From positions 1 through 64,000 of the forward strand of contig JBAMJV010003029.1 of the NCBI GenBank assembly GCA_037951105.1: DNA of 64,000 nt. The letters are read 5' to 3'. Below are positions 1-64,000 of the stretch, piece by piece. The stretch comes from Echinarachnius parma (Eukaryota > Echinodermata > Echinoidea > Clypeasteroida > Echinarachniidae). Every line of letters begins with the position of its first letter. Position 1 is the stretch's first letter. Both the position numbers and the translations under genes were made by a program. The notes beneath the pieces were generated by a model. That model saw only the letters and a list, made by a program, of their open reading frames with translations, was not told where the DNA came from and ran no database searches.

Positions 1-318
1 ATACATCTTTACAGGGAAATACAACTTAATCAAGAAACAGAAATACGCCGTGTTCAACATGTTAAACAAATACAATATAAAGAACGTTTGTAAATAATAA
101 ACCTAACACAGAAAGTAACTACCGCAAAACAACTGCTCATAATTTCATAACCAAGAATCGATTTCAGATTTCTTCGCGCCAATACATTCATATGGTAGTT
201 AGAAAAACAATGTATACAAAAAAAGAGGTAACCATTAATCCATGGCTTGGTAAGCACACATTAAAGAGAAAACTTACATATTGACACATTCGCAAAATTA
301 TTATTATTATTTATATAA

Positions 319-452
319 TATTGACTGGCCTTGAGGGGATACGACATAATATTGCCTGAACTAGATTCGTAATGCCCGAGTCGAAGACGAGGGCAATATG
401 GATCCTAGTGAAGGCAATATATGTCGTATCCCCCGAAAGAGCCAGTCAATAT
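319..452. repeat. Palindromic ATTGACTGGC element, copy 1
   Basis: Starts AATATTGACTGGCCTTGAGG and ends GCCAGTCAATAT, with inner complementary blocks around GAGTCGAAGACGAGGGCAATA. It forms a hairpin and leaves no ORF. Similar copies lie at 37779-37913 and 39806-39945. Confidence 0.75.
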
Positions 453-459
453 CATTATT

Positions 460-850
460 ATTACCCATATCAGACATCTTGAGCAGTAACGGAAATTAGT
501 AAAATGTAAACTTTGTATTAAACTTTGTATTTAAACATACCAAAACCAAGTCTCTGCTTGATAAAATGTCACAAGTACGGCTGCGGCTTGTTTCGTGTAC
601 ACACCAATGGCAAATCACTATCGCGAGATTTTTCCCGCGGGCCAGTTCACTTTGTAAAATTTCGACTACGAATCGTGAAGTGCCCGGATGTCAATATTCC
701 CCTCTTTTTTAACACGTAAATCCCATAGGCTATTGTGAAAGAGGGGAATATGGGAAATATTCCCCTATTTCACCTGCTGGCACTTGAAACGAGGGGAATA
801 TGATTTTGTAAAACCACAGCTCAGATGTCTGACATGGGTAATAATCAAGT
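460..850. repeat. Small inverted-repeat element next to the palindrome
   Basis: The ends are TTACCCATATCAGACATCTT and an inverted counterpart around 815-842 (ATGTCTGACATGGGTAAT). The same end motif recurs at about 37925 and 39395, flanking a longer 1.5-kb block. Probably a MITE. Confidence 0.55.
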
Positions 851-1486
851 TTATTGATTATTGGGAAATTTCAAAGTCCACTGTTTACCAATTGCAAATA
901 ATGCATTAAGACAAATGTGCTGTCTCACAACAATGTAAAGGCATGCGCAAGGTCTTGTGACTTTTGAATGGGGTTATTTTAATCTGTGCTCACTCAGCCA
1001 TGAGGTAATGAATATTTATTTACCAACAAAATCACATAACAACTGTAGAAATATTGTGGTAAAGATCTTAAAATAATGATCGGTTATGAATTATGAGCAG
1101 TTGCTTAGGGGGTAGTTACTTGTTGTGTTTGGTTAACATGTATCATTTATTTTATCTACAACACAATTAATAAATTAAGGAAAAGAGCAAAGATTACGAT
1201 TTTCTAGTTGGGACCAACCTTACTTAGCTTGGTGCCACCCCCTCCCCCCGCTCTCTTTGTAGTTTAACCCTTACAATGCTTTGTTTGAAATATGACAGCA
1301 TAATCTTACAGACGAACAAGACATACATTATCCATACACGGTGGCCTAGCGTATCCAGACGGATGGGGGCACACAATTTATTGGGGACATACTCATGTAT
1401 TTCTGTATTTTCCACAGGTTGCCCCGTATGTATTTTATTCTTAGGTCATATTTTGTATTGATTTATTTATTTTGGGAGGGAGCACC

Positions 1487-1690
1487 AGTGCACCCCTGTC
1501 CCATAGCCCCCCCGTCCCACCACTGTCCAGCCTGGAATCCAGGTGCCCCCCGTCATATAGCCCCGTCCCCCAAATGTCCAGCCTGGATTCAAGGTGCCCC
1601 CGTACCATAGCTCCCCGTCCCACCACTGTCCAGCCTGGAATCAAGATGCCCCCGTCCCATAGCCCCCTTCCCCCAAATGTCCAGCTTCGA
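1487..1690. repeat. C-rich minisatellite, left part
   Basis: About four units of roughly 50 bp, with CCCCCGTCCCATAGCCCC and CTGTCCAGCCTGGAATCAAG as the repeated core. It continues with the same unit at 3067-3490, so the L2-like LINE appears to have landed inside one array. Confidence 0.8.
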
Positions 1691-1697
1691 ATTAAGG

Positions 1698-3066
1698 TTA
1701 TAATAATAATAATAAATATTTCTTTTATAGCGCATTTCAAAACCGGAGGAAGTCTCAATGCGCTTTACATGGCAAAGACTTTACAAAAAATTTACATTTT
1801 ACAATGTCTACATACATCAAATAATATAATTTAACAGAGTAAAAATCAAAGCGCATCTTAAATTACAAGAAATAAGTCAATAGTTAACATAAAGAAAAAA
1901 ATGTAGCTACAAGCTTAACAAAAACATAATGTACAGTAAATCGGTATCAGTATTACAATGGCAAGTTATACAGTTCATAATCACAAATTTGCCTCTTTAA
2001 ATAGGTGGGATTTAAGTTGTTCTTTAAAAATGTTGGGGTTGGATTGGGAGCGAATTTCGTAAGGTAGCAAATTCCAGAAAGTTGGGCCGATAAAAGAGAA
2101 TGAGCGTTCACCGTAATTTGCTTTTGTTTTTTGAGGGGGTACATGAAGGAACTGCTGGTTAGATGATCGGAGAGATCTTGCCGGAGTGTAGATAGACAAA
2201 AGATCAGAGAGATAGCTCGGTGCGAGACCATGGATAGCATTGAAGACGAGAAGAAGAATTTTGAAACGGATGCGAAATTTGATTGGAAGCCAGTGAAGTT
2301 TTTTTAGAATTGATGTGGTGTGTTCTTTTCGGGGGGGATTTAGAGACAAGTCTCGCTGCTGAATTTTGTATTCTTTGAAGTTTTGTTACTTGTTTTACCG
2401 GAAGGCCTACCAAAAGGCTGTTACAATAATCGAGTAGAGACGAGACAAAGGCATGTACAAGAACTTCAGTACTGGACTTATTAAGGTATGGACGAATACT
2501 ACCAATTTTTCCTAAGTGCTAGGGAGGCAGTCCGACAGACTTTATTAACGTGAGCTTGCATATTCAAATGCTTGTCTAGAACAACACCAAGATCTCGCAC
2601 TGAGTTTGAAGGGGGGACCTGATCATTGCCTGATGTAATTGAGGAGAATTCCCGATATTGTCTAAACCTTGATGATAGATGAAGAACTTCCATATGGTTG
2701 TTGTTGAGAACAAGATAGTTGCACGCCATCCAGTCCCGAACTTCCCGTAGACAGCATTCTAGCCGCTCGATCACGAATTCCCTGTTGGAGTTGATGGAGA
2801 CGTACAATTGTGTATAATCAGCATACAGCATGGTTGAGAAACCATATGCACTGATTATGTCTTGTATTGGAGATGTGTAAGCTATGAAGAGAACTGGCCC
2901 TAATACTGAGCCTTGAGGGACACCCCATTGTAGTGAAGAAGGCTCTGATTACGCTCCCACGACGTTGACCACTTGCTCTCTCTCCGACAGGTATGAGGCA
3001 ATCCACTGGAGTGCTACCCCTGTTACTCCAAACCGTTCCGTTAATCGTGAGAGTAGCAAAAAGGTT
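1698..3066 (-). pseudogene. 5'-truncated L2-like LINE, RT C-terminal part, decayed
   Basis: Read from 3066 down, several frames give [33 protein letters not shown], then [56 protein letters not shown] and FWNLLPYEIR. This is the order of the L2 group. The catalytic YADD reads YADY, so the enzyme is dead. The 3' end carries GCGCATT and an ATT trinucleotide tail (1700-1715). Repeats of the same minisatellite lie on both sides. Confidence 0.82.
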
Positions 3067-3490
3067 TCCTTCCCCCGTCCCACCACTGTCCAGCCTGGAA
3101 TCAAGGTGCCCCCCGTCCTATAGCCCCAGTCCCCCAATGTCCAGCCGGGAATCAACGTGATCCCCCCCCCCTTCCGTCCTATAGCCCATGTCCCCCAACT
3201 GTCCAGCCTGGAATCAAGGTGCCCCCCCCCCCCGTACTTTAGCCCCGTCCCCCACTGTCCAGCCCGGGAATCAACGCCCCCCCCCCCCCCCTTCCGTCCT
3301 ATAACCCCCGTCCTCCCACTGTCCAGCCTGTAATCAAGGTGCCCCCGTCCTTTAGCCCCGTCCCCCACTCACCAGCCGGGATTCAACGTGCCCCCCTTCC
3401 ATCCTATAACCCTCGTCCTCCACTGTCCAGCCTTGAATCAAGGTGCCCCGTCCCATAGCTGTCCCCCACTGTCCAGCCTGAAATTTCAAG
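3067..3490. repeat. C-rich minisatellite, right part
   Basis: About eight units with the CTGTCCAGCCTGGAATCAAG core and variable C runs. It ends about 40 bp before the donor of the gene B exon at 3718-3530. Confidence 0.8.
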
Positions 3491-3529
3491 TACAGCCCCG
3501 AAAAAAAGTAAATTGAACAGAAAAAATAC

Positions 3530-3718
3530 CTCTGTCCTGCTGGAGAGTGCTTGAAGGTCCTGCGCGTCTTCTTCACATTGTACCTTTCGAATGAAGCCGA
3601 TCATTTCCCACAGTCCCAAAGAAGACATCTCCCTCATTTCGAACGTCATGAGCTCATTATATCGGTATGTTTGGATGAGAGAATATGTGTAAGACGCTAA
3701 CGCTTCCGTTGATGTTAA
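3530..3718 (-). CDS. Gene B exon: SY segment of the module (last one found)
   Basis: This 189-nt phase 0-0 exon runs from ttgtttag|TTA to ACAGAG|GTATTT. It includes SYTYSLIQTYRYNELMTFEM and ends LSSRTE, aligning with gene A exon 9. A homologue of gene A exon 10 should follow. The next 2 kb hold only minisatellite and LINE sequence, so the final exon is lost, diverged or beyond the left edge. Confidence 0.68.
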
Positions 3719-6700
3719 CTAAACAATTGAAAATGAATCAATTTGAAAAGTCCGTCATTATAACTAGTTTAATATGTCTGAACATTAATGAGCGTTTATC
3801 TTTTCCTGGCAAGATGTGTTTTATGCTTTAAACTGTTATCACTAATTGTACATTCATTAAGAAAAAGAACATTTCACAAAACCAATCCGCAATTTAAAAA
3901 TCATGGTATTATATCTACAAAGTCACCGTGAGAGATAACCAATTTTTCTGCACTACAGTACATAATAATGGGTGCGACGTAGATTACTCTTGTCACTATT
4001 GATTTTTCATAATTAATACCACAGTCTATATCAAACAATCCATTCATACTCAATTTAAAATATACTAAAGTGTACGATTTCATTGGGTGTGGTTGGGGTG
4101 CATTATCAACTGTTATGTTTTTAATAAATACATGTATATGACGAAGTGGATTGCAACATTTGGTACAAAATCATTCTGTACAACAATAACAAATTGCACA
4201 ATCAACTAACTTGTCTCAACTATACATTTGTTGTAATTATATTGGCAGCAGGTTCGACCTGACCAGTCAAAACACAGTTGTTTTTAATTTTGTTATTCAC
4301 GAGTGTTAGCTGCCCATGTAAACAGTTTCTAAATTTTTGTTGCTGTTGGTAAGACGACATTTCGCATTCTGTTTATGGGTAAATTTTATCCATTACAATA
4401 AATAAGTATGAAGTTCTAAGAAGTATGCAGCGCAGTCACTACTAATAACATTGCTTCCACGTTTATTATAATTATGTTCATAATACTTCTTTGGATTACA
4501 ATCATCTTCTTATTCATCTCTTTTTTCTTCTCTCTTTTCTTTTCTTTATTGATTGTGTAAAGCTTATTGTAAGCCTTTCTATTTGTGTGTGTTTTGCGTA
4601 GGTGCATTTTTATGTTTATGTGTTATATATGTTGACTAAAGTTTGTTAAAAGGGATAGTTGAGTTTTGGTATAGAGGGCGCTACACCCAAACAATTTTGC
4701 GAGATAATGAAAACCTGAGTGTCAAATTCGAAATAGCATACAATTTTAATGACGGAATAAACTTTATTCAAAATCGGTTCAGAAATGGCTGAAATATCCG
4801 TCAACATAACCATTTGTAATAATTGTGAGTCCCACAATTATTCGATTATTTTGATCCAGCCGTGTTTTTTTTAAATGCTTTGATCCTCTTTTCAAAAGTT
4901 AACAAAAGGAACGCCCTTTTAAATTTTAACGGCTCTTTTTTTTTAATGATAAGAGGCTTTTTACTTAGTCATTTGTTATGTTGTATTCATTTCGGGCATG
5001 GTGGAGTTATAACTATTACTTTGTAATGTAATGATGGAGGTTTGGGTTAGTCAAAATCAGTTTGATTAAAACTGGTTGCCCACTATTTTTTAAGAAGACA
5101 TGAATAAATAAAATGAATAAATAATTAATTAAGAACGTAAAACTCGAGATTTCGGTATTGAAAATACGTACAACGTATGCAGCTCTTGCACGTACAGGGA
5201 TAGGAAAGGGATATTCACCAGTTTCGGTTTAAACGGGAGACATTTTTTGGTGTCATAAATTAACTAAATCTAATTGGGAAAAGACACAAACTTCGTCAGA
5301 TATAGTTAACTATGTTCCATTAAGTTCGGTTAAAACATTCGATTTGATTACATCTTGGGGCCCACTATGTCTTCCCAATTTAAGAAAATATCTATCAATC
5401 ATATTTGAAAGAATAATAACAAAGTTTCAGAATGTTTTCCATGATCTCTCTATTGAATAATTGTTTTCTGTATTAAATAAATCACAATCACACAAGTTGA
5501 TCAAACGTATGGTTGGATTTTACAGGGGTCTGGACGGCGCCATATTGTATCAATGTATGTTTTTGATTAACAATTAAGTCCACGTAACTGAGCTGTCTTG
5601 ATGCCTTTCTACCATTTAAGCATGGATTGTCTGGTTCTTTGTTTGTATAATAACTTAAACCTACACAAATTCAGTTTGACCAGAGCTGCACCGCCCTTTT
5701 AACAACCATCTCCTGATGTATCGTATCGGCAGATCTTTTAATGTTTGTTTCTATTTTGTGCTTCACTGGGCCAGGTGTAGTGTTATTTTGACTGCTCAAT
5801 TAGATTTGGAATTTGGTGTTGCTGAGTTTGGACCAGATCTGTATCAGTACATTAATCTTAAGGATATGTAACAAAATATTCAATACAATTTACCACCTGT
5901 GTACCTGTTCTTTGTCCAGAAACCTCATTTGATGTGGTAAATGAGTGAACCCCTTTGTTGCTGGACTATCAACTGAAAGTGAACCAGTTCCTGACTCAGA
6001 TCCTGACAACGAGATGATGTCCATTTCGATGTCATCGTACGCGCACTTGTCTTTCACATTAAGCATCATTGCTGATATGTACTTCACGAACGCATCGTTG
6101 ACAGAGGCTGGTGGTTGAAGGGTTTTCTTAACATTTTCCCAGACCTATTAAACACGGAAACGCACATAACTGAGGTTAAAAGTGATCCAGAACACTTCAA
6201 TATGTAATATTATAATCTTTGAGTAGCATAATAATACAACTCATCGTTATGTAAGTATTCTCCGTTGTACCAAGCCTACATTATGTGAAGGGGATATTTA
6301 GCTTTACCAATTAAGTACAGGGAAAGGTTTGGAGTAATTTGTGGTTGTTTTGTTTCTGTTCTTTGTCATGATTATCAATTTTGATTGTGGATTGAAACAA
6401 CGAAGTTTAGTTGGATTCCATAATTGTCTGTGTTACAAGTATATAAAAAAAAAACACGCTTACCATATGAATATCATCAATCTCATACAATATGGACGTT
6501 TCTCTAAATTCTTCATTATGCGTCTCTTCGCAGAGAGTGAGCTTTGAATTCATATACCGCATGATGTTCTTCTTCATGTCCGTAGCCTGTTCTCTAGACG
6601 TGGCGATGATAAGTTTTTCTTGTGACAGCTGTGCAAAGGCAGTATTGGTTTCTTTTGCAAGATTTTCCATCGTATCCTGTATAAGGTTTTGCTGAAAATG

Positions 6701-9700
6701 CAAAATAAAAGGAAATGCCTGAATTTAAAGTAAAACATGTTTCTTGTGTATCGTGAGAAGAACAACTCTCAAATAGTTATTCTAATTCATGTGTTGATTG
6801 TGATTCCGCTTTCAAAACGTATTGCACATACAAAGAAACATATGTTGAATATACCTAACTGCACAATAAAACAAAGCAGGCTGGATAATTATGGTCATGT
6901 GGACTTTAAGCATTCCACATGATAGTGTTCATGATACGTATCAACACGTTATAAAATGAACACTCTTAATTGCAAACCATATTAAAGATCCAAAATTATT
7001 TGATTATGCACGTGTATAGCTGGTTCTTTTCACTTTTGTTTAATGTATCTATTGTTTTTCTTCCTGAGGAAACCAAATTTACGCAATCCAATATTGAGTC
7101 TTTTAAATTGACCACGGGGATTTGCACAAAATGTTGCAATCGATTATTAAGTTGTAATTGCAAGTCAGAAAACCGCCGCTAGGAGCAATAAAATGTGCGC
7201 ATTTAGTCACATGATATGACTTTCTTGCAATTATTCGCAACTTACGATCGCGTTCAAATCTTTGTGCAATACCCCATATATGTTAAGCATCAATGCTGAA
7301 AATAAAAAAGGGTCCAAGTAAGACATTTAATACTCCATCATATCCGTCCTTAAGGGATCAAGTAACATTGTCCAGATCATCAGAATGCGACTGTAATTCT
7401 AGCGGTTTCCTCATAAATTGTTGTGTTTGAATTAATAGAAGCATGGGGCCGGTATTGGTTTTCCGAATTTCCTTTTGTTAAATATGTATTAACGATTAAA
7501 GTGTTGAAATGTTAAACTATCCACTGGGTAGTGGCTATAGGGTACACAGTCAGTGCAATGAATGAGCGAATACCACTCTGCGTGTTTTGCTCATTATTTT
7601 CACACAGTACCGAATAAACATATCAAATAGCAACATTCTATCGACCATGCATGTTCCATTCTGTATGGTCTATAATGAAAATACTACACGAATTGAATTT
7701 AAATCTAAATAAATTTAGATGGCAGGGCTAAAAAAGGAAAAGGAAAAAAATAAATTGTCACTATTCACAAACTATTGGTGTCTACCAGTACTTACTAAAT
7801 AATTCTAGCTGGAACTAACATGAGTATTTGATCCTAACCCAATCGTTTCAAACCAAAATTAGAAACAAATCAAGCTCGTGCGATCTTATAAATATGGGGG
7901 CAAATATTGTGTTTACTACAAATCGGCAAACTAGACTATTTATTACGGTAAACAACATATATCCGGGCGTCGTTCAATAATAGGAGGAAGGGTCATATTA
8001 TGTGTAAGCTTTTCCTCCGAGTTCACTTACAGGCATTCGTTGACTATCATTTCTTCCGTCATGCTTGTAATTTTCCTTCAAATGTCTGTCATCTGTAGAG
8101 TACAAGGTAACATGTGGTATAAAGCATGCGTATATTCACTTGTATAAGCATGGCGAGGAAAAAAAACTAAATGTAAAGGCATTTCAAATTGGAGAAATCA
8201 TACATTTCATTAATCTTTAATCACATTTGTGCATGCTGAAAGATTCCTAAGGACGAAAGGCTTGATAACAGACACAATATGTAATATACAAATGTATTGT
8301 TTTTTAAACAAATGAAATATACTCAAAATAAATGTACCATTGGACACAGACAAAAGAAATCAGTTCAAAGATCCAATAGTGCAAACGTTTCTCAATTGTT
8401 CTCTAACGAGTCACACTGGTTTACATTACGTAGAATGCAATTTGCAGAGAAATACAAATGTATTGTTTAGAAGTTGATGCATAGCTATCTCTTGGATAAA
8501 AACAATTTACAATTGGCATGTATGTACCAGTTATGTGGCCAGCTTGGACAGTCAATCCGACGCTTCTTAGTTTTGTTTCAAGTAAAGCGCGTACGTCGGT
8601 GTCTGGGTCTTGATTAGCTGCCCACTGAGCCAGGAGTTGTTGTAGTTTTTCTTCGTTGAATTTATAGAGGATATCTTGCAAGTCTGTGTAAGTGAATCCC
8701 AACTGTATTCCTAATGCTGGTGCCAACATCGGATCGATCGTCTTGGTCAGTTTCACGATATAGTTTTCGGTCTGCGGTCTGTAAAATAATTAGTGGAAAT
8801 CTTAGAAAGCGGGCATTGATCATGTGCACGTGGAACCCACTTTTGTATTTCTACATATGCCTAACCAAATATACAGAGGGTATCGAAAAAAGGTAATCGA
8901 AGTTCAAAGGTCTATAATTTCAAAATTATGCATTCTCACATTTTCCAAGGGACATATTTTTTTAGAGAAAATGTATTCAGCTTTAATCTGACACCTTTCC
9001 TGATTCAGAAATGTCACACATCGCTGAGTTCTTTGTTGTTGAAAGTGACAAGTCCAAAACACACTTTCTACAAGTTTGGGCTAATGAATGAAAGCTTGAA
9101 TTTACAATAATGGTGCCACACTTTAATGAAAACATGAGTCTGAACAATTTGTGTTGGGTTTGCGAGTTATTTAATCGTTTAGCTGAATACATTCACCGAT
9201 ATCATGCATGATAAGGTACATTTTAATTGAACATGAATATCCGCTGGCCTGCCATTCACCAGAATTAAATTCTTATGTTGATATCATTCGTAAAAAAAAG
9301 ACAACTTGGATTGGAAACTTTGAAGAAGGTCAAGTGATTGGGCCATTTTTCTTCAAAGAAATTTACATTAACTGGGAACATGTACGTTCAGATGATACCT
9401 CAGATGGCGGAACACATTAGGAGACAGGTGCGAGGAGTATTTAGACAGATTCAGGACAGTGCCCATTTGCCCAAGCCCATCACCTTGTCGCTGTCATATT
9501 ATGGAGGGGAGCTCTGACTGTGGGGAAATGGTTATTGGGATACAAAATTAGATGGAATGACCACCAAGGTCATCTGATCAATATTTTCTTGAATTCTTCC
9601 TGTTTGGAAATTTTTGAAGACTAAGATGTTTACATCTTCCCGTAATCTGGATGATTTACAGGGCCGCAATCGACACGAAATTGATGTTTTATCCCCAAAA

Positions 9701-12700
9701 TTGAAACTTATCCTTAACATTTATGTGACACCGCCAAAACTTACCAAAATGGCTTTTGCACCTGTCATCATCAACAGCAAAGATGCGTGACATTGTTGGT
9801 TCAGAAAAGGTATCAAATTAAAGCTAAAGCTACATTTTACATTCATATCTTTTTTAAGATGTGAACATATCTAATTTTGAAGAAAAAAATCGACCTTTGA
9901 ACTTCGATTACCTTTGTTTTGATACACACTGTATATCAAATTAAAGAATCCTGTCCCACATTTTGCAAGATAAAGTTCCGAGGATCCGAGATTGTAGTCT
10001 TAGATGAAACGAAATTTAAGTACTTTATTTGCTTCGTGAAAAAAATAGTGGCTTATAACATCCGTTTCGTGGACCAACATTGATTGTAAGACCTCAACAT
10101 GATCATCGGTCGGAACCGCTTTTACCCATCTACAAAACTTCGCCTGTCTGTTGGTTAGCTATTTCGCACGGTGGTAACCAAGGCGTATTACAAACGGCAC
10201 TGCAGACAAGCTGTACTTTCAGCGTTTTTGTGTAATATAGGTTTTCCCGCTCAATTTTGCGATTATGCAATTAAAATTGATAATAGGAGCAAACGAATTC
10301 GCGCGATTTGCGATCGCCGTGTCAAAGCAGCATTCGAATTCTTAAATAGTCGTTCAAAATCAAGTAGGAGTAAGTGAATTTGCACAAAGAGCAAACCTTT
10401 TCATCAATGGTCATTCAAAACGGCACGAAGTGAATGCTGGCGCTACTGCACATTCGCGAATTCGCTTGCCCATTAATGAACTTCTGTGTCTATTCACGAA
10501 AGCTTATGCGTTTGCATGAATTCGTTTGCACTTATTCGGAATTTGGAAGACCGATACCAACGATTACGTGGTAATGCGTGAATTTGAATGACCCTTAATG
10601 ATTTCGATTGAAAAACGTGTAAAATTGAGTTCGAAAACCTATATTACTTGTTAATTACATCTGTATGTTGGGAAATATTATCACATTTCCTACATATCTG
10701 AAAAACATATCTCAGACGTTCTTTAACTTGTATGGAATAAATCTTTCTATTTTATCTGACTGTGTTTAAAGGGGAATTGAAATCAATAGTGTGCTCTCTA
10801 ATACCTTTTAATGAAAAGATAAGGGTCACAATACTAGTATATTAGTTTTATATCCCTCATCTAAAACTGTCCGTTATTTGTATTCAAAGTAGGAAAATGT
10901 AGGATTCCATGAAAGATTGAGAGTTGAAACTCCATTCATCATCCTATCCTAGCGCATGCAAAAATATAATTGTTGTGTCACAAACAATTTAAGCATTTTA
11001 AATTTTCCGGATGATTGTCTATGCCGATAACTCACCAGATTTGGTTGTTATCCTACAAAATATATATATATATATATATGGCATTTAGCTTTCAATCGCG
11101 ATAATTTGCTGCGCGTGAATGGGCGAGCTGTGAATACGCGAATCGATTGATCGATAGTATCGGTACTTATTTACAATTTTGCCCTGGAGTAAATAGTAAA
11201 ATACTATTTTCGGGGCAAATAGTAAAATGACGTCATTCAAAATACATAGTGTATCTATTTTTTTATTACATGACAATCTCTCGACCAATGATATGGCTAG
11301 AACATTCTTATGAGGGATATAATAATAAATAAGATGTACCTCTCATTAGCTCCACTCTTCGGTCCTGGGTTGGTCTCAATGTCGCCGGATAGTTGTAGGT
11401 GCATATCCGAAGTGTACAGACATGTTAAAGTTTGAATTATTGCTGAACCGAGAGCATGGCAATCGCGAATCACCGTCTTGCAGGAATGTTCCAGAACTTC
11501 ATTCTAAAAACAAAGAGGTAGAACACTGACAGCCCGCGAAAGGAATTTTCTAATGAATATGGCATTGCCGATTACATGATGCAAAAGACGATCCATTAAA
11601 CTTTGACTTCATGATGCAAAGTCAAACAAAAATACAATGAGGGCTCAGCCAGATGGTGGTTACTTCATTTCAGACATTTCAGGCGAGGGAGAAAATGTTC
11701 CTGGGGGGGGGGGGGGGGGGGGGGAGAGGGGAATGGGGTAGGTTGGGGGCTGAGGTATTATGCCCAATAGTTTTGTCCAAAATTTACACCTGAGCAGCCC
11801 CCCCCAAAAAAAAAAAAAAAAAACAACAAACAAACAAACAAACAAAAAACAGAAACAAGGTTTTCGCCTTCTGATGACCAAACATAATGTTGTTCATGGC
11901 TTAGTCCGAAAATACTACGATTTTGTCCGAATTTGAGACGGTTTTCACGAAAGTTAGATTACTTTGCCCGCATGTAATGGAGGGGGGCTGCAGCCCCCAG
12001 CTAGATCCCCAACATGACTGAAATAACTAATTATCTCTGTTGTCAGCCTAGTGCTTCCCTGTTGTCACCATGGTCATTATACGACAACAAATTATTTGTT
12101 GAAGTTGCATTCTGAGACGTCTTTCTTTAGAAATCGTTGTACAAAGGTACAATACAATACAATATAAGTTCTTCTAAGGCGCTTTACACACGTAAGTACA
12201 ACACTAACAACAATATAACATAAATGAAATACATAATAATCAATACATTAAATACATGAAATACAATTATATGCATAACTATAAAATGAACATGCAATTA
12301 CGCATAATAAATTATAAAATAACAAATTCTAGATTGACTATAATTGCTGGCTTATTTCTGCGACCAGTATATCATCAAACATAGACTGGTCTGATGGGCT
12401 ATACTTATTAGAAAATAACGCTCAAAATGGAAGTGCTTATACAATATACATGATTCAGATATTATTATTAATTTGAATATAGGTCATGTAGTGTTTCCCG
12501 GCCAATTTCGTAAGCTTCCATTCGTTTTGATACGCGTGGCATAACATTTCGTGAAATTGAGCTGAAGGCTTGCAATTGTGTTCCAAATTGCATTTTTTCA
12601 CACGATTTAGCTATTCGGTCAAGTGATTTACTATTTCTAGCATTTAATTGAAATAAAAACACGCTATTTGCTTTCAACTTCGCTAACGGATTTCACGGAA

Positions 12701-15700
12701 AGCGGTATTACGTAATAAGGGAGTTCGTAGTTAGGCTTTACGCGTACGTTTACGGCACAACCAGTGACGCACGCATTTTAAGTACAGAGCTCTATGCAGA
12801 ATTTCCGCGTGCTTGCGTGAATTCTCATTGTGTTTCGTTACGTTTGAAATACCTGACAAAAAAACCCTCACCTTAATCCTAAAATAGATAAAATTGAATA
12901 AATATAACCATTCATTTTAATTTTCAAACTTGAAGCTTGCAGGCTAAATAAATTTGGTTAGAATAAAACTCACATCTTTGCCCGTTCTTCAACACTTAAA
13001 AGAAAACAGTACACACAAATCTACGTACGGGGCCGTTTCGATTTCAATAAAAGCCCCGATACGAACGTTTGCATTTTTGTTAAAATCCGTAAATAGATAG
13101 AAAAAATAAATTAAAAAAAATCAGTCTCATGTATATGAGATGTCTATTATGATTAATTCAGAAAGAGCCAAATTTCCCGTGAAAACACGTTTTAAATGTG
13201 ACAATAATTGCACGAAGGTCTATATGACAACGGGCAATATCGATGTTTTTGGTACAGTGAATTGTCGTCTCAGAAAATGGCGCATGCGCAGTTTGTAAGT
13301 ACGAACTCCCTTATTACACATTTTCTCCTTTTAAATTGAATGACAATTTTACGAAATAGAAACACTTTTTCAATCGAATGCGAACAAAATGTTTTTGAAT
13401 GATTGTTATATGAATTCAATTGCTAAACTTTGAATGCAAAATACACCTGCTGTGACAAAATCGGCGAAATTAAATTAACATAACAATTTATTCGTGTGGC
13501 CAACTAACGAAATCGACCGAGGAATCCTATATTTACTTAACATTTCGAATTAAATATTCTGGTACATGCACCCCTGCCTAAATTTAGGTATATGAGTGGC
13601 CTAGGCCCTGTACCGAGGAGCCTGCTAAATGTACCTTGCCGGGTTGGCAAGATAATACTGCCGTCCCATGACAAAAGGAAGCAACTCTGTGGAATGAGTT
13701 TCTTAGTAAATGAAGAAAATATGTTTTTCTTTCTGACCTCTCAAACATAAAATCCTAATTCCCAGGTATGACATGTTTTTATAATGTACTCAGAGAAGGC
13801 ATTTCGGGTTGATATGTTTTGATTTGAAAAATCATTGTTTTATGCAAATTAAGCAGCATACTTCCTTTTGTCACAGTATATCTTGAATATTTGCACGCGT
13901 CATCCAATGACAAAAGGAAGCAACTCTTGATAATCTTAGAAGTCAGTATTGTGTGAGTACGTGCGTGTGTGTGTTTGTGTGTGTATCCATGTGTATGTGT
14001 GTATATACGTTTGTGTGTATATTATGTGCAAATATATGTGTATGTATGCGTGTGTGTGAGTGCATGTGAGTATGTGTCAGTGTGTGTATGTGTTAGTGTG
14101 TATCTACTCATGTATGTGTTGTATATGTGCGTATTTGTGTGTGTATGCGTGTGTATATGTGCGTATGTTTGCACGTATGTATGTCTGTGTGCATATATTT
14201 GTGTGTGTTTGCATGCGTGTGTGTGTGTGTGTGCGTACGTGTGTGTGTGCGCGTGTGTGTTATGTGCGTTTGTAAGTGTGTGTGTGCGTGTGTGTTTGTG
14301 TGGCTGTGCCGTGTGCGTGTTTCTGTGTGTGAGTGCGTGTGTGTGTAGGTGTGTCTGTGTGTTTGCTTGTGGGTGTGTGTGTATGTGTGTGTGTGTGTGT
14401 GTTTGCATGCGTGTGTTTGTATGTGTGTGTACGTGTATGGTTGTGCATGTGTGTTTGTGTTTGTGTTTGTGTTTGTGTCTGAGTCATTGGCAAAGCCAGC
14501 CAGGTAAAACAACATTTCATCAAGTTTATCATTTTCTGCAAAATTTCCCACACAAAAGTCTACATGTGGGACAATAATAAACACACAGCATCAGAACTTG
14601 TGCTGTGAAAAAAAAAGAAAACGTTATATTTTTTATTCACAGTCAGCATTTTGATTGATAAATGAAATGGGTTTTAAATGTATATATATACTTCAGTCAA
14701 AATACACTAACGTTTCCTTCAGATGTGCAAACAGATTAGCGAATTTCAGCATTTTCTGTATCAATTCTGGTGCAGTGGTTGACAGAAATTCAAGGAGAAA
14801 AGTGAGCTGCACTTAGGCGCGCTCTGATTGGCTGATTGGGAGATCAATGCACACATGCCACTTCCATGCTGATAGGTGATTGGCTGATTGAGTTGCTTCC
14901 TTTTGTCATTGTTTTATGAGGAAATCTTTAGAGTTGCTTCCTTTTGATATATCTATATTTCGGAAATTAGGGGCCTCAATTTTTTCACCATCATGTAGAG
15001 CATACAAAAAATACCCCAAATCAAGTAAAAAGTCGATTTTGATAAATTCAGAGTTGCTTCCTTTTGTCGTGGGACGGCAGAATACCACTAGGCAGCGGAT
15101 TTTAGGTTAAGATGATCAGTTCAATGGTCAGATTTGTTCTCATTCATTGATGTTTGAAATTAATATTCAATAGCAATAATAATAATACTGTACAAGTATT
15201 ATTTGGCGTAATATATTATATTTTATATGCAACGTAAACATTTCGATAATGAAAACAAAACAAAACAAAACAAATCAGGGGCGGATCTAGCTTTTTGCTA
15301 AGGAGGGGGGGGGGGGCGGGGGGGTTTGACCCGATGACGATGCGGATCATCGTCCACGAGCCGCGAATCGGTGATTTTTTGTTGTTGCTATTTTGAACCC
15401 CCGTAAGTGATTTTTTCACCCTTTTTTCACTTTCGTCCACGAGCCACGAAGCGGCGAATTTTTGTGCTATTTTGAACCCCGGTAAGTGATTTTTTTAGTG
15501 ACTTTTTTTTCACTTTCGTCGACGAGCCGCGAAGCGGCGATTTTTTAAAGCTATTTTGAACCCCCGTAAGTGTTTTTTTTCACTTTTTTACTGATACATT
15601 TTCACTTGGCAGCCGAAGGGGGGGGGGGGGGGTTTAAACCCCCTAACCCAAATTAACGAACATGGACCTTAACTTGTTAAAGCTAGCGATATTTTTGTTT

Positions 15701-16410
15701 ACTATGTTTACTACCCAGTTTTGCTGTTACACCGGACAACTCGTATCTATTAACATGATTAATTACGAAATGAATTATGCCTCCAAGTGTTACATACTAT
15801 TATACATATTGATAGAGATGGGGATGGAGTTAAGATGCGGCTTTAAATGGGGAGAAACTCATTAGAAGATGACACAGTATATTTTGACAGACATTTTCAC
15901 GTTACCTTCATCATCTTCACACAAGTGTTCACAAGTGTCGCGCTCCGTTGATAGACAGTCCCGAACGTCGACTGATCAGCATGTTCCTCAACCGTCGTAG
16001 AAGGTTGCCGCAAAGAGCTCGAAAAAGACGTAGCTGTGTTTGACAATGGACCAACATGACACTGTGTAAGGTCCTTATCCTTCCGTGGTTGGTTTAAGTG
16101 TCCCAGTTTCGATACGTCTTGGTTATACCCTGATGACTGGGAGCATGCTCTTGTGTTACAAGTTCTTGTTGACGATCGATGTTTCCCCTTATCACGTGCT
16201 AATCCCACGTTTTTCTCGGTGAGAGAAGTAGTGTGACTTGATGAAAGTTTGGATGGATCCGACCGATCTGCCCGTTGTGAGAGCAGGGCCAATTCAACTT
16301 CTTCAGGATCTACCTCTTGAGAAGCGAGGACCGGCCGTGGCCGAATTATGAACGTCCCTATCTTTACCCGCCAGGCACACAGCGATATCGGCATCTTGTA
16401 TGGGTGGTTT
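3530..16410 (-). CDS. Gene B: Ser/Thr-rich segment, 2A-like motif, death domain, novel module (partial, 7 exons)
   Basis: Predicted exons: about 16394-15906, 11503-11340, 8778-8528, 7295-7246, 6691-6464, 6144-5905, 3718-3530. Downstream phases are 0, 0-2, 2-1, 1-0, 0-0, 0-0, 0-0, and every junction agrees. From the ATG at 16394 this is 537 codons: Ser/Thr-rich region (1-163), 2A-like motif ending at Gly210/Pro211, death domain (about 224-297), then a module similar to the gene A tail (303-537). The 2A motif class makes ribosomes skip one Gly-Pro bond, so the expected products are an upstream protein ending NPG and a death-domain protein starting with Pro. Both ends are open: the 5' border has three candidates and the last exon ends at a donor with no partner found. 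It could be its own gene or an extension of gene A. Confidence 0.72.
4087..5904. other. Gene B intron sequence; dispersed repeat near 4650-4900
   Basis: No exon-like segment was found. The block 4650-4850 (AGGGCGCTACACC, AAAATCGGTTCAGAAATGG) resembles 50640-50790 and part of 43260-43700, suggesting a dispersed repeat of unknown class. The rest is AT-rich sequence. Confidence 0.4.
5905..6144 (-). CDS. Gene B exon: DAFV segment of the module
   Basis: This 240-nt phase 0-0 exon reads VWENVKKTLQPPASVNDAFV at the start, then KYISAMMLNVKDK and MDIISLSGSESGTGSLS. The DAFV(R/K)YI and DIISL(T/S) positions match gene A exon 8, and both are followed by a Ser/Gly-rich linker. It ends FLDKEQ at GAACAG|GTACAC. 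Confidence 0.75.
6464..6691 (-). CDS. Gene B exon: helical module, first segment
   Basis: This 228-nt phase 0-0 exon begins QNLIQDTMENLAKETNTAFA and ends YEIDDIHM at CATATG|GTAAGC. The heptad-like charged pattern suggests a coiled coil or helical bundle. It corresponds by position to the shorter exon 7 of gene A (36609-36472), with only weak sequence resemblance. Confidence 0.7.
7246..7295 (-). CDS. Gene B small exon linking death domain and module
   Basis: This 50-nt exon lies between an excellent acceptor (ttttttattttcag|) and an excellent donor (GCGATC|GTAAGT). It is open in only one frame, the one required to pass from phase 1 to phase 0, and reads LMLNIYGVLHKDLNAI. It occupies the place of the 65-nt exon 6 of gene A. 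Confidence 0.68.
8528..8778 (-). CDS. Gene B exon: death domain
   Basis: This 251-nt exon runs in phase 2 to 1, from ttattttacag| to ACTG|GTACAT. The protein shows the six-helix death-domain pattern: LAPALGIQLGFTYTDLQDIL (helices 1-2), LQQLLAQWAANQDPD with the conserved core Trp (helix 5 region), and ALLETKLRSVGLTVQAGHI (helices 5-6). Death domains form homotypic assemblies in apoptosis and innate immune signalling. The frame stays open past the donor to a stop at 8421, so a form ending here is possible. The phase-1 donor matches the next exon exactly. Confidence 0.82.
8874..9931 (+). mobile_element. Degenerate Tc1/mariner-like transposon in gene B intron
   Basis: Inverted ends pair CAGAGGGTATCGAAAAAAGG with CAGTGTGTATCAAAACAAAG (read inwards), continuing to TCGAAGTTCAAAGGTC. 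TA flanks both ends (8872-8873, 9932-9933), the target duplication of this superfamily. Inside, a plus frame (9208-9420) reads GNFEEGQVIGPFFFKE and the neighbouring frame YVQMIPQMAEHIRRQV, the order seen in mariner transposases just before the last catalytic aspartate. Stops and frameshifts abound, so it is inactive. Confidence 0.75.
9932..11339. other. Gene B intron, no gene seen
   Basis: AT-rich intron between the death-domain and 2A exons. It contains GCGAATTC-like short words spread over 10200-10560 and a TA microsatellite at 11060-11079. Nothing with coding character was found. Confidence 0.5.
11340..11503 (-). CDS. Gene B exon carrying the 2A-like motif
   Basis: This 164-nt exon runs in phase 0 to 2, from tttgtttttag| to AGAG|GTACAT. 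It reads NEVLEHSCKTVIRDCHALGS and later LQLSGDIETNPGPKSGANE. The last two bases (AG) join the A at 8778 to give Arg, so the frame flows without a break into the death-domain exon. Good splice sites and this phase agreement argue that the motif is expressed as part of the gene and is not a chance or LINE-only sequence. Confidence 0.75.
11360..11428 (-). other. 2A-like ribosome-skipping motif
   Basis: The sequence LTCLYTSDMHLQLSGDIETNPGP fills this span as two parts: an upstream LTCLYTSDMH and LQLSGDIETNPGP. The end fits the class-1 2A consensus D-(V/I)-E-x-N-P-G-P at every fixed position, with the usual upstream Leu residues and Gly before Asp. In this class the ribosome fails to join the final Gly and Pro and then continues. 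2A-like sequences are known in sea-urchin NLR genes and in some non-LTR retrotransposons. Activity here is inferred. Confidence 0.8.
12150..12420 (-). repeat. Probable LINE/SINE 3' tail
   Basis: CAATACAATACAATATAAG followed by TTCTAAGGCGCTTTACAC is the reverse complement of the common CR1/L2-type 3' end (GTAAAGCGCC...TATTGTATTG). No coding part is recognisable upstream. Confidence 0.45.
12712..13317. mobile_element. MITE with 18-bp inverted ends
   Basis: Left end GTAATAAGGGAGTTCGTA (12712-12729) and right end TACGAACTCCCTTATTAC (13300-13317) are perfect reverse complements. The interior has no ORF. It lies in the gene B intron between the exons at 15906 and 11503. Confidence 0.78.
13658..15080. 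mobile_element. 1.4-kb DNA element with 32-bp inverted ends and internal TG array
   Basis: The first 32 bp (CTGCCGTCCCATGACAAAAG...) and last 32 bp (...CGTGGGACGGCAG) are reverse complements with one mismatch. AATA flanks both sides (13654-13657, 15081-15084), suggesting a 4-bp target duplication. The subterminal motif ACAAAAGGAAGCAACTCT recurs near 13909 and, inverted, near 14891, 14934 and 15052. Half of the interior is TG-rich low complexity. No transposase is present. Confidence 0.82.
13955..14482. repeat. TG-rich low-complexity tract
   Basis: About 530 bp of degenerate TG/TGTA dinucleotide repeat inside the element at 13658-15080. Long open frames on both strands here are repeat artefacts. 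Confidence 0.9.
15277..15650. repeat. G-run repeat with ~75-bp subrepeats
   Basis: Opens CAGGGGCGGATCTAGC and holds three units with CACGAGCCGCGAAGCGGCGA and GCTATTTTGAACCCCCGTAA. The same family occurs inverted at 35560-35735 (GCTAGATCCGCCCCTG). Confidence 0.65.
15906..16394 (-). CDS. Gene B exon: Ser/Thr-rich cytosolic segment
   Basis: The open frame ends at TGAAG|GTAACG in phase 0 (15906). It is rich in Ser, Thr, Arg and Lys (for example SKLSSSHTTSLTEKN) with acidic EVDPEEVELALL near its start, and looks disordered. Three 5' borders are possible: the ATG at 16394 as translation start, an acceptor giving 16410 (phase 2), or an acceptor giving 16315 (phase 1). The last would suit splicing from a phase-1 transmembrane exon. 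No known domain is seen. Confidence 0.6.
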
Positions 16411-17593
16411 CTAGGGAGTATTATGAAAGGAAATATATTTTCAATATAGCCTTATTATGGTGTTGGGGGAAAATGTTAATGGAAGAAATGTCAGAGGAAA
16501 TAATGTGAGAGGTATTAATGTCAGTGGTGAAAATGGCAGTGGAAAATGTCATATTGTAAACAAATGTTAAAGGAAGCAACTCTATTTCAAACATGATTTA
16601 CAAATTACCATAGTTTGTAGCTTAAAGTGTAAATCCATTGAAAACAGGCTGTAGTTTAATTACAATATACCTTTATAGAAAGCTACGTTAATGCAGAATA
16701 TGAATATATTACTTTCCAAGGACTCACTCATCTGAGAAAGAAAATGGGCAATATTTTGAACACCGTTTCAACTATACCGAATCAAGCGACTTGGCGGAGC
16801 TCCATGATAAACATTTTTTTTTGGTGACGTCACTCCAGTGGGATTGAGCAGGAACTGTTATATTTCAGTTTGTTACACCGCAAGTTTAGTTATTTTTAAA
16901 ACTATTTTCTGAGCATTTTGGTGGTTGAAACCTATTGTATCAATAGTTCAATAACTTATATTCGTTGTTTAGTTATCATATGGTGCTTTCTGTATCTGAA
17001 TTCGTAAAAAATTGGTAAATCAATCACCTATAGTCTGACGAAGGAAAGTCGTGATTCCCCAGCCTGTTGGCGGAATGCCCGTCGGTAGCTTCCCGTGAAT
17101 GCTGCGCTAGCTACTGCAGCTGCACTTCGACGCGCGGTTTCACGGGGGTTTATAGCTATAGGCCGTTTATTAGCGACTAGAGTCGAATTAATCCATGCTA
17201 TATCCAGCACAAATTAGACATAGGAAACTACTAAACCTTTTCGTCGTCTTTTCTTTCCTGATTTACATAAATAGTATACTTTTCCTATGATTGTCCTGAT
17301 TTTCAAATAATCTTTACTGATTCCCGGGCGACCACCATTTTTACTTTGATAATGAAGAGGGTCCACCTCTCTAGTGAAACGGTGTGTCGCAGCAGTGAGT
17401 GCTAGTGTATTACAGTGCATATGCCATGCATGCCCGGGATGCGAAATTTTTTTTTCCTACGAACTTTTTTCTCTGGCGCATGCGCACATGATTCCTACGA
17501 ACTTTTTGTCGGATATCAGACTTGAGTGAAAACTCTGCATGATACATTTACTAAATGAAACGCTACTCACCATGTATTATGGCAAAAGAAAAG

Positions 17594-17667
17594 TAGAGTC
17601 ATAGAGAGGATTCGAACCCATGACCTCAAGATCTGAAGTCCACAGCGTGACCAATAGGCTACGTAAA
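17594..17667 (-). repeat. tRNA-like sequence, probably SINE-derived
   Basis: On the minus strand GTAGCCTATTGGTCACGCTG resembles a pol III A box, and GGTTCGAATCC is a perfect B box at the usual spacing. The acceptor-stem pairing is poor, so a tRNA-derived SINE head or pseudogene is more likely than a working tRNA. Confidence 0.5.
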
Positions 17668-17908
17668 CCGATGATGGTCAGTATGGTCTCATTGTAATTA
17701 TAACCCTCAGACTCAATCCTAGTTATGAATAATTCATTAGGACAAAAAGTTCGTAGGATGCTACTAGAGTACAGCTATGTATAGGCCGAGCCGTCGATGA
17801 ATAATGTCTTTCCTTCGTCAGACTATATGATTGATTTATCAATTTTTAACAAATTAGATATCGAAACCAATAAAATGATAACTAACAACGAGGTAAGTTA
17901 TTGAACTA

Positions 17909-18903
17909 CATGACGTGAACAGCCCATTAGAGCTCTTCCCAAGTAAAGTACAGTTTAGTAGGGTGCAAGCTCATCAAATTCAACCTCTCAGTAAAAGGGT
18001 ATATTGAGGGGATTATAAAGATTAGAGACCAAGCTAGGCAAGACCCTTCCATTGTTGTTTTTGTTAATCTGACCACACAGTGAAGCCAACACTAAAACTT
18101 GAAGGTTACTGGTGAACCTGTAACTTGTCTATACTCTACAAAAATAGAGCTTCCACATTTCTCTTCTAACGTGTTGTTTGCCTTTATTATATAGTAAGAG
18201 AATAATAAAATAGGGTTAGATTTTTGTAATGCCCCTTTATTATGACGACATCTATCATTGATATCATTCAGTATATATGAGGGTTAATGAACGGTCATAA
18301 ACCTCATAAACGGCATACAGTAATTTGTTGCAAAAGCTGACGTAAATTTTTGTTTTTTTAACCAGGAAGCAATGATCTTTTTAAATGAAACTTTCACACA
18401 TCATTCAGACATATTATTACAAGAATTTAGGTATTTTGGCAAATCATTTTGGCCTATTAGAAATGGACCACTTCTACAAACAACACCAACAACAAACTCG
18501 GGTTCAAGTAATCCTCGCACATCATTTTGGTCCATTAGAAACTGACCAACTCTACAAACAACACCAACAAACTAGGGTTCAAATAATCCTAGCACATCAT
18601 TTTGGTCCATTATGAACTGACCACCTCTACAAACAACACCAACAACAAACTAGGGTTCAAGTAATCATCGCACATCATTTTGGCCTGTTAAAAGGACCAC
18701 CTCTGCACACTGCTAAAGATCTCAAAAATAATCCCCTCAACTCTGCCCTGAAGCCATATAAACTATAAGGTGGCCTATTCCCCTAAGAGGATTAAAAAAC
18801 TTCCTCTGCCAAGGATTAGGAAGGTAGGGATTAGGAAGGTATTAGGAGATAGATAGAGTGTGAATTCGATGAGCAAATTTTCTAATGGGATGTTCTCGTC
18901 ATG
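17909..18903. mobile_element. 1-kb TA-flanked element nested in the foldback
   Basis: The ends CATGACGTGAACAGCCCATT and, inverted, CATGACGAGAACATCCCATT are flanked by TA (17907-17908, 18904-18905). Removing it restores the right arm of the surrounding foldback, which independently fixes the insertion point. Part of the interior (18140-18420) matches 44545-44830. No ORF. Confidence 0.78.
18440..18705. repeat. ~73-bp tandem repeat, about 3.5 units
   Basis: Units contain GCACATCATTTTGGTCCATT and CTACAAACAACACCAACAA. It sits inside the nested element. Confidence 0.8.
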
Positions 18904-19347
18904 TATCAATATAACAAGTTTCAATCACCAAAATGCTCAGAAAATAGTTAAAAAAAAAACGAATCTTGCGGTGTAGCACACACTGAAATATGGCAGTTCC
19001 TGCTCAATCCCACTGGCGTGACGTCACCAGAAAACCATGTTTGCGAAGCTCCGCCAAGTCGATTGATTCGGTATAGTTGAAACGGTGTTCAATATATTGC
19101 CCTTTTTTCTCTGATGATTGAGTGCTTGGAAAGCAATATATCCATATTCTATATGATCTTCTATCCGTAGAAGTATATTTCAACTAATGTTGTGTTTTTC
19201 AATGAATTTTTGCTTGAATACATTTTCCTGGATATTTTACCACATGACAAGAATAATATTGGGGGACTGTTAAACCAGCAGATACTTCTAGAGATATTTT
19301 ATGAGCCAATTTCGCTGAGATCGCGATTTCTTATGTTCGACCATTGT

Positions 19348-20400
19348 ACACACTAAGAAAAAATGGTTGATAAATGGTGCAAAGTAACGGAAAAGGGTGC
19401 AGACTCGGCATAGGATTAACGCTAATAAGGCCGGGGGGAGGGGGGGGGGGCATAATGGCCCCCCCCCCCCTTCCGTTATTTGTTTGTATTGCTCCAAAAC
19501 GCGGTAAGATGACGCGCCGCTGCTTAGTGACTTTTTTCTTTCAGGTCTTGCACATATTTTAAAACAAAAATTTTGAAAATCGGACCTACCGTTACGAAGT
19601 CACGTGATTTCGTGATTTGTGTACAAAACATATGGAAATATCAGTTTTCGTAAAATGAGGTATATCATTGGTTATTTGGTCTTGTTTACATTTTATATGT
19701 TTGTTTTGGGGTTCAAAATAGTTGAATTATAGTTAGAAATAAAATAAACAACAAAAACAATAAAATACATAAGTAAAAAAAAAAAAGAAATACATAAGAA
19801 ATTATAAAAACAATATAAAACATAAGGAAGAACCTGGCTCTTCCAAATCTCTTTGTCGTATTATTATTCCAAATGCTCTAAAGAATATATTTAGTGAAAA
19901 CCAGAGTTCAATTATGAAGAATATAGGATTTATGGGTAAAAATATGAATTTTATGACCTTATTTGCATAAATTACCATAAATATGAAAATAAATTTGTCA
20001 AAAAATTAAAATTACAATTGTATTCTATACACTTCACTTTAATATCATGCGTGCACATTTTCACGGCGATCGGCTGCTCCGCGGCCGAGATCTTAAGGGG
20101 GGGGGGGGGGGGCATAATGTCCCCCCCCCCCCCCAGGCGTAGGAAGACCTCAATTAGCCCGGCCTTTTTAGGGTTAAAGTTGCACCATTGTATGCACCTT
20201 TCAAGGTGCATTTCTGCTAAGGAACAAAGTCGCACATTTCTTAATCTTGTTCCTATACCGTGGTCCTGCTGCACGCATGTTTTTATGTACTCCTCTATTA
20301 ATACACGATTCGTAAACTCTATGTTAATTACCACATATATCTCACACTATTATGAGTGTATAGTCTTATGTCTTTAAATTAATATGTGCCAATTTAATTT
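19348..20400. repeat. GGTGCA-type MITE copy split by G-run insertion
   Basis: Starts CACACTAAGAAAAAATGG then GGTGCAAAGTAACGG. The segment 20183-20400 (TTGCACCATTGTATGCACC...) matches 20820-21060. Between them (about 19430-20165) lies a G/C-run hairpin pair ending in AAGGCCGGG and CCCGGCCTTT. Exact ends are uncertain. Confidence 0.5.
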
Positions 20401-20744
20401 TCTTATAAACTTGAAATGAATTAAATGGGTCTGTAAATCAAACTACGGACACAGCAAGGCTATCAACCAATTATAGTGTCCGAGAGAAACAATTCACTCA
20501 CAGAGAGAAAACAACATAAATTTTGTGTTTAAATGATTTTTTGGTATTTACATCACTACTCTATTACTTCTTGTGTAAAATAATAGCTCTTTGTGCATGC
20601 AGGGATTTAAAAACATGCAGAGAAATCGAAAATAACATAATATGGAAATAGTTCTCCTTCACACGAAGATTCGTTACAGCCCCTCTGATTGGTCATTTGA
20701 TTCATAAGCTACCAAGCAAGAATCAAACGAATATGATAAATACA

Positions 20745-21060
20745 CACTCTTAAAAAAAGAGGCTGAAATAAGGTGCAAAGTAACGGCGAAAGGTGCAGAC
20801 ACGGCAAAGGAATAACATTGCACCATTTTATGCACCTATTTTATAAGTAAAAGTGCGAAATCCCGCCATTCGTGGTCTTGTTCCCATACCTCGGTCATAC
20901 TGCACACGTGGTTTTCTGCGATCCTCTATTAATATACGATTCATGCTAAGATCAAATTTATCGTGCAACATAATGAGTATATAAGTTAATGGTTTTATAA
21001 TGAAAATGTGCCAACTTTTTTTTATATTAACTTGAAATCATTCAAATGGGTCTGAAAATG
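20745..21060. repeat. Second GGTGCA-type MITE copy
   Basis: CACACTCTTAAAAAAAGAGG and GGTGCAAAGTAACGGCGAAA match the start of the copy at 19348. The part from 20820 on is homologous to 20183-20400. Confidence 0.55.
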
Positions 21061-21317
21061 ACTATTGATGACAACTACAGCGTAGCCTATCATAAATGCT
21101 TACTCATGGCAAGTTCAAAAGCTGTTATTTTTTCTTCCTCACAACTTGACTAAGTTACTACATGTAACAACCGCTGGACACGCTCAATCAATCACATTGA
21201 ATAAGCAGATTATCTACCATTGATCTCTGAAAAGCAGGTCTAGATAAGCAAGTCTTATAACACAGTCACAGTCAACTCATCAAACTGCCAGTCTCTTTGT
21301 ATAGCTGTGTGAATACA

Positions 21318-22076
21318 ATGGCTGGCGGAGCTGGAAATAGAAGCCTAAAGAATCAACTGAAAGAAGCCATCATCGATGAAGAGATTCTCTCCATTATAAA
21401 GAAAGCCATCATTGAAGCCCTGGATCCCAGGTTTCAGGAGATTATCGATCGCCTCGATAAGCAGGATGGGGCCCTCTTCGATCTGCAAACAAAAGTTGAA
21501 AAACTTGAACATGGGCTGTCAAACCTGCAAAACAAACACCAACGAAGTGAGGAGAGAATACAGAAGCTGGAGTCATCGCTTAATGACCAGGAGCAATACT
21601 CCAGGAGGAACTGTGTGCGGGTCTTCGGGGTGCCTGAGAGAGACAACGAAAACACCAACCAGATCGTATGCGACATTGCCACCAACCAGCTTGGGGTGAG
21701 CCTGGCGATGGCTGACATCGACAGAAGTCACCGCGTCGGTCGTCGCAGTGAGCCCAAGGGGGGCTCCGCTTCCGCCACTCCAATGAAACCTCGGCCAATC
21801 ATCGTGAAGCTAACATCGTACCAGCATAGGCAGAACCTACTAAGGAACAGAAGGAAGCTAAAGGAAAACAAGACTGGGATCTCCATCTATGAAGATCTCA
21901 CCACGGCCAACCGGATGCTGCTGTGGGAGGCGTTCAAGGTTTGCAGCAACAAGGACAGCAAAGCCACATCAGCCTGGTCCATGGATGGACGGATAATCGT
22001 ATCCGTGCAAGGTACAAACAACAAAACTATCAAAAAACAAATCCACTCGAAGGAGGATCTAGCAAATATAAACTAA
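21318..22076 (+). CDS. LINE ORF1 protein, coiled coil plus RRM-like RNA-binding domain
   Basis: 252 aa from ATG 21318 (MAGGAGNRSLKNQ). Residues about 20-95 form a coiled coil with heptads of Leu/Ile (VEKLEHGLSNLQNKHQRSEE, RIQKLESSLNDQEQYSRR). Then come NCVRVFGVPE and DRSHRVGR, the signature of the RRM-like domain of L1-type ORF1p (transposase_22 family), and a basic C-terminal domain (RPIIVKLTSYQHRQNLLRNR). ORF1 proteins trimerise and bind element RNA to form the retrotransposition particle. It lies just upstream of ORF2 on the same strand. An upstream in-frame non-ATG extension to 21297 is not needed. Confidence 0.88.
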   Translation: MAGGAGNRSLKNQLKEAIIDEEILSIIKKAIIEALDPRFQEIIDRLDKQDGALFDLQTKVEKLEHGLSNLQNKHQRSEERIQKLESSLNDQEQYSRRNCVRVFGVPERDNENTNQIVCDIATNQLGVSLAMADIDRSHRVGRRSEPKGGSASATPMKPRPIIVKLTSYQHRQNLLRNRRKLKENKTGISIYEDLTTANRMLLWEAFKVCSNKDSKATSAWSMDGRIIVSVQGTNNKTIKKQIHSKEDLANIN

Positions 22077-22355
22077 TACACAAGCAAACATTGCTGTGAA
22101 CAATATGTCACCAACACAATGTCAACATCAAAATTATATTAAACTCTACTAAGATCATTGATGATTGACATTTTGCATAATTTTATAAATATTCTATAAC
22201 CCAGGACAATGAACATTATTTTTTCCATACCAGGTCAAATCTTGTAGTACTAAACAGTTTCGACTAGCCACGCTTGTCTGTTTTATATTTATATATTTAT
22301 TTGAATGATTATTTGTGAGTGTTTGTTGGTATTTGTATAGTATGCATGCTTGTGT

Positions 22356-25300
22356 ATGATAAGTGTTTGCATGGATAGATTTGAATGTAATTTTCCCTTT
22401 CGTGATTTAAGTAATATAGAGTTAAGGCAAGTTTTTGATGATGTGCAAGACAATTGTAATGATATTCATAATATGCATTTTGATTCTTTAAGAACTGATA
22501 ACTATGATGATATTGATGATGAGTATAATGAATTGGATCCTGATGATAATTTCTTTGTAACAAATAATCCAGTCAAGTATTGGCTTCCTGATGAGTTTAA
22601 AATGAATATAGATATTGCTAGGAACAATTTAAATAAGTTTAGTATGCTCCATTTTAATTCTCGCAGTTTATATAAAAATGTTGATGCTATTAATCAATTT
22701 ATCCAACAATTAGACTTTACATTTTCAATATATGGATTTAGTGAAACGTGGATTCATGATAATACACCTTTGTCATTATTTAATATGCATGATTATACAT
22801 TTTATCATAAAGATAGACAGGGCAGAAGAGGTGGGGGTGTCGCATTATTAATTCATAATGCATTTGATGTAAAAGTTCGGAATGATATATTGCTACCTGA
22901 TTCTCTCTGTGAATCCCTTTTTATTGAAATAACATTGAATCAACAAAAAAATATTTTTGTTGGTATAATTTATAGAGACCCAAATAAATCTATTCAAGAA
23001 TTTAATGACAATATGAATAAATGTCTTGAAGGACTAGTGGTAGAAAATAAAAATATGTTTATAATGGGAGATTTTAATATAAATTTGTTGAATTCATCAT
23101 TAAGTCCATGTATAAATAACTTTGTTAATGTAATATATAATAATTCATTCCGTCCATTGATCGACAAACCTACAAGAATAGCCACACGATCGGTTACATT
23201 GATTGACAATATTTTTTCAAATGTATACAATAAACATATTCAATCAGGCATATTGTATAGTGGCATTACAGACCATTTACCTATCTTTGAAATAACTGAC
23301 CTTTCTATCAATAATGATTATTCTGTTCCTGTAAATCCAATATATTCACATGTAAAACAAAATGACCCCTTGATCTTAAACTCATTTAAAAAGGATTTAT
23401 TAGCTACAGAATGGCATGATGTTTTAACCACCCCAGATGTAAATGAAGCATACAATACATTCTTAGATAAGTTTAAAAATATATATGATTCTAAGTTTGT
23501 TGTTAGTAGTAATACTAAACGCAAAAAGGTTCCAAGAAAGCCATGGATAACCCCTTCATTATTAAAATGTATTAACAAAAAAGATAGATTGTATAAATCA
23601 TTTTGTAAGAAGAGAACTGATTGTATTGAACGCAAATATAAGAAATATCGTAATAAACTTAATTCTATTTTAAAATCTGTTCGGAAAAAATATTATTGTG
23701 ACTTATTACAGAAGAATAAAAATAATTTGTTAAAAGTATGGAAAGTAATCAACGACTTATTAGGTAAGCATGGTAAACATAAGTATCCCTCATATTTTAT
23801 GAAAGGCTTAGATAAATTGACTGATGGTCAATTAATTGTTAATGAGTTTAATTTATATTTTTTTAGTATTGCTACGAAACTAAAGTCTGACCATATTGTT
23901 CAATCTAGACAGAATTTTGATTCATATCTTACAAATAAATGTGATGTGTCCATTCATTTTAACCCAACTGATGAAGTAGAAGTTATACAAATTGTAAAGA
24001 ATTTAAAGTCAAGCAAAAGCACAGGGTTTGATGGAATTAGTCAATATATTATAAAACATGTCATACATTGTATTATTAAACCCATTGTTCATATATGTAA
24101 TCTCTCTTTTTTATATGGTATAGTCCCCAATAATTTTAAGATTGGAAAAGTGATTCCAGTGTTTAAAAAGGGTGACTCTCATTTATTTTCAAATTATCGA
24201 CCAATCACATTATTGCCATGTTTTTCTAAGATATTAGAAAAATTAATTTATAAAAGACTTTTAGAACATATTAATATAAATAATTTATTGACTGATTCCC
24301 AATATGGTTTTAGAAGTAATTTTTCTTGTGAACATGCCTTAATTGACCTCAATGATTACATTATGACTAGTTTAAATAATAATTTGTACACACTTGGTAT
24401 ATTCCTCGACCTCTCAAAGGCTTTTGATGTTATTAATCATGATCACTTACTAGTCAAACTTCAACATTTTGGTATTCAAGGTACTGCATTAGAATGGTTT
24501 AAGAGTTATTTATATGATCGTTTTCAATTTACATCCTATAACAATTTTGTTTCATGTAGGGAGAGGATCCGATACGGAGTCCCACAGGGTTCCGTATTGG
24601 GTCCTCTCCTATTTCTTATATATATAAATGACCTTTGTTCAGTTTCTTCATTTTTTCACTTTATTCTTTTTGCGGATGATTCAAACATCATAGCAACACA
24701 CACAGATTTTGATAAACTGATAGTAGAAACAAATGTGGAATTAAAAAAGATTGTTGAATGGTTTAATGCAAATGAGTTAATTGTGAATTATGAAAAGACA
24801 AATGTGTTATATTTTCATGGTAAAAATAGTCAATTTAGTAAGAATGATGTTAAAATAATTATGAATGATGTCAACCTAAACGTTAGTTCATCAGTTACAT
24901 TTCTTGGAGTCATTTTAGATGAAACTTTATCCTTTGAAAAATATAGATTGTACGTTAGAAATAAAATTTCAAAAAACATAGGTATTATATGTAAGTTACG
25001 CTCGATATTACCAGAGAAGGAATTGTTTATGTTATATAATTGCTTAATCTTGCCATATTTACAATATTGTAATATTACTTGGGCCAGTGTTGGGAAAACT
25101 AAACTAGACAATTTATATAAACTCCAAAAGAAAGCATTAAGAATTTGTACAAACTCCAATTATAAAGCCCATTCACTTCCTTTGTTTTTTCGTTTAAATA
25201 CTCTCAATATTTATGATATTCATAAAATTCGAATAGCTACACTAATGTATTGTGTCTTTAATGATTTGTCACCAAACAATATTTCTAAAATGTTCCTTTG

Positions 25301-25505
25301 TAATAATCTAGTACATTCATACAACACTCGCTCAAGTAATAAATATCATTATCAAAAGGTCAATACTCAAGCATTGTTATATTCTGTTCGACATAATGGT
25401 CCACGTATATGGAATGAATTATCACATGAATTAAGAAATTGCACACTTCAATCGGCTTTCAGAGCCCAATTGAAGAAAATATTATTATCTTCATATTCAA
25501 ATTAA
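22356..25505 (+). CDS. LINE ORF2 protein: endonuclease and reverse transcriptase
   Basis: About 1049 aa from ATG 22356 (ATG 22371 is an alternative). The N-terminal EEP/APE-type endonuclease shows SETW, YRDPN, MGDFNINLL (near residue 238), SLIDNIFSN and ITDHLPIF, matching the metal- and DNA-binding positions of the family. The reverse transcriptase shows [48 protein letters not shown] and the catalytic box FADD (near residue 774). The C-terminal region has ILPYLQYC and GPRIWNEL, usual in CR1/L2-group elements. The enzyme nicks target DNA and primes cDNA synthesis there. The frame is uninterrupted. Confidence 0.92.
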   Translation: MISVCMDRFECNFPFRDLSNIELRQVFDDVQDNCNDIHNMHFDSLRTDNYDDIDDEYNELDPDDNFFVTNNPVKYWLPDEFKMNIDIARNNLNKFSMLHFNSRSLYKNVDAINQFIQQLDFTFSIYGFSETWIHDNTPLSLFNMHDYTFYHKDRQGRRGGGVALLIHNAFDVKVRNDILLPDSLCESLFIEITLNQQKNIFVGIIYRDPNKSIQEFNDNMNKCLEGLVVENKNMFIMGDFNINLLNSSLSPCINNFVNVIYNNSFRPLIDKPTRIATRSVTLIDNIFSNVYNKHIQSGILYSGITDHLPIFEITDLSINNDYSVPVNPIYSHVKQNDPLILNSFKKDLLATEWHDVLTTPDVNEAYNTFLDKFKNIYDSKFVVSSNTKRKKVPRKPWITPSLLKCINKKDRLYKSFCKKRTDCIERKYKKYRNKLNSILKSVRKKYYCDLLQKNKNNLLKVWKVINDLLGKHGKHKYPSYFMKGLDKLTDGQLIVNEFNLYFFSIATKLKSDHIVQSRQNFDSYLTNKCDVSIHFNPTDEVEVIQIVKNLKSSKSTGFDGISQYIIKHVIHCIIKPIVHICNLSFLYGIVPNNFKIGKVIPVFKKGDSHLFSNYRPITLLPCFSKILEKLIYKRLLEHININNLLTDSQYGFRSNFSCEHALIDLNDYIMTSLNNNLYTLGIFLDLSKAFDVINHDHLLVKLQHFGIQGTALEWFKSYLYDRFQFTSYNNFVSCRERIRYGVPQGSVLGPLLFLIYINDLCSVSSFFHFILFADDSNIIATHTDFDKLIVETNVELKKIVEWFNANELIVNYEKTNVLYFHGKNSQFSKNDVKIIMNDVNLNVSSSVTFLGVILDETLSFEKYRLYVRNKISKNIGIICKLRSILPEKELFMLYNCLILPYLQYCNITWASVGKTKLDNLYKLQKKALRICTNSNYKAHSLPLFFRLNTLNIYDIHKIRIATLMYCVFNDLSPNNISKMFLCNNLVHSYNTRSSNKYHYQKVNTQALLYSVRHNGPRIWNELSHELRNCTLQSAFRAQLKKILLSSYSN

Positions 25506-25863
25506 CTTGTGAACATAGCATTATCATCTTACCCATGCAATGTGTGCGTTGTGTGTGCGTGTGTGTGACTGTGTGATTGTTGTAGGTTTGTTAGGTATTT
25601 TAAATGTTTTTTTATTTTTTTATATTCTTTGTGTATGTTATATCATTTTCTTATGATTATGATTGTATTTGTATCAAATGTGTACAACGCTTTACTAGAT
25701 ATGTTAAAGGGGGCTACTGCCTACAAGTGTATAACTTTTTTGTAGTCTCCCTATTTCAATGCTTTATCTGTATGACTGATACATGTATTATATACTTTGT
25801 GTTTTTAACATTGAAATGAATAAAATGAACTTGAACTTGAACTTGAACTTGAACTTGAAAAGC

Positions 25864-27190
25864 TTTTCAGGGGTTTGTCCGACACAGCAACATCTGATTT
25901 GAATCGCATTTATATCAATTGAATAGTTCGTCTCCATGTTACTGCTGGACGGTCTATTGACCTGATTTGTTTGAATAACATTGTTTATGCAATTCGACCA
26001 TCAAACCCAGGAGTATACACATTTTGTTAAAAAGAGAGAAGTCTTCTTAGAATGATTTCTATATTAGGACACGTACGGACAAACACAAAAGCAGTTTTGA
26101 TTCAAAGATGCGTAATTATGCTGTTGGCACCTACAATAACTTGCTATATAAACTGCAAGGTGCAAACCCTTTCAAAATCCATAGAATTGCAAACTTGGTG
26201 TTGATTATTCAACGAAGGGGCTGTTAGTCTTGCGTTAAGTTTTTAGACATTTGCAGTGCAAAACGGCGCATCTTGTGTTAGTATGAGTATACATATTTTA
26301 TTTACAGTATCTGCATGTGTTTTGTTAAAATGGCTGCAATGGTTAGATTAAATTTTGGCCCATCAGCTACACTGTCAAAATTAGTTGTTCAATTATAGTG
26401 GGGTTTTTTGCCCTTAAATTACAACTTTTCACCGTTTGTATTTTCGTTACAGACATTATCCTGTAAAATAACAGAAATTTTGTCAGATTATGGAAATTAT
26501 GTTTAATTTACAAATAACATTAACTACTTTCATAACTGTTAATTAACTGTTTTTCGTACTACCTACAACTTTCCATGTGTTTTTCTCCAAATGTTTGCAT
26601 GGTTCTTTTTTTTATTTACTCGTGACAATGTTCCTGTCAAAAAACGAGAAATTCTTTTAATAAACAGAAACAATCCTGATGAACGTTATAGACATATGCT
26701 AACAGCACAGGTTATTTCTTTTACAACCCCAGTCTGTACAAAAATAAAAACAGGCAATCCTGTTAAAAACAGAGTTTCTTGTAGACATTACATACGAATA
26801 TACCGTTAAACCACACAATATTAGTTATTTGTAACAGGTTCATGAATATTCATGAGCTAGTTTGTGCCTTGTATTATCTATTATCAATTATATCTGTTCT
26901 TAATCCCGTTATTTTGTAAAATAATTATCAAAATGAATTTTTAAATTTAGATAAGTATAATTAATTATCAGTGGACTCTTGTGAACCACTTTCGAGTGGA
27001 AATAAATGAATGCAATATTGTTTAAAGTCTGCGTTTAATTACTAACCACTACAAAACATACATCGTGTTATACACTGGTTATAATATAGCTAACCGTGAA
27101 CAAGGAACGATGGATAGGAACGATAGGTATAGGCTTAGGGCAAAGTATACATAGGATTAGGAGGATATACATACATACAGAAAAGGAGTG
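25864..27190. other. AT-rich interval, nothing recognised
   Basis: No exon-like segment, RNA gene or clear repeat. Short open frames have no family resemblance. Confidence 0.4.
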
Positions 27191-27196
27191 GTACTT

Positions 27197-27541
27197 AAAA
27201 AATAAAAATAAAAAAAATTGTAATCAAAGGTGTAATGTTGCACCGTAAAATGGCATATTTGCACATTTCCCAAATGGTGCAACTTTGCACCTTTAACTTA
27301 AATTTACACTAAACACTTACATTTACACTTACACTTAATACACTTGAATCTACTTTTAAGTGCAACTTAGCACCTTTTTTCTTAGGATGCAATATTGCAC
27401 CTTCAAGGTGCAAAACGGTGAAGGATCAACTCTGCACCTTTACCGAAAGGTAAAGTGTTGCACTTATATAAGTGCGCCCAGCGTGGCAACGGTGTGCACC
27501 TATATAGGTGTAAGATTGCCCATTTTTTCTTAGTGTGTAGG
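27197..27541. repeat. GGTGCA-rich MITE
   Basis: Repeats of TTGCACC and GGTGCA, with the right end CCCATTTTTTCTTAGTGTG, the reverse complement of the CACACTAAGAAAAAATGG end at 19348. The left end is less clear. Confidence 0.55.
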
Positions 27542-30010
27542 GGTTTTAGCGCCTTGTCCCAGTTGGGTAACATATGACAGAAAAAAACGCATGCAATAAC
27601 AATTCAGACGCTGGTTTACATATCGATTCTATTTTTTTATTAACAAGCATAGACACCGCAAAAACTAACTATGACATAGTATTGTAAAATCTGAAGGTCA
27701 ATTGGACTTATAAGATGAACAAATAATGTTACACTCAATACAAACTAATACAATTTTATATTTCATTAAACTAGGGTGTATAAAATATAATGCAACAGTT
27801 CAGAGGGAATCCCAGTTCAGATTTAATTATCAACCGTGATAGAAAGAACGATAAGAATCATTGTTGGAAATTCGAGTGAAACCAGATCAGAGACAATGAG
27901 CTAATTTTGATTTGAAAATTATGCATGTCATGCAGAAATTCGCAATTCGCAATGAGCAATCATTTCGAAGTGATCATCGATAACAGAATAAATTCTTTAC
28001 GAGCAACTCGCCATGAATATTATGTATGAAGATTCGCCTATTTGAGTTGCTAAATTGTATTCGCAGTCTCATCATTATACGACGCGATGGTGATAACTTG
28101 AATGTTACACTTCATATGAAAACCGTATAAATAAATACGTTAATAACAAAGCTTGTAACATTGCCTTATTATTAAGAATATTTCAGGTTTGCTGATTTCA
28201 CGTACAAATCTCATTTGCAGCAGCTCGCAAATGATGTCACAATTGGTGGCATTTATACGAACGGCATACATACTTGTCAACAGAGTTCAAACCGACTGTC
28301 ATAACTAATTGGTTATTCACCACTTTTACTCATATTTCCGGTCATGATTTCTCTCATTTACACTCTGTCACAGCAAATAATTGTTTTACGTTGGACTTCC
28401 ACTTTCTCTTTTCACTTTCCACTTTCATCTTTACCAACAATGAAATCGTATACATTGTTATTATCATAATATTCAAATAAACTCAAATATAGGCAACACA
28501 TGAAATGCACTATATAATACATCATCATAGGCTAATTAATGGTTCACAGCAGTTTAATACAATTTGAGAGTTATTGATTACACAATAATACAAAAATAAA
28601 TTCTTTATACACACCATAAGTCCAGTTCTAAGAGGATAAGGATAGGAAGATAGTTTATGAAATAAGGGAAGCTAGAGAGCTTGGGGCTTAGGTGACACGA
28701 CAAGTGAGTTGCTTGAAGTAAAGTTATAAGAGTTGCTTCGTTTTTCATATTCTATTTAGCCAGGATCTTCTTTAAACATTCGTGCAATGTCAAAACTAGG
28801 TTCACTCAAGTAAGTTGACCCCTCCCCCTCCCATTCCCCGGGACCCGGCCACGTGTACAATGTTTATATCAAGAGCGTATGTTACAGCAATACATACTAT
28901 CATGACCATCACCGAAACCAACAATGCAATTATCGCACGTAATTAACCTTTCAACAAAATGTAATCATATAATTTCTTACAAGATGACTGCAATTACACT
29001 TATTTAAATCAGCTTTCAGTCCTTTGCGTATATTCCCCTATGTATTATTTCCACATGACAAGTATGCTAGAATACATTATTCAGACAAGAAATTTTAAGG
29101 TAAAATATATTAAATTCTAGGCAATATTCCAAGAATACGCAATATATACTGTATTTGCTTATTCAAATTTAAACATTTATCAAAGATAACAAATAGGAAA
29201 TTGATTACTCACTTTCCTTTCAATTTGTTTATTATAAACCATTATATTACCGTTGTAATCTGGAACAGATTAATAAGAGCATGCAAGGCATTGTTTTTTC
29301 ACAGTTCATTCATAATATAAAATACAATATATATAACAATTCTGGAAATTCCACAGTTGGTGGTAAAACAATACACTTTCTAGAAGAAAAATTAATGAAA
29401 AAAGCAGGAAAATTAACATTGTAACATTCAAATGATAAGCAATGATAAAAGCTGAAAACTAAATGAAAGTATAATTTCTTTATAAACATTACACGAAACA
29501 CATCAGTGTATGAATCGTCATAACTGCAATATTTGTATTGATATACATTGGTAATGATTTGATAAAAAAGAAAACCTTGCTTGCAATACAATATGATACT
29601 TGAACCTATACCTAAGATTGATAATTCACTTTCATCCATCCATGTAGGTCATACCACACCTACCTTGTAAATAGTCCAGTCAGCTCGACCATTTACACGC
29701 TATACGTTAATGTGCAATGACAGAGTCACTTGTACTTACCCGACTTAATCGAAAGAACATATAGTATATGAAATATTCTTCTAGTATATTATGGGTTTGT
29801 GGTTAAATAAACACATATGTAATATACGTTTTTTTTTTATCTATGCCCTTTTGCTAAATGTGTATGCTAGTCTAAAGATGAAAACAAGATTACCGTAGAA
29901 CAATAGTTTTCTTGGCCTTGACACACGTCCAACGCACTAAAAACGTTTTTGTTTTAATCTTCTTCCACCCTAGCCCTGGTCACTAAGTCTTACGGTCACT
30001 TATGGTCCTT
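27542..30010. other. AT-rich interval, nothing recognised
   Basis: No coding character on either strand. An isolated AGAGTTGCTTCGTTTTTCAT (28730) resembles the subterminal motif of the element at 13658-15080. Confidence 0.4.
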
Positions 30011-30011
30011 A

Positions 30012-30180
30012 TAATGTGGTAGATGTGGTTAGTGTGGTAGACGTTGTAGGTGTGGTAGGTATTGGTTATATTGTAAGTGTGGTAGACGTGATAGACGTGG
30101 TAAGTATGGTAGTTGTGGTACACGTGGTTTGTGTGGTAGATGTGGTTGATGTAGTTGGTATGGTGGATGTTGTAGGTCAG
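30012..30180. repeat. GTGGTA-type low-complexity repeat
   Basis: Degenerate six- and nine-base units around GTGGTAGATGTGGT. The Val/Asp-rich open frame is an artefact. Confidence 0.85.
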
Positions 30181-30189
30181 ATTAATTGT

Positions 30190-31125
30190 AATAATGACAG
30201 GCCTATATCAGTATAACCTATATTTTCGAAAAGTTTAGAAAGAATTGTTTATGATAGATTGTATTCATTTTGTCTTAAAAATAATATTCTTTGTAGTAAT
30301 AAATATGGTTTTCGTTCAAATTATTCTGTTTGCTCTGATTAATTTGCATGACAAAATTGTAAATCTCACTAATAAAAATAAACATGAAGTTGCAATATTT
30401 ATGGATTAATACTCAAAATCCTTTTATATATGATCTCATCTAATATTATTATCTAAGTTGCAATATTATGGAATTCGTGGTATACTTTATTAATGGTTTA
30501 TTAGCTACTTAACTGATAGAGAGCAATATACTGTATACAATTTACATTGTTCTGAAAATGATCCTTTATCGTGAGGTGTACCTCAAGGGTCGATACTTGG
30601 CTCCCTTTTTGCCTTTAATTAATATGAATTATATAATCAAATGAACACCATTATTTCATTATGTATTATTTGCAGATGATGCCACTCTTGTAGCTTCACA
30701 CTCAGACTTTCCGTTTTTGATTAAGGCAATTAATAAACATTTAAAATTAGTGAATTTGAAGCTTTTATGTAATAAATTATCATTGAATCTCCTGAAAATA
30801 ATATACATAGTGTTCCGCAATCCTCAAAATAAGTCGGACATTATAATGATGTATCAATCTTTATTAATAATAATGAAATAGAAAAATGCTCATTAATGAC
30901 ATACCTATGAGTTGTATTAGATGAACGTTTATCATGGGATCCTCACATGAATTGTATTTGTTCGAAAATGTCTCGCATAATTGGTTTTTGTGACATGAAA
31001 CATTTTATTCGGTTACGAATTTTATTTTTGATGTATAATGCCTTTATTTTACCACATATTATGTACTGTTTAGTCTTTAAACTTGATCCCGTCATCAGAT
31101 TTTTGGAGCAACCACTTGTTTGAAT
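30190..31125 (+). pseudogene. Decayed CR1-like LINE reverse transcriptase
   Basis: Broken frames give FSKSLERIVYDRLYSFCLKN, NKYGFRSNYSV, LQYYGIRGI, YLTDREQYTVYN, GVPQGSILGSLF, VVLDERLSWDPHMN, SRIIGFCDMK and LFLMYNAFILPHIMYCLVF in the correct RT order. Many stops and frameshifts are present, and it is much older than the other LINEs. It lies just downstream of the gene A stop codon, in opposite orientation. Confidence 0.82.
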
Positions 31126-31468
31126 TTTTATATAAAGCTTTCTTGAAAAGCGGACTTTTATCTAGTATGTCACGATTCCTTCCATTTTTGTCGCTAAGGT
31201 ACTCCAGTATTAGAAAATGCATTCATATACCAAATTATAAGATAATCCCAGTTATGATTCTGGCTATATATTCATACTTTTTTTTCAAATGTATGCTCCC
31301 CTTCTCTACACACGACACATTAAGGACTACCTTATGTTTTAAGTTGATAGCTAATAGAAGGCAATTAAAGAAAAACCATTGTAGATTCCTCTCATTAGTT
31401 GTCAGTGAATCCTCCTTCTTTTATGGTCGAATTAGAAGTTAGCAGGCGACGAGTAAATATTGTTCATT

Positions 31469-31639
31469 CTATTGATCAGTGGCATCTGTTTCGGCAGAAT
31501 AATTTATCATGGTTCTGATAATCTTATATCGCATGCGTATTCCTTCTTTGACATCCACGCACTTGTTGATGTTTTGTTCACACACTCTGGCAAAGAAATC
31601 AGCGCTGCCGGTCGATTTTGCCCAATCTGATGTAATACC
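31469..31639 (-). CDS. Gene A exon 10: C-terminal segment with stop codon
   Basis: The exon begins at ctgtttacag|GGT in phase 0 and reads GITSDWAKSTGSADFFARVC, ending SAETDATDQ and TAG at 31471-31469. I see no convincing donor inside it, so it is read as terminal. The nearest minus-strand AATAAA is about 420 nt further on, inside the LINE remnant at 30.2-31.1 kb. If the exon is skipped, exon 9 leaves in phase 0. Confidence 0.65.
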   Translation of the reverse strand, partial: GITSDWAKSTGSADFFARVCEQNINKCVDVKEGIRMRYKIIRTMINYSAETDATDQ

Positions 31640-34519
31640 CTGTAAACAGAAATAAGGTGGGGGGGGGGGGGGGGAACAAAACCAACAACATTGTAAATAA
31701 ATTATATTGTAGAAAACATGAAATACTGAAGACTAATCAGTCTCGCCGCTAAATAATTAGGTTATGAAAATAAATGTTAGAACAAGTGTTTATGGGATAA
31801 TGTAATTTTAGAAATCATGTACTATTAGTTAGTAACATATAGTGGAAATATTAACTTATGAGAATATAATTTTAATTAAATCAGCTTTTAATCATTCTAT
31901 TGTGTGCAAACGGATGTGCCAATTATGTTACCGTCTACAATAATAGTAAATGCTGAAATCATAATGGCATATTTTAGTATTGCTCGTAATATGGTTTAAT
32001 GAACAAACTCAATCAAATTTAGGTAAAATGTTCTACTCAATAAAAACACAATGCTAATTTACCCTTTCCAAACTCAGGACGGCCCGTAAAGTGATCCCTC
32101 TATGATTATGCCTCAAACCATACTATGCAATTAACAAGTACCTTCGTAAAGCAGATCAAGCTTTACATGATGTTATCATGAACATCTCTCGTGATATATG
32201 TTCTATATGTTCTATAGGGGCGTTCTTAACAGTATAATTGCAAAAAACATGACAGATCAAATGTGCAAATTCGGTGTAAAACGAACTATTCTCGGCGGAA
32301 AATTATCTCTTTGTTATCAATTTCAAAGTGTCCTCCGACCTCTGAATCGTATATTAAAGGCATATCATTTCTGAAATTGTTGATGTATTTAATAATCATT
32401 TTGTTTGTGGATTAAATGTCCTTCTGAAAAAAAGTATTAAAGGGGACCACCAGGCACGTTATTATATGTTTTGGTACCGTTTTGTGATATCAAATAGATA
32501 CCCAACATTCTGCAAAGCGTTGTGTAATTCATAAACAAAGCAATTAATTTCCACCACTTACGGAACCCCTACTATTTCCTGGTTCCATACGGGCCACACA
32601 TTTGCGAGTGCGCCAATGCTATTCACGCGTACTTTTGTAGACAATAATAGAATCCCAGGCGATTCGTTCGCTCTGCACACATTAGTCTTCGCAATTTAGA
32701 CCGCATGAACGCATGCTTTAGAATGGTGATGCGTTTTCCAATAATTTTTTTTTCTTTCTGGAAACATATTTTTGTGAACTTTTTGATGGAATGGAATACT
32801 TAAAGGGCAATGAAACTATGGCTTTCGGTTATTGTTATCGTTTAGAGGGTGAACAGACATTTGATTTGATACATAACTTGGCAATTTTGGCCTCCTGGAT
32901 CCCATGAAAACCTTACGTGAACATACCCATATTTTACTAATTCTTACGGCGGATAAAGATGATGGGAGCGGCCATGTTCTTGTAATTACCCGACATGCTT
33001 TGCAAACTCTGACGTATGTGCTTAGGGCCGAACAAAAAGCTTTTCACTGATTTCAAAGAATCTACAAGTATTCAGACAATGGTTTGAATTGGTGCTATTG
33101 AAATGCATTAGTGCATATCATTGACCGTAGTCCGCACAAACCTAATAATGGCGACCTCCAGTGTTTGTGTGAATAGTGGTATACCCGATAGAGTTTTCAC
33201 ATATTTCTTCCAAAACAGAAATCTGAGTCGGAGTAATGTTACATATAATACACAGGCATATTACGATGTATAAAGTAGGATAAACTCTATTCTTGAGTTG
33301 CATTACTCTTTAAGATGTTACCTTTCTTTAATAAGAATATTATTTTTGGCTGGTGATACCCTTTAACATATGTTTCAGCAAGCATATTTCGATACTTGCG
33401 ATGTTATGTTCTCCTATGTGTCACCTATTCTAATAAGTAAACGCTGGATGTGATATTTTCCCTTGAAATTCGAACTGAATGTTTCTGGCGCCGTTGATTG
33501 TAGTCAATGATCACTTGCTTTCAATAATTACAATAAAGTTTAATCAGGAACTTTCTAAACCTAATACATTCAAAATAGTTGCATGGTTACTATGGCTACG
33601 GGAGGCAACGAAATAGGTGAATTCATGTGAAATTTTTCCACCATAATTTCAGGAAAATCAAGTCAATTTGGTGACAATCAATTTAATGCGCATAATGTGT
33701 CCCATTAAGTATATATGGGTCAAGTGACTACTCATTAGATTATGTAGAAAAATACCTCATTAGATCTGAGTTCGATATCCATCCTTCCTTGCTTCTTCTC
33801 CTTGAAATGAGATGCTATCATGTGGGAGACCTTGGTAGTCCTTTCTTTCAAGACATCTGGTTGCTTGATGTTGTGTTGCAAGGCGACAAGCAAATTCACG
33901 TATGCTCTGTGGACCACGTCAACATAGCTCTGTCAGGTAGAAATGCGTACATAATAAGCAAAGGATAACGTTTATGTCATCGTTTTGTAAGTTTCTATGA
34001 ATACAAAATATTCGTTTTCATCGTCCAAGAAAACGATTGCACATTGATGAAGGATCATTAATATTAACTTCCTTTTTATTCCCGATATGTCTGATTGTTT
34101 TTGTCTCGGTTATATAAATAATTAAATCAGCTTTTTTTCTTAATTTGTATACACTCATATAACCAACGAGTTTGCATTTCCCTCTTTGGTATGCTTATCA
34201 GATCACATAATAATTAACCCTTTGTAGGCTTTTGAATATGTTAACATATTTCCTATTCACCCCTTTAATACCTTAGTCCCTCCGACTTGCGCTCCTTCAA
34301 ATGAACCTATTGATGCAGTCTTCTTCGAACCATCTGATGCGATGTCCTCAGTTAAGGATATGATGTCAGTTATCAGTTCAAGAGCAATTCTATTATTAGA
34401 TTGATCTATGCACTGGACAATGTCAGCAATGTACCGGACAAAAGCGTCAGGCATTGAGCGCTTAGCAGGTGATTTCTGAAATAATGATAATGAAAATTAT
34501 GATACAAAATAATCATTAG

Positions 34520-34599
<80 letters not shown>

Positions 34600-34621
34600 T
34601 ACTACTACTACCACTGCTACA

Positions 34622-34693
<72 letters not shown>

Positions 34694-34766
34694 GCTACTA
34701 CTGCTGCTGCTGCTACTACAACTAAGTACTTATACTACTACTGCTACTACTACTACTGCTACTACA

Positions 34767-34802
<36 letters not shown>

Positions 34803-34811
34803 GCTACTACA

Positions 34812-34849
<38 letters not shown>

Positions 34850-34865
34850 TACTACTTCTATTACA

Positions 34866-34943
<78 letters not shown>

Positions 34944-34970
34944 GCTACTGCTACTACTACTACTACTACA

Positions 34971-35013
<43 letters not shown>

Positions 35014-38000
35014 TTACAACTACTACTACTACTACCAGGGGCGTCGATCACGGGGGAGGGGGGGGGGGGGGGGGGATGGGTTTTGATATATCCCCCCCCC
35101 CCCCCAATATTTGAGGTGGGGGGGGATGGCCTGTATTATCATCCCAATATTATTATATATATTTGGGAGGGTAAAAAAAAAAAAAAAAAAGTATACTGGC
35201 GCATGTAATTGTGGAAGAGGCTACCAAATTGGACTAATATACACCGTTTTCTTTATATTTAGGTACTATTGTTTGTGTTATGATATATGTGCCTGTATAT
35301 TTTGTCTGAAGTGAGATTAATCAATATAATACATGAATGCCTAAACATTACAGACTAATCAGTGGCGTAGCGACCGGGGGGCTGTCGACACTGTCGGCCC
35401 CTAATAATAGTATTAAAACAAAAACAAACGGGGATATCAAAAAATATAAGGAGAATTACATAACGTGTGCCCCTAATAATTGTGTCTGCCACCGCCCCAA
35501 TCAGTCCAACCACACTATGCCACCCCCCCCCCCCCCCCCCCTTAGCAAAGTAGCAACAACAAAAAAAAATCGCCTCGCCGCTACGCGGCTCGTGAACGAT
35601 GCTCAGCATCGTCATTGGGTCAAACCCCCCCTTATCAAAATAGCACCAAAAAAAATCGTCTCGCCGCTTCGCGGCTCGTGGACCGTCATTAAGTCAAACC
35701 CCCCCCATAGCAAAAAGCTAGATCCGCCCCTGCCCCCATCGGTCGCTTCGCTCCCTCGCAATGACTGATCATCCCCCCAACCATGAGAAGAAATCGACGC
35801 CCTTGACTACTACTACTACCTGTGATATATGGCATTTACATGACTTGCCTTACATTGCTTCAGTTGTTTGGCTTGCCGTGGTTTAAGCTCTGTTCGGAGA
35901 ATTGTTGAACATGTAATGATTTTGCTCACAAGAAAGCCGTCTTTTGGTATTTATTTGATGCTAGTGATTCGGGATGAATGGTGTACAAAGCGAACGCATA
36001 ACATACGTCTACTACTACTCCTACTACCACGTGCATAGTGAGTTACGTAATACCTATTCAACTGGGGGGAGGGGGGGGGGGGTGGATGAATAGATCATTC
36101 CCCCCCCCCCCCCCCTTGAATGGGTATCGATGACATGTCTACGCTCGTGCCTTCTACTACTACTTTTTTGTATAACTAATTACCAATGTTTTAGTAAAAC
36201 GGTTACTCAAGAACAATTAAGTTACTATGACTGAAGCTATGTGGTATAATGGTAATTGTGGTCGACGAAGAAATGTGTACATTACGAATTAAGGTTTTAT
36301 CATAATGAAGTAATGGTACAAAGATGATAATTCACTTGACTTTAGGTTCGGAACGATTTGATATGTCAATATCCTAGCTTTTCTAATTTTAAATGGAACA
36401 TCACGAACAAGCTTGGTGGGTTTGCATCTGGTATAGGTTAATCATTTCAAATGAATAATTGAATCACTTACGTTCTCACTGAACATCATTCTGGATAATT
36501 TTGGTATGTTTTTCAACTCAGCTTGCTCCAGTTTCCGTAGTATCGTACCGATAACTGCATGACTCTCCCCAATTTGTTGACTCAAATAGGCCATAAAACC
36601 TTCATATGTCTAAATCAATGACACAAAATAAATGGTCGATTCAGTAAGTAATTTATACAAACGCTAATATTGGTCTTTACAGTCCTTCCATGGGCAGTTT
36701 GCTTAAATACATGCGTGCCAAGTGACATTCCATGTAGTATTCCAACTCGTGTAACCCCCTTTAAACAAAACATACATAGTCAATACAAAAAGAATGATAA
36801 TCAATTAAACGCAACTATGGTATAATTTCAGAAATGAATATATATATATACATATATTTATATATTGGTGGAATCAGCAATCTCATTCGAATTACTTTAT
36901 TAATGCCATTCGAAGGCATTTCAGCCACTTCTGATGGATTCTGATCAAACCAACGGAGTATTGCTTTGGGAAATTACGACTTTGGAATTTACTACAATTC
37001 CCCCCCCCCCCCCTCCCCCAACCTCGCAACGGTGCAGTGCACATTCGATATGTGTTACATCGCCTGATCAAAATATACTAAATATATTTCTTAATATGAG
37101 CAAAATCAAGAAAAAGGGACTCACTGTGATCAAAAGGGGATTATTTGTGGTGCCATCCTCTTCACCAAGTCTACCCCGGTATTTCTTTTCTGTATTTCGA
37201 GGTAAAAATATGATAACCATACATATTATAATTTCGTTGACAATGCAAGCCAGACAGCGTAACAAGAACTGATATGTGTACTTGTAAATTCCACGCTATT
37301 TCACAAGTTGTTGTGTAAAATTTTCAAGAATATTTCATTACAAATATGTAGAATAATGACATGCACGTACATCATTCAATTTCTGAAACTAAGTTTGACT
37401 AAGTATTAACAAACAAATAAACAAGAAATATAATGTGTTTTTTTCCCGAGCATAGGTGACTTAATTATTTAAGAGTAACTGTATTAAAAAGAAATTACTT
37501 GGTATTGATATGATTGAAAATGCTGGAAGATATATTATACCTTTATTATTCTTGAGGATCCTCCATATAACTACGCTTATAGCAATAGCAATGATTAGGA
37601 TGAGGAGCAAGATGAGTGCTATGTATCCACCGTTCAGCCGCCCTGATTTTTCTGAAATGGCTACCGTGAAAAAATATGTATTTGTTTTATTTCTCACACA
37701 TGGATCGTTAAGCAGTAATGGACAAAAGTGAATTTCAACAACTATCCACATTTTTCAAACATTTAAACATAATTAAAGAATATTGACTGGTCTTGAGGGA
37801 GACACGGCAAATATTGCCTGAACTAGATTCATATTGCCCGAGTCGATGACGAGGGCAATATGGATCTAGCGAGGGCAATATTTGTAGTGTAGCCCGAAAG
37901 TCCAGTCAATATTGTAATTATTAACTAATCAGACATCTCGAGCGAACATGCAATATATTAATTTAAAGGGTACAAATTGCACAATTCTTACAATTATTGA

Positions 38001-41000
38001 ACGATGTTTAAACTTCAAGTTTTAACCAAAATGCATACATCTTCAACCCAGTTTGTAAAGAATCATTACTTAGCTAGCGCGTAAACTATAGCAGAAATGC
38101 CAACACCAGGGGGTGTCACTGCTGCCAGAGTGCCGCGATTTTGCTCACCGGAAGAGCCTACAACTGGTTGCATTATGGGTTACTTGGAAACTACAGTAAA
38201 CCAATCACAGATTAGTTCATACGCGTCGTCACCGGATCGAGGTCAATAAAACAAGTTCATATGCATACGTCACCATGGATCCCATTGTTCATAAGCGTGA
38301 TACAAATCTAGGACACTGCGCAGGAAAATAGGCGCGATAGTCTACGCACTGCATAACATGATGATTGGTCAAGTATTTCTAGGTCACTACGCGATGACGT
38401 AGAGAAGTAGTCCACGGGAGCTTCAAAAATCGGTTCACTCCGCCATGTTGCCCATGTACAAAGTCTATGGGACACGTGACTTGCGCGCGTTAAGTGAGCC
38501 TTCTAGTTATAAACGGGTTGGTTTGTTTATTCATACTTCTATGGCCAACACATTATTACGTCATAATTAGACACGCGCATATCAATTATAAACGCGCGTA
38601 TGATTTTGCGCACTCATATGCTGTATGTTAGCGCGCCTTCATACTCGGATTTACCGGCAAATTACACAGAAAATCCCATTGACTTTTCTGAGCGGGCAAT
38701 AAGATTTTTTCCATTGGTTTACTGTGTGATCTTATTGACCGGCAACTATTGCACACAAAATCCCATTGACTTTTCTGAGCGGGCAATAAGATTTCATATT
38801 ATATGACCTATAAAGATACTGGTGTGCGATTGGTCAAAATGCTGCCACGTGACCATCGCTACAAGGATGAGAAGCGTTATATTGACCGACCAGTCAATAT
38901 AACGCCGTTATATTGACTGATGACGTCACAATGGGTGTGTGAAGATGAACAATTGTGCGCGTGTTAGCATCCTGGCACGCGCAGCGTTGTCAAGCTTTCT
39001 ACGGAGATTGCGCGATCCGAAAGTAAATTTGAAAGGAAGGTCGAATAAAGAAGCATTTTGCGCAGCATTTCGATAACAACACGTCTGTACTACTGGAAGG
39101 ACTTCGATTTAATCTAATGATTTTCCCTTGTCCATCATTTTATTTCAACACTAGGTCATCATAATATAACAGATATTAACTTTTTCCTTCGGGAACCATA
39201 TAACATTTCATTTCCCTTGGGGAGTTATATTTTTGTCTCGGAAAGCTATATTTTTCCTCGACACAAATATAACATCCCTCGAGGATCTCAAATGTTATAT
39301 TGCCCCTCAAGACAGTCAATATCTGTATATTTTCACCCGTAGTTTTGTTGGCTTACTCAACTTCGAGGGCAATATCGTTTTAAAATTGCCCTGCTCAAAT
39401 GTCTGCTATGGTTACTAATTGATATTATTACACATACAGGCCAGTTTTTCAATTCAATAAATCATGTATTTTGCTTCCGTCTCGGAGTTGTCTTTCATAG
39501 CGCTCAATATTGTTATGATATTTAACCTCCATGGAGCTGATATTCAATCCAGCGCGATAGTGCGCAAACTCATGCGCGCGTTTATTAATGACGTATGAAT
39601 GGATTTGCGCGTGTCTCTTTATGACGTATGAATACGTTTACGCATCTTTGCTATAATACGCGAAATGGCCCTTTATGGGTTGAAAATCTGTAGTCAGCAA
39701 TTTCAGATTCAATGCATTGGTCTTCTTCAATGATCAAAACGGATTCAAATGTATATTATGTTTGTTTAATTATGTTTTTCTTTGGATAGTATGTATAATA
39801 ATAATAATATTGACTGGCTTGTTCTTTCGTGATATATCAGAAATATTGCATTCGCTAGGATCATATTGCACTCGTCTTCGACTCGTACAATATGATCCTA
39901 GCGAATGCAATATTTCTGATATACCACTCAAGGCCAGTCAATATTATATAAATATTTCATAATGATCAATTGTGTTTTTTTAGAGCCTGTCATAAGCATA
40001 CGATGGGGGCTAGGAGGTATAGTCCCGTTCCCCCAAGAGTTTCAAAAACATCAATATACAGGATAACCCACCTATATTATAGCAATGTTATGTAATTTTG
40101 GGGCAAAAGCATATCATATTCGTACTCATGCAGATCATGTCATATTTGGCCAACATTAAGGAATACTGACATTAGTATAAGGTAGTATCACACAACCATT
40201 AACAACATAAAATGGTAAAAACATCATTAATCCTTTTTATCCTATTTTGTTCACATACATTCTTTAAACATACAAGTCGTTTACGTTAAGTGGGATTGTA
40301 GTGAAACTTTTATCCTTACCCTCACATTCCGGAAAATGGGGATCATCTCCGTTGTCACATGTGACCAGTAGTGTGCCGTTTCCAATTAATCTATAACCGG
40401 TGGTACACTCGAAATAACACGTTTCACCGTAGCGGACATGCGCCCCCGTCACGCAAGTGTTGTTTTTATCGTTCAGGTGTGGGGAGAAGTCACTGATTTG
40501 GCAGGTGATTTCTTCATTTTAGAAAGAAAGAGAAGACAAATGAAGACCTTATTTCCCATGGGGCTATATTAATTTTTTCAATTTCGGAGAAAATCAGGTT
40601 TCTTTGTCCAACTTTGTACACGTACGTGCCTATGGGAATATGAACATTGAACGTTCCATATTTTGATTTTGATCTCGTAATTCGTCATAAAATTAAGATT
40701 TCTAGATAGCTACGTAGCTTATTAATGCGCTGATATCGTTAACTCATTTTTTATGGAAAGTTGATATAGCCCCTTTTGGAATTAAGCTCTTCAAATATAG
40801 GTATGCGTGTTTAAATGACAATACAGAGAGGGAATAAAACGTGGAATAAATAGAAGAGAGGGAGTGTGAAATGAGATGTATAATACAAATTGAATTACTG
40901 AAAATCAACGAGCTATTCATTTTCTCTTTATCAGTTGGTTATGGGAACCTGGTGAGCCCTGATTTAACTCTAGAGGATGGTAAAATCCAGTATTGAACAT

Positions 41001-44000
41001 GTTAAATCGTGCGGATAATGCGAACTATGTGCAAACATAATCGCTATAAGGCAGCAAATAATTTATTAACATATTTGTGTCCCCCTCTGTCACTTCGGGT
41101 AATTCATCGGCAATATCAAAATTGAGATTTTTAGTGTTTTAATTTCTCTCGGATTTCAGCTTTAAAATTATATATAACTTGCTACATATAATTGTCATGA
41201 AGGAAAGAAAAACGCAATTTAATAACGCGGACCAGAGCTCAGCTATTTGTCAAACAACAGAGAAAATCGCTTCTAAAGTTTCGCATCCATTCAGAAAAGC
41301 ATCCTCACAGAGCGAGCGAGCGGTTGAACAAATTCTCGGTTTGACCGTTCGTTTTCACAATCGATCGTGAAAATAGCGTTATCAACAAACAATATAACGC
41401 ATGCGCAGTTTACTGTTAACATACAGTAAAATTTGTACAAAGCCGCTCCAGTTTCGTACATGCATGCAAGTTAACCCGGCGGGCTAGCTGGCATGACCCC
41501 CTCGATCACAATGAATGGTACAATAGAGCGGTAACTTCAGTCCTTGCTGGTCGGGCGATATCGACCCACCTGCTCATTCATCCTGCCCGATCGTTACCGC
41601 AACATTGAACTATACACAATGAACTTCGCACCGGGGAGGCGTATTTTGCATGCACGCAGTACCATGTCATTCAATAGGGTAGGTACCGGTACCGGTAAGC
41701 CGCACAGCGCGATTCAATACAGTAGGATGTGGTAGGCTGCACACGATGCGCTTTGATAATGCGAGGAAAAGCTAGCTACAGAAATTACATAACAAGGCGC
41801 GATTCAATGCGGTATTATACAGTAGGTCGCGCACGCTATCCGGAAATGAACACAACGTACATACCCAGTACAACTCTATTCAGGTCAGTCTGACCAATCA
41901 CAGCGCTTTCCGCTCCGGCTCAGCTAGCTCGCACACAGCGGTCGGGTGCCGCTCAATCAATGCACAAACGATCGATCATAAACAGCCAGCGATGATAAAC
42001 CGAGTTTCAGGCCGAAACCGAATTGAAGGTTGCTCAGAAAAATCATTATTTTCGGTATAAAACAATCGAATTAGGACATGAAATTTTCAGAGAATGTAGA
42101 TGACACATGTAGGTATCAAATTCCGTAAAGTTGAAATTTTCAGCCAAAGACAATTTTTTATGATTTTGGTGCTCTATGTACTAAACCCCCATTGCGACTT
42201 TATACCCAAACTGAAAGACTGAGGCACATTTTGTTAATACAATATTGCAACATCTTGAATCGAGACTGAATACAAAACTTCTTTTAATATTTGATTTTAG
42301 ATTGCGAGATATGTAGCGACAAAATCGATGATTTTTAATCGCCGAAATACAATAAATAAAACATAACATCAAAACAAAATTTAACTGAGACCAAATCACA
42401 GCATACAATTGTATGGTATTCTTTAGTAGAGCATTCTTTACCTTCACAGTAAGGAATCTGGTTGGTTAGTTCCCCATTACCCTGGCACTCTGTAGATGTA
42501 TTTCCCACTAGACGAAATCCCTCTTTACAGGTAAAGTGGCACTGTTGAGTATATGCTAGGATTTCTCCAGATAAACAACCGCTACTAGTCGCAGTGAGGG
42601 GTGGGTTGTATGGCAACATGACACACCCATCTAGAACAACAACATAAAGTGTCGGAATGAAGGTCAGTCAAGCTGTTTTAGTGTATTGATGTTTTTTTCG
42701 AAGAACAAATCTAAATATATAATGTTTATATCACATATTTATTGAGAGCCAATATTTGAAATATAAGAGGAGTCAAGTGCTGGCATTTCTGCGTACTGCT
42801 TCTGAAAAGAGACTTTGTATTCATCGTCACTTCTAGTCGTATACTTCCTCTTGGGTATCGCTATTAATGGAAATATCCAATGCTTTTGAAAACGCAATCA
42901 TCTGTATTGACTGAACACTGGAGGCTGGGATTTGTCTTCCAACTGTTCCATATGAAACGCCATCTGACCTAGTCCTAACGAAATGGGGTACATATTTAAA
43001 CCACTGACATAGTAGCTGATCCAAAAACAGCGGTTACATATTAACCCGCTTTTGTTAATGCACGTTCAGATGCGCTCAGATGACATTTCATGCGATACCG
43101 TTGGAATGCATGGCAGCTTCCAGTGGTCAGTCAAAACAGTTGATAGTGTTTTAAATAGCATTGATTATTTCCATTATTAGTGATCCCCTAGGGGAAATAT
43201 GCAATTAGAAGTGACAGGAATTATTCACCTTTCAGTGTAAGCGAAAGGTCCAGTGTTTAATTTCCCCTTAAAGGGATAGCACAGTTTGGATCAAACAGAA
43301 TTTTAATAAATATAAGTTGCAAAATATAATTATAAACTTTCCAGTCATAGTTCAATGATGCTTGAATAATGGTAGAAAAACAAATACACAGTTAAGTTAC
43401 AGGGCTGTTTTCATTCAAAAAGCATCCATTATCATAAAACGGCGCCCTCCAGATCCCTCAAGTTTCAACCATTTGTTATCAACAAGTGTGAATGAAATGT
43501 GGGGTTGTTATAAAGATTCTAATAGAGAGATCATCAACAAACATTTGGTCGATTTAAACAAATTGTGTTGCATTTTTAAATATTAGTCTAATTGTTGAGT
43601 AAAAGTTGATTCCCCACATTTATTCCAATCTGAATTAGTAATGAATATTTCAGCGGTATCTGAACCGATTTTGATAAAGTTGATAGAGTTAATTTTGTCA
43701 TTACATTTATGCGCTCTTTCAAATTGTAGTTACATTATATGCAAATGCAGATGTGGTGGAAAAGAAGAATTAGTTATCAATGTAAACAGTACAACATATT
43801 ACATTCAATATCGGAGTTACATGTTCAGTTCTGGCTTTACTCACATACCTGTAACAGTGACATTGATCGTATGCACCATATCATCCAGTGGCAGGGCAGA
43901 TGTAACACGGCATGTGTATGTTCCAGAATCCGTCTTCATTAAAGGTGATATGTCAAGTCTTTCAGGGTCCGTTATGGAAAATCGAGGATCGTAGTCAGAT

Positions 44001-46227
44001 GGCGAAGTGATGTTTTCTTTAACAAAGTAAGTCAGGAAGGACGTAGTTAACGAATTCAGGAACCACCTAACCGTTTCCGCATCAAAGCCTGGTGTTATAT
44101 CGCATCGTAAGGTGATTGGGCTGTTAACAACACCTTGCACTTCGTCCGAGGGCATTTCTGCACTTTCTACATGCAAAACTGTAATGGAACCACACACAAA
44201 ATATGTTCAAGTTTTTTTTTTTTTTTTTTCATATTCTCGTATATCACCAATTTCCATAACTAAACCGAACACAAAAAAAGTAACTACCCCCTAAACAAAT
44301 GCGTTTTATTTCAAAACTGGTAATTTTCTCAAGCTGTAATTTGACCACAATAATTTTACAGTTGTTATAAACATTTTGAGTGCAAATTAATCAGAGATAT
44401 CAGAGTTGATTAGTTATAGGAGCGATACAGACATATTGTGCTGAGTACAAAGGCATGTCCAGGTGCTGATGCAGATTCAGACTGCAATCTAGTTGTTTGG
44501 AAAGCGGGAATCAAATTGAAAGGGATGCCTGTAAATTATTTGGAGCTTCCTCGTTTCTCTTCTACCGTGTTGTTTAGCTTATGATAAGAGAATAATAAAT
44601 TAGGGTTAGATTTTTTCAAATGCCCCTTTAGTATGACGATATCTATCATTCAGCTCAAAACCGTTAATTAACGGCCATAAACCTCATAAACGTCCGTTGT
44701 AAAAGCTGACGTATATTTTCGCTTTTTTAACTAGGAAAGCAGTGTTCTTCTTCAATGAAACCTTTACACATCATTCGGACGTATCTTACAATGATTTTGG
44801 TACGGGATTGAAGTCTCAAATGTCATTTTGGGCAATATCTGACACTTTACAGGTGCACCTTTAACATATTAAGGCCAATACATAGGCAACCAGAAAGGAT
44901 CGAGAAAAGTTTGCGAGGAGCAGCATGAAAGAAATTCATTAAAGTATGGACAGAGGGGCTGATCGTTGTGAGAATAATAATTGGTCAGCACAAGAAGGAG
45001 GGAAAATAATTCCATAATTGGAGCATAGTAATTTCGGAAAGAAAGAAAGCTAAACACATAATGGGTAAAAGAAAAATAGCTTGACAAAATTGAAGAAAAT
45101 CGTAAGGTAGTGGAAACATTTAGCACAGATGGAGGAAACATTCAATACAAGAAACTGAATTATGAATTTAAATTATTAAAACCCGTGAAAGGTGGTGGAT
45201 GGAGCAATGTGTTAAATGGGAAGACCTGTATGAAAGATGTGGATCAAATCTAGTATATGAGAGAGTTTAATCACTTTATAGATACATAATGGACCCTGGT
45301 GAAGGCAGATGTGAAAGGTTTACAATTATGTAAAATGTGGTCTTAGAGAAGAATATTGGAAATTATAGCTGAACAAATATGGTGCTGAATGAAAGGTGTT
45401 GAGAATAGTAGGTATACGGTAATTTATAATATTTTAACAAAAACATTAAAGGCAAACTTATGTGTCAACAAGACTAAAAGGAAGGAAGCGTATAATGCTA
45501 ATTGACTCAGTGACACAAGGACCACAGTCATGCGGATAAAAAACAAAGATAGGACAAGAGTCTTGAAGGAGAGAATGTCGATAAAGCTTGCAGAAGGGCA
45601 TCACGTTCATTCACGTGTGAAATCAGTAGGGGTAGATGATAACATAGAATCATACAATCAAGTATTGTTAGTGGAGTAAGTATTGACAAAAGCATAAAAT
45701 TGGGTGAATGGAAAACAATTTGGAAAATCTTACACATGCTAACAGCGAAGGTTTGAGCAGATTTTGAAGAAGAAAAAAGAGTCAAGACTTATGATGTCGG
45801 AAAGTTCTGATTAAAACCATGTATGCTGCCCGTTTAGATGGCTCTTCGATCAATATTTGATGTCACAAAAAAAAACTCCACTGGAACTGTACAAAGAAAC
45901 TTCACATTTTCATTCTTCATACAAATACAATTTCCCTCTCCCATTGTCTACTAATACACTTTATTTTGTACTATATTTTAGAGAAGTGTTGATCGTACAT
46001 GCATTTAATAAAACACAACTATCTCAACTGGTCTAGTGATATCGAAGGAAAAATATAAAAATGTATGCAATAAGTCAGTGGAATTTTTTATTTTTATTGT
46101 GCAGCTTTGCAGACGAGGAATTAAAATTGTTTGGACATATTTTCATCATAGGAAAACGGAACTTACCTATTATAGCCCAGATGATCACACGCACCATCCA
46201 AACACCGTGTTCGCAATATTCGACCAT
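31469..46227 (-). CDS. Gene A: Ig-CCP-CCP single-pass membrane receptor with novel cytoplasmic module (10 exons)
   Basis: Predicted exons on the minus strand: 46227-46167, 44178-43849, 42630-42442, 40511-40320, 37660-37541, 37189-37125, 36609-36472, 34475-34272, 33929-33756, 31639-31469. All junctions have AG acceptors and GT donors. Phases run 0-1, 1-1, 1-1, 1-1, 1-1, 1-0, then 0-0 to a TAG stop; the total is 1644 nt, 547 codons plus stop. Order in the protein: signal peptide (about 1-27), Ig domain (Cys46, Trp59, Cys110), two sushi domains (about 131-257), one hydrophobic helix (about 270-290) and a helical cytoplasmic tail (291-547). The phase 1-1 extracellular exons are the class used for exon shuffling. 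The architecture suggests a type I cell-surface recognition receptor; ligand and signalling partners cannot be inferred. I know no named family with this tail. The exon model is from sequence only, without transcripts. Confidence 0.8.
31640..33755. other. Gene A intron, no gene seen
   Basis: AT-rich intron with a G run at 31660-31674. A block near 32440-33350 has the style of dispersed repeats but shows no clear ends. No exon-like segment was found. Confidence 0.45.
33756..33929 (-). CDS. Gene A exon 9: cytoplasmic module, SY segment
   Basis: This 174-nt phase 0-0 exon begins SYVDVVHRAYVNLLVALQHN and ends MDIELRSNE. It matches in phase, position and general pattern the gene B exon 3718-3530 (SYTYSLIQTYRYNELMTFEM ... 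LSSRTE). Borders are ctacctgacag| and AATGAG|GTATTT. Confidence 0.72.
34272..34475 (-). CDS. Gene A exon 8: cytoplasmic module, DAFV segment
   Basis: This 204-nt phase 0-0 exon contains MPDAFVRYIADIVQCID and TDIISLTEDIASDG followed by a Ser/Gly-rich stretch. It aligns by eye with the gene B exon 6144-5905 (VNDAFVKYISAMMLNVKD, MDIISLSGSESG). That shared pattern is the core evidence for a duplicated, undescribed module. Borders are attatttcag| and ACTAAG|GTATTA. Confidence 0.75.
34518..35035. repeat. TAC trinucleotide microsatellite
   Basis: More than 500 bp of mostly perfect CTA/TAC repeats with occasional CTG, CTT and ACA changes, in a gene A intron. A few more units follow the insertion at 35806-35819. 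The poly-Ser frame on the minus strand is an artefact. Confidence 0.95.
35036..35805. mobile_element. hAT-like non-autonomous element inserted in the TAC repeat
   Basis: The inverted ends CAGGGGCGTCGAT and ATCGACGCCCTTG differ by one base. ACTACTAC flanks both sides, consistent with an 8-bp duplication, though the repeat makes this weak. The inside has long G/C runs and another GTGGCGTAGCGACCGGGGG motif at 35364. No transposase is present. Confidence 0.7.
36472..36609 (-). CDS. Gene A exon 7: cytoplasmic module, first segment
   Basis: This 138-nt phase 0-0 exon begins TYEGFMAYLSQQIGESHAVI and ends RMMFSEN. The composition suggests amphipathic helices. Borders are gatttag| and GAGAAC|GTAAGT. 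No known domain is recognised. Confidence 0.7.
37125..37189 (-). CDS. Gene A exon 6: juxtamembrane linker
   Basis: This 65-nt exon changes phase from 1 to 0. It reads EKKYRGRLGEEDGTTNNPLL, a charged juxtamembrane segment. The acceptor is cgaaatacag and the donor ATCACA|GTGAGT. Its counterpart by position and phase in gene B is the 50-nt exon at 7295-7246. Confidence 0.65.
37541..37660 (-). CDS. Gene A exon 5: transmembrane segment
   Basis: This 120-nt phase 1-1 exon encodes a short stalk (AISEKSGRLNGG), a helix of about 21 mostly Ile/Leu/Ala residues starting YIALILLLILIIAIAI, and the basic stop-transfer sequence WRILKNNK. This is the only strong hydrophobic helix of gene A and sets a type I orientation, with the Ig and CCP domains outside. 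Confidence 0.85.
37779..37913. repeat. Palindromic ATTGACTGG element, copy 2
   Basis: AATATTGACTGG at the left and CCAGTCAATATT at the right, with complementary inner blocks around GTCGATGACGAGGGCAATA. It lies in a gene A intron just 5' of the transmembrane exon. Confidence 0.78.
37920..39415. mobile_element. 1.5-kb inverted-repeat element (probable)
   Basis: The ends ACTAATCAGACATCTCGAGC and, inverted, GCTCAAATGTCTGCTATGGT are the same end family as 460-850. Inside are a 57-bp direct duplication (about 38650-38800, core AATCCCATTGACTTTTCTGA) and further ATTGACTG palindromes at 38880-39320. No ORF. Confidence 0.5.
39806..39945. repeat. Near-perfect palindrome, copy 3
   Basis: AATATTGACTGG to CCAGTCAATATT. 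The arms share GAAATATTGCATTCGCTAGG and its complement almost without mismatch, and the loop is only about 20 bp around CTCGTCTTCGACTCG. Confidence 0.85.
40320..40511 (-). CDS. Gene A exon 4: sushi/CCP domain 2
   Basis: This 192-nt phase 1-1 exon is a second six-cysteine sushi domain. CYFECTTGYRLIGNGTLLVT parallels CHFTCKEGFRLVGNTSTEC of exon 3, so the two probably arose by exon duplication. It ends FPECEG at donor GAGG|GTAAGG. The acceptor aaaatgaag is the only upstream AG in the required phase and is the least certain border. Confidence 0.85.
41380..41990. other. CpG-rich block in a gene A intron
   Basis: GC content and CpG density are clearly above the surroundings. It has a partial internal duplication (GCGCGATTCAATACAGTAGG and GCGCGATTCAATGCGG). 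It could be an internal promoter/CpG island or a repeat. No ORF is convincing. Confidence 0.35.
42442..42630 (-). CDS. Gene A exon 3: sushi/CCP domain 1
   Basis: This 189-nt phase 1-1 exon encodes a single complement control protein (sushi) domain with six cysteines (GCV, SGCL, QQC, FTC, TEC, PYC). It includes the CKEGFRLVGNTSTEC segment that characterises the selectin-type CCP. A sequon (NTS) lies in the domain. The acceptor is gttgttctag and the donor GAAG|GTAAAG. Confidence 0.88.
43849..44178 (-). CDS. Gene A exon 2: immunoglobulin domain
   Basis: This 330-nt phase 1-1 exon holds one complete Ig fold: Cys in ITLRCDI (residue 46), the core Trp in VRWFLN (59), and DSGTYTCRV with Cys110, the classic D-x-G-x-Y-x-C strand-F signature. 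At least two N-glycosylation sequons (NIT, NVT) fit an extracellular location. The acceptor is ccattacag and the donor G|GTATGT. The set (V or I) is not certain. Confidence 0.85.
44545..44830. repeat. Dispersed repeat related to 18140-18420
   Basis: Long collinear similarity to the nested element: GAGAATAATAAATTAGGGTT, GGCCATAAACCTCATAAACG and ACACATCATTCGGACGTAT against their counterparts. The family is shared between gene A intron 1 and the foldback region. Confidence 0.75.
44831..46166. other. Gene A intron 1, purine-rich, no exon seen
   Basis: The plus strand is A/G-rich from 44900 to 45800 with many stops in all frames. It may be the remains of an old element but nothing is identifiable. 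Confidence 0.4.
46167..46227 (-). CDS. Gene A exon 1: start codon and signal peptide
   Basis: The ATG at 46227 opens MVEYCEHGVWMVRVIIWAII, with the hydrophobic stretch VRVIIWAII typical of a signal peptide. The exon ends in phase 1 at a strong donor (G|GTAAGT), which joins exactly to the phase-1 acceptor at 44178 to continue VLHVESAEMP. A second in-frame ATG (residue 11) gives a shorter, more standard signal peptide and is an alternative start. Confidence 0.75.
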
Positions 46228-47190
46228 TGTGTATCCACTCTGTGATAAATTAAAATGAGTTCTGAATTTGTACATTGTTAGATTACAGATCTTACACTAA
46301 ATCCCATGAACAAACTTGGTTGCAATAATTGCATAATGTGAATGACAGAAATATTCTAGAAACACACTGGACGAAATCGGTCAGAAATTAAGAAAGTAAC
46401 GACAATTTGAACATTATGAACGAACATTGTAGAACGAAAATTGCCGCGAAATGTGACGAGCAGCCACTCATTGGTTTTGCATGCCATACAGAAGGTTTGG
46501 GAGTGATTTCTTATAATATATTACAAGGTGGCAATGCTCATAGTTTACCCCCCTTTTCACACATATGGAATACAATTGTCGCCTTGTTTAGGCCTAATAC
46601 TCAAACAATCGCAATAAATGAGTGTCATTGCCCGTTGATGAAGTTCGACTTAATCGTACTAAAAATAAGCCTGGATTGTGTAATTGATTAAACAAGCGCA
46701 GGCTGTCGCATACTGAACGCAATGAACACAGGCCATCGTGTGCTCTCTTCTCATCTCATCGAAGGTTCTTTCCATCGCACGATGAAAAATAAGGTTTCGA
46801 AACAGGCTCGAAACTAAATAAGAAAGATGGCTGGGGTTGACAAAGGCTTGTTAGACGCAGCATGAAAATGACGAAAATGGCTTAATTGGAATAAAATGCA
46901 CACCTAATATAGGCATTTTAAGCAATCTAAGGTATGTGGTATTCAATTATTCGAGCAAACTGTTACACTTGTCAACAAGGTAGTTTTCCGACCGAGCGCA
47001 CTTGCCGCGTCAACGTACTACTACTGGAATGACTGGGTGTTAATTAAAGCTATTTAATCACGGCGACTTCCCCTGAGAAATGCATAGTCCCTATTTCCAC
47101 GCATGAGTGCATGGTTGAGGATTACAGCCAGGTATTGTTCGCTCTTGCTTGTCTTGACATCATAATCCGCTTTGCGAGTTTTGTTTATAA
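46228..47190. other. Region upstream of gene A
   Basis: It should hold the gene A 5' UTR and promoter. I see no certain TATA box or CpG island and no coding frame with family resemblance. Confidence 0.35.
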
Positions 47191-47195
47191 ACCCA

Positions 47196-47400
47196 GTGCC
47201 CACTTTGCGATCTGCCCCTAGCGATCTAGAGCGATCTTGCCCGAATAGGAGTGATCCCCTGAGATAGGTGGTTAAGTCGCAAAGTGGGCACCAATGGCCG
47301 CACCAGATCGCTGTTACTCGCGTCCGCAAGGGTGGTGTCGGTTGCGGTCGCCAGGTTTTGGACATGTTCAAACATTTCGTTCTCGATCGCATGTCGGGCG
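47196..47400. repeat. GCCCAC-type MITE arm
   Basis: GCCCACTTTGCGATCT, CCCGAATAGGAG and TTAAGTCGCAAAGTGGGCAC match the ends of the element at 50344-50628. A matching right arm was not found. Confidence 0.65.
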
Positions 47401-47439
47401 GGATCGCACAAATGGCAAGCCGTTTGAACAATTATTCAT

Positions 47440-47778
47440 ATTTCCTGATAACAAGAATTCATTCCTTGATATCAAGAATTCTGTTTTTATATATCAATAA
47501 TTAAGTTCTTGATATCAAGAAATAAATTCATGATATCCAGAATTCGATTTCTTGATATCAAGAATTGAATTGATTTCTTGAAATCAAGAATTACCATTGG
47601 TTAACAACAGAAAATGATTTCTTTATATCAAGAATTCGATGTTCAGTTATGCGAAACTGCTTTACAAAGGCGCCCTGTAAGAATCAAGGATTCTTTTCTT
47701 GATATCAAGAAATGAATTCTTGATATCAAGAAATTATTTGTTGTTGTTAAGCAATGGTAATTCTTGATATCAAAGGAA
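47440..47778. repeat. Palindromic TTCTTGATATCAAGAA cluster
   Basis: At least eight exact or near copies of CTTGATATCAAG in about 340 bp, within a larger imperfect inverted repeat (ATTACCATTGGTTAACAACA near 47590 against GTTGTTAAGCAATGGTAAT near 47743). Confidence 0.85.
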
Positions 47779-47957
47779 ATAAGTGTTAAAACGGCTAGCC
47801 ATGACTGGCCATGCTCACACATTCAACAAATTCCAACAAATTCAAATCAAACAAGCGTGAATTCCTGGCTATTGTACTCCTCGAAAAGAAGTCACACTGA
47901 AAAGATCGCGTGCACAATGGAATCGGGCTGACTCACTGCGAACTGATGTGATTCCAA

Positions 47958-50320
47958 CAGGGGCGTAGACAACGGGGGGATGAGGGGGATGCATCCCCCC
48001 CACCTCACAAGGTGGAGGGGATGACGTGTACAATCATCCCCCCCCCCCCCCCCAGGTTTTAGGGAAGGATATATTTTTTTCTGTATGTATCTGTATACGA
48101 GTGGGAAGGAAAACATCAGTTGTATGAGCTAAGACTTGTTAATTCTAACGTTAACCAAGTAATTTATACATCCATTTTCAATTTTCGCTGCGCGCTTCGC
48201 GCGCGAACAGATTCTCTCAGTTTGTTGTGTAACTTGCGTATGGTCTTGGGTGAGTATTGTTTTTCTGTATACCGGGCCACGTATTTCCAGTGTAGGCTGG
48301 CATTGCTCTGGCTGCTTGTGTGACGTGCACCAAATTGCACCATTTCAAGTATATTATATAAATGCAAAATCTTCTCCGTGGGAGGGGGATACCCCCTCCC
48401 AAACCCTCCCTATTTGGCTCTGCCCCAGCCCCCGGTAGCTTCGCCCCTCGGGACTCATTCTTGGCCATAGGCTAAGTTGTTAGATCATACATAATGTGGC
48501 ATAATTATGGTGATGTTGGAACTGTGTATGACGCTAAATATAAATACAATATTCGTGTTTGTGTTCGGGTGCATATTCATTAGTGTGCCAATTATTTGTA
48601 TTCTTCGTGAAAATATATTTAAAATTTCTGGTCGATCAAATTATAACACGCTTTTCCAGATACAGTCAATGTTAAGCCCGAATTTCCTATCTAGGTAAGC
48701 ACCAAATTGCACAATTTCAAAGCCCAAAATGCAAAAGCTCCCTACCGTGGGAGGGGGGACACCCCCCTCCCACACCCTCCCCCCGCTCAGTAATTTCGCT
48801 CCCTGTGTTGGGGTGCATATTTATTAGTGTGCCAATTATTTGTATTCTTCGTGAAAATATATTTAAAATTTCTGGTCGATCAAATCATAACACGCTTTCC
48901 CAGATACAGTCAATGTTAAGCCCGAATTTCCTATCTAGGTAAGCACCAAATTGCACAATTTCAAAGCCCAAAATGCAAAAGCTCCCTACCGTGGGAGGGG
49001 GGACACCCCCCGCCCACACCCTCCCCCCGCTCAGTAATTTCGCTCCCTGTGTTGGGGTGCATATTTATTAGTGTGCCAATTATTTGTATTCTTCGTGAAA
49101 ATATATTTAAAATTTCTGGTCGATCAAATCATAACACGCTTTCCCAGATACATCCAATGTTAAGCCCGAATTTCCTATCTAGGTAAGCACCAAATTGCAC
49201 AATTTCAAAGCCAAAAATGCAAAAGCTCCCTACCGTGGGAGGGGGGACACCCCCCTCCCACATCCTCCCCCCGCTCAGTAATTTCGCTCCCTGTGTTGGG
49301 GTGCATATTTATTAGTGTGTCAATTATTTGTATTCTTCGTGAAAATATATTTAAAATTTCTGGTCAATCAAATCATAACACGCTTTTCCAGATACAGTCT
49401 AAAAATGCAAAAGCTTCCTACCGTGGAAGGGGGGACACCCCCCTCCCACACCCTCCCCCCGCTCAGTCACTTCGCTCCCTCGGGCTTGGTTGCTTCGCTC
49501 CTTGCAATGTCTCACTCTCACATCTGGCTCAAAGTTGGCAGCACTGTCGGTGGAATTCTCATCAAAAGGTTAAATTTAGCCCGGGTTAAATTTGTATGGA
49601 GCGCCACACTGCAAACAATGCGCACTTATTTATAAATGCGCGCTTGTACTAGATATGCGCTCTCATCCTTCATAAACGCAACACAAAACCCTATGAATAG
49701 ACCATTGCGCCTGACGCTTAGAAGAAAGTATGAAAAAAGTATGTAGAAACTTGACAATAATCGTTGATTTTGCCAGATTTATTTGAATTTTCATATAAAT
49801 AAAATGGACTCATCTTGCGTGGAAACCTCCAAACTTCCGCTGTCAAAATCGAGTATATAGAAAGCGCTAATTGAATGAAGAAACAAATAGGATAAGTGCC
49901 AATGGAGACTATGGTGGCAAAGGAGTAACTACCCGGCTTTCCATAAAGCAGTGGGTTAAATTTAACCTACTTCTGACGTAAAACGACGCGAAACGACGCG
50001 ATTTAGCACTGTGCTAAAAAAAGGTCTCTATGAGAATTCCAGCCTGTGAGTGTGGTTGGGCATGAGCCCCTACACACACAAAATCGTGATCCCCATAGGT
50101 TTTGTCCCCCCCCCCCCCAATCCAAAACTGCTTCCGGCCCGCCTGGTCACGACCACCTTAACATCTACCCCCCCTACCCCCCCCCCCCCCCCCCCCCCCC
50201 CCACTGAGCCACTTGGTCTTGAAATATTTCGGCAAGTGGTCTCGGCCGCGAACAAATTGGTCTTGGTCCGGTGAACGGCAAATCATCCCCCCCAGGTGTA
50301 AGAACCTGTCTACGCCACTG
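47958..50320. mobile_element. hAT-like non-autonomous element, 2.36 kb
   Basis: The left end CAGGGGCGTAGACA and right end TGTCTACGCCACTG are inverted repeats with one mismatch. The 8-bp sequence GATTCCAA flanks both sides exactly (47950-47957, 50321-50328), the target duplication length of hAT transposons. The interior has C/G runs and a 244-bp tandem array but no transposase. Confidence 0.85.
48555..49475. repeat. 244-bp tandem repeat, about 3.7 units
   Basis: The landmark GTGCATATT recurs at 48569, 48813, 49057 and 49301, exactly 244 bp apart each time. Units contain CGTGAAAATATATTTAAAAT, CCTACCGTGGGAGGGGGGAC and GCTCAGTAATTTCGCTCCCT. The last unit is internally deleted. Unit identity is high, so the array is young or homogenised. 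Confidence 0.92.
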
Positions 50321-50343
50321 GATTCCAAGGTCGCTAGCCCAAT

Positions 50344-50628
50344 GCCCACTATGCGATCTTGCCCGAATAGGAGCGATCCCCTGAGATCTGTCTTAAGTCG
50401 CAAAGTGGGCACCAATATGGCCGCACCAGATCGCCGCGTATGTGATCGAGACCGATTAACATGTCAAAACCCCGGCGACCGCAACCGACACCACCCTTGC
50501 GGACGCGAGTTACAGCGATCTGGTGCTGCCACTGGTGCCCACTTTGCGACTTAACCACAGATCTCAGGGGATCGCTCCTATTCGGGCAAGATCGCTATAG
50601 ATTGCTAAGCCTAGATCGCATAGTGGGC
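50344..50628. mobile_element. Hairpin MITE with ~75-bp inverted ends
   Basis: The ends share GCCCACTATGCGATCT, TTGCCCGAATAGGAGCGATC and CGCAAAGTGGGCACCA in inverted order. The right arm has about 28 extra bases. The whole can fold into a hairpin, and a relative lies at 47196. Confidence 0.82.
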
Positions 50629-50902
50629 TAAGGTATGTTTGGGTCTAGAGGGCGCAACAAGAACCATTATTTTATTGAGGTAAAAGAAACCTAAATACAA
50701 CATTTCACAGCATCAACTTTGTTTGATAAAAATCGGTTCAAAAATGGCCACAATATTGTTAAATGTATCTGTCATTGGAACGTTCTACGACATGCAACCG
50801 TAACGAGCGGACGTGCTTTTCGCGAGCTCCCGTCTCTACAGAAATGAGCCGAAAATCTCTACAATAATGAGCCAAATATCTGCACAGTGAGAATGTTAAG
50901 AA

Positions 50903-51944
50903 ATGAGTAATACTACAACGTCGTCGTACAACCTGAGAAAGAGAAATTCTAGCAAAAAAACCAGCAAAATGTCGCTTGCACCGCCCAGCATATCTTCGAA
51001 CCCTGTATCAACTGGCGGTTTTGGCGGTAACGTTGATCACGTGACCACGCAAGGCGCCAACCCTGGCCCCGCTCGGAGTTCCACGCCAGCCAACACCACA
51101 AATAGTGAGTTACTGCAAAGTATGCAGTCCATGTTTTCTCAATTAACGCATGACATGAATGCAAGATTCGACACCGTCAGTAATGACATCAGGCTAATCA
51201 AACATGACTTAGCAGAAATGAGGAGTGCAGTGCATGATTTGGAAACAAGTGTCAGCTTCAACGGAGACAAAATCAAATGCATCGAAAAAGAAAGCATACC
51301 CAAAGTAAGGGAGGAGTTGGACGCTACAAAGAAAGCATTTGAAGAGAAAAATGACCCTTCTCGAGCTCCACAATAGGAAGCAAAACCTTTTGGTTTACGG
51401 CGTAAGTGAACCTAACAACGAAAACATATACACGACCGTCAACGATGTTATCTGCCAATTTCTACATATCACGCCAGCTGAGGCCGCTAAAGTTCAACTC
51501 GTCAACGCTCATCGACTCCCGGCCCCCCGACATGCTAGTGAAGATACCGCTCCCCGTCCCATCATTGTTCGTTTCGTCAAGATGTCGGACCGCGACCACC
51601 TTCTTGAAGCCTTCAAACGTCGACGTCGCCCCCCGCCCTCCAGTCAACAGACTGTTCCTGGCCCCAACACCCAGCCTCTACAAGCTTCGCAGCCAGCCGC
51701 TCAACCCGCGCATCATGCCGGTCAACCTCCAGATCCCTTTGCTCGAGTCACACTTCGGTCAGATCTCCCGCCGGAGATGAAGCGCGAACGCGGACGGCTG
51801 GCCACACTCGCCTACAAGATTCGCAAGGAAAACAAGCTGCTCACCAGAATTCGCATCAATGGGACTAAGTTGTACCTGCAAACTCGTCGACCATCAGAAA
51901 TCGGAGTACCAAAAACACCCTGGACCAACCACCAACTGGGATAA
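50903..51944 (+). pseudogene. LINE ORF1, split by one frameshift
   Basis: The first frame (50903-51376, MSNTTTSSYNLRKRNSSKK) carries a basic N-terminus and a coiled coil (NARFDTVSNDIRLIKHDLAE). The second (to 51944) continues with NRKQNLLVYGVSEPNNENIY, an RRM-like ORF1p segment, HRLPAPR, PRPIIVRFVKM and a basic C-terminal domain (MKRERGRLATLAYKIRKEN). The frames overlap near 51340-51376, so one small indel there separates them. It is a divergent homologue of the ORF1 at 21.3 kb. Codon use is GC-rich relative to the flanking AT-rich DNA. Confidence 0.78.
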
Positions 51945-54348
51945 GTAATACTTTCATCTATATTCATCTAATCCAACTTTTGACTCCTCGTATAAACTGG
52001 TTCGCCTTTTAGCAATACTTCAATCTTGAACAAAACTGTAATTGTCGATCATTAAAGACAATATCTATATTCATTTAAACTGACTCTTGACTTTATAAAC
52101 TGGATCGCTATTTTGCATTATTTTGATTCTAACTTTAATTGTCTACTATCTAAGACAATTTTACATTTTATGCAAATTAATTGATATCCACCTTTTCCAA
52201 AACTTATTTTGTTTATATTTGTCAAATTTGAACTCTGTGAATAATCGAACATTCAACGAGTTATTTGGAATTAATTAGTACATATACAAATATACATTCT
52301 TTCCGATTCATTTGGTATTAAGTCGTGACATATTCGCTTTAATACATAATTAGCCAGATCCTTTTGCGTATATGTCATATTTATTTGTTTGAATCACTTT
52401 ATCGATCTATAATGTATCTTTAGTCCAAGCACTTTCATTTCCTGACACGGAGCTGCAATGCATCTTGTAACCTCATTAGTCTTCTTATTGCAATCATTCT
52501 TTGAACTGCAGGCATATCTATTTATTCATTCTATACTTAAATCATTGAATACAAACTTTATTATTTGCTGATGTGTATTTTATTTTTTCCCATGTATTTT
52601 TACATGCCGAGTAGCGAAGCAATGGCGTCACACTTTCTCCGTATGCCCTGATAACATTCTGAATATCTTGTTTTTGTTTTGAATTGAGCCCTTTTGTTAT
52701 GATATAATGGCTGATTGCCTCCTTGGCATGCGATTTACAACACATTCCTGCTTGCCTGACATTGTCTGGGTCCAGCTTTCCATGGCTACGAAGAGTGTGT
52801 CGCCAATGCTGTTGCTCTATTATTTTGCATAATGCCCTATTAACTTGTATTTAGTCTTCTTTCTATGCAGTGTTTCACGACCTTTCACAAGGAGCAACCT
52901 GGTTTCGCACTCATTTTGATACGTGTATATTTATAGATTATATTCTAAATTTCGATTAATTTTGAATCAAAATTGTTTAGATTTATTTCTTTTAAGCATC
53001 CAAAAGAGCTCCATTTAATGGAGTATCACAAAAACCAGGTCAGTTCCCGTGACAGGTTCTCTTTCATCGTGAGATGTTTACAATTTTGAAAGCCTTACAT
53101 TTACCTCATACCTTGAATACACGACTGATTCGTTTGATGTTGTTTATGCTTGTTGTATTTATCTAATGTTTATGATTAATTGCAATTTCATATTACTTTC
53201 AATAATAATTTTGTCAATGACTTTATTGATACAAGACAGTTGTAATGTATATACTTGTTGTTTTATTCCATGCAATATTCTTGGGATATTTTGTTCGAAT
53301 TTCAATATATTATAAGTTAAATAGTCACATGCGAATTATTCTGGTTAAATAATGCCTTCTTTTTGTTTCCCGCTCATTTACTTGAGCGCAGAGTGCCAGG
53401 TGATGTCGTCACACTCGTTTTACCTTAGGCAGTAATGATTTTAAAAAAGACACCGACTTTTGGTTTGAGGTAGGCTGGCTGTTGTCTTGGCAACCGATCA
53501 ATCACACGTATTTGTTTTTCTTTTCTTTTTTTTTTCTTTTTTTTTTTCCTTGAATCAAGCTGCCTATGGCAACGATGAGCTGTGACACCACACTTCGTTG
53601 CTTTATTGTTTCGCATGTAACTGTGTACTCCACGCTTACTCTATTTGGTAAATAGATTGACCGATTTCGCACTTACCACAATCTATTGTATATACCTTTG
53701 CTTTGATGTATGTTACTCTTTAAGTTGTTTTGAAAAGGAAATTCCTTTCATGAAACGATTAGCGACGTCTCCTTTTTTTCTTTTCTTTTTTTTAACTTTT
53801 GTTGAAATCAGGTCAGTTCTTTCTATGGGTCGTCCTTAATTTGAAATTATTGATGCTTTTGAAAATTGTTATCGCATATTATACTCTTTATTATAGTATA
53901 CTCTTTATTATAGTTACGATATATTCGTTTGGTTTTGAATTATTAGTATTATGTTATTTTGCCATTATACTTAACTTATTTACAATTTGATTTTGTATTT
54001 TCGCGCAATATTTCATCTTTTTAGCAACGATTTTCGTTCAACAATTATATATCTTCCAATGGGTGCCTCGCTATTAAGCATACTGCACCGTCATTATATT
54101 GTTTCCTCTCGCTCGTTTGTTATGCCAACAGTGTCTCAATGTGTGTTCATGTCTATTTTGTATTCATGTTTTTGTGTCTCCCTTCTTACCAACTGCAAGT
54201 GGTGGTCTTCATTATCCTTTCTTGAGCTCTATGTCTGCACCGATGTTTTCTTCTTTTCTTTTAAGTCATTGTTCAAGCGCTGCGAACTGTATATTGATTA
54301 TGATATGCTATTTGGTTTTGGTTACTCAGATTTTGTTTTTGTACAGTT
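51945..54348 (+). other. 2.4-kb non-coding, T-rich spacer between LINE ORF1 and ORF2
   Basis: No ORF of note. It is pyrimidine-rich on the plus strand with scattered short blocks that look like diverged copies of each other (TGTCACACTC-like, GGCAACGATGAG and CATGGCTACGAAG segments). It may be an extended internal region of the LINE or a filler insertion between two elements. Confidence 0.4.
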
Positions 54349-57300
54349 ATGATGGCTAATTTAGATCACCACTTACCTTTTGAGTCTGTGAGCGACGATG
54401 ACCTTTTTGATGTATTAAGACCCATTCAAGCTAACAATCAATTTTTTGTTAATCATACAGGAACCTTTGATGAAACTGTTATTGAAAATATAAACTCATC
54501 TTCTGAAGAGTTGAACTTGAATTTAGATCACGATGATCCAGCACAATATTCTTTTACAAAGTATATAACAAATACACAGTTTTATAATATTATTAAAGAT
54601 TTTAATAATGATACATTCTCGTTATTGCACTTAAATATACGAAGTTTAAATAAACACTTTGATGAATTGCTATCATTTTTAGATAACCCTTCCAATAAAC
54701 AGCTTTCTTTAATTGGACTAACTGAAACTTGGTTATCCCATGATTCTAACTTACCCTTTCTAATTGATGAATATGATTTTGTTTTTAAAAATAGGCAAGG
54801 GAGAGTCGGCGGTGGCGTCGCCTTATATGTGCTTAAATCTTTGAATTATGTTTTGCATGATAATATATCAATAATTAATAATGTTCTTGAGACTCTTTTT
54901 ATTGAAATTATGAATCCTGGAGGTAAAAATATTATAGTCGGAGTTACTTATCGACCCCCTAATTGTAACCATATAAAATTTTGACGCAATTATCCGACTT
55001 ATTGCGAAGTCCAGTGTTTATAAATAAGGATGTTTTTTTAATGGGGGACTTTAATATAAATTTATTAAATCATGAACATAATAATGTGTCCCAAGAATTT
55101 CTCGAGACCCTCCTCTCTGCATCTTTTTTACCTCTTATTTCTAAGCCCACTCGTGTGACAAACTCCTCTTCCTCCTTAATAGATAACATATTTTCAAATG
55201 TCATCCCCACCCTGACTCTTATATTGTTCTTTCAGACATAACTGACCATTATCCTATTGTGACACATTATACTTTATCTCAATCAATTAATAATAATGAC
55301 CCACGTTTATTTAGACGAAAAGTCAATAATGAAACATTAGCTAGTCTTGCTTCTAGTCTTGAACATGTAGATTGGTCTCCTGTTTATGGTGTAGATGAAG
55401 TAAATTCTTCTTATGATAATTTTTGTGATATTTTGAATGATCAATTAGATACTTGTATTCCTAAACAAAGAGTTAAACTTAATGATTATAAAAAACACCA
55501 AGGCTTCCTTGGATCACTAAATCGATATTACGTTCGATAAATAGGAAAAATAATCTTTTTTATAAATATAAATTAGATGGCACAGAAAGGTTAAAAATTA
55601 AATATACATCTTATACAAATATTTTGACTAAGATTATTCGTTTGGAAAAGAAAGGGTATTTTGAAAATATGTTGGCTTTGTATAAACATGATATGAAAAA
55701 TACTTGGAAAATGATTAAACAGGCAATGAATGTTACTAATAATAAATCTGACATAACAAAAATTAAGTTTAATGATGGGATTGTTGAGGATCCTAGGGAT
55801 ATAGTAAATATTTTAAATAATTACTTTTCTTCGATTGGTGAAAATCTTGCTATTAATATTCCCGCATCAAATAAGCATTTTGCTGATTTTTTGGGCCAGC
55901 CCAATTCTAACTCTATATTTTTTGTTCCTATTCATAGATATGAAATTTTAGATATTGTTTCGAAATTTAATTCTAAGAAAAGTTCTGGCCATGATGAAAT
56001 TAATAATTTTATTTTAAAGGGCATTATACCTTCTGTTGTGGATCCTCTCGTTCATATTTTTAACTTGTCTTTATTATATGGCCAGGTACCAAACTCTATG
56101 AAAATTGCCAAAGTAATTCCTTTGTTTAAAAAGGGCGATAAATTAGATGTAAATAATTATCGACCGATTTCCTTATTATCCTCTTTTTCAAAAATTTTAG
56201 AAAAGATAATATATTCACGTACAGTATCCTTTTTAAAAAATAACAATATTTTTTCTAGTCTCCAATTTGGTTTTAGGAAAAAACACAATACTGTACACGC
56301 ATTATTGTCCTTTATTGAGAAGGTAGCTCATGCAATCGACAAATCGTCTCATACGATAGGCATTTTCCTGGACTTCTCCAAGGCCTTCGACACGATTAAC
56401 CACGATATTTTACTTTATAAACTTTCACATTATGGTATACGTGGGTTGGCCTTGGAGTGGTTCAGGAGCTATCTCTCAGACAGAAGGCAGTGTGTATTTT
56501 TAAATGATAACTCTTCAGCTCCCCGTAATATAAATTGTGGTGTTCCACAAGGTAGTATATTAGGCCCACTTTTATTTATTTTATATCTTAATGACTTCTG
56601 TCGATCGTCCGAAATTTTGTCATTCGTACTTTTTGCTGATGATACAAATTTGTTTTTTTCTCATACGGATTCTCATAGATTAGTTGAAATTATTAATATT
56701 GAATTGAGTCATATTTTATCATGGATTAGAGCGAACAAATTATCATTGAATCTCCAGAAAACGAAATATATGTTGTTTAGTAAATCTATAGATTCTTCGT
56801 TACCGGCAAACATAGTTTTTGAAAACACCCCATTGGAGCGTGTTTCATTCATTAAATTTCTGGGTGTAATGGTTGATAGTAACCTTTCTTGGAAACATCA
56901 TATTGATCATATTTGTAAAACTATTTCTCGTAATATTGGTATTATTTATAAAGTAAAAACATGTCTTCCTTTTACTTCACTAATTATGCTTTATAGTTCT
57001 TTGATACTCCCATACTTAAATTATGGTCTTTTAGTTTGGGGAAACACACATGAAACTTTATTAGATAAAGTGTTGTTATTACAAAAGAAGGTTATTCGTA
57101 TTATATGTAACTCCCCTTTTCGCTCCCATACTGACTCTTTATTTTTTGAAAATAAGATACTGAAGGTAAAAGACCTATTTTTATTTCAACTTGGTCAATT
57201 TATGTATAATTATAATAATAACATGCTACCATCTGTTTTTCAAGAAATGTTTTTTAAAAATAGTTCAGTTCATAATTATCCAACTAGACATTCTGAAGAA

Positions 57301-57465
57301 TTTCATTTACCTCTCTTGCGGACCCTACTTGCTCAAAATACATTTATATATGAAGGTCCTAAATTATGGAATTCTTTAAGTAATGAAATAAAAAATGCTC
57401 CATCGATTAATATCTTTAAGAAAAAATTAAAATTGTTTTTATTACAATCTTATAAACATCATTGA
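54349..57465 (+). pseudogene. LINE ORF2 (endonuclease-RT) with three frameshifts
   Basis: Four consecutive frames read 54349-54984, 54981-55241, 55259-55540 and from about 55500 to 57465. The breaks lie near 54975 (T run), 55205 (four C where the inverted copy has five) and 55497 (A run one base short of the inverted copy). Each is a single-base loss in a homopolymer. Conserved parts: LTETWLS, VTYRPPN, MGDFNINLL, IPLFKKGD, NYRPISLL, FLDFSKAFDTINHD, CGVPQGSILGPLLF, FADD and ILPYLNYG. The 613-aa last frame includes the whole reverse transcriptase. Sequencing errors in homopolymers are an alternative to real decay. Confidence 0.88.
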
Positions 57466-58253
57466 ATTATATCTCCCATTTACTCTTATTTCGTGCTTAC
57501 GTCATCCTTAAACAAGGTCATTCTTTACTCACGGACTCAAAATGTAATCTGATATTATATATTGTGCCTTCTCATGCATTGTTCCATTCTATTATGCGCA
57601 AGTCTTTTTCCTTATTTTCACTTGAACCCCACTTGCAGCTTATCTTTTACATACATTTGTACCTCCGATCTCTCACTTCCTTTTGGCAGTGTCTCATTTT
57701 TTGTATTGTGTGCGTCTTCTCCTATTTGTGTCATGTAAAGTTCTCTCTTGTCCCATGTTGGTCTCTGTTGGCATCCCCTTTTCCCCCTTTTTTCCTCTCT
57801 ATATTTGTTTATGTTGTTGTAGTCTAGAATGTGTTAATTTAAATGTACAATATACCTAACTATTATTTGAGGGTTCCACAATTGTACAAGCTTTGCTTTT
57901 TAGTGGACCCCTCTTGTTTCCAATATGTATATCACTATTTTGTGCAAATTATCATTATTCATTTGTAATGTTTTGTTGGAAGCAAGAATAAATTGAAATT
58001 GAAATTGAAATTGACCAAGTTTAATTCTATACTTCAGAAAAGTATTTACAAAGCCTACACATTTGTGAACATTATACCAACACGGTTTTAAATGCTTTTT
58101 ATATGATCTCTCTATTGAATGAATATTTTAACAAACTTCACAGTCACATATTTTTGTTTTAAAAATGGTAGAAACTTCGGTGGCCATATTCATGAAACCC
58201 CGATAGCATAGCAGTCCGCTAGGCCTGATCTCCTTGCTAAAATGCCAGGTTGT

Positions 58254-59788
58254 AGTCCAGTCAATATAGGGTCTTGACCTTGGCAAAATTGCAACATGGG
58301 ATTTTTCTTCGAAATTGCATTTAGGAAGCTCCTCGGAACAATATACAAAAAGTCCTAAGAAATCGAAGCTGCGGAAAGTGGTTTAATTTGCATTATAAAG
58401 ATAATTAGCAAATTTGCATAATTGTGAAATAAGGTCAGTGGTCATTTTCTATCTAGGAATAGTACACTAGTAATTAAAACAAATATTATAAGGTATTTGT
58501 GGGCAAGGAATCCATTTCCGGTACTCGTTTGCGAGTGCCATATGGAGAAAACCCTGAAATCCAAGATGGCTGCTTCCTAATTTAAATATTTATGAATATT
58601 ATTTTCAGTGGCTACAGCCTCTAATAAGCAATACTTATATATTTTGTTGCTTTAATCATGTTCTAAATGTATATCAAAGATACTTCAGCTTGGTTGCCGC
58701 CTTGGCAACCTCTAGCAATGCATATGATTAGCAGAATTGTATTATTTACCTAATTTGCATATTCCCCAAAATTGAGTATATTGGGAACCCGGAAAGTAAA
58801 ATTGACGAGAAATACCACTTTTTCCAAGGTTTTGTGGGGCAACAAGTCCATTTTTTAATACTTAATTCCATATAGAACCATGGCAACCTTCTTAAATCCA
58901 AGATGGCTGCTCCCCAATTTTCACATGTAATGATACACAACTTCATTCTTTTGGTTATATTAGAACAATATTATAATTTTTGGACTCGCAATTATTGGAA
59001 TAAGCAATTGGAATACTTGAATTTCAATGTAGCTGGTTGCTAACAGTGAAAAAATTATGCTCTACAAAAAAAAATGCCGTTTAAGTGGCAAGAAGCACCA
59101 TCTCCTTTAAAATGACAAAGACGGCCATCTGGGATTTATGTGGGTTGCCAAGGTGATACGTCGAATTAAGTATCATAAATGGATTTCTTGTCCCTCAAAA
59201 CCTTGGAAAAGTGGTATTTCTCGTCATTTTTACTTTCCGGGTTCCCAATAATCAATTAGGGGGAATATGCAAATTAGGTAAATAATACAATTATGCTAAT
59301 CATATGCATTGCTAGAGGTTGCCAAGGCGGCAACCAAGCTGAAGTATCTTTGATGTACATTTAGAACATGATTAAAGAAAAAAAATATATAATTATTGCT
59401 TATTAGAGGCTGTAGCCACTGAAAACCAATAATATTCATAATTATGCATATTAGGAAGCAGCCATTTTGGATTTCAGGATTTTCTCCATATGGCACTCGC
59501 AAACGAGCACCGGAAATGGATTCCTTGCCCACAAATACCCTAGAATAGTTGTTTGAATTACTAGTGTACTATTCCTAGATAGAAAATGACCCCTGACCTT
59601 ATTTCACAATTATGCAAATTTGCTAATTATCTTTATAATGCAAATTAAACCACTTTCCGCAGCTTCGATTTCTTAGGAATTTTTGTATGTTGTTCAGGGG
59701 AGTTTCCTGAATGAAATTTCGAAGAAAAATCCCGTGTTGCAATTTTGCCGAGGTTACCCCCTAATATTTGCTAGATTGACTGGACTAT
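58254..59788. repeat. 1.5-kb foldback (long inverted repeat) between the two LINE copies
   Basis: Arms of roughly 670 bp (about 58254-58925 and 59115-59788) are imperfect reverse complements, for example TCTATCTAGGAATAGTACAC at 58450 against its complement near 59570, and the GGTTGCCGCCTTGGCAACC block at 58692 against 59318. The loop is about 190 bp. The ends carry TCCAGTCAATAT and its complement. No coding frame is seen; it is probably a non-autonomous foldback DNA transposon. Confidence 0.75.
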
Positions 59789-60068
59789 TGGACGATACGT
59801 AGCGCCGAACACACGAAACTTGCTTGAGTGATCTCCTTTGTTCTTCACAGACCAGTGCGCAATACACACACGCATGGGTGTGTCTTTATTATACTGTGTG
59901 TAGATTTAGCATACACGGTGTGCTTTCTATGCCCTTATCATATCGACCAATCAACCAGCGGCTGAGCTTCGTAGGACAATACCCAGATGAATTCTACATA
60001 ACGGGTTGCTAAATCGTAATTCATGAAACACTTCTAACTATAGGCTATCGATAACTAGTCTTTCATTC

Positions 60069-63024
60069 TTTCAATTTATTCTTGCTTCCAACAAAACATT
60101 ACAAATGAATAATGATAATTTGCACAAAATAGTGATATACATATTGGAAACAAGAGGGGTCCACTAAAAAGCAATGCTTGTACAATTGTAGAACCCTCAA
60201 ATAATAGTTAGGTATATTGTACATTTAAATTAACACATTCTAGACTACAACAACATAAACAAATATAGAGAATAAAAAGGGGGAAAAGGGGATGCCAACA
60301 GACACCAACATGGGACAAGAGAGAACTTTACATGACACAAATAGGAGAAGACGCACACAATACAAACAATGAGACACTGTCAAAAGGAAGTGAGAGATCG
60401 GAGGTACAAATGTATGTAAAAAGATAAGCTGCAAGTGGGGTTCAAGTGAAAATAAGGAAAAAGACTTGCGCATAATAGAATGGACCAATGCATGAGAAGG
60501 CACAATATATAATATCAGATTACATTTTGAGTCCGCGAGTAAAGAATAACCTTGTTTAAGGATGACGTTAGCACGAACTAAGAGTAAATGGGAGATATAA
60601 TTCAATGATGTTTATAAGATTGTAATAAGAACAATTTTAATTTTTTCTTAAAGATATTAATCGATGGAGCATTTTTTATTTCATTACTTAAAGAATTCCA
60701 TAATTTAGGACCTTCATATATAAATGTATTTTGAGCAAGTAGGGTCCGCAAGAGAGGTAAATGAAATTCTTCAGAATGTCTAGTTGGATAATTATGAACT
60801 GAACTATTTAAAAAAAAAACATTTCTTGAAAAACAGATGGTAGCATGTTATTATTATAATTATACATAAATTGACCAAGTTGAAATACAAATAGGTCTTT
60901 TACCTTCAGGATCTTATTTTCAAAAAATAAAGAGTCAGTATGGGAGCGAAAAGGGGAATTACAAATAATACGAATAACCTTCTTTTGTAATAACAACACT
61001 TTATCTAATAAAGTTTCATGTGTGTTTCCCCAAACTAAAAGACCATAATTTAAGTATGGGAGTATCAAAGAACTATAAAGCATAATTAGTGAAGTAAAAG
61101 GAAGACATGTTTTAACTTTATAAATAATACCAATATTACGAGAAATAGTTTTACAAATATTATCAATATGATGTTTCCAAGAAAGGTTACTATCAACCGT
61201 TACACCCAGAAATTTAATGAATGAAACACGCTCCAATGGGGTGTTTTCAAAAACTATGTTAGCCGGTAACGAAGAATCTATAGATTTACTAAACAACATA
61301 TATTTCGTTTTCTGGAGATTCAATGATAATTTGTTCGCTCTAATCCATAATAAAATATGACTCAATTCAATATTAATAATTTCAACTAATCTATGAGAAT
61401 CCGTATGAGAAAAAAACAAATTTGTATCATCAGCAAAAAGTACGAATGACAAAATTTCGGACGATCGACAGAAGTCATTAATATATGAAATAAATAAAAG
61501 TGGGCCTAATACACTACCTTGTGGAACACCACAATTTATATTACGGGGAGCTGAAGAGTTATCATTTAAAAATACATACTGCCTTCTGTCTGAAAGATAG
61601 CTCCTGAACCACTCCAAGGCCAACCCACGTATACCATAATGTGAAAGTTTATAAAGTAAAATATCGTGGTTAATCGTGTCGAAGGCCTTGGAGAAGTCCA
61701 GGAAAATGCCTATCGTATGAGACGATTTGTCGATTGCATGAGCTACCTTCTCAATAAAGGACAATAATGCGTGTACAGTATTGTGTTTTTCCCTAAAACC
61801 AAATTGGAGACTAGAAAAGATATTGTTATTTTTTAAAAAGGATACTGTACGAGAATATATTATCTTTTCTAAAATTTTTGAAAAAGAGGATAATAAGGAA
61901 ATCGGTCGATAATTATTTACATCTAATTTATCGCCCTTTTTAAACAAAGGAATTACTTTGGCAATTTTTATAGAGTTTGGTACCTGGCCATATAATAAAG
62001 ACAAGTTAAAAATATGAACGAGAGGATCCACAACAGAAGGTATAATGCCCTTTAAAATAAAATTATTAATTTCATCATGGCCAGAACTTTTCTTAGAATC
62101 AAATTTCGAAACAATATTTAAAATTTCATATCTGTGAATAGGAACAAAAAATATAGAGTTTGAATTGGGCTGGCCCAAAAAATCAGCAAAATGCTTATTT
62201 GATGCGGGAATATTAACAGCAAGATTTTCACCAATCGAAGAAAAGTAATTATATAAAATATTTACTATATCCCTAGGATCCTCAACAATCTCATCATTAA
62301 ACTTAATTTTTGTTATGTCAGATTTATTATTAGTAACATTCATTGCCTGTTTAATCATTTTCCAAGTATTTTTCATATCATGTTCATACAAAGCCAACAT
62401 ATTTTCAAAATACCCTTTCTTTTCCAAACGAATAATCTTAGTTAAAATATTTTTATAAGATGTATATTTAATTTTTAACCTTTCTGTGCCATCTAATTTA
62501 TATTTATAAAAAAGATTATTTTTCCTATTTATCGAACGTAATATCGATTTAGTGATCCAAGGAAGCCTTGGTGTTTTTTTATAATCATTAAGTTTAACTC
62601 TTTGTTTAGGAATACAAGTATCTAATTGATCATTAAAAATATCACAACAATTATTGTAAGAAGAATTTACTTCATCTACACCATAAACAGGAGACCAATC
62701 TACATATTCAAGACTAGAAGCAAGACTAGCTAATTTTTCATTATTTACTTTTCGTCTAAATAAACGTGGGTCATTATTATTAATTGATTGAGATAAAGTA
62801 TAATGTGTCACAATAGGATAATGGTCAGTTATGTCTGAAAGAACAATATAAGAGTCAGGGTGGGGGATGACATTTGAAAATATGTTATATATTAAGGAGG
62901 AAGAGGAGTTTGTCACACGAGTGGGCTTAGAAATAAGAGGTAAAAAAGATGCAGAGAGGAGGGTCTCGAGAAATTCTTGGGACACATTATTATGTTCATG
63001 ATTTAATAAATTTATATTAAAGTC
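60069..63024 (-). mobile_element. 5'-truncated copy of the same LINE, opposite strand
   Basis: The sequence from 63024 down to 60069 matches 55043-58013 of the plus-strand copy almost base for base, including the whole 3' UTR. It starts inside the endonuclease domain (at the GACTTTAAT of the GDFN motif), a typical 5' truncation from incomplete target-primed reverse transcription. The 3' repeat tail is short here (one unit). High identity suggests recent activity of the family. Confidence 0.88.
60808..62985 (-). CDS. LINE ORF2 fragment: endonuclease remnant and full reverse transcriptase
   Basis: The frame is open for 725 codons, reading on from the truncation point at 63024. It has the end of the endonuclease (LSDITDHYPIVTH), then the RT boxes [48 protein letters not shown] and ILPYLNYG. 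Near 60815-60822 an expanded T run (on the minus strand) shifts the frame and ends the protein at EMFFF. The remaining C-terminus continues in another frame to the normal stop at 60604-60602. Lacking the N-terminal endonuclease and a promoter, it is not autonomous. Confidence 0.85.
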   Translation of the reverse strand: MSQEFLETLLSASFLPLISKPTRVTNSSSSLIYNIFSNVIPHPDSYIVLSDITDHYPIVTHYTLSQSINNNDPRLFRRKVNNEKLASLASSLEYVDWSPVYGVDEVNSSYNNCCDIFNDQLDTCIPKQRVKLNDYKKTPRLPWITKSILRSINRKNNLFYKYKLDGTERLKIKYTSYKNILTKIIRLEKKGYFENMLALYEHDMKNTWKMIKQAMNVTNNKSDITKIKFNDEIVEDPRDIVNILYNYFSSIGENLAVNIPASNKHFADFLGQPNSNSIFFVPIHRYEILNIVSKFDSKKSSGHDEINNFILKGIIPSVVDPLVHIFNLSLLYGQVPNSIKIAKVIPLFKKGDKLDVNNYRPISLLSSFSKILEKIIYSRTVSFLKNNNIFSSLQFGFREKHNTVHALLSFIEKVAHAIDKSSHTIGIFLDFSKAFDTINHDILLYKLSHYGIRGLALEWFRSYLSDRRQYVFLNDNSSAPRNINCGVPQGSVLGPLLFISYINDFCRSSEILSFVLFADDTNLFFSHTDSHRLVEIINIELSHILLWIRANKLSLNLQKTKYMLFSKSIDSSLPANIVFENTPLERVSFIKFLGVTVDSNLSWKHHIDNICKTISRNIGIIYKVKTCLPFTSLIMLYSSLILPYLNYGLLVWGNTHETLLDKVLLLQKKVIRIICNSPFRSHTDSLFFENKILKVKDLFVFQLGQFMYNYNNNMLPSVFQEMFFF

Positions 63025-64000
63025 AACTGCTCAGATGACCTAATTTATTCATTGTGGCTGTCAGGGTTACGTTCCATCTGTCGCAAGTTTGTTTGATCAA
63101 GGAGGTATTCTAATACCTCCTTGGTTTGACAACGCATGAATGCGCAGTTCATTCGAACGTGTGAAAGAACGAATTATTCCTCTTTGTTCCTGTTATGAAA
63201 GCGTTTTATTAAGTTTGTTGTGTGCTATGTTTAAATACAACATGATCAAATTGGATGGTTGGCATGAGAAAAACCGGGACAACCCAGATGAACAAGCAGT
63301 AAAGGGGGAAGGAGGGGGGGGGGGGGGCGGGGGGGGGGGGGTAATAGAACATAATTGTCTTATTAGGGGTAAGAGGGGGGGTAACCTGTGTCCAAACTTT
63401 TAAAAAGCGTGTCATAATGGTTCTTATACAATTGTGACAGGAAGGGGAAATCCTAAATGTAAGGGTGTAACTGTAGGTCTAATTGAGCGTGATAAGTGGG
63501 AGGGATGGTTAGGGGGGGGGGGGGGGGGGGAGTCACGCGTAAGCACATGTTGTCATGGCTTGGTACGAACAGTCACTTACAAAACACTTATCAAAGGATG
63601 ATAATGACACAGCTAGACAAATGCATGCACACCGAGACACAATGGCATAGGTTATACCCTCCCATACACGCAAATTATACGTACACAAAAAACAAACATG
63701 TAATAAAAACAACAACAAATGAAAGTCTCCCTTTATAAAAATAGCGAAATAATTTTAACGAATAGATTTTGAGCAAAATAACTTGTTTCTACACGTATTG
63801 ATTACTTGTGTGTAATAATAAAATTAAGTGGTGTAGCGTGGTCGGACTGATTGGGGGGCAACAAAATCACTAGCGAACCCACGATTTTGTCAAGGTTTTT
63901 TTTTTTAACGTAGACCAGGACCAAGTAGTTGAAAAAATCCTGTCAGCGGCGGGGGGGGGGGGGGGGGGGGGGGTAGGCTTAGTCGTAATATTTTTTCGAA
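63025..64000. other. Right edge: G-run repeats, no gene seen
   Basis: Poly-G tracts at 63310-63340, 63512-63530 and 63950-63973, and a GTGGTGTAGCGTGG motif at 63829 like the hAT-type ends elsewhere. Open frames here follow from the G runs. Confidence 0.5.

Follow-up and report, generated by a model that had tools for sequence, protein, structure and literature searches.

The gene in the window

The window, the whole stretch of 64,000 nucleotides analysed here, corresponds to contig C3028 of a 1.2 Gb assembly. Its minus strand carries seven exons of a candidate gene in which a 2A (StopGo) motif occupies a small exon of its own, placed between an upstream coding exon and an exon that looks like a death domain. 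The features are as follows; a slash marks a splice junction or the predicted skip.

15906..16394, minus strand: exon 1, from the ATG, MPISLCAWRV...KMMK, 163 codons, donor AAG/GTAACG, phase 0
11340..11503, minus strand: 2A/StopGo exon, NEVLEHSCKTVIRDCHALGSAIIQTLTCLYTSDMHLQLSGDIETNPG/PKSGANE(R), entry phase 0, exit phase 2
11361..11383, minus strand: coding sequence of the 2A core DIETNPGP, with the predicted skip between Gly and Pro
8528..8778, minus strand: putative death-domain exon, 83 full codons, exit phase 1
8031..8092, minus strand: linker exon 4, DDRHLKENYKHDGRNDSQRMP
6464..6691, minus strand: linker exon 5, QNLIQDTMENL...DIHM
5905..6144, minus strand: linker exon 6, VWENVKKTLQPP...
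3530..3718, minus strand: exon 7, LTSTEALASYTYSLIQTYRYNEL...; the gene continues towards the contig start

Joined in this order (16394-15906, 11503-11340, 8778-8528, 8092-8031, 6691-6464, 6144-5905 and 3718-3530), the exons give one stop-free frame of 541 codons. The 2A exon, 11503..11340, is bounded by the acceptor tgtttttag and the donor GTACAT, reads ...LQLSGDIETNPGPKSGANE and exits in phase 2, while the death-domain exon is preceded by ttttacag and gives the split Arg codon its third base. A sequence-only reading of this DNA had claimed a 2A exon with clean splice sites and a phase 2 join to a death-domain exon. Both claims hold up: exon, motif and splice sites are real and lie where they had been placed, and exon order and phase agree with the join, the next exon starting at 8778. 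The upstream exon that it had proposed was likewise recovered, ending at 15906 with the donor GTAACG in phase 0 and having its ATG at 16394, and it encodes the upstream protein.

The window gene lacks its 3' part, because the contig starts at window base 1. At the other end, the frame upstream of the exon 1 ATG is open back to a possible acceptor, and a further coding exon may precede exon 1. The degenerate core pattern GAYRTNGARNNNAAYCCNGGNCC has one match in the window, compared with any match in 0 of 100 dinucleotide shuffles. There is no second core in the window, and the sole other NPGP in the six frames, at 51059, lies outside a core.

A gene family in the same genome

The family was sought in the window's own genome. 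The 2A and death exons, used as queries, returned at least 74 matches (150 of 287 candidates scored); among the matches listed, at least 35 contigs contain the 2A exon and at least 39 the death exon. Both occur together in 33 contigs, and in all 33 the 2A exon lies upstream of the death exon on the same strand, with 560-13218 bp between the match starts (median 1948). Exon 1, for which all 117 candidates were scored, has 36 matches in 33 contigs, of which 32 also carry the 2A exon, and in each of these 32 exon 1 is the upstream one of the two, on the same strand; all three exons are found in 30 contigs. Three contigs with the 2A exon gave no exon 1 match (C5714, C10046 and C7366) and two gave no death exon match (C9331 and C3640). 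Exon 1 occurs without the 2A exon in C5583 alone, as a minus-strand match at 479-961 running towards the contig start, and the exon 1 match of C433 consists of separate pieces in differing frames. In C3640, exon 1 is doubled in tandem (31671-32186 and 35167-35682) ahead of a single 2A exon.

Clustering of 30 copies by their 2A and death exons gives 25 clusters at 97% identity and 22 at 95%; the copy number is therefore not due to haplotigs. In all 35 copies the 2A exon follows an AG and opens in the same frame, phase 0, and 33 of them reach a phase 2 donor, which in C14457 lies 12 bases early. The remaining two, C5714 (L025) and C347 (L050), carry a frameshift exactly at the core and are perhaps dying genes. 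All 34 death exons read follow an AG, and their first base is the third of the split codon. Ten fully fetched copies of exon 1 run stop-free from ATG to AAG/GTAAC or GTAAT in phase 0, with length differences of whole codons.

In a set of 5.8 billion proteins, no homologue at E<=0.01 was found with exon 1, 2A and death exons together or with residues 217-541 of the joined sequence. The family may thus be restricted to its lineage, or the set may cover animals sparsely.

Selection on the 2A core

Of the 35 copies, 33 retain an intact core, D[I/V]E[T/S]NPGP. Counting exon positions from 0, Leu 37, Gly 39, Asp 40, Glu 42, Asn 44, Pro 45, Gly 46 and Pro 47 are invariant in these 33, and the variable positions are confined to S/A at 38, I/V at 41 and T/S at 43. 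Silent changes in the core are common, as with the four Gly codons used at position 46.

Pooled over 528 pairs, the pairwise values of which are not independent, pN/pS in the 2A exon is 0.10 for the core (positions 38-46), 0.50 for residues 0-29, 0.44 for the whole exon and 1.45 for the six codons following the Pro. The corresponding values are 0.63 for exon 1 (10 copies), 0.25 for its first 20 codons and 0.49 for the death exon (17 copies). The tail after the core is thus freely changing beside a conserved core.

On a parsimony tree of 30 copies, built without the core and the tail, 27 codon changes but 3 amino-acid changes map to the nine core codons (39-47), as against 283 codon changes and 170 amino-acid changes for the exon's 45 remaining codons (Fisher p 6.8e-7, with tree changes treated as independent). 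That so many codon changes leave so few amino-acid changes indicates that protein-level selection keeps the StopGo peptide. The broken copies C5714 and C347 entered neither the pN/pS nor the tree counts, the tree also excluded C433, C3640 and C9331, whose death exons were not available in full, and C14457, whose last four counted tail codons are probably intron, was left out of the death-exon parsimony count.

In the window copy the core follows HLQLSG, with Gln where 24 of the 33 copies have Leu. 2A efficiencies vary, and because of this Gln the skipping efficiency of the window copy may be lower; the fixed ratio of products put forward in the sequence-only reading is accordingly a conjecture. 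The common upstream context, HLLLSG/AG, resembles by eye the LLLLSG-like class, as described in excerpts of PMC12846837.

The two predicted products

The first ~40 residues of the exon 1 protein are strongly conserved, and the remainder is low-complexity with a predicted C-terminal helix. The AF2 prediction is mostly disordered, again with a C-terminal helix, at a mean pLDDT of 52.5, and the two copies scanned have no Pfam match. For these two reasons, the idea that VRIG in exon 1 is a RHIM-like motif was dropped.

Averaged over 19 residues, the hydropathy of the upstream product peaks at 0.83 to 1.39 in ten copies; the peak falls within or close to the 2A exon in nine of them and near the N-terminus in C3488. 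The usual threshold for a membrane segment is about 1.6. The upstream product is thus without signal-like hydropathy, all ten copies lying below this threshold.

The exon downstream of the 2A exon looks like a death domain, since PDB profile and fold searches agree, although the sequence scores are weak. The window copy matches Pfam PF00531 with E 0.0035 and 17.9 bits, below the gathering score of 22.6, and 13 of 32 copies match it at E<=0.1 (best 0.00016). PIDD is the best PDB profile match, with E 0.0009 and 0.001 for a 17-row profile and 0.002 and 0.003 for a 32-row profile. The AF2 model has five helices, compared with the six-helix bundle of the death fold, at a mean pLDDT of 78.8 with residues 78-84 under 50. 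Its five best PDB fold matches are all death domains, with TM (query) of 0.58-0.70, and 0 of 38 matches reach a Foldseek E<=0.001; TNFR1, PIDD and ankyrin are among the proteins matched. We know of no StopGo element in PIDD, TNFR1 or ankyrin death-domain proteins; PIDD1 is split by autoproteolysis.

Pfam gives nothing for exons 6 and 7, and sub-threshold noise alone for exon 5. Further downstream, an ankyrin array is present on the same strand in three of seven contigs sampled (C1241, C3477 and C3251), the sampling being incomplete. C1241 contains an ankyrin exon (Pfam Ank) whose frame is open for 792 codons, as far as the sequence read extends, and ankyrin was detected in 5 of 10 samples of 300 bases in C3477 and in 2 of 4 in C3251. 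It is absent from the 300-base samples of C4563 (0/10), C433 (0/8) and C9084 (0/8) and from one 3 kb piece of C7480, and the ankyrin sequence of C1241, C3477 and C3251 has no match within window positions 1-20000. Exon 7 of C1241 (phase 0) is out of phase with the ankyrin exon, and there must therefore be at least one unseen exon between them. The ankyrin repeats are likely to belong to the same gene in the contigs where they are seen, which do not include the window copy.

Other 2A sites in the genome

The core has 438 matches genome-wide and the reversed-pattern control none. Ten of the 438 sites were read and sorted by eye into five of a second 2A exon type, two LINE-like sites and three of a third type. 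The second type (...KLFISKLHLTRAGDIETNPGP; L117-L119, L121 and L122) was matched at least 150 times, with 150 of 278 candidates scored, and seven of these 150 matches contain an internal stop. Six death-exon contigs are without the first-type 2A exon (C2530, C1579, C7253, C2902, C13053 and C12357), and in the first three a second-type 2A exon lies upstream on the same strand, at a distance of ~3.7 kb, ~6.8 kb and ~12 kb, respectively. Among the matches listed, some 2A exon is thus upstream in 36 of the 39 death-exon contigs. In the two LINE-like sites, L124 and L125, the core is followed by a CxxC-type sequence of a kind known from LINE proteins.

Several smaller observations were made alongside. 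The second type is apparently spliced, with phase 2 donors visible by eye in L117, L118, L119 and L122, as in the first type. The third 2A-bearing type (L120, L123 and L126) has YYxNSxSTFR...G and then the core. C218 and C881 each have two cores 285 bases apart. The window itself contains long reverse-transcriptase-type open reading frames at 21261-25505, 50900-57465 and 60808-63030, which are LINE-like by eye and have no 2A core.

Proposed mechanism and alternative explanations

The exon order, frames, splice sites, conservation among paralogues and selection on the core described above make it probable that this is a host gene family in which StopGo/2A, carried on its own small exon, yields two proteins from each spliced mRNA. 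We infer from the DNA that the exons are joined in the mRNA and that skipping takes place with some efficiency. Translation would run through exon 1 and the greater part of exon 2, and the ribosome would then fail to form the Gly-Pro bond at NPG/P. The upstream protein released in this way would have about 210 residues, comprising the conserved MPISLCAWRVRIG N-terminus, a disordered middle and a helical C-terminus ending in NPG. Resumed translation would produce a separate protein that starts with Pro a few residues ahead of the death domain and, in members where the array is visible, probably runs on into the long ankyrin array. This second product may act in death-fold (immune or cell-death) signalling.

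An unlikely alternative is that the exon was exapted from a 2A-bearing retrotransposon, with a motif that persists passively or for some unrelated reason and causes no skipping. The genome does contain many other 2A sites, and two of the ten that were read precede the CxxC-type sequence. Passive keeping, however, is a poor fit to a core with 24 silent and 3 replacing changes alongside a fast-changing tail, and exon 1 always goes with the 2A exon, C5583 excepted.

Dual targeting as in the sea-urchin NLRs, with the 2A acting as an N-terminal signal and partial skipping splitting the death-domain protein between the cytoplasm and the secretory route, is improbable here. The core and the DEATH neighbour are as in SpNLR2A (PMC4981915, in excerpt), and an in-exon Met (MHLLLSG) is present in 23 of the 33 intact copies. 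In the other 10 of 33, however, this Met is replaced by Leu or Val, and it was rejected as a start. The frame from acceptor to core is moreover open in 35 of 35 copies, in phase with exon 1, and the hydropathy maxima of the upstream product stay under the membrane-segment threshold.

That the octapeptide is an ordinary binding or cleavage motif within one full-length protein is very improbable, given that its changes (V/I, T/S at x, and S/A before Gly) are in keeping with the StopGo core and the L-rich context as published (PMC12846837, in excerpt) and that the same core recurs within unrelated flanks among the 10 of 438 sites read elsewhere in the genome.

The preferred reading, two proteins from one spliced mRNA, can be extended, as a tentative proposal, to StopGo as a standard modular exon in this lineage. 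At least two dissimilar 2A exon types (with at least 35 copies and at least 150 matches) might then feed death-domain and perhaps other immune-type genes, and a large share of the death-fold repertoire might consist of split polyproteins with a conserved partner peptide.

Relation to known 2A systems

The closest described elements are those of SpNLR2A in Strongylocentrotus purpuratus (Roulston et al. 2016, PMC4981915); according to excerpts of that paper, 14 are tabulated, they are 26-residue N-terminal elements, 12 are predicted to be signal sequences, and the host proteins have a DEATH-NACHT-LRR make-up. As far as these excerpts go, SpNLR2A and the present family have in common the core D(V/I)ExNPGP and an expanded, death-domain-bearing animal gene family, and some SpNLR2A lie within the N-terminal region, so an internal 2A position alone is not new. 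The statement in the sequence-only reading that no death-domain gene with this layout had been described was therefore too strong, as a 2A near DEATH is known in sea-urchin NLRs (PMC4981915, in excerpt).

The present family differs from SpNLR2A in that the 2A follows a conserved exon of ~160 codons (163 residues are encoded ahead of it in the window copy), in a hydropathy that is not signal-like (10 copies) and in the ankyrin sequence downstream in three contigs, the window gene being truncated where its contig starts. Of these differences the first two, the conserved partner exon and the hydropathy unlike that of a signal, are the firmer.

Odon reportedly described, in 2013, 2A sequences with the same core in APE-type non-LTR retrotransposons of cellular genomes. 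Those lie in the open reading frames of mobile elements, whereas the gene described here is a multi-exon, host-type gene with conserved introns. The viral LLLLSG-like StopGo/2A class shares with the family the core octapeptide and an L-rich upstream hexapeptide ending in (A/S)G, but the present copies are in host genes, on a spliced exon, and have Thr at the x position in 31 of 33 copies (PMC12846837, in excerpt). The same excerpts characterise StopGo as common among RNA viruses but only rarely used by genes of cellular organisms (PMC12846837).

A literature search of open-licence full texts found no published 2A death-domain or 2A ankyrin family, and within the literature searched the conserved partner protein, the layout and the scale seem new. 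If the proposed mechanism is correct, the genome would represent a rich host use of StopGo, with 33 intact copies, measurable selection on the core and 438 cores genome-wide, some of them probably in mobile elements. It would provide natural host material for the question of why animals couple two proteins co-translationally, for the effect of the upstream protein on its death-domain partner and for a possible regulation of skipping.

Additional observations

The minus strand of the window also encodes a Sushi repeat at 42335-42667 (Pfam E 1.2e-6) and an Ig V-set domain at 43841-44206 (E 8.3e-10), which perhaps belong to one receptor gene. In C14600, positions 8089-9429 match COX1 with 12 TGA codons inside, and this sequence is therefore probably mitochondrial.
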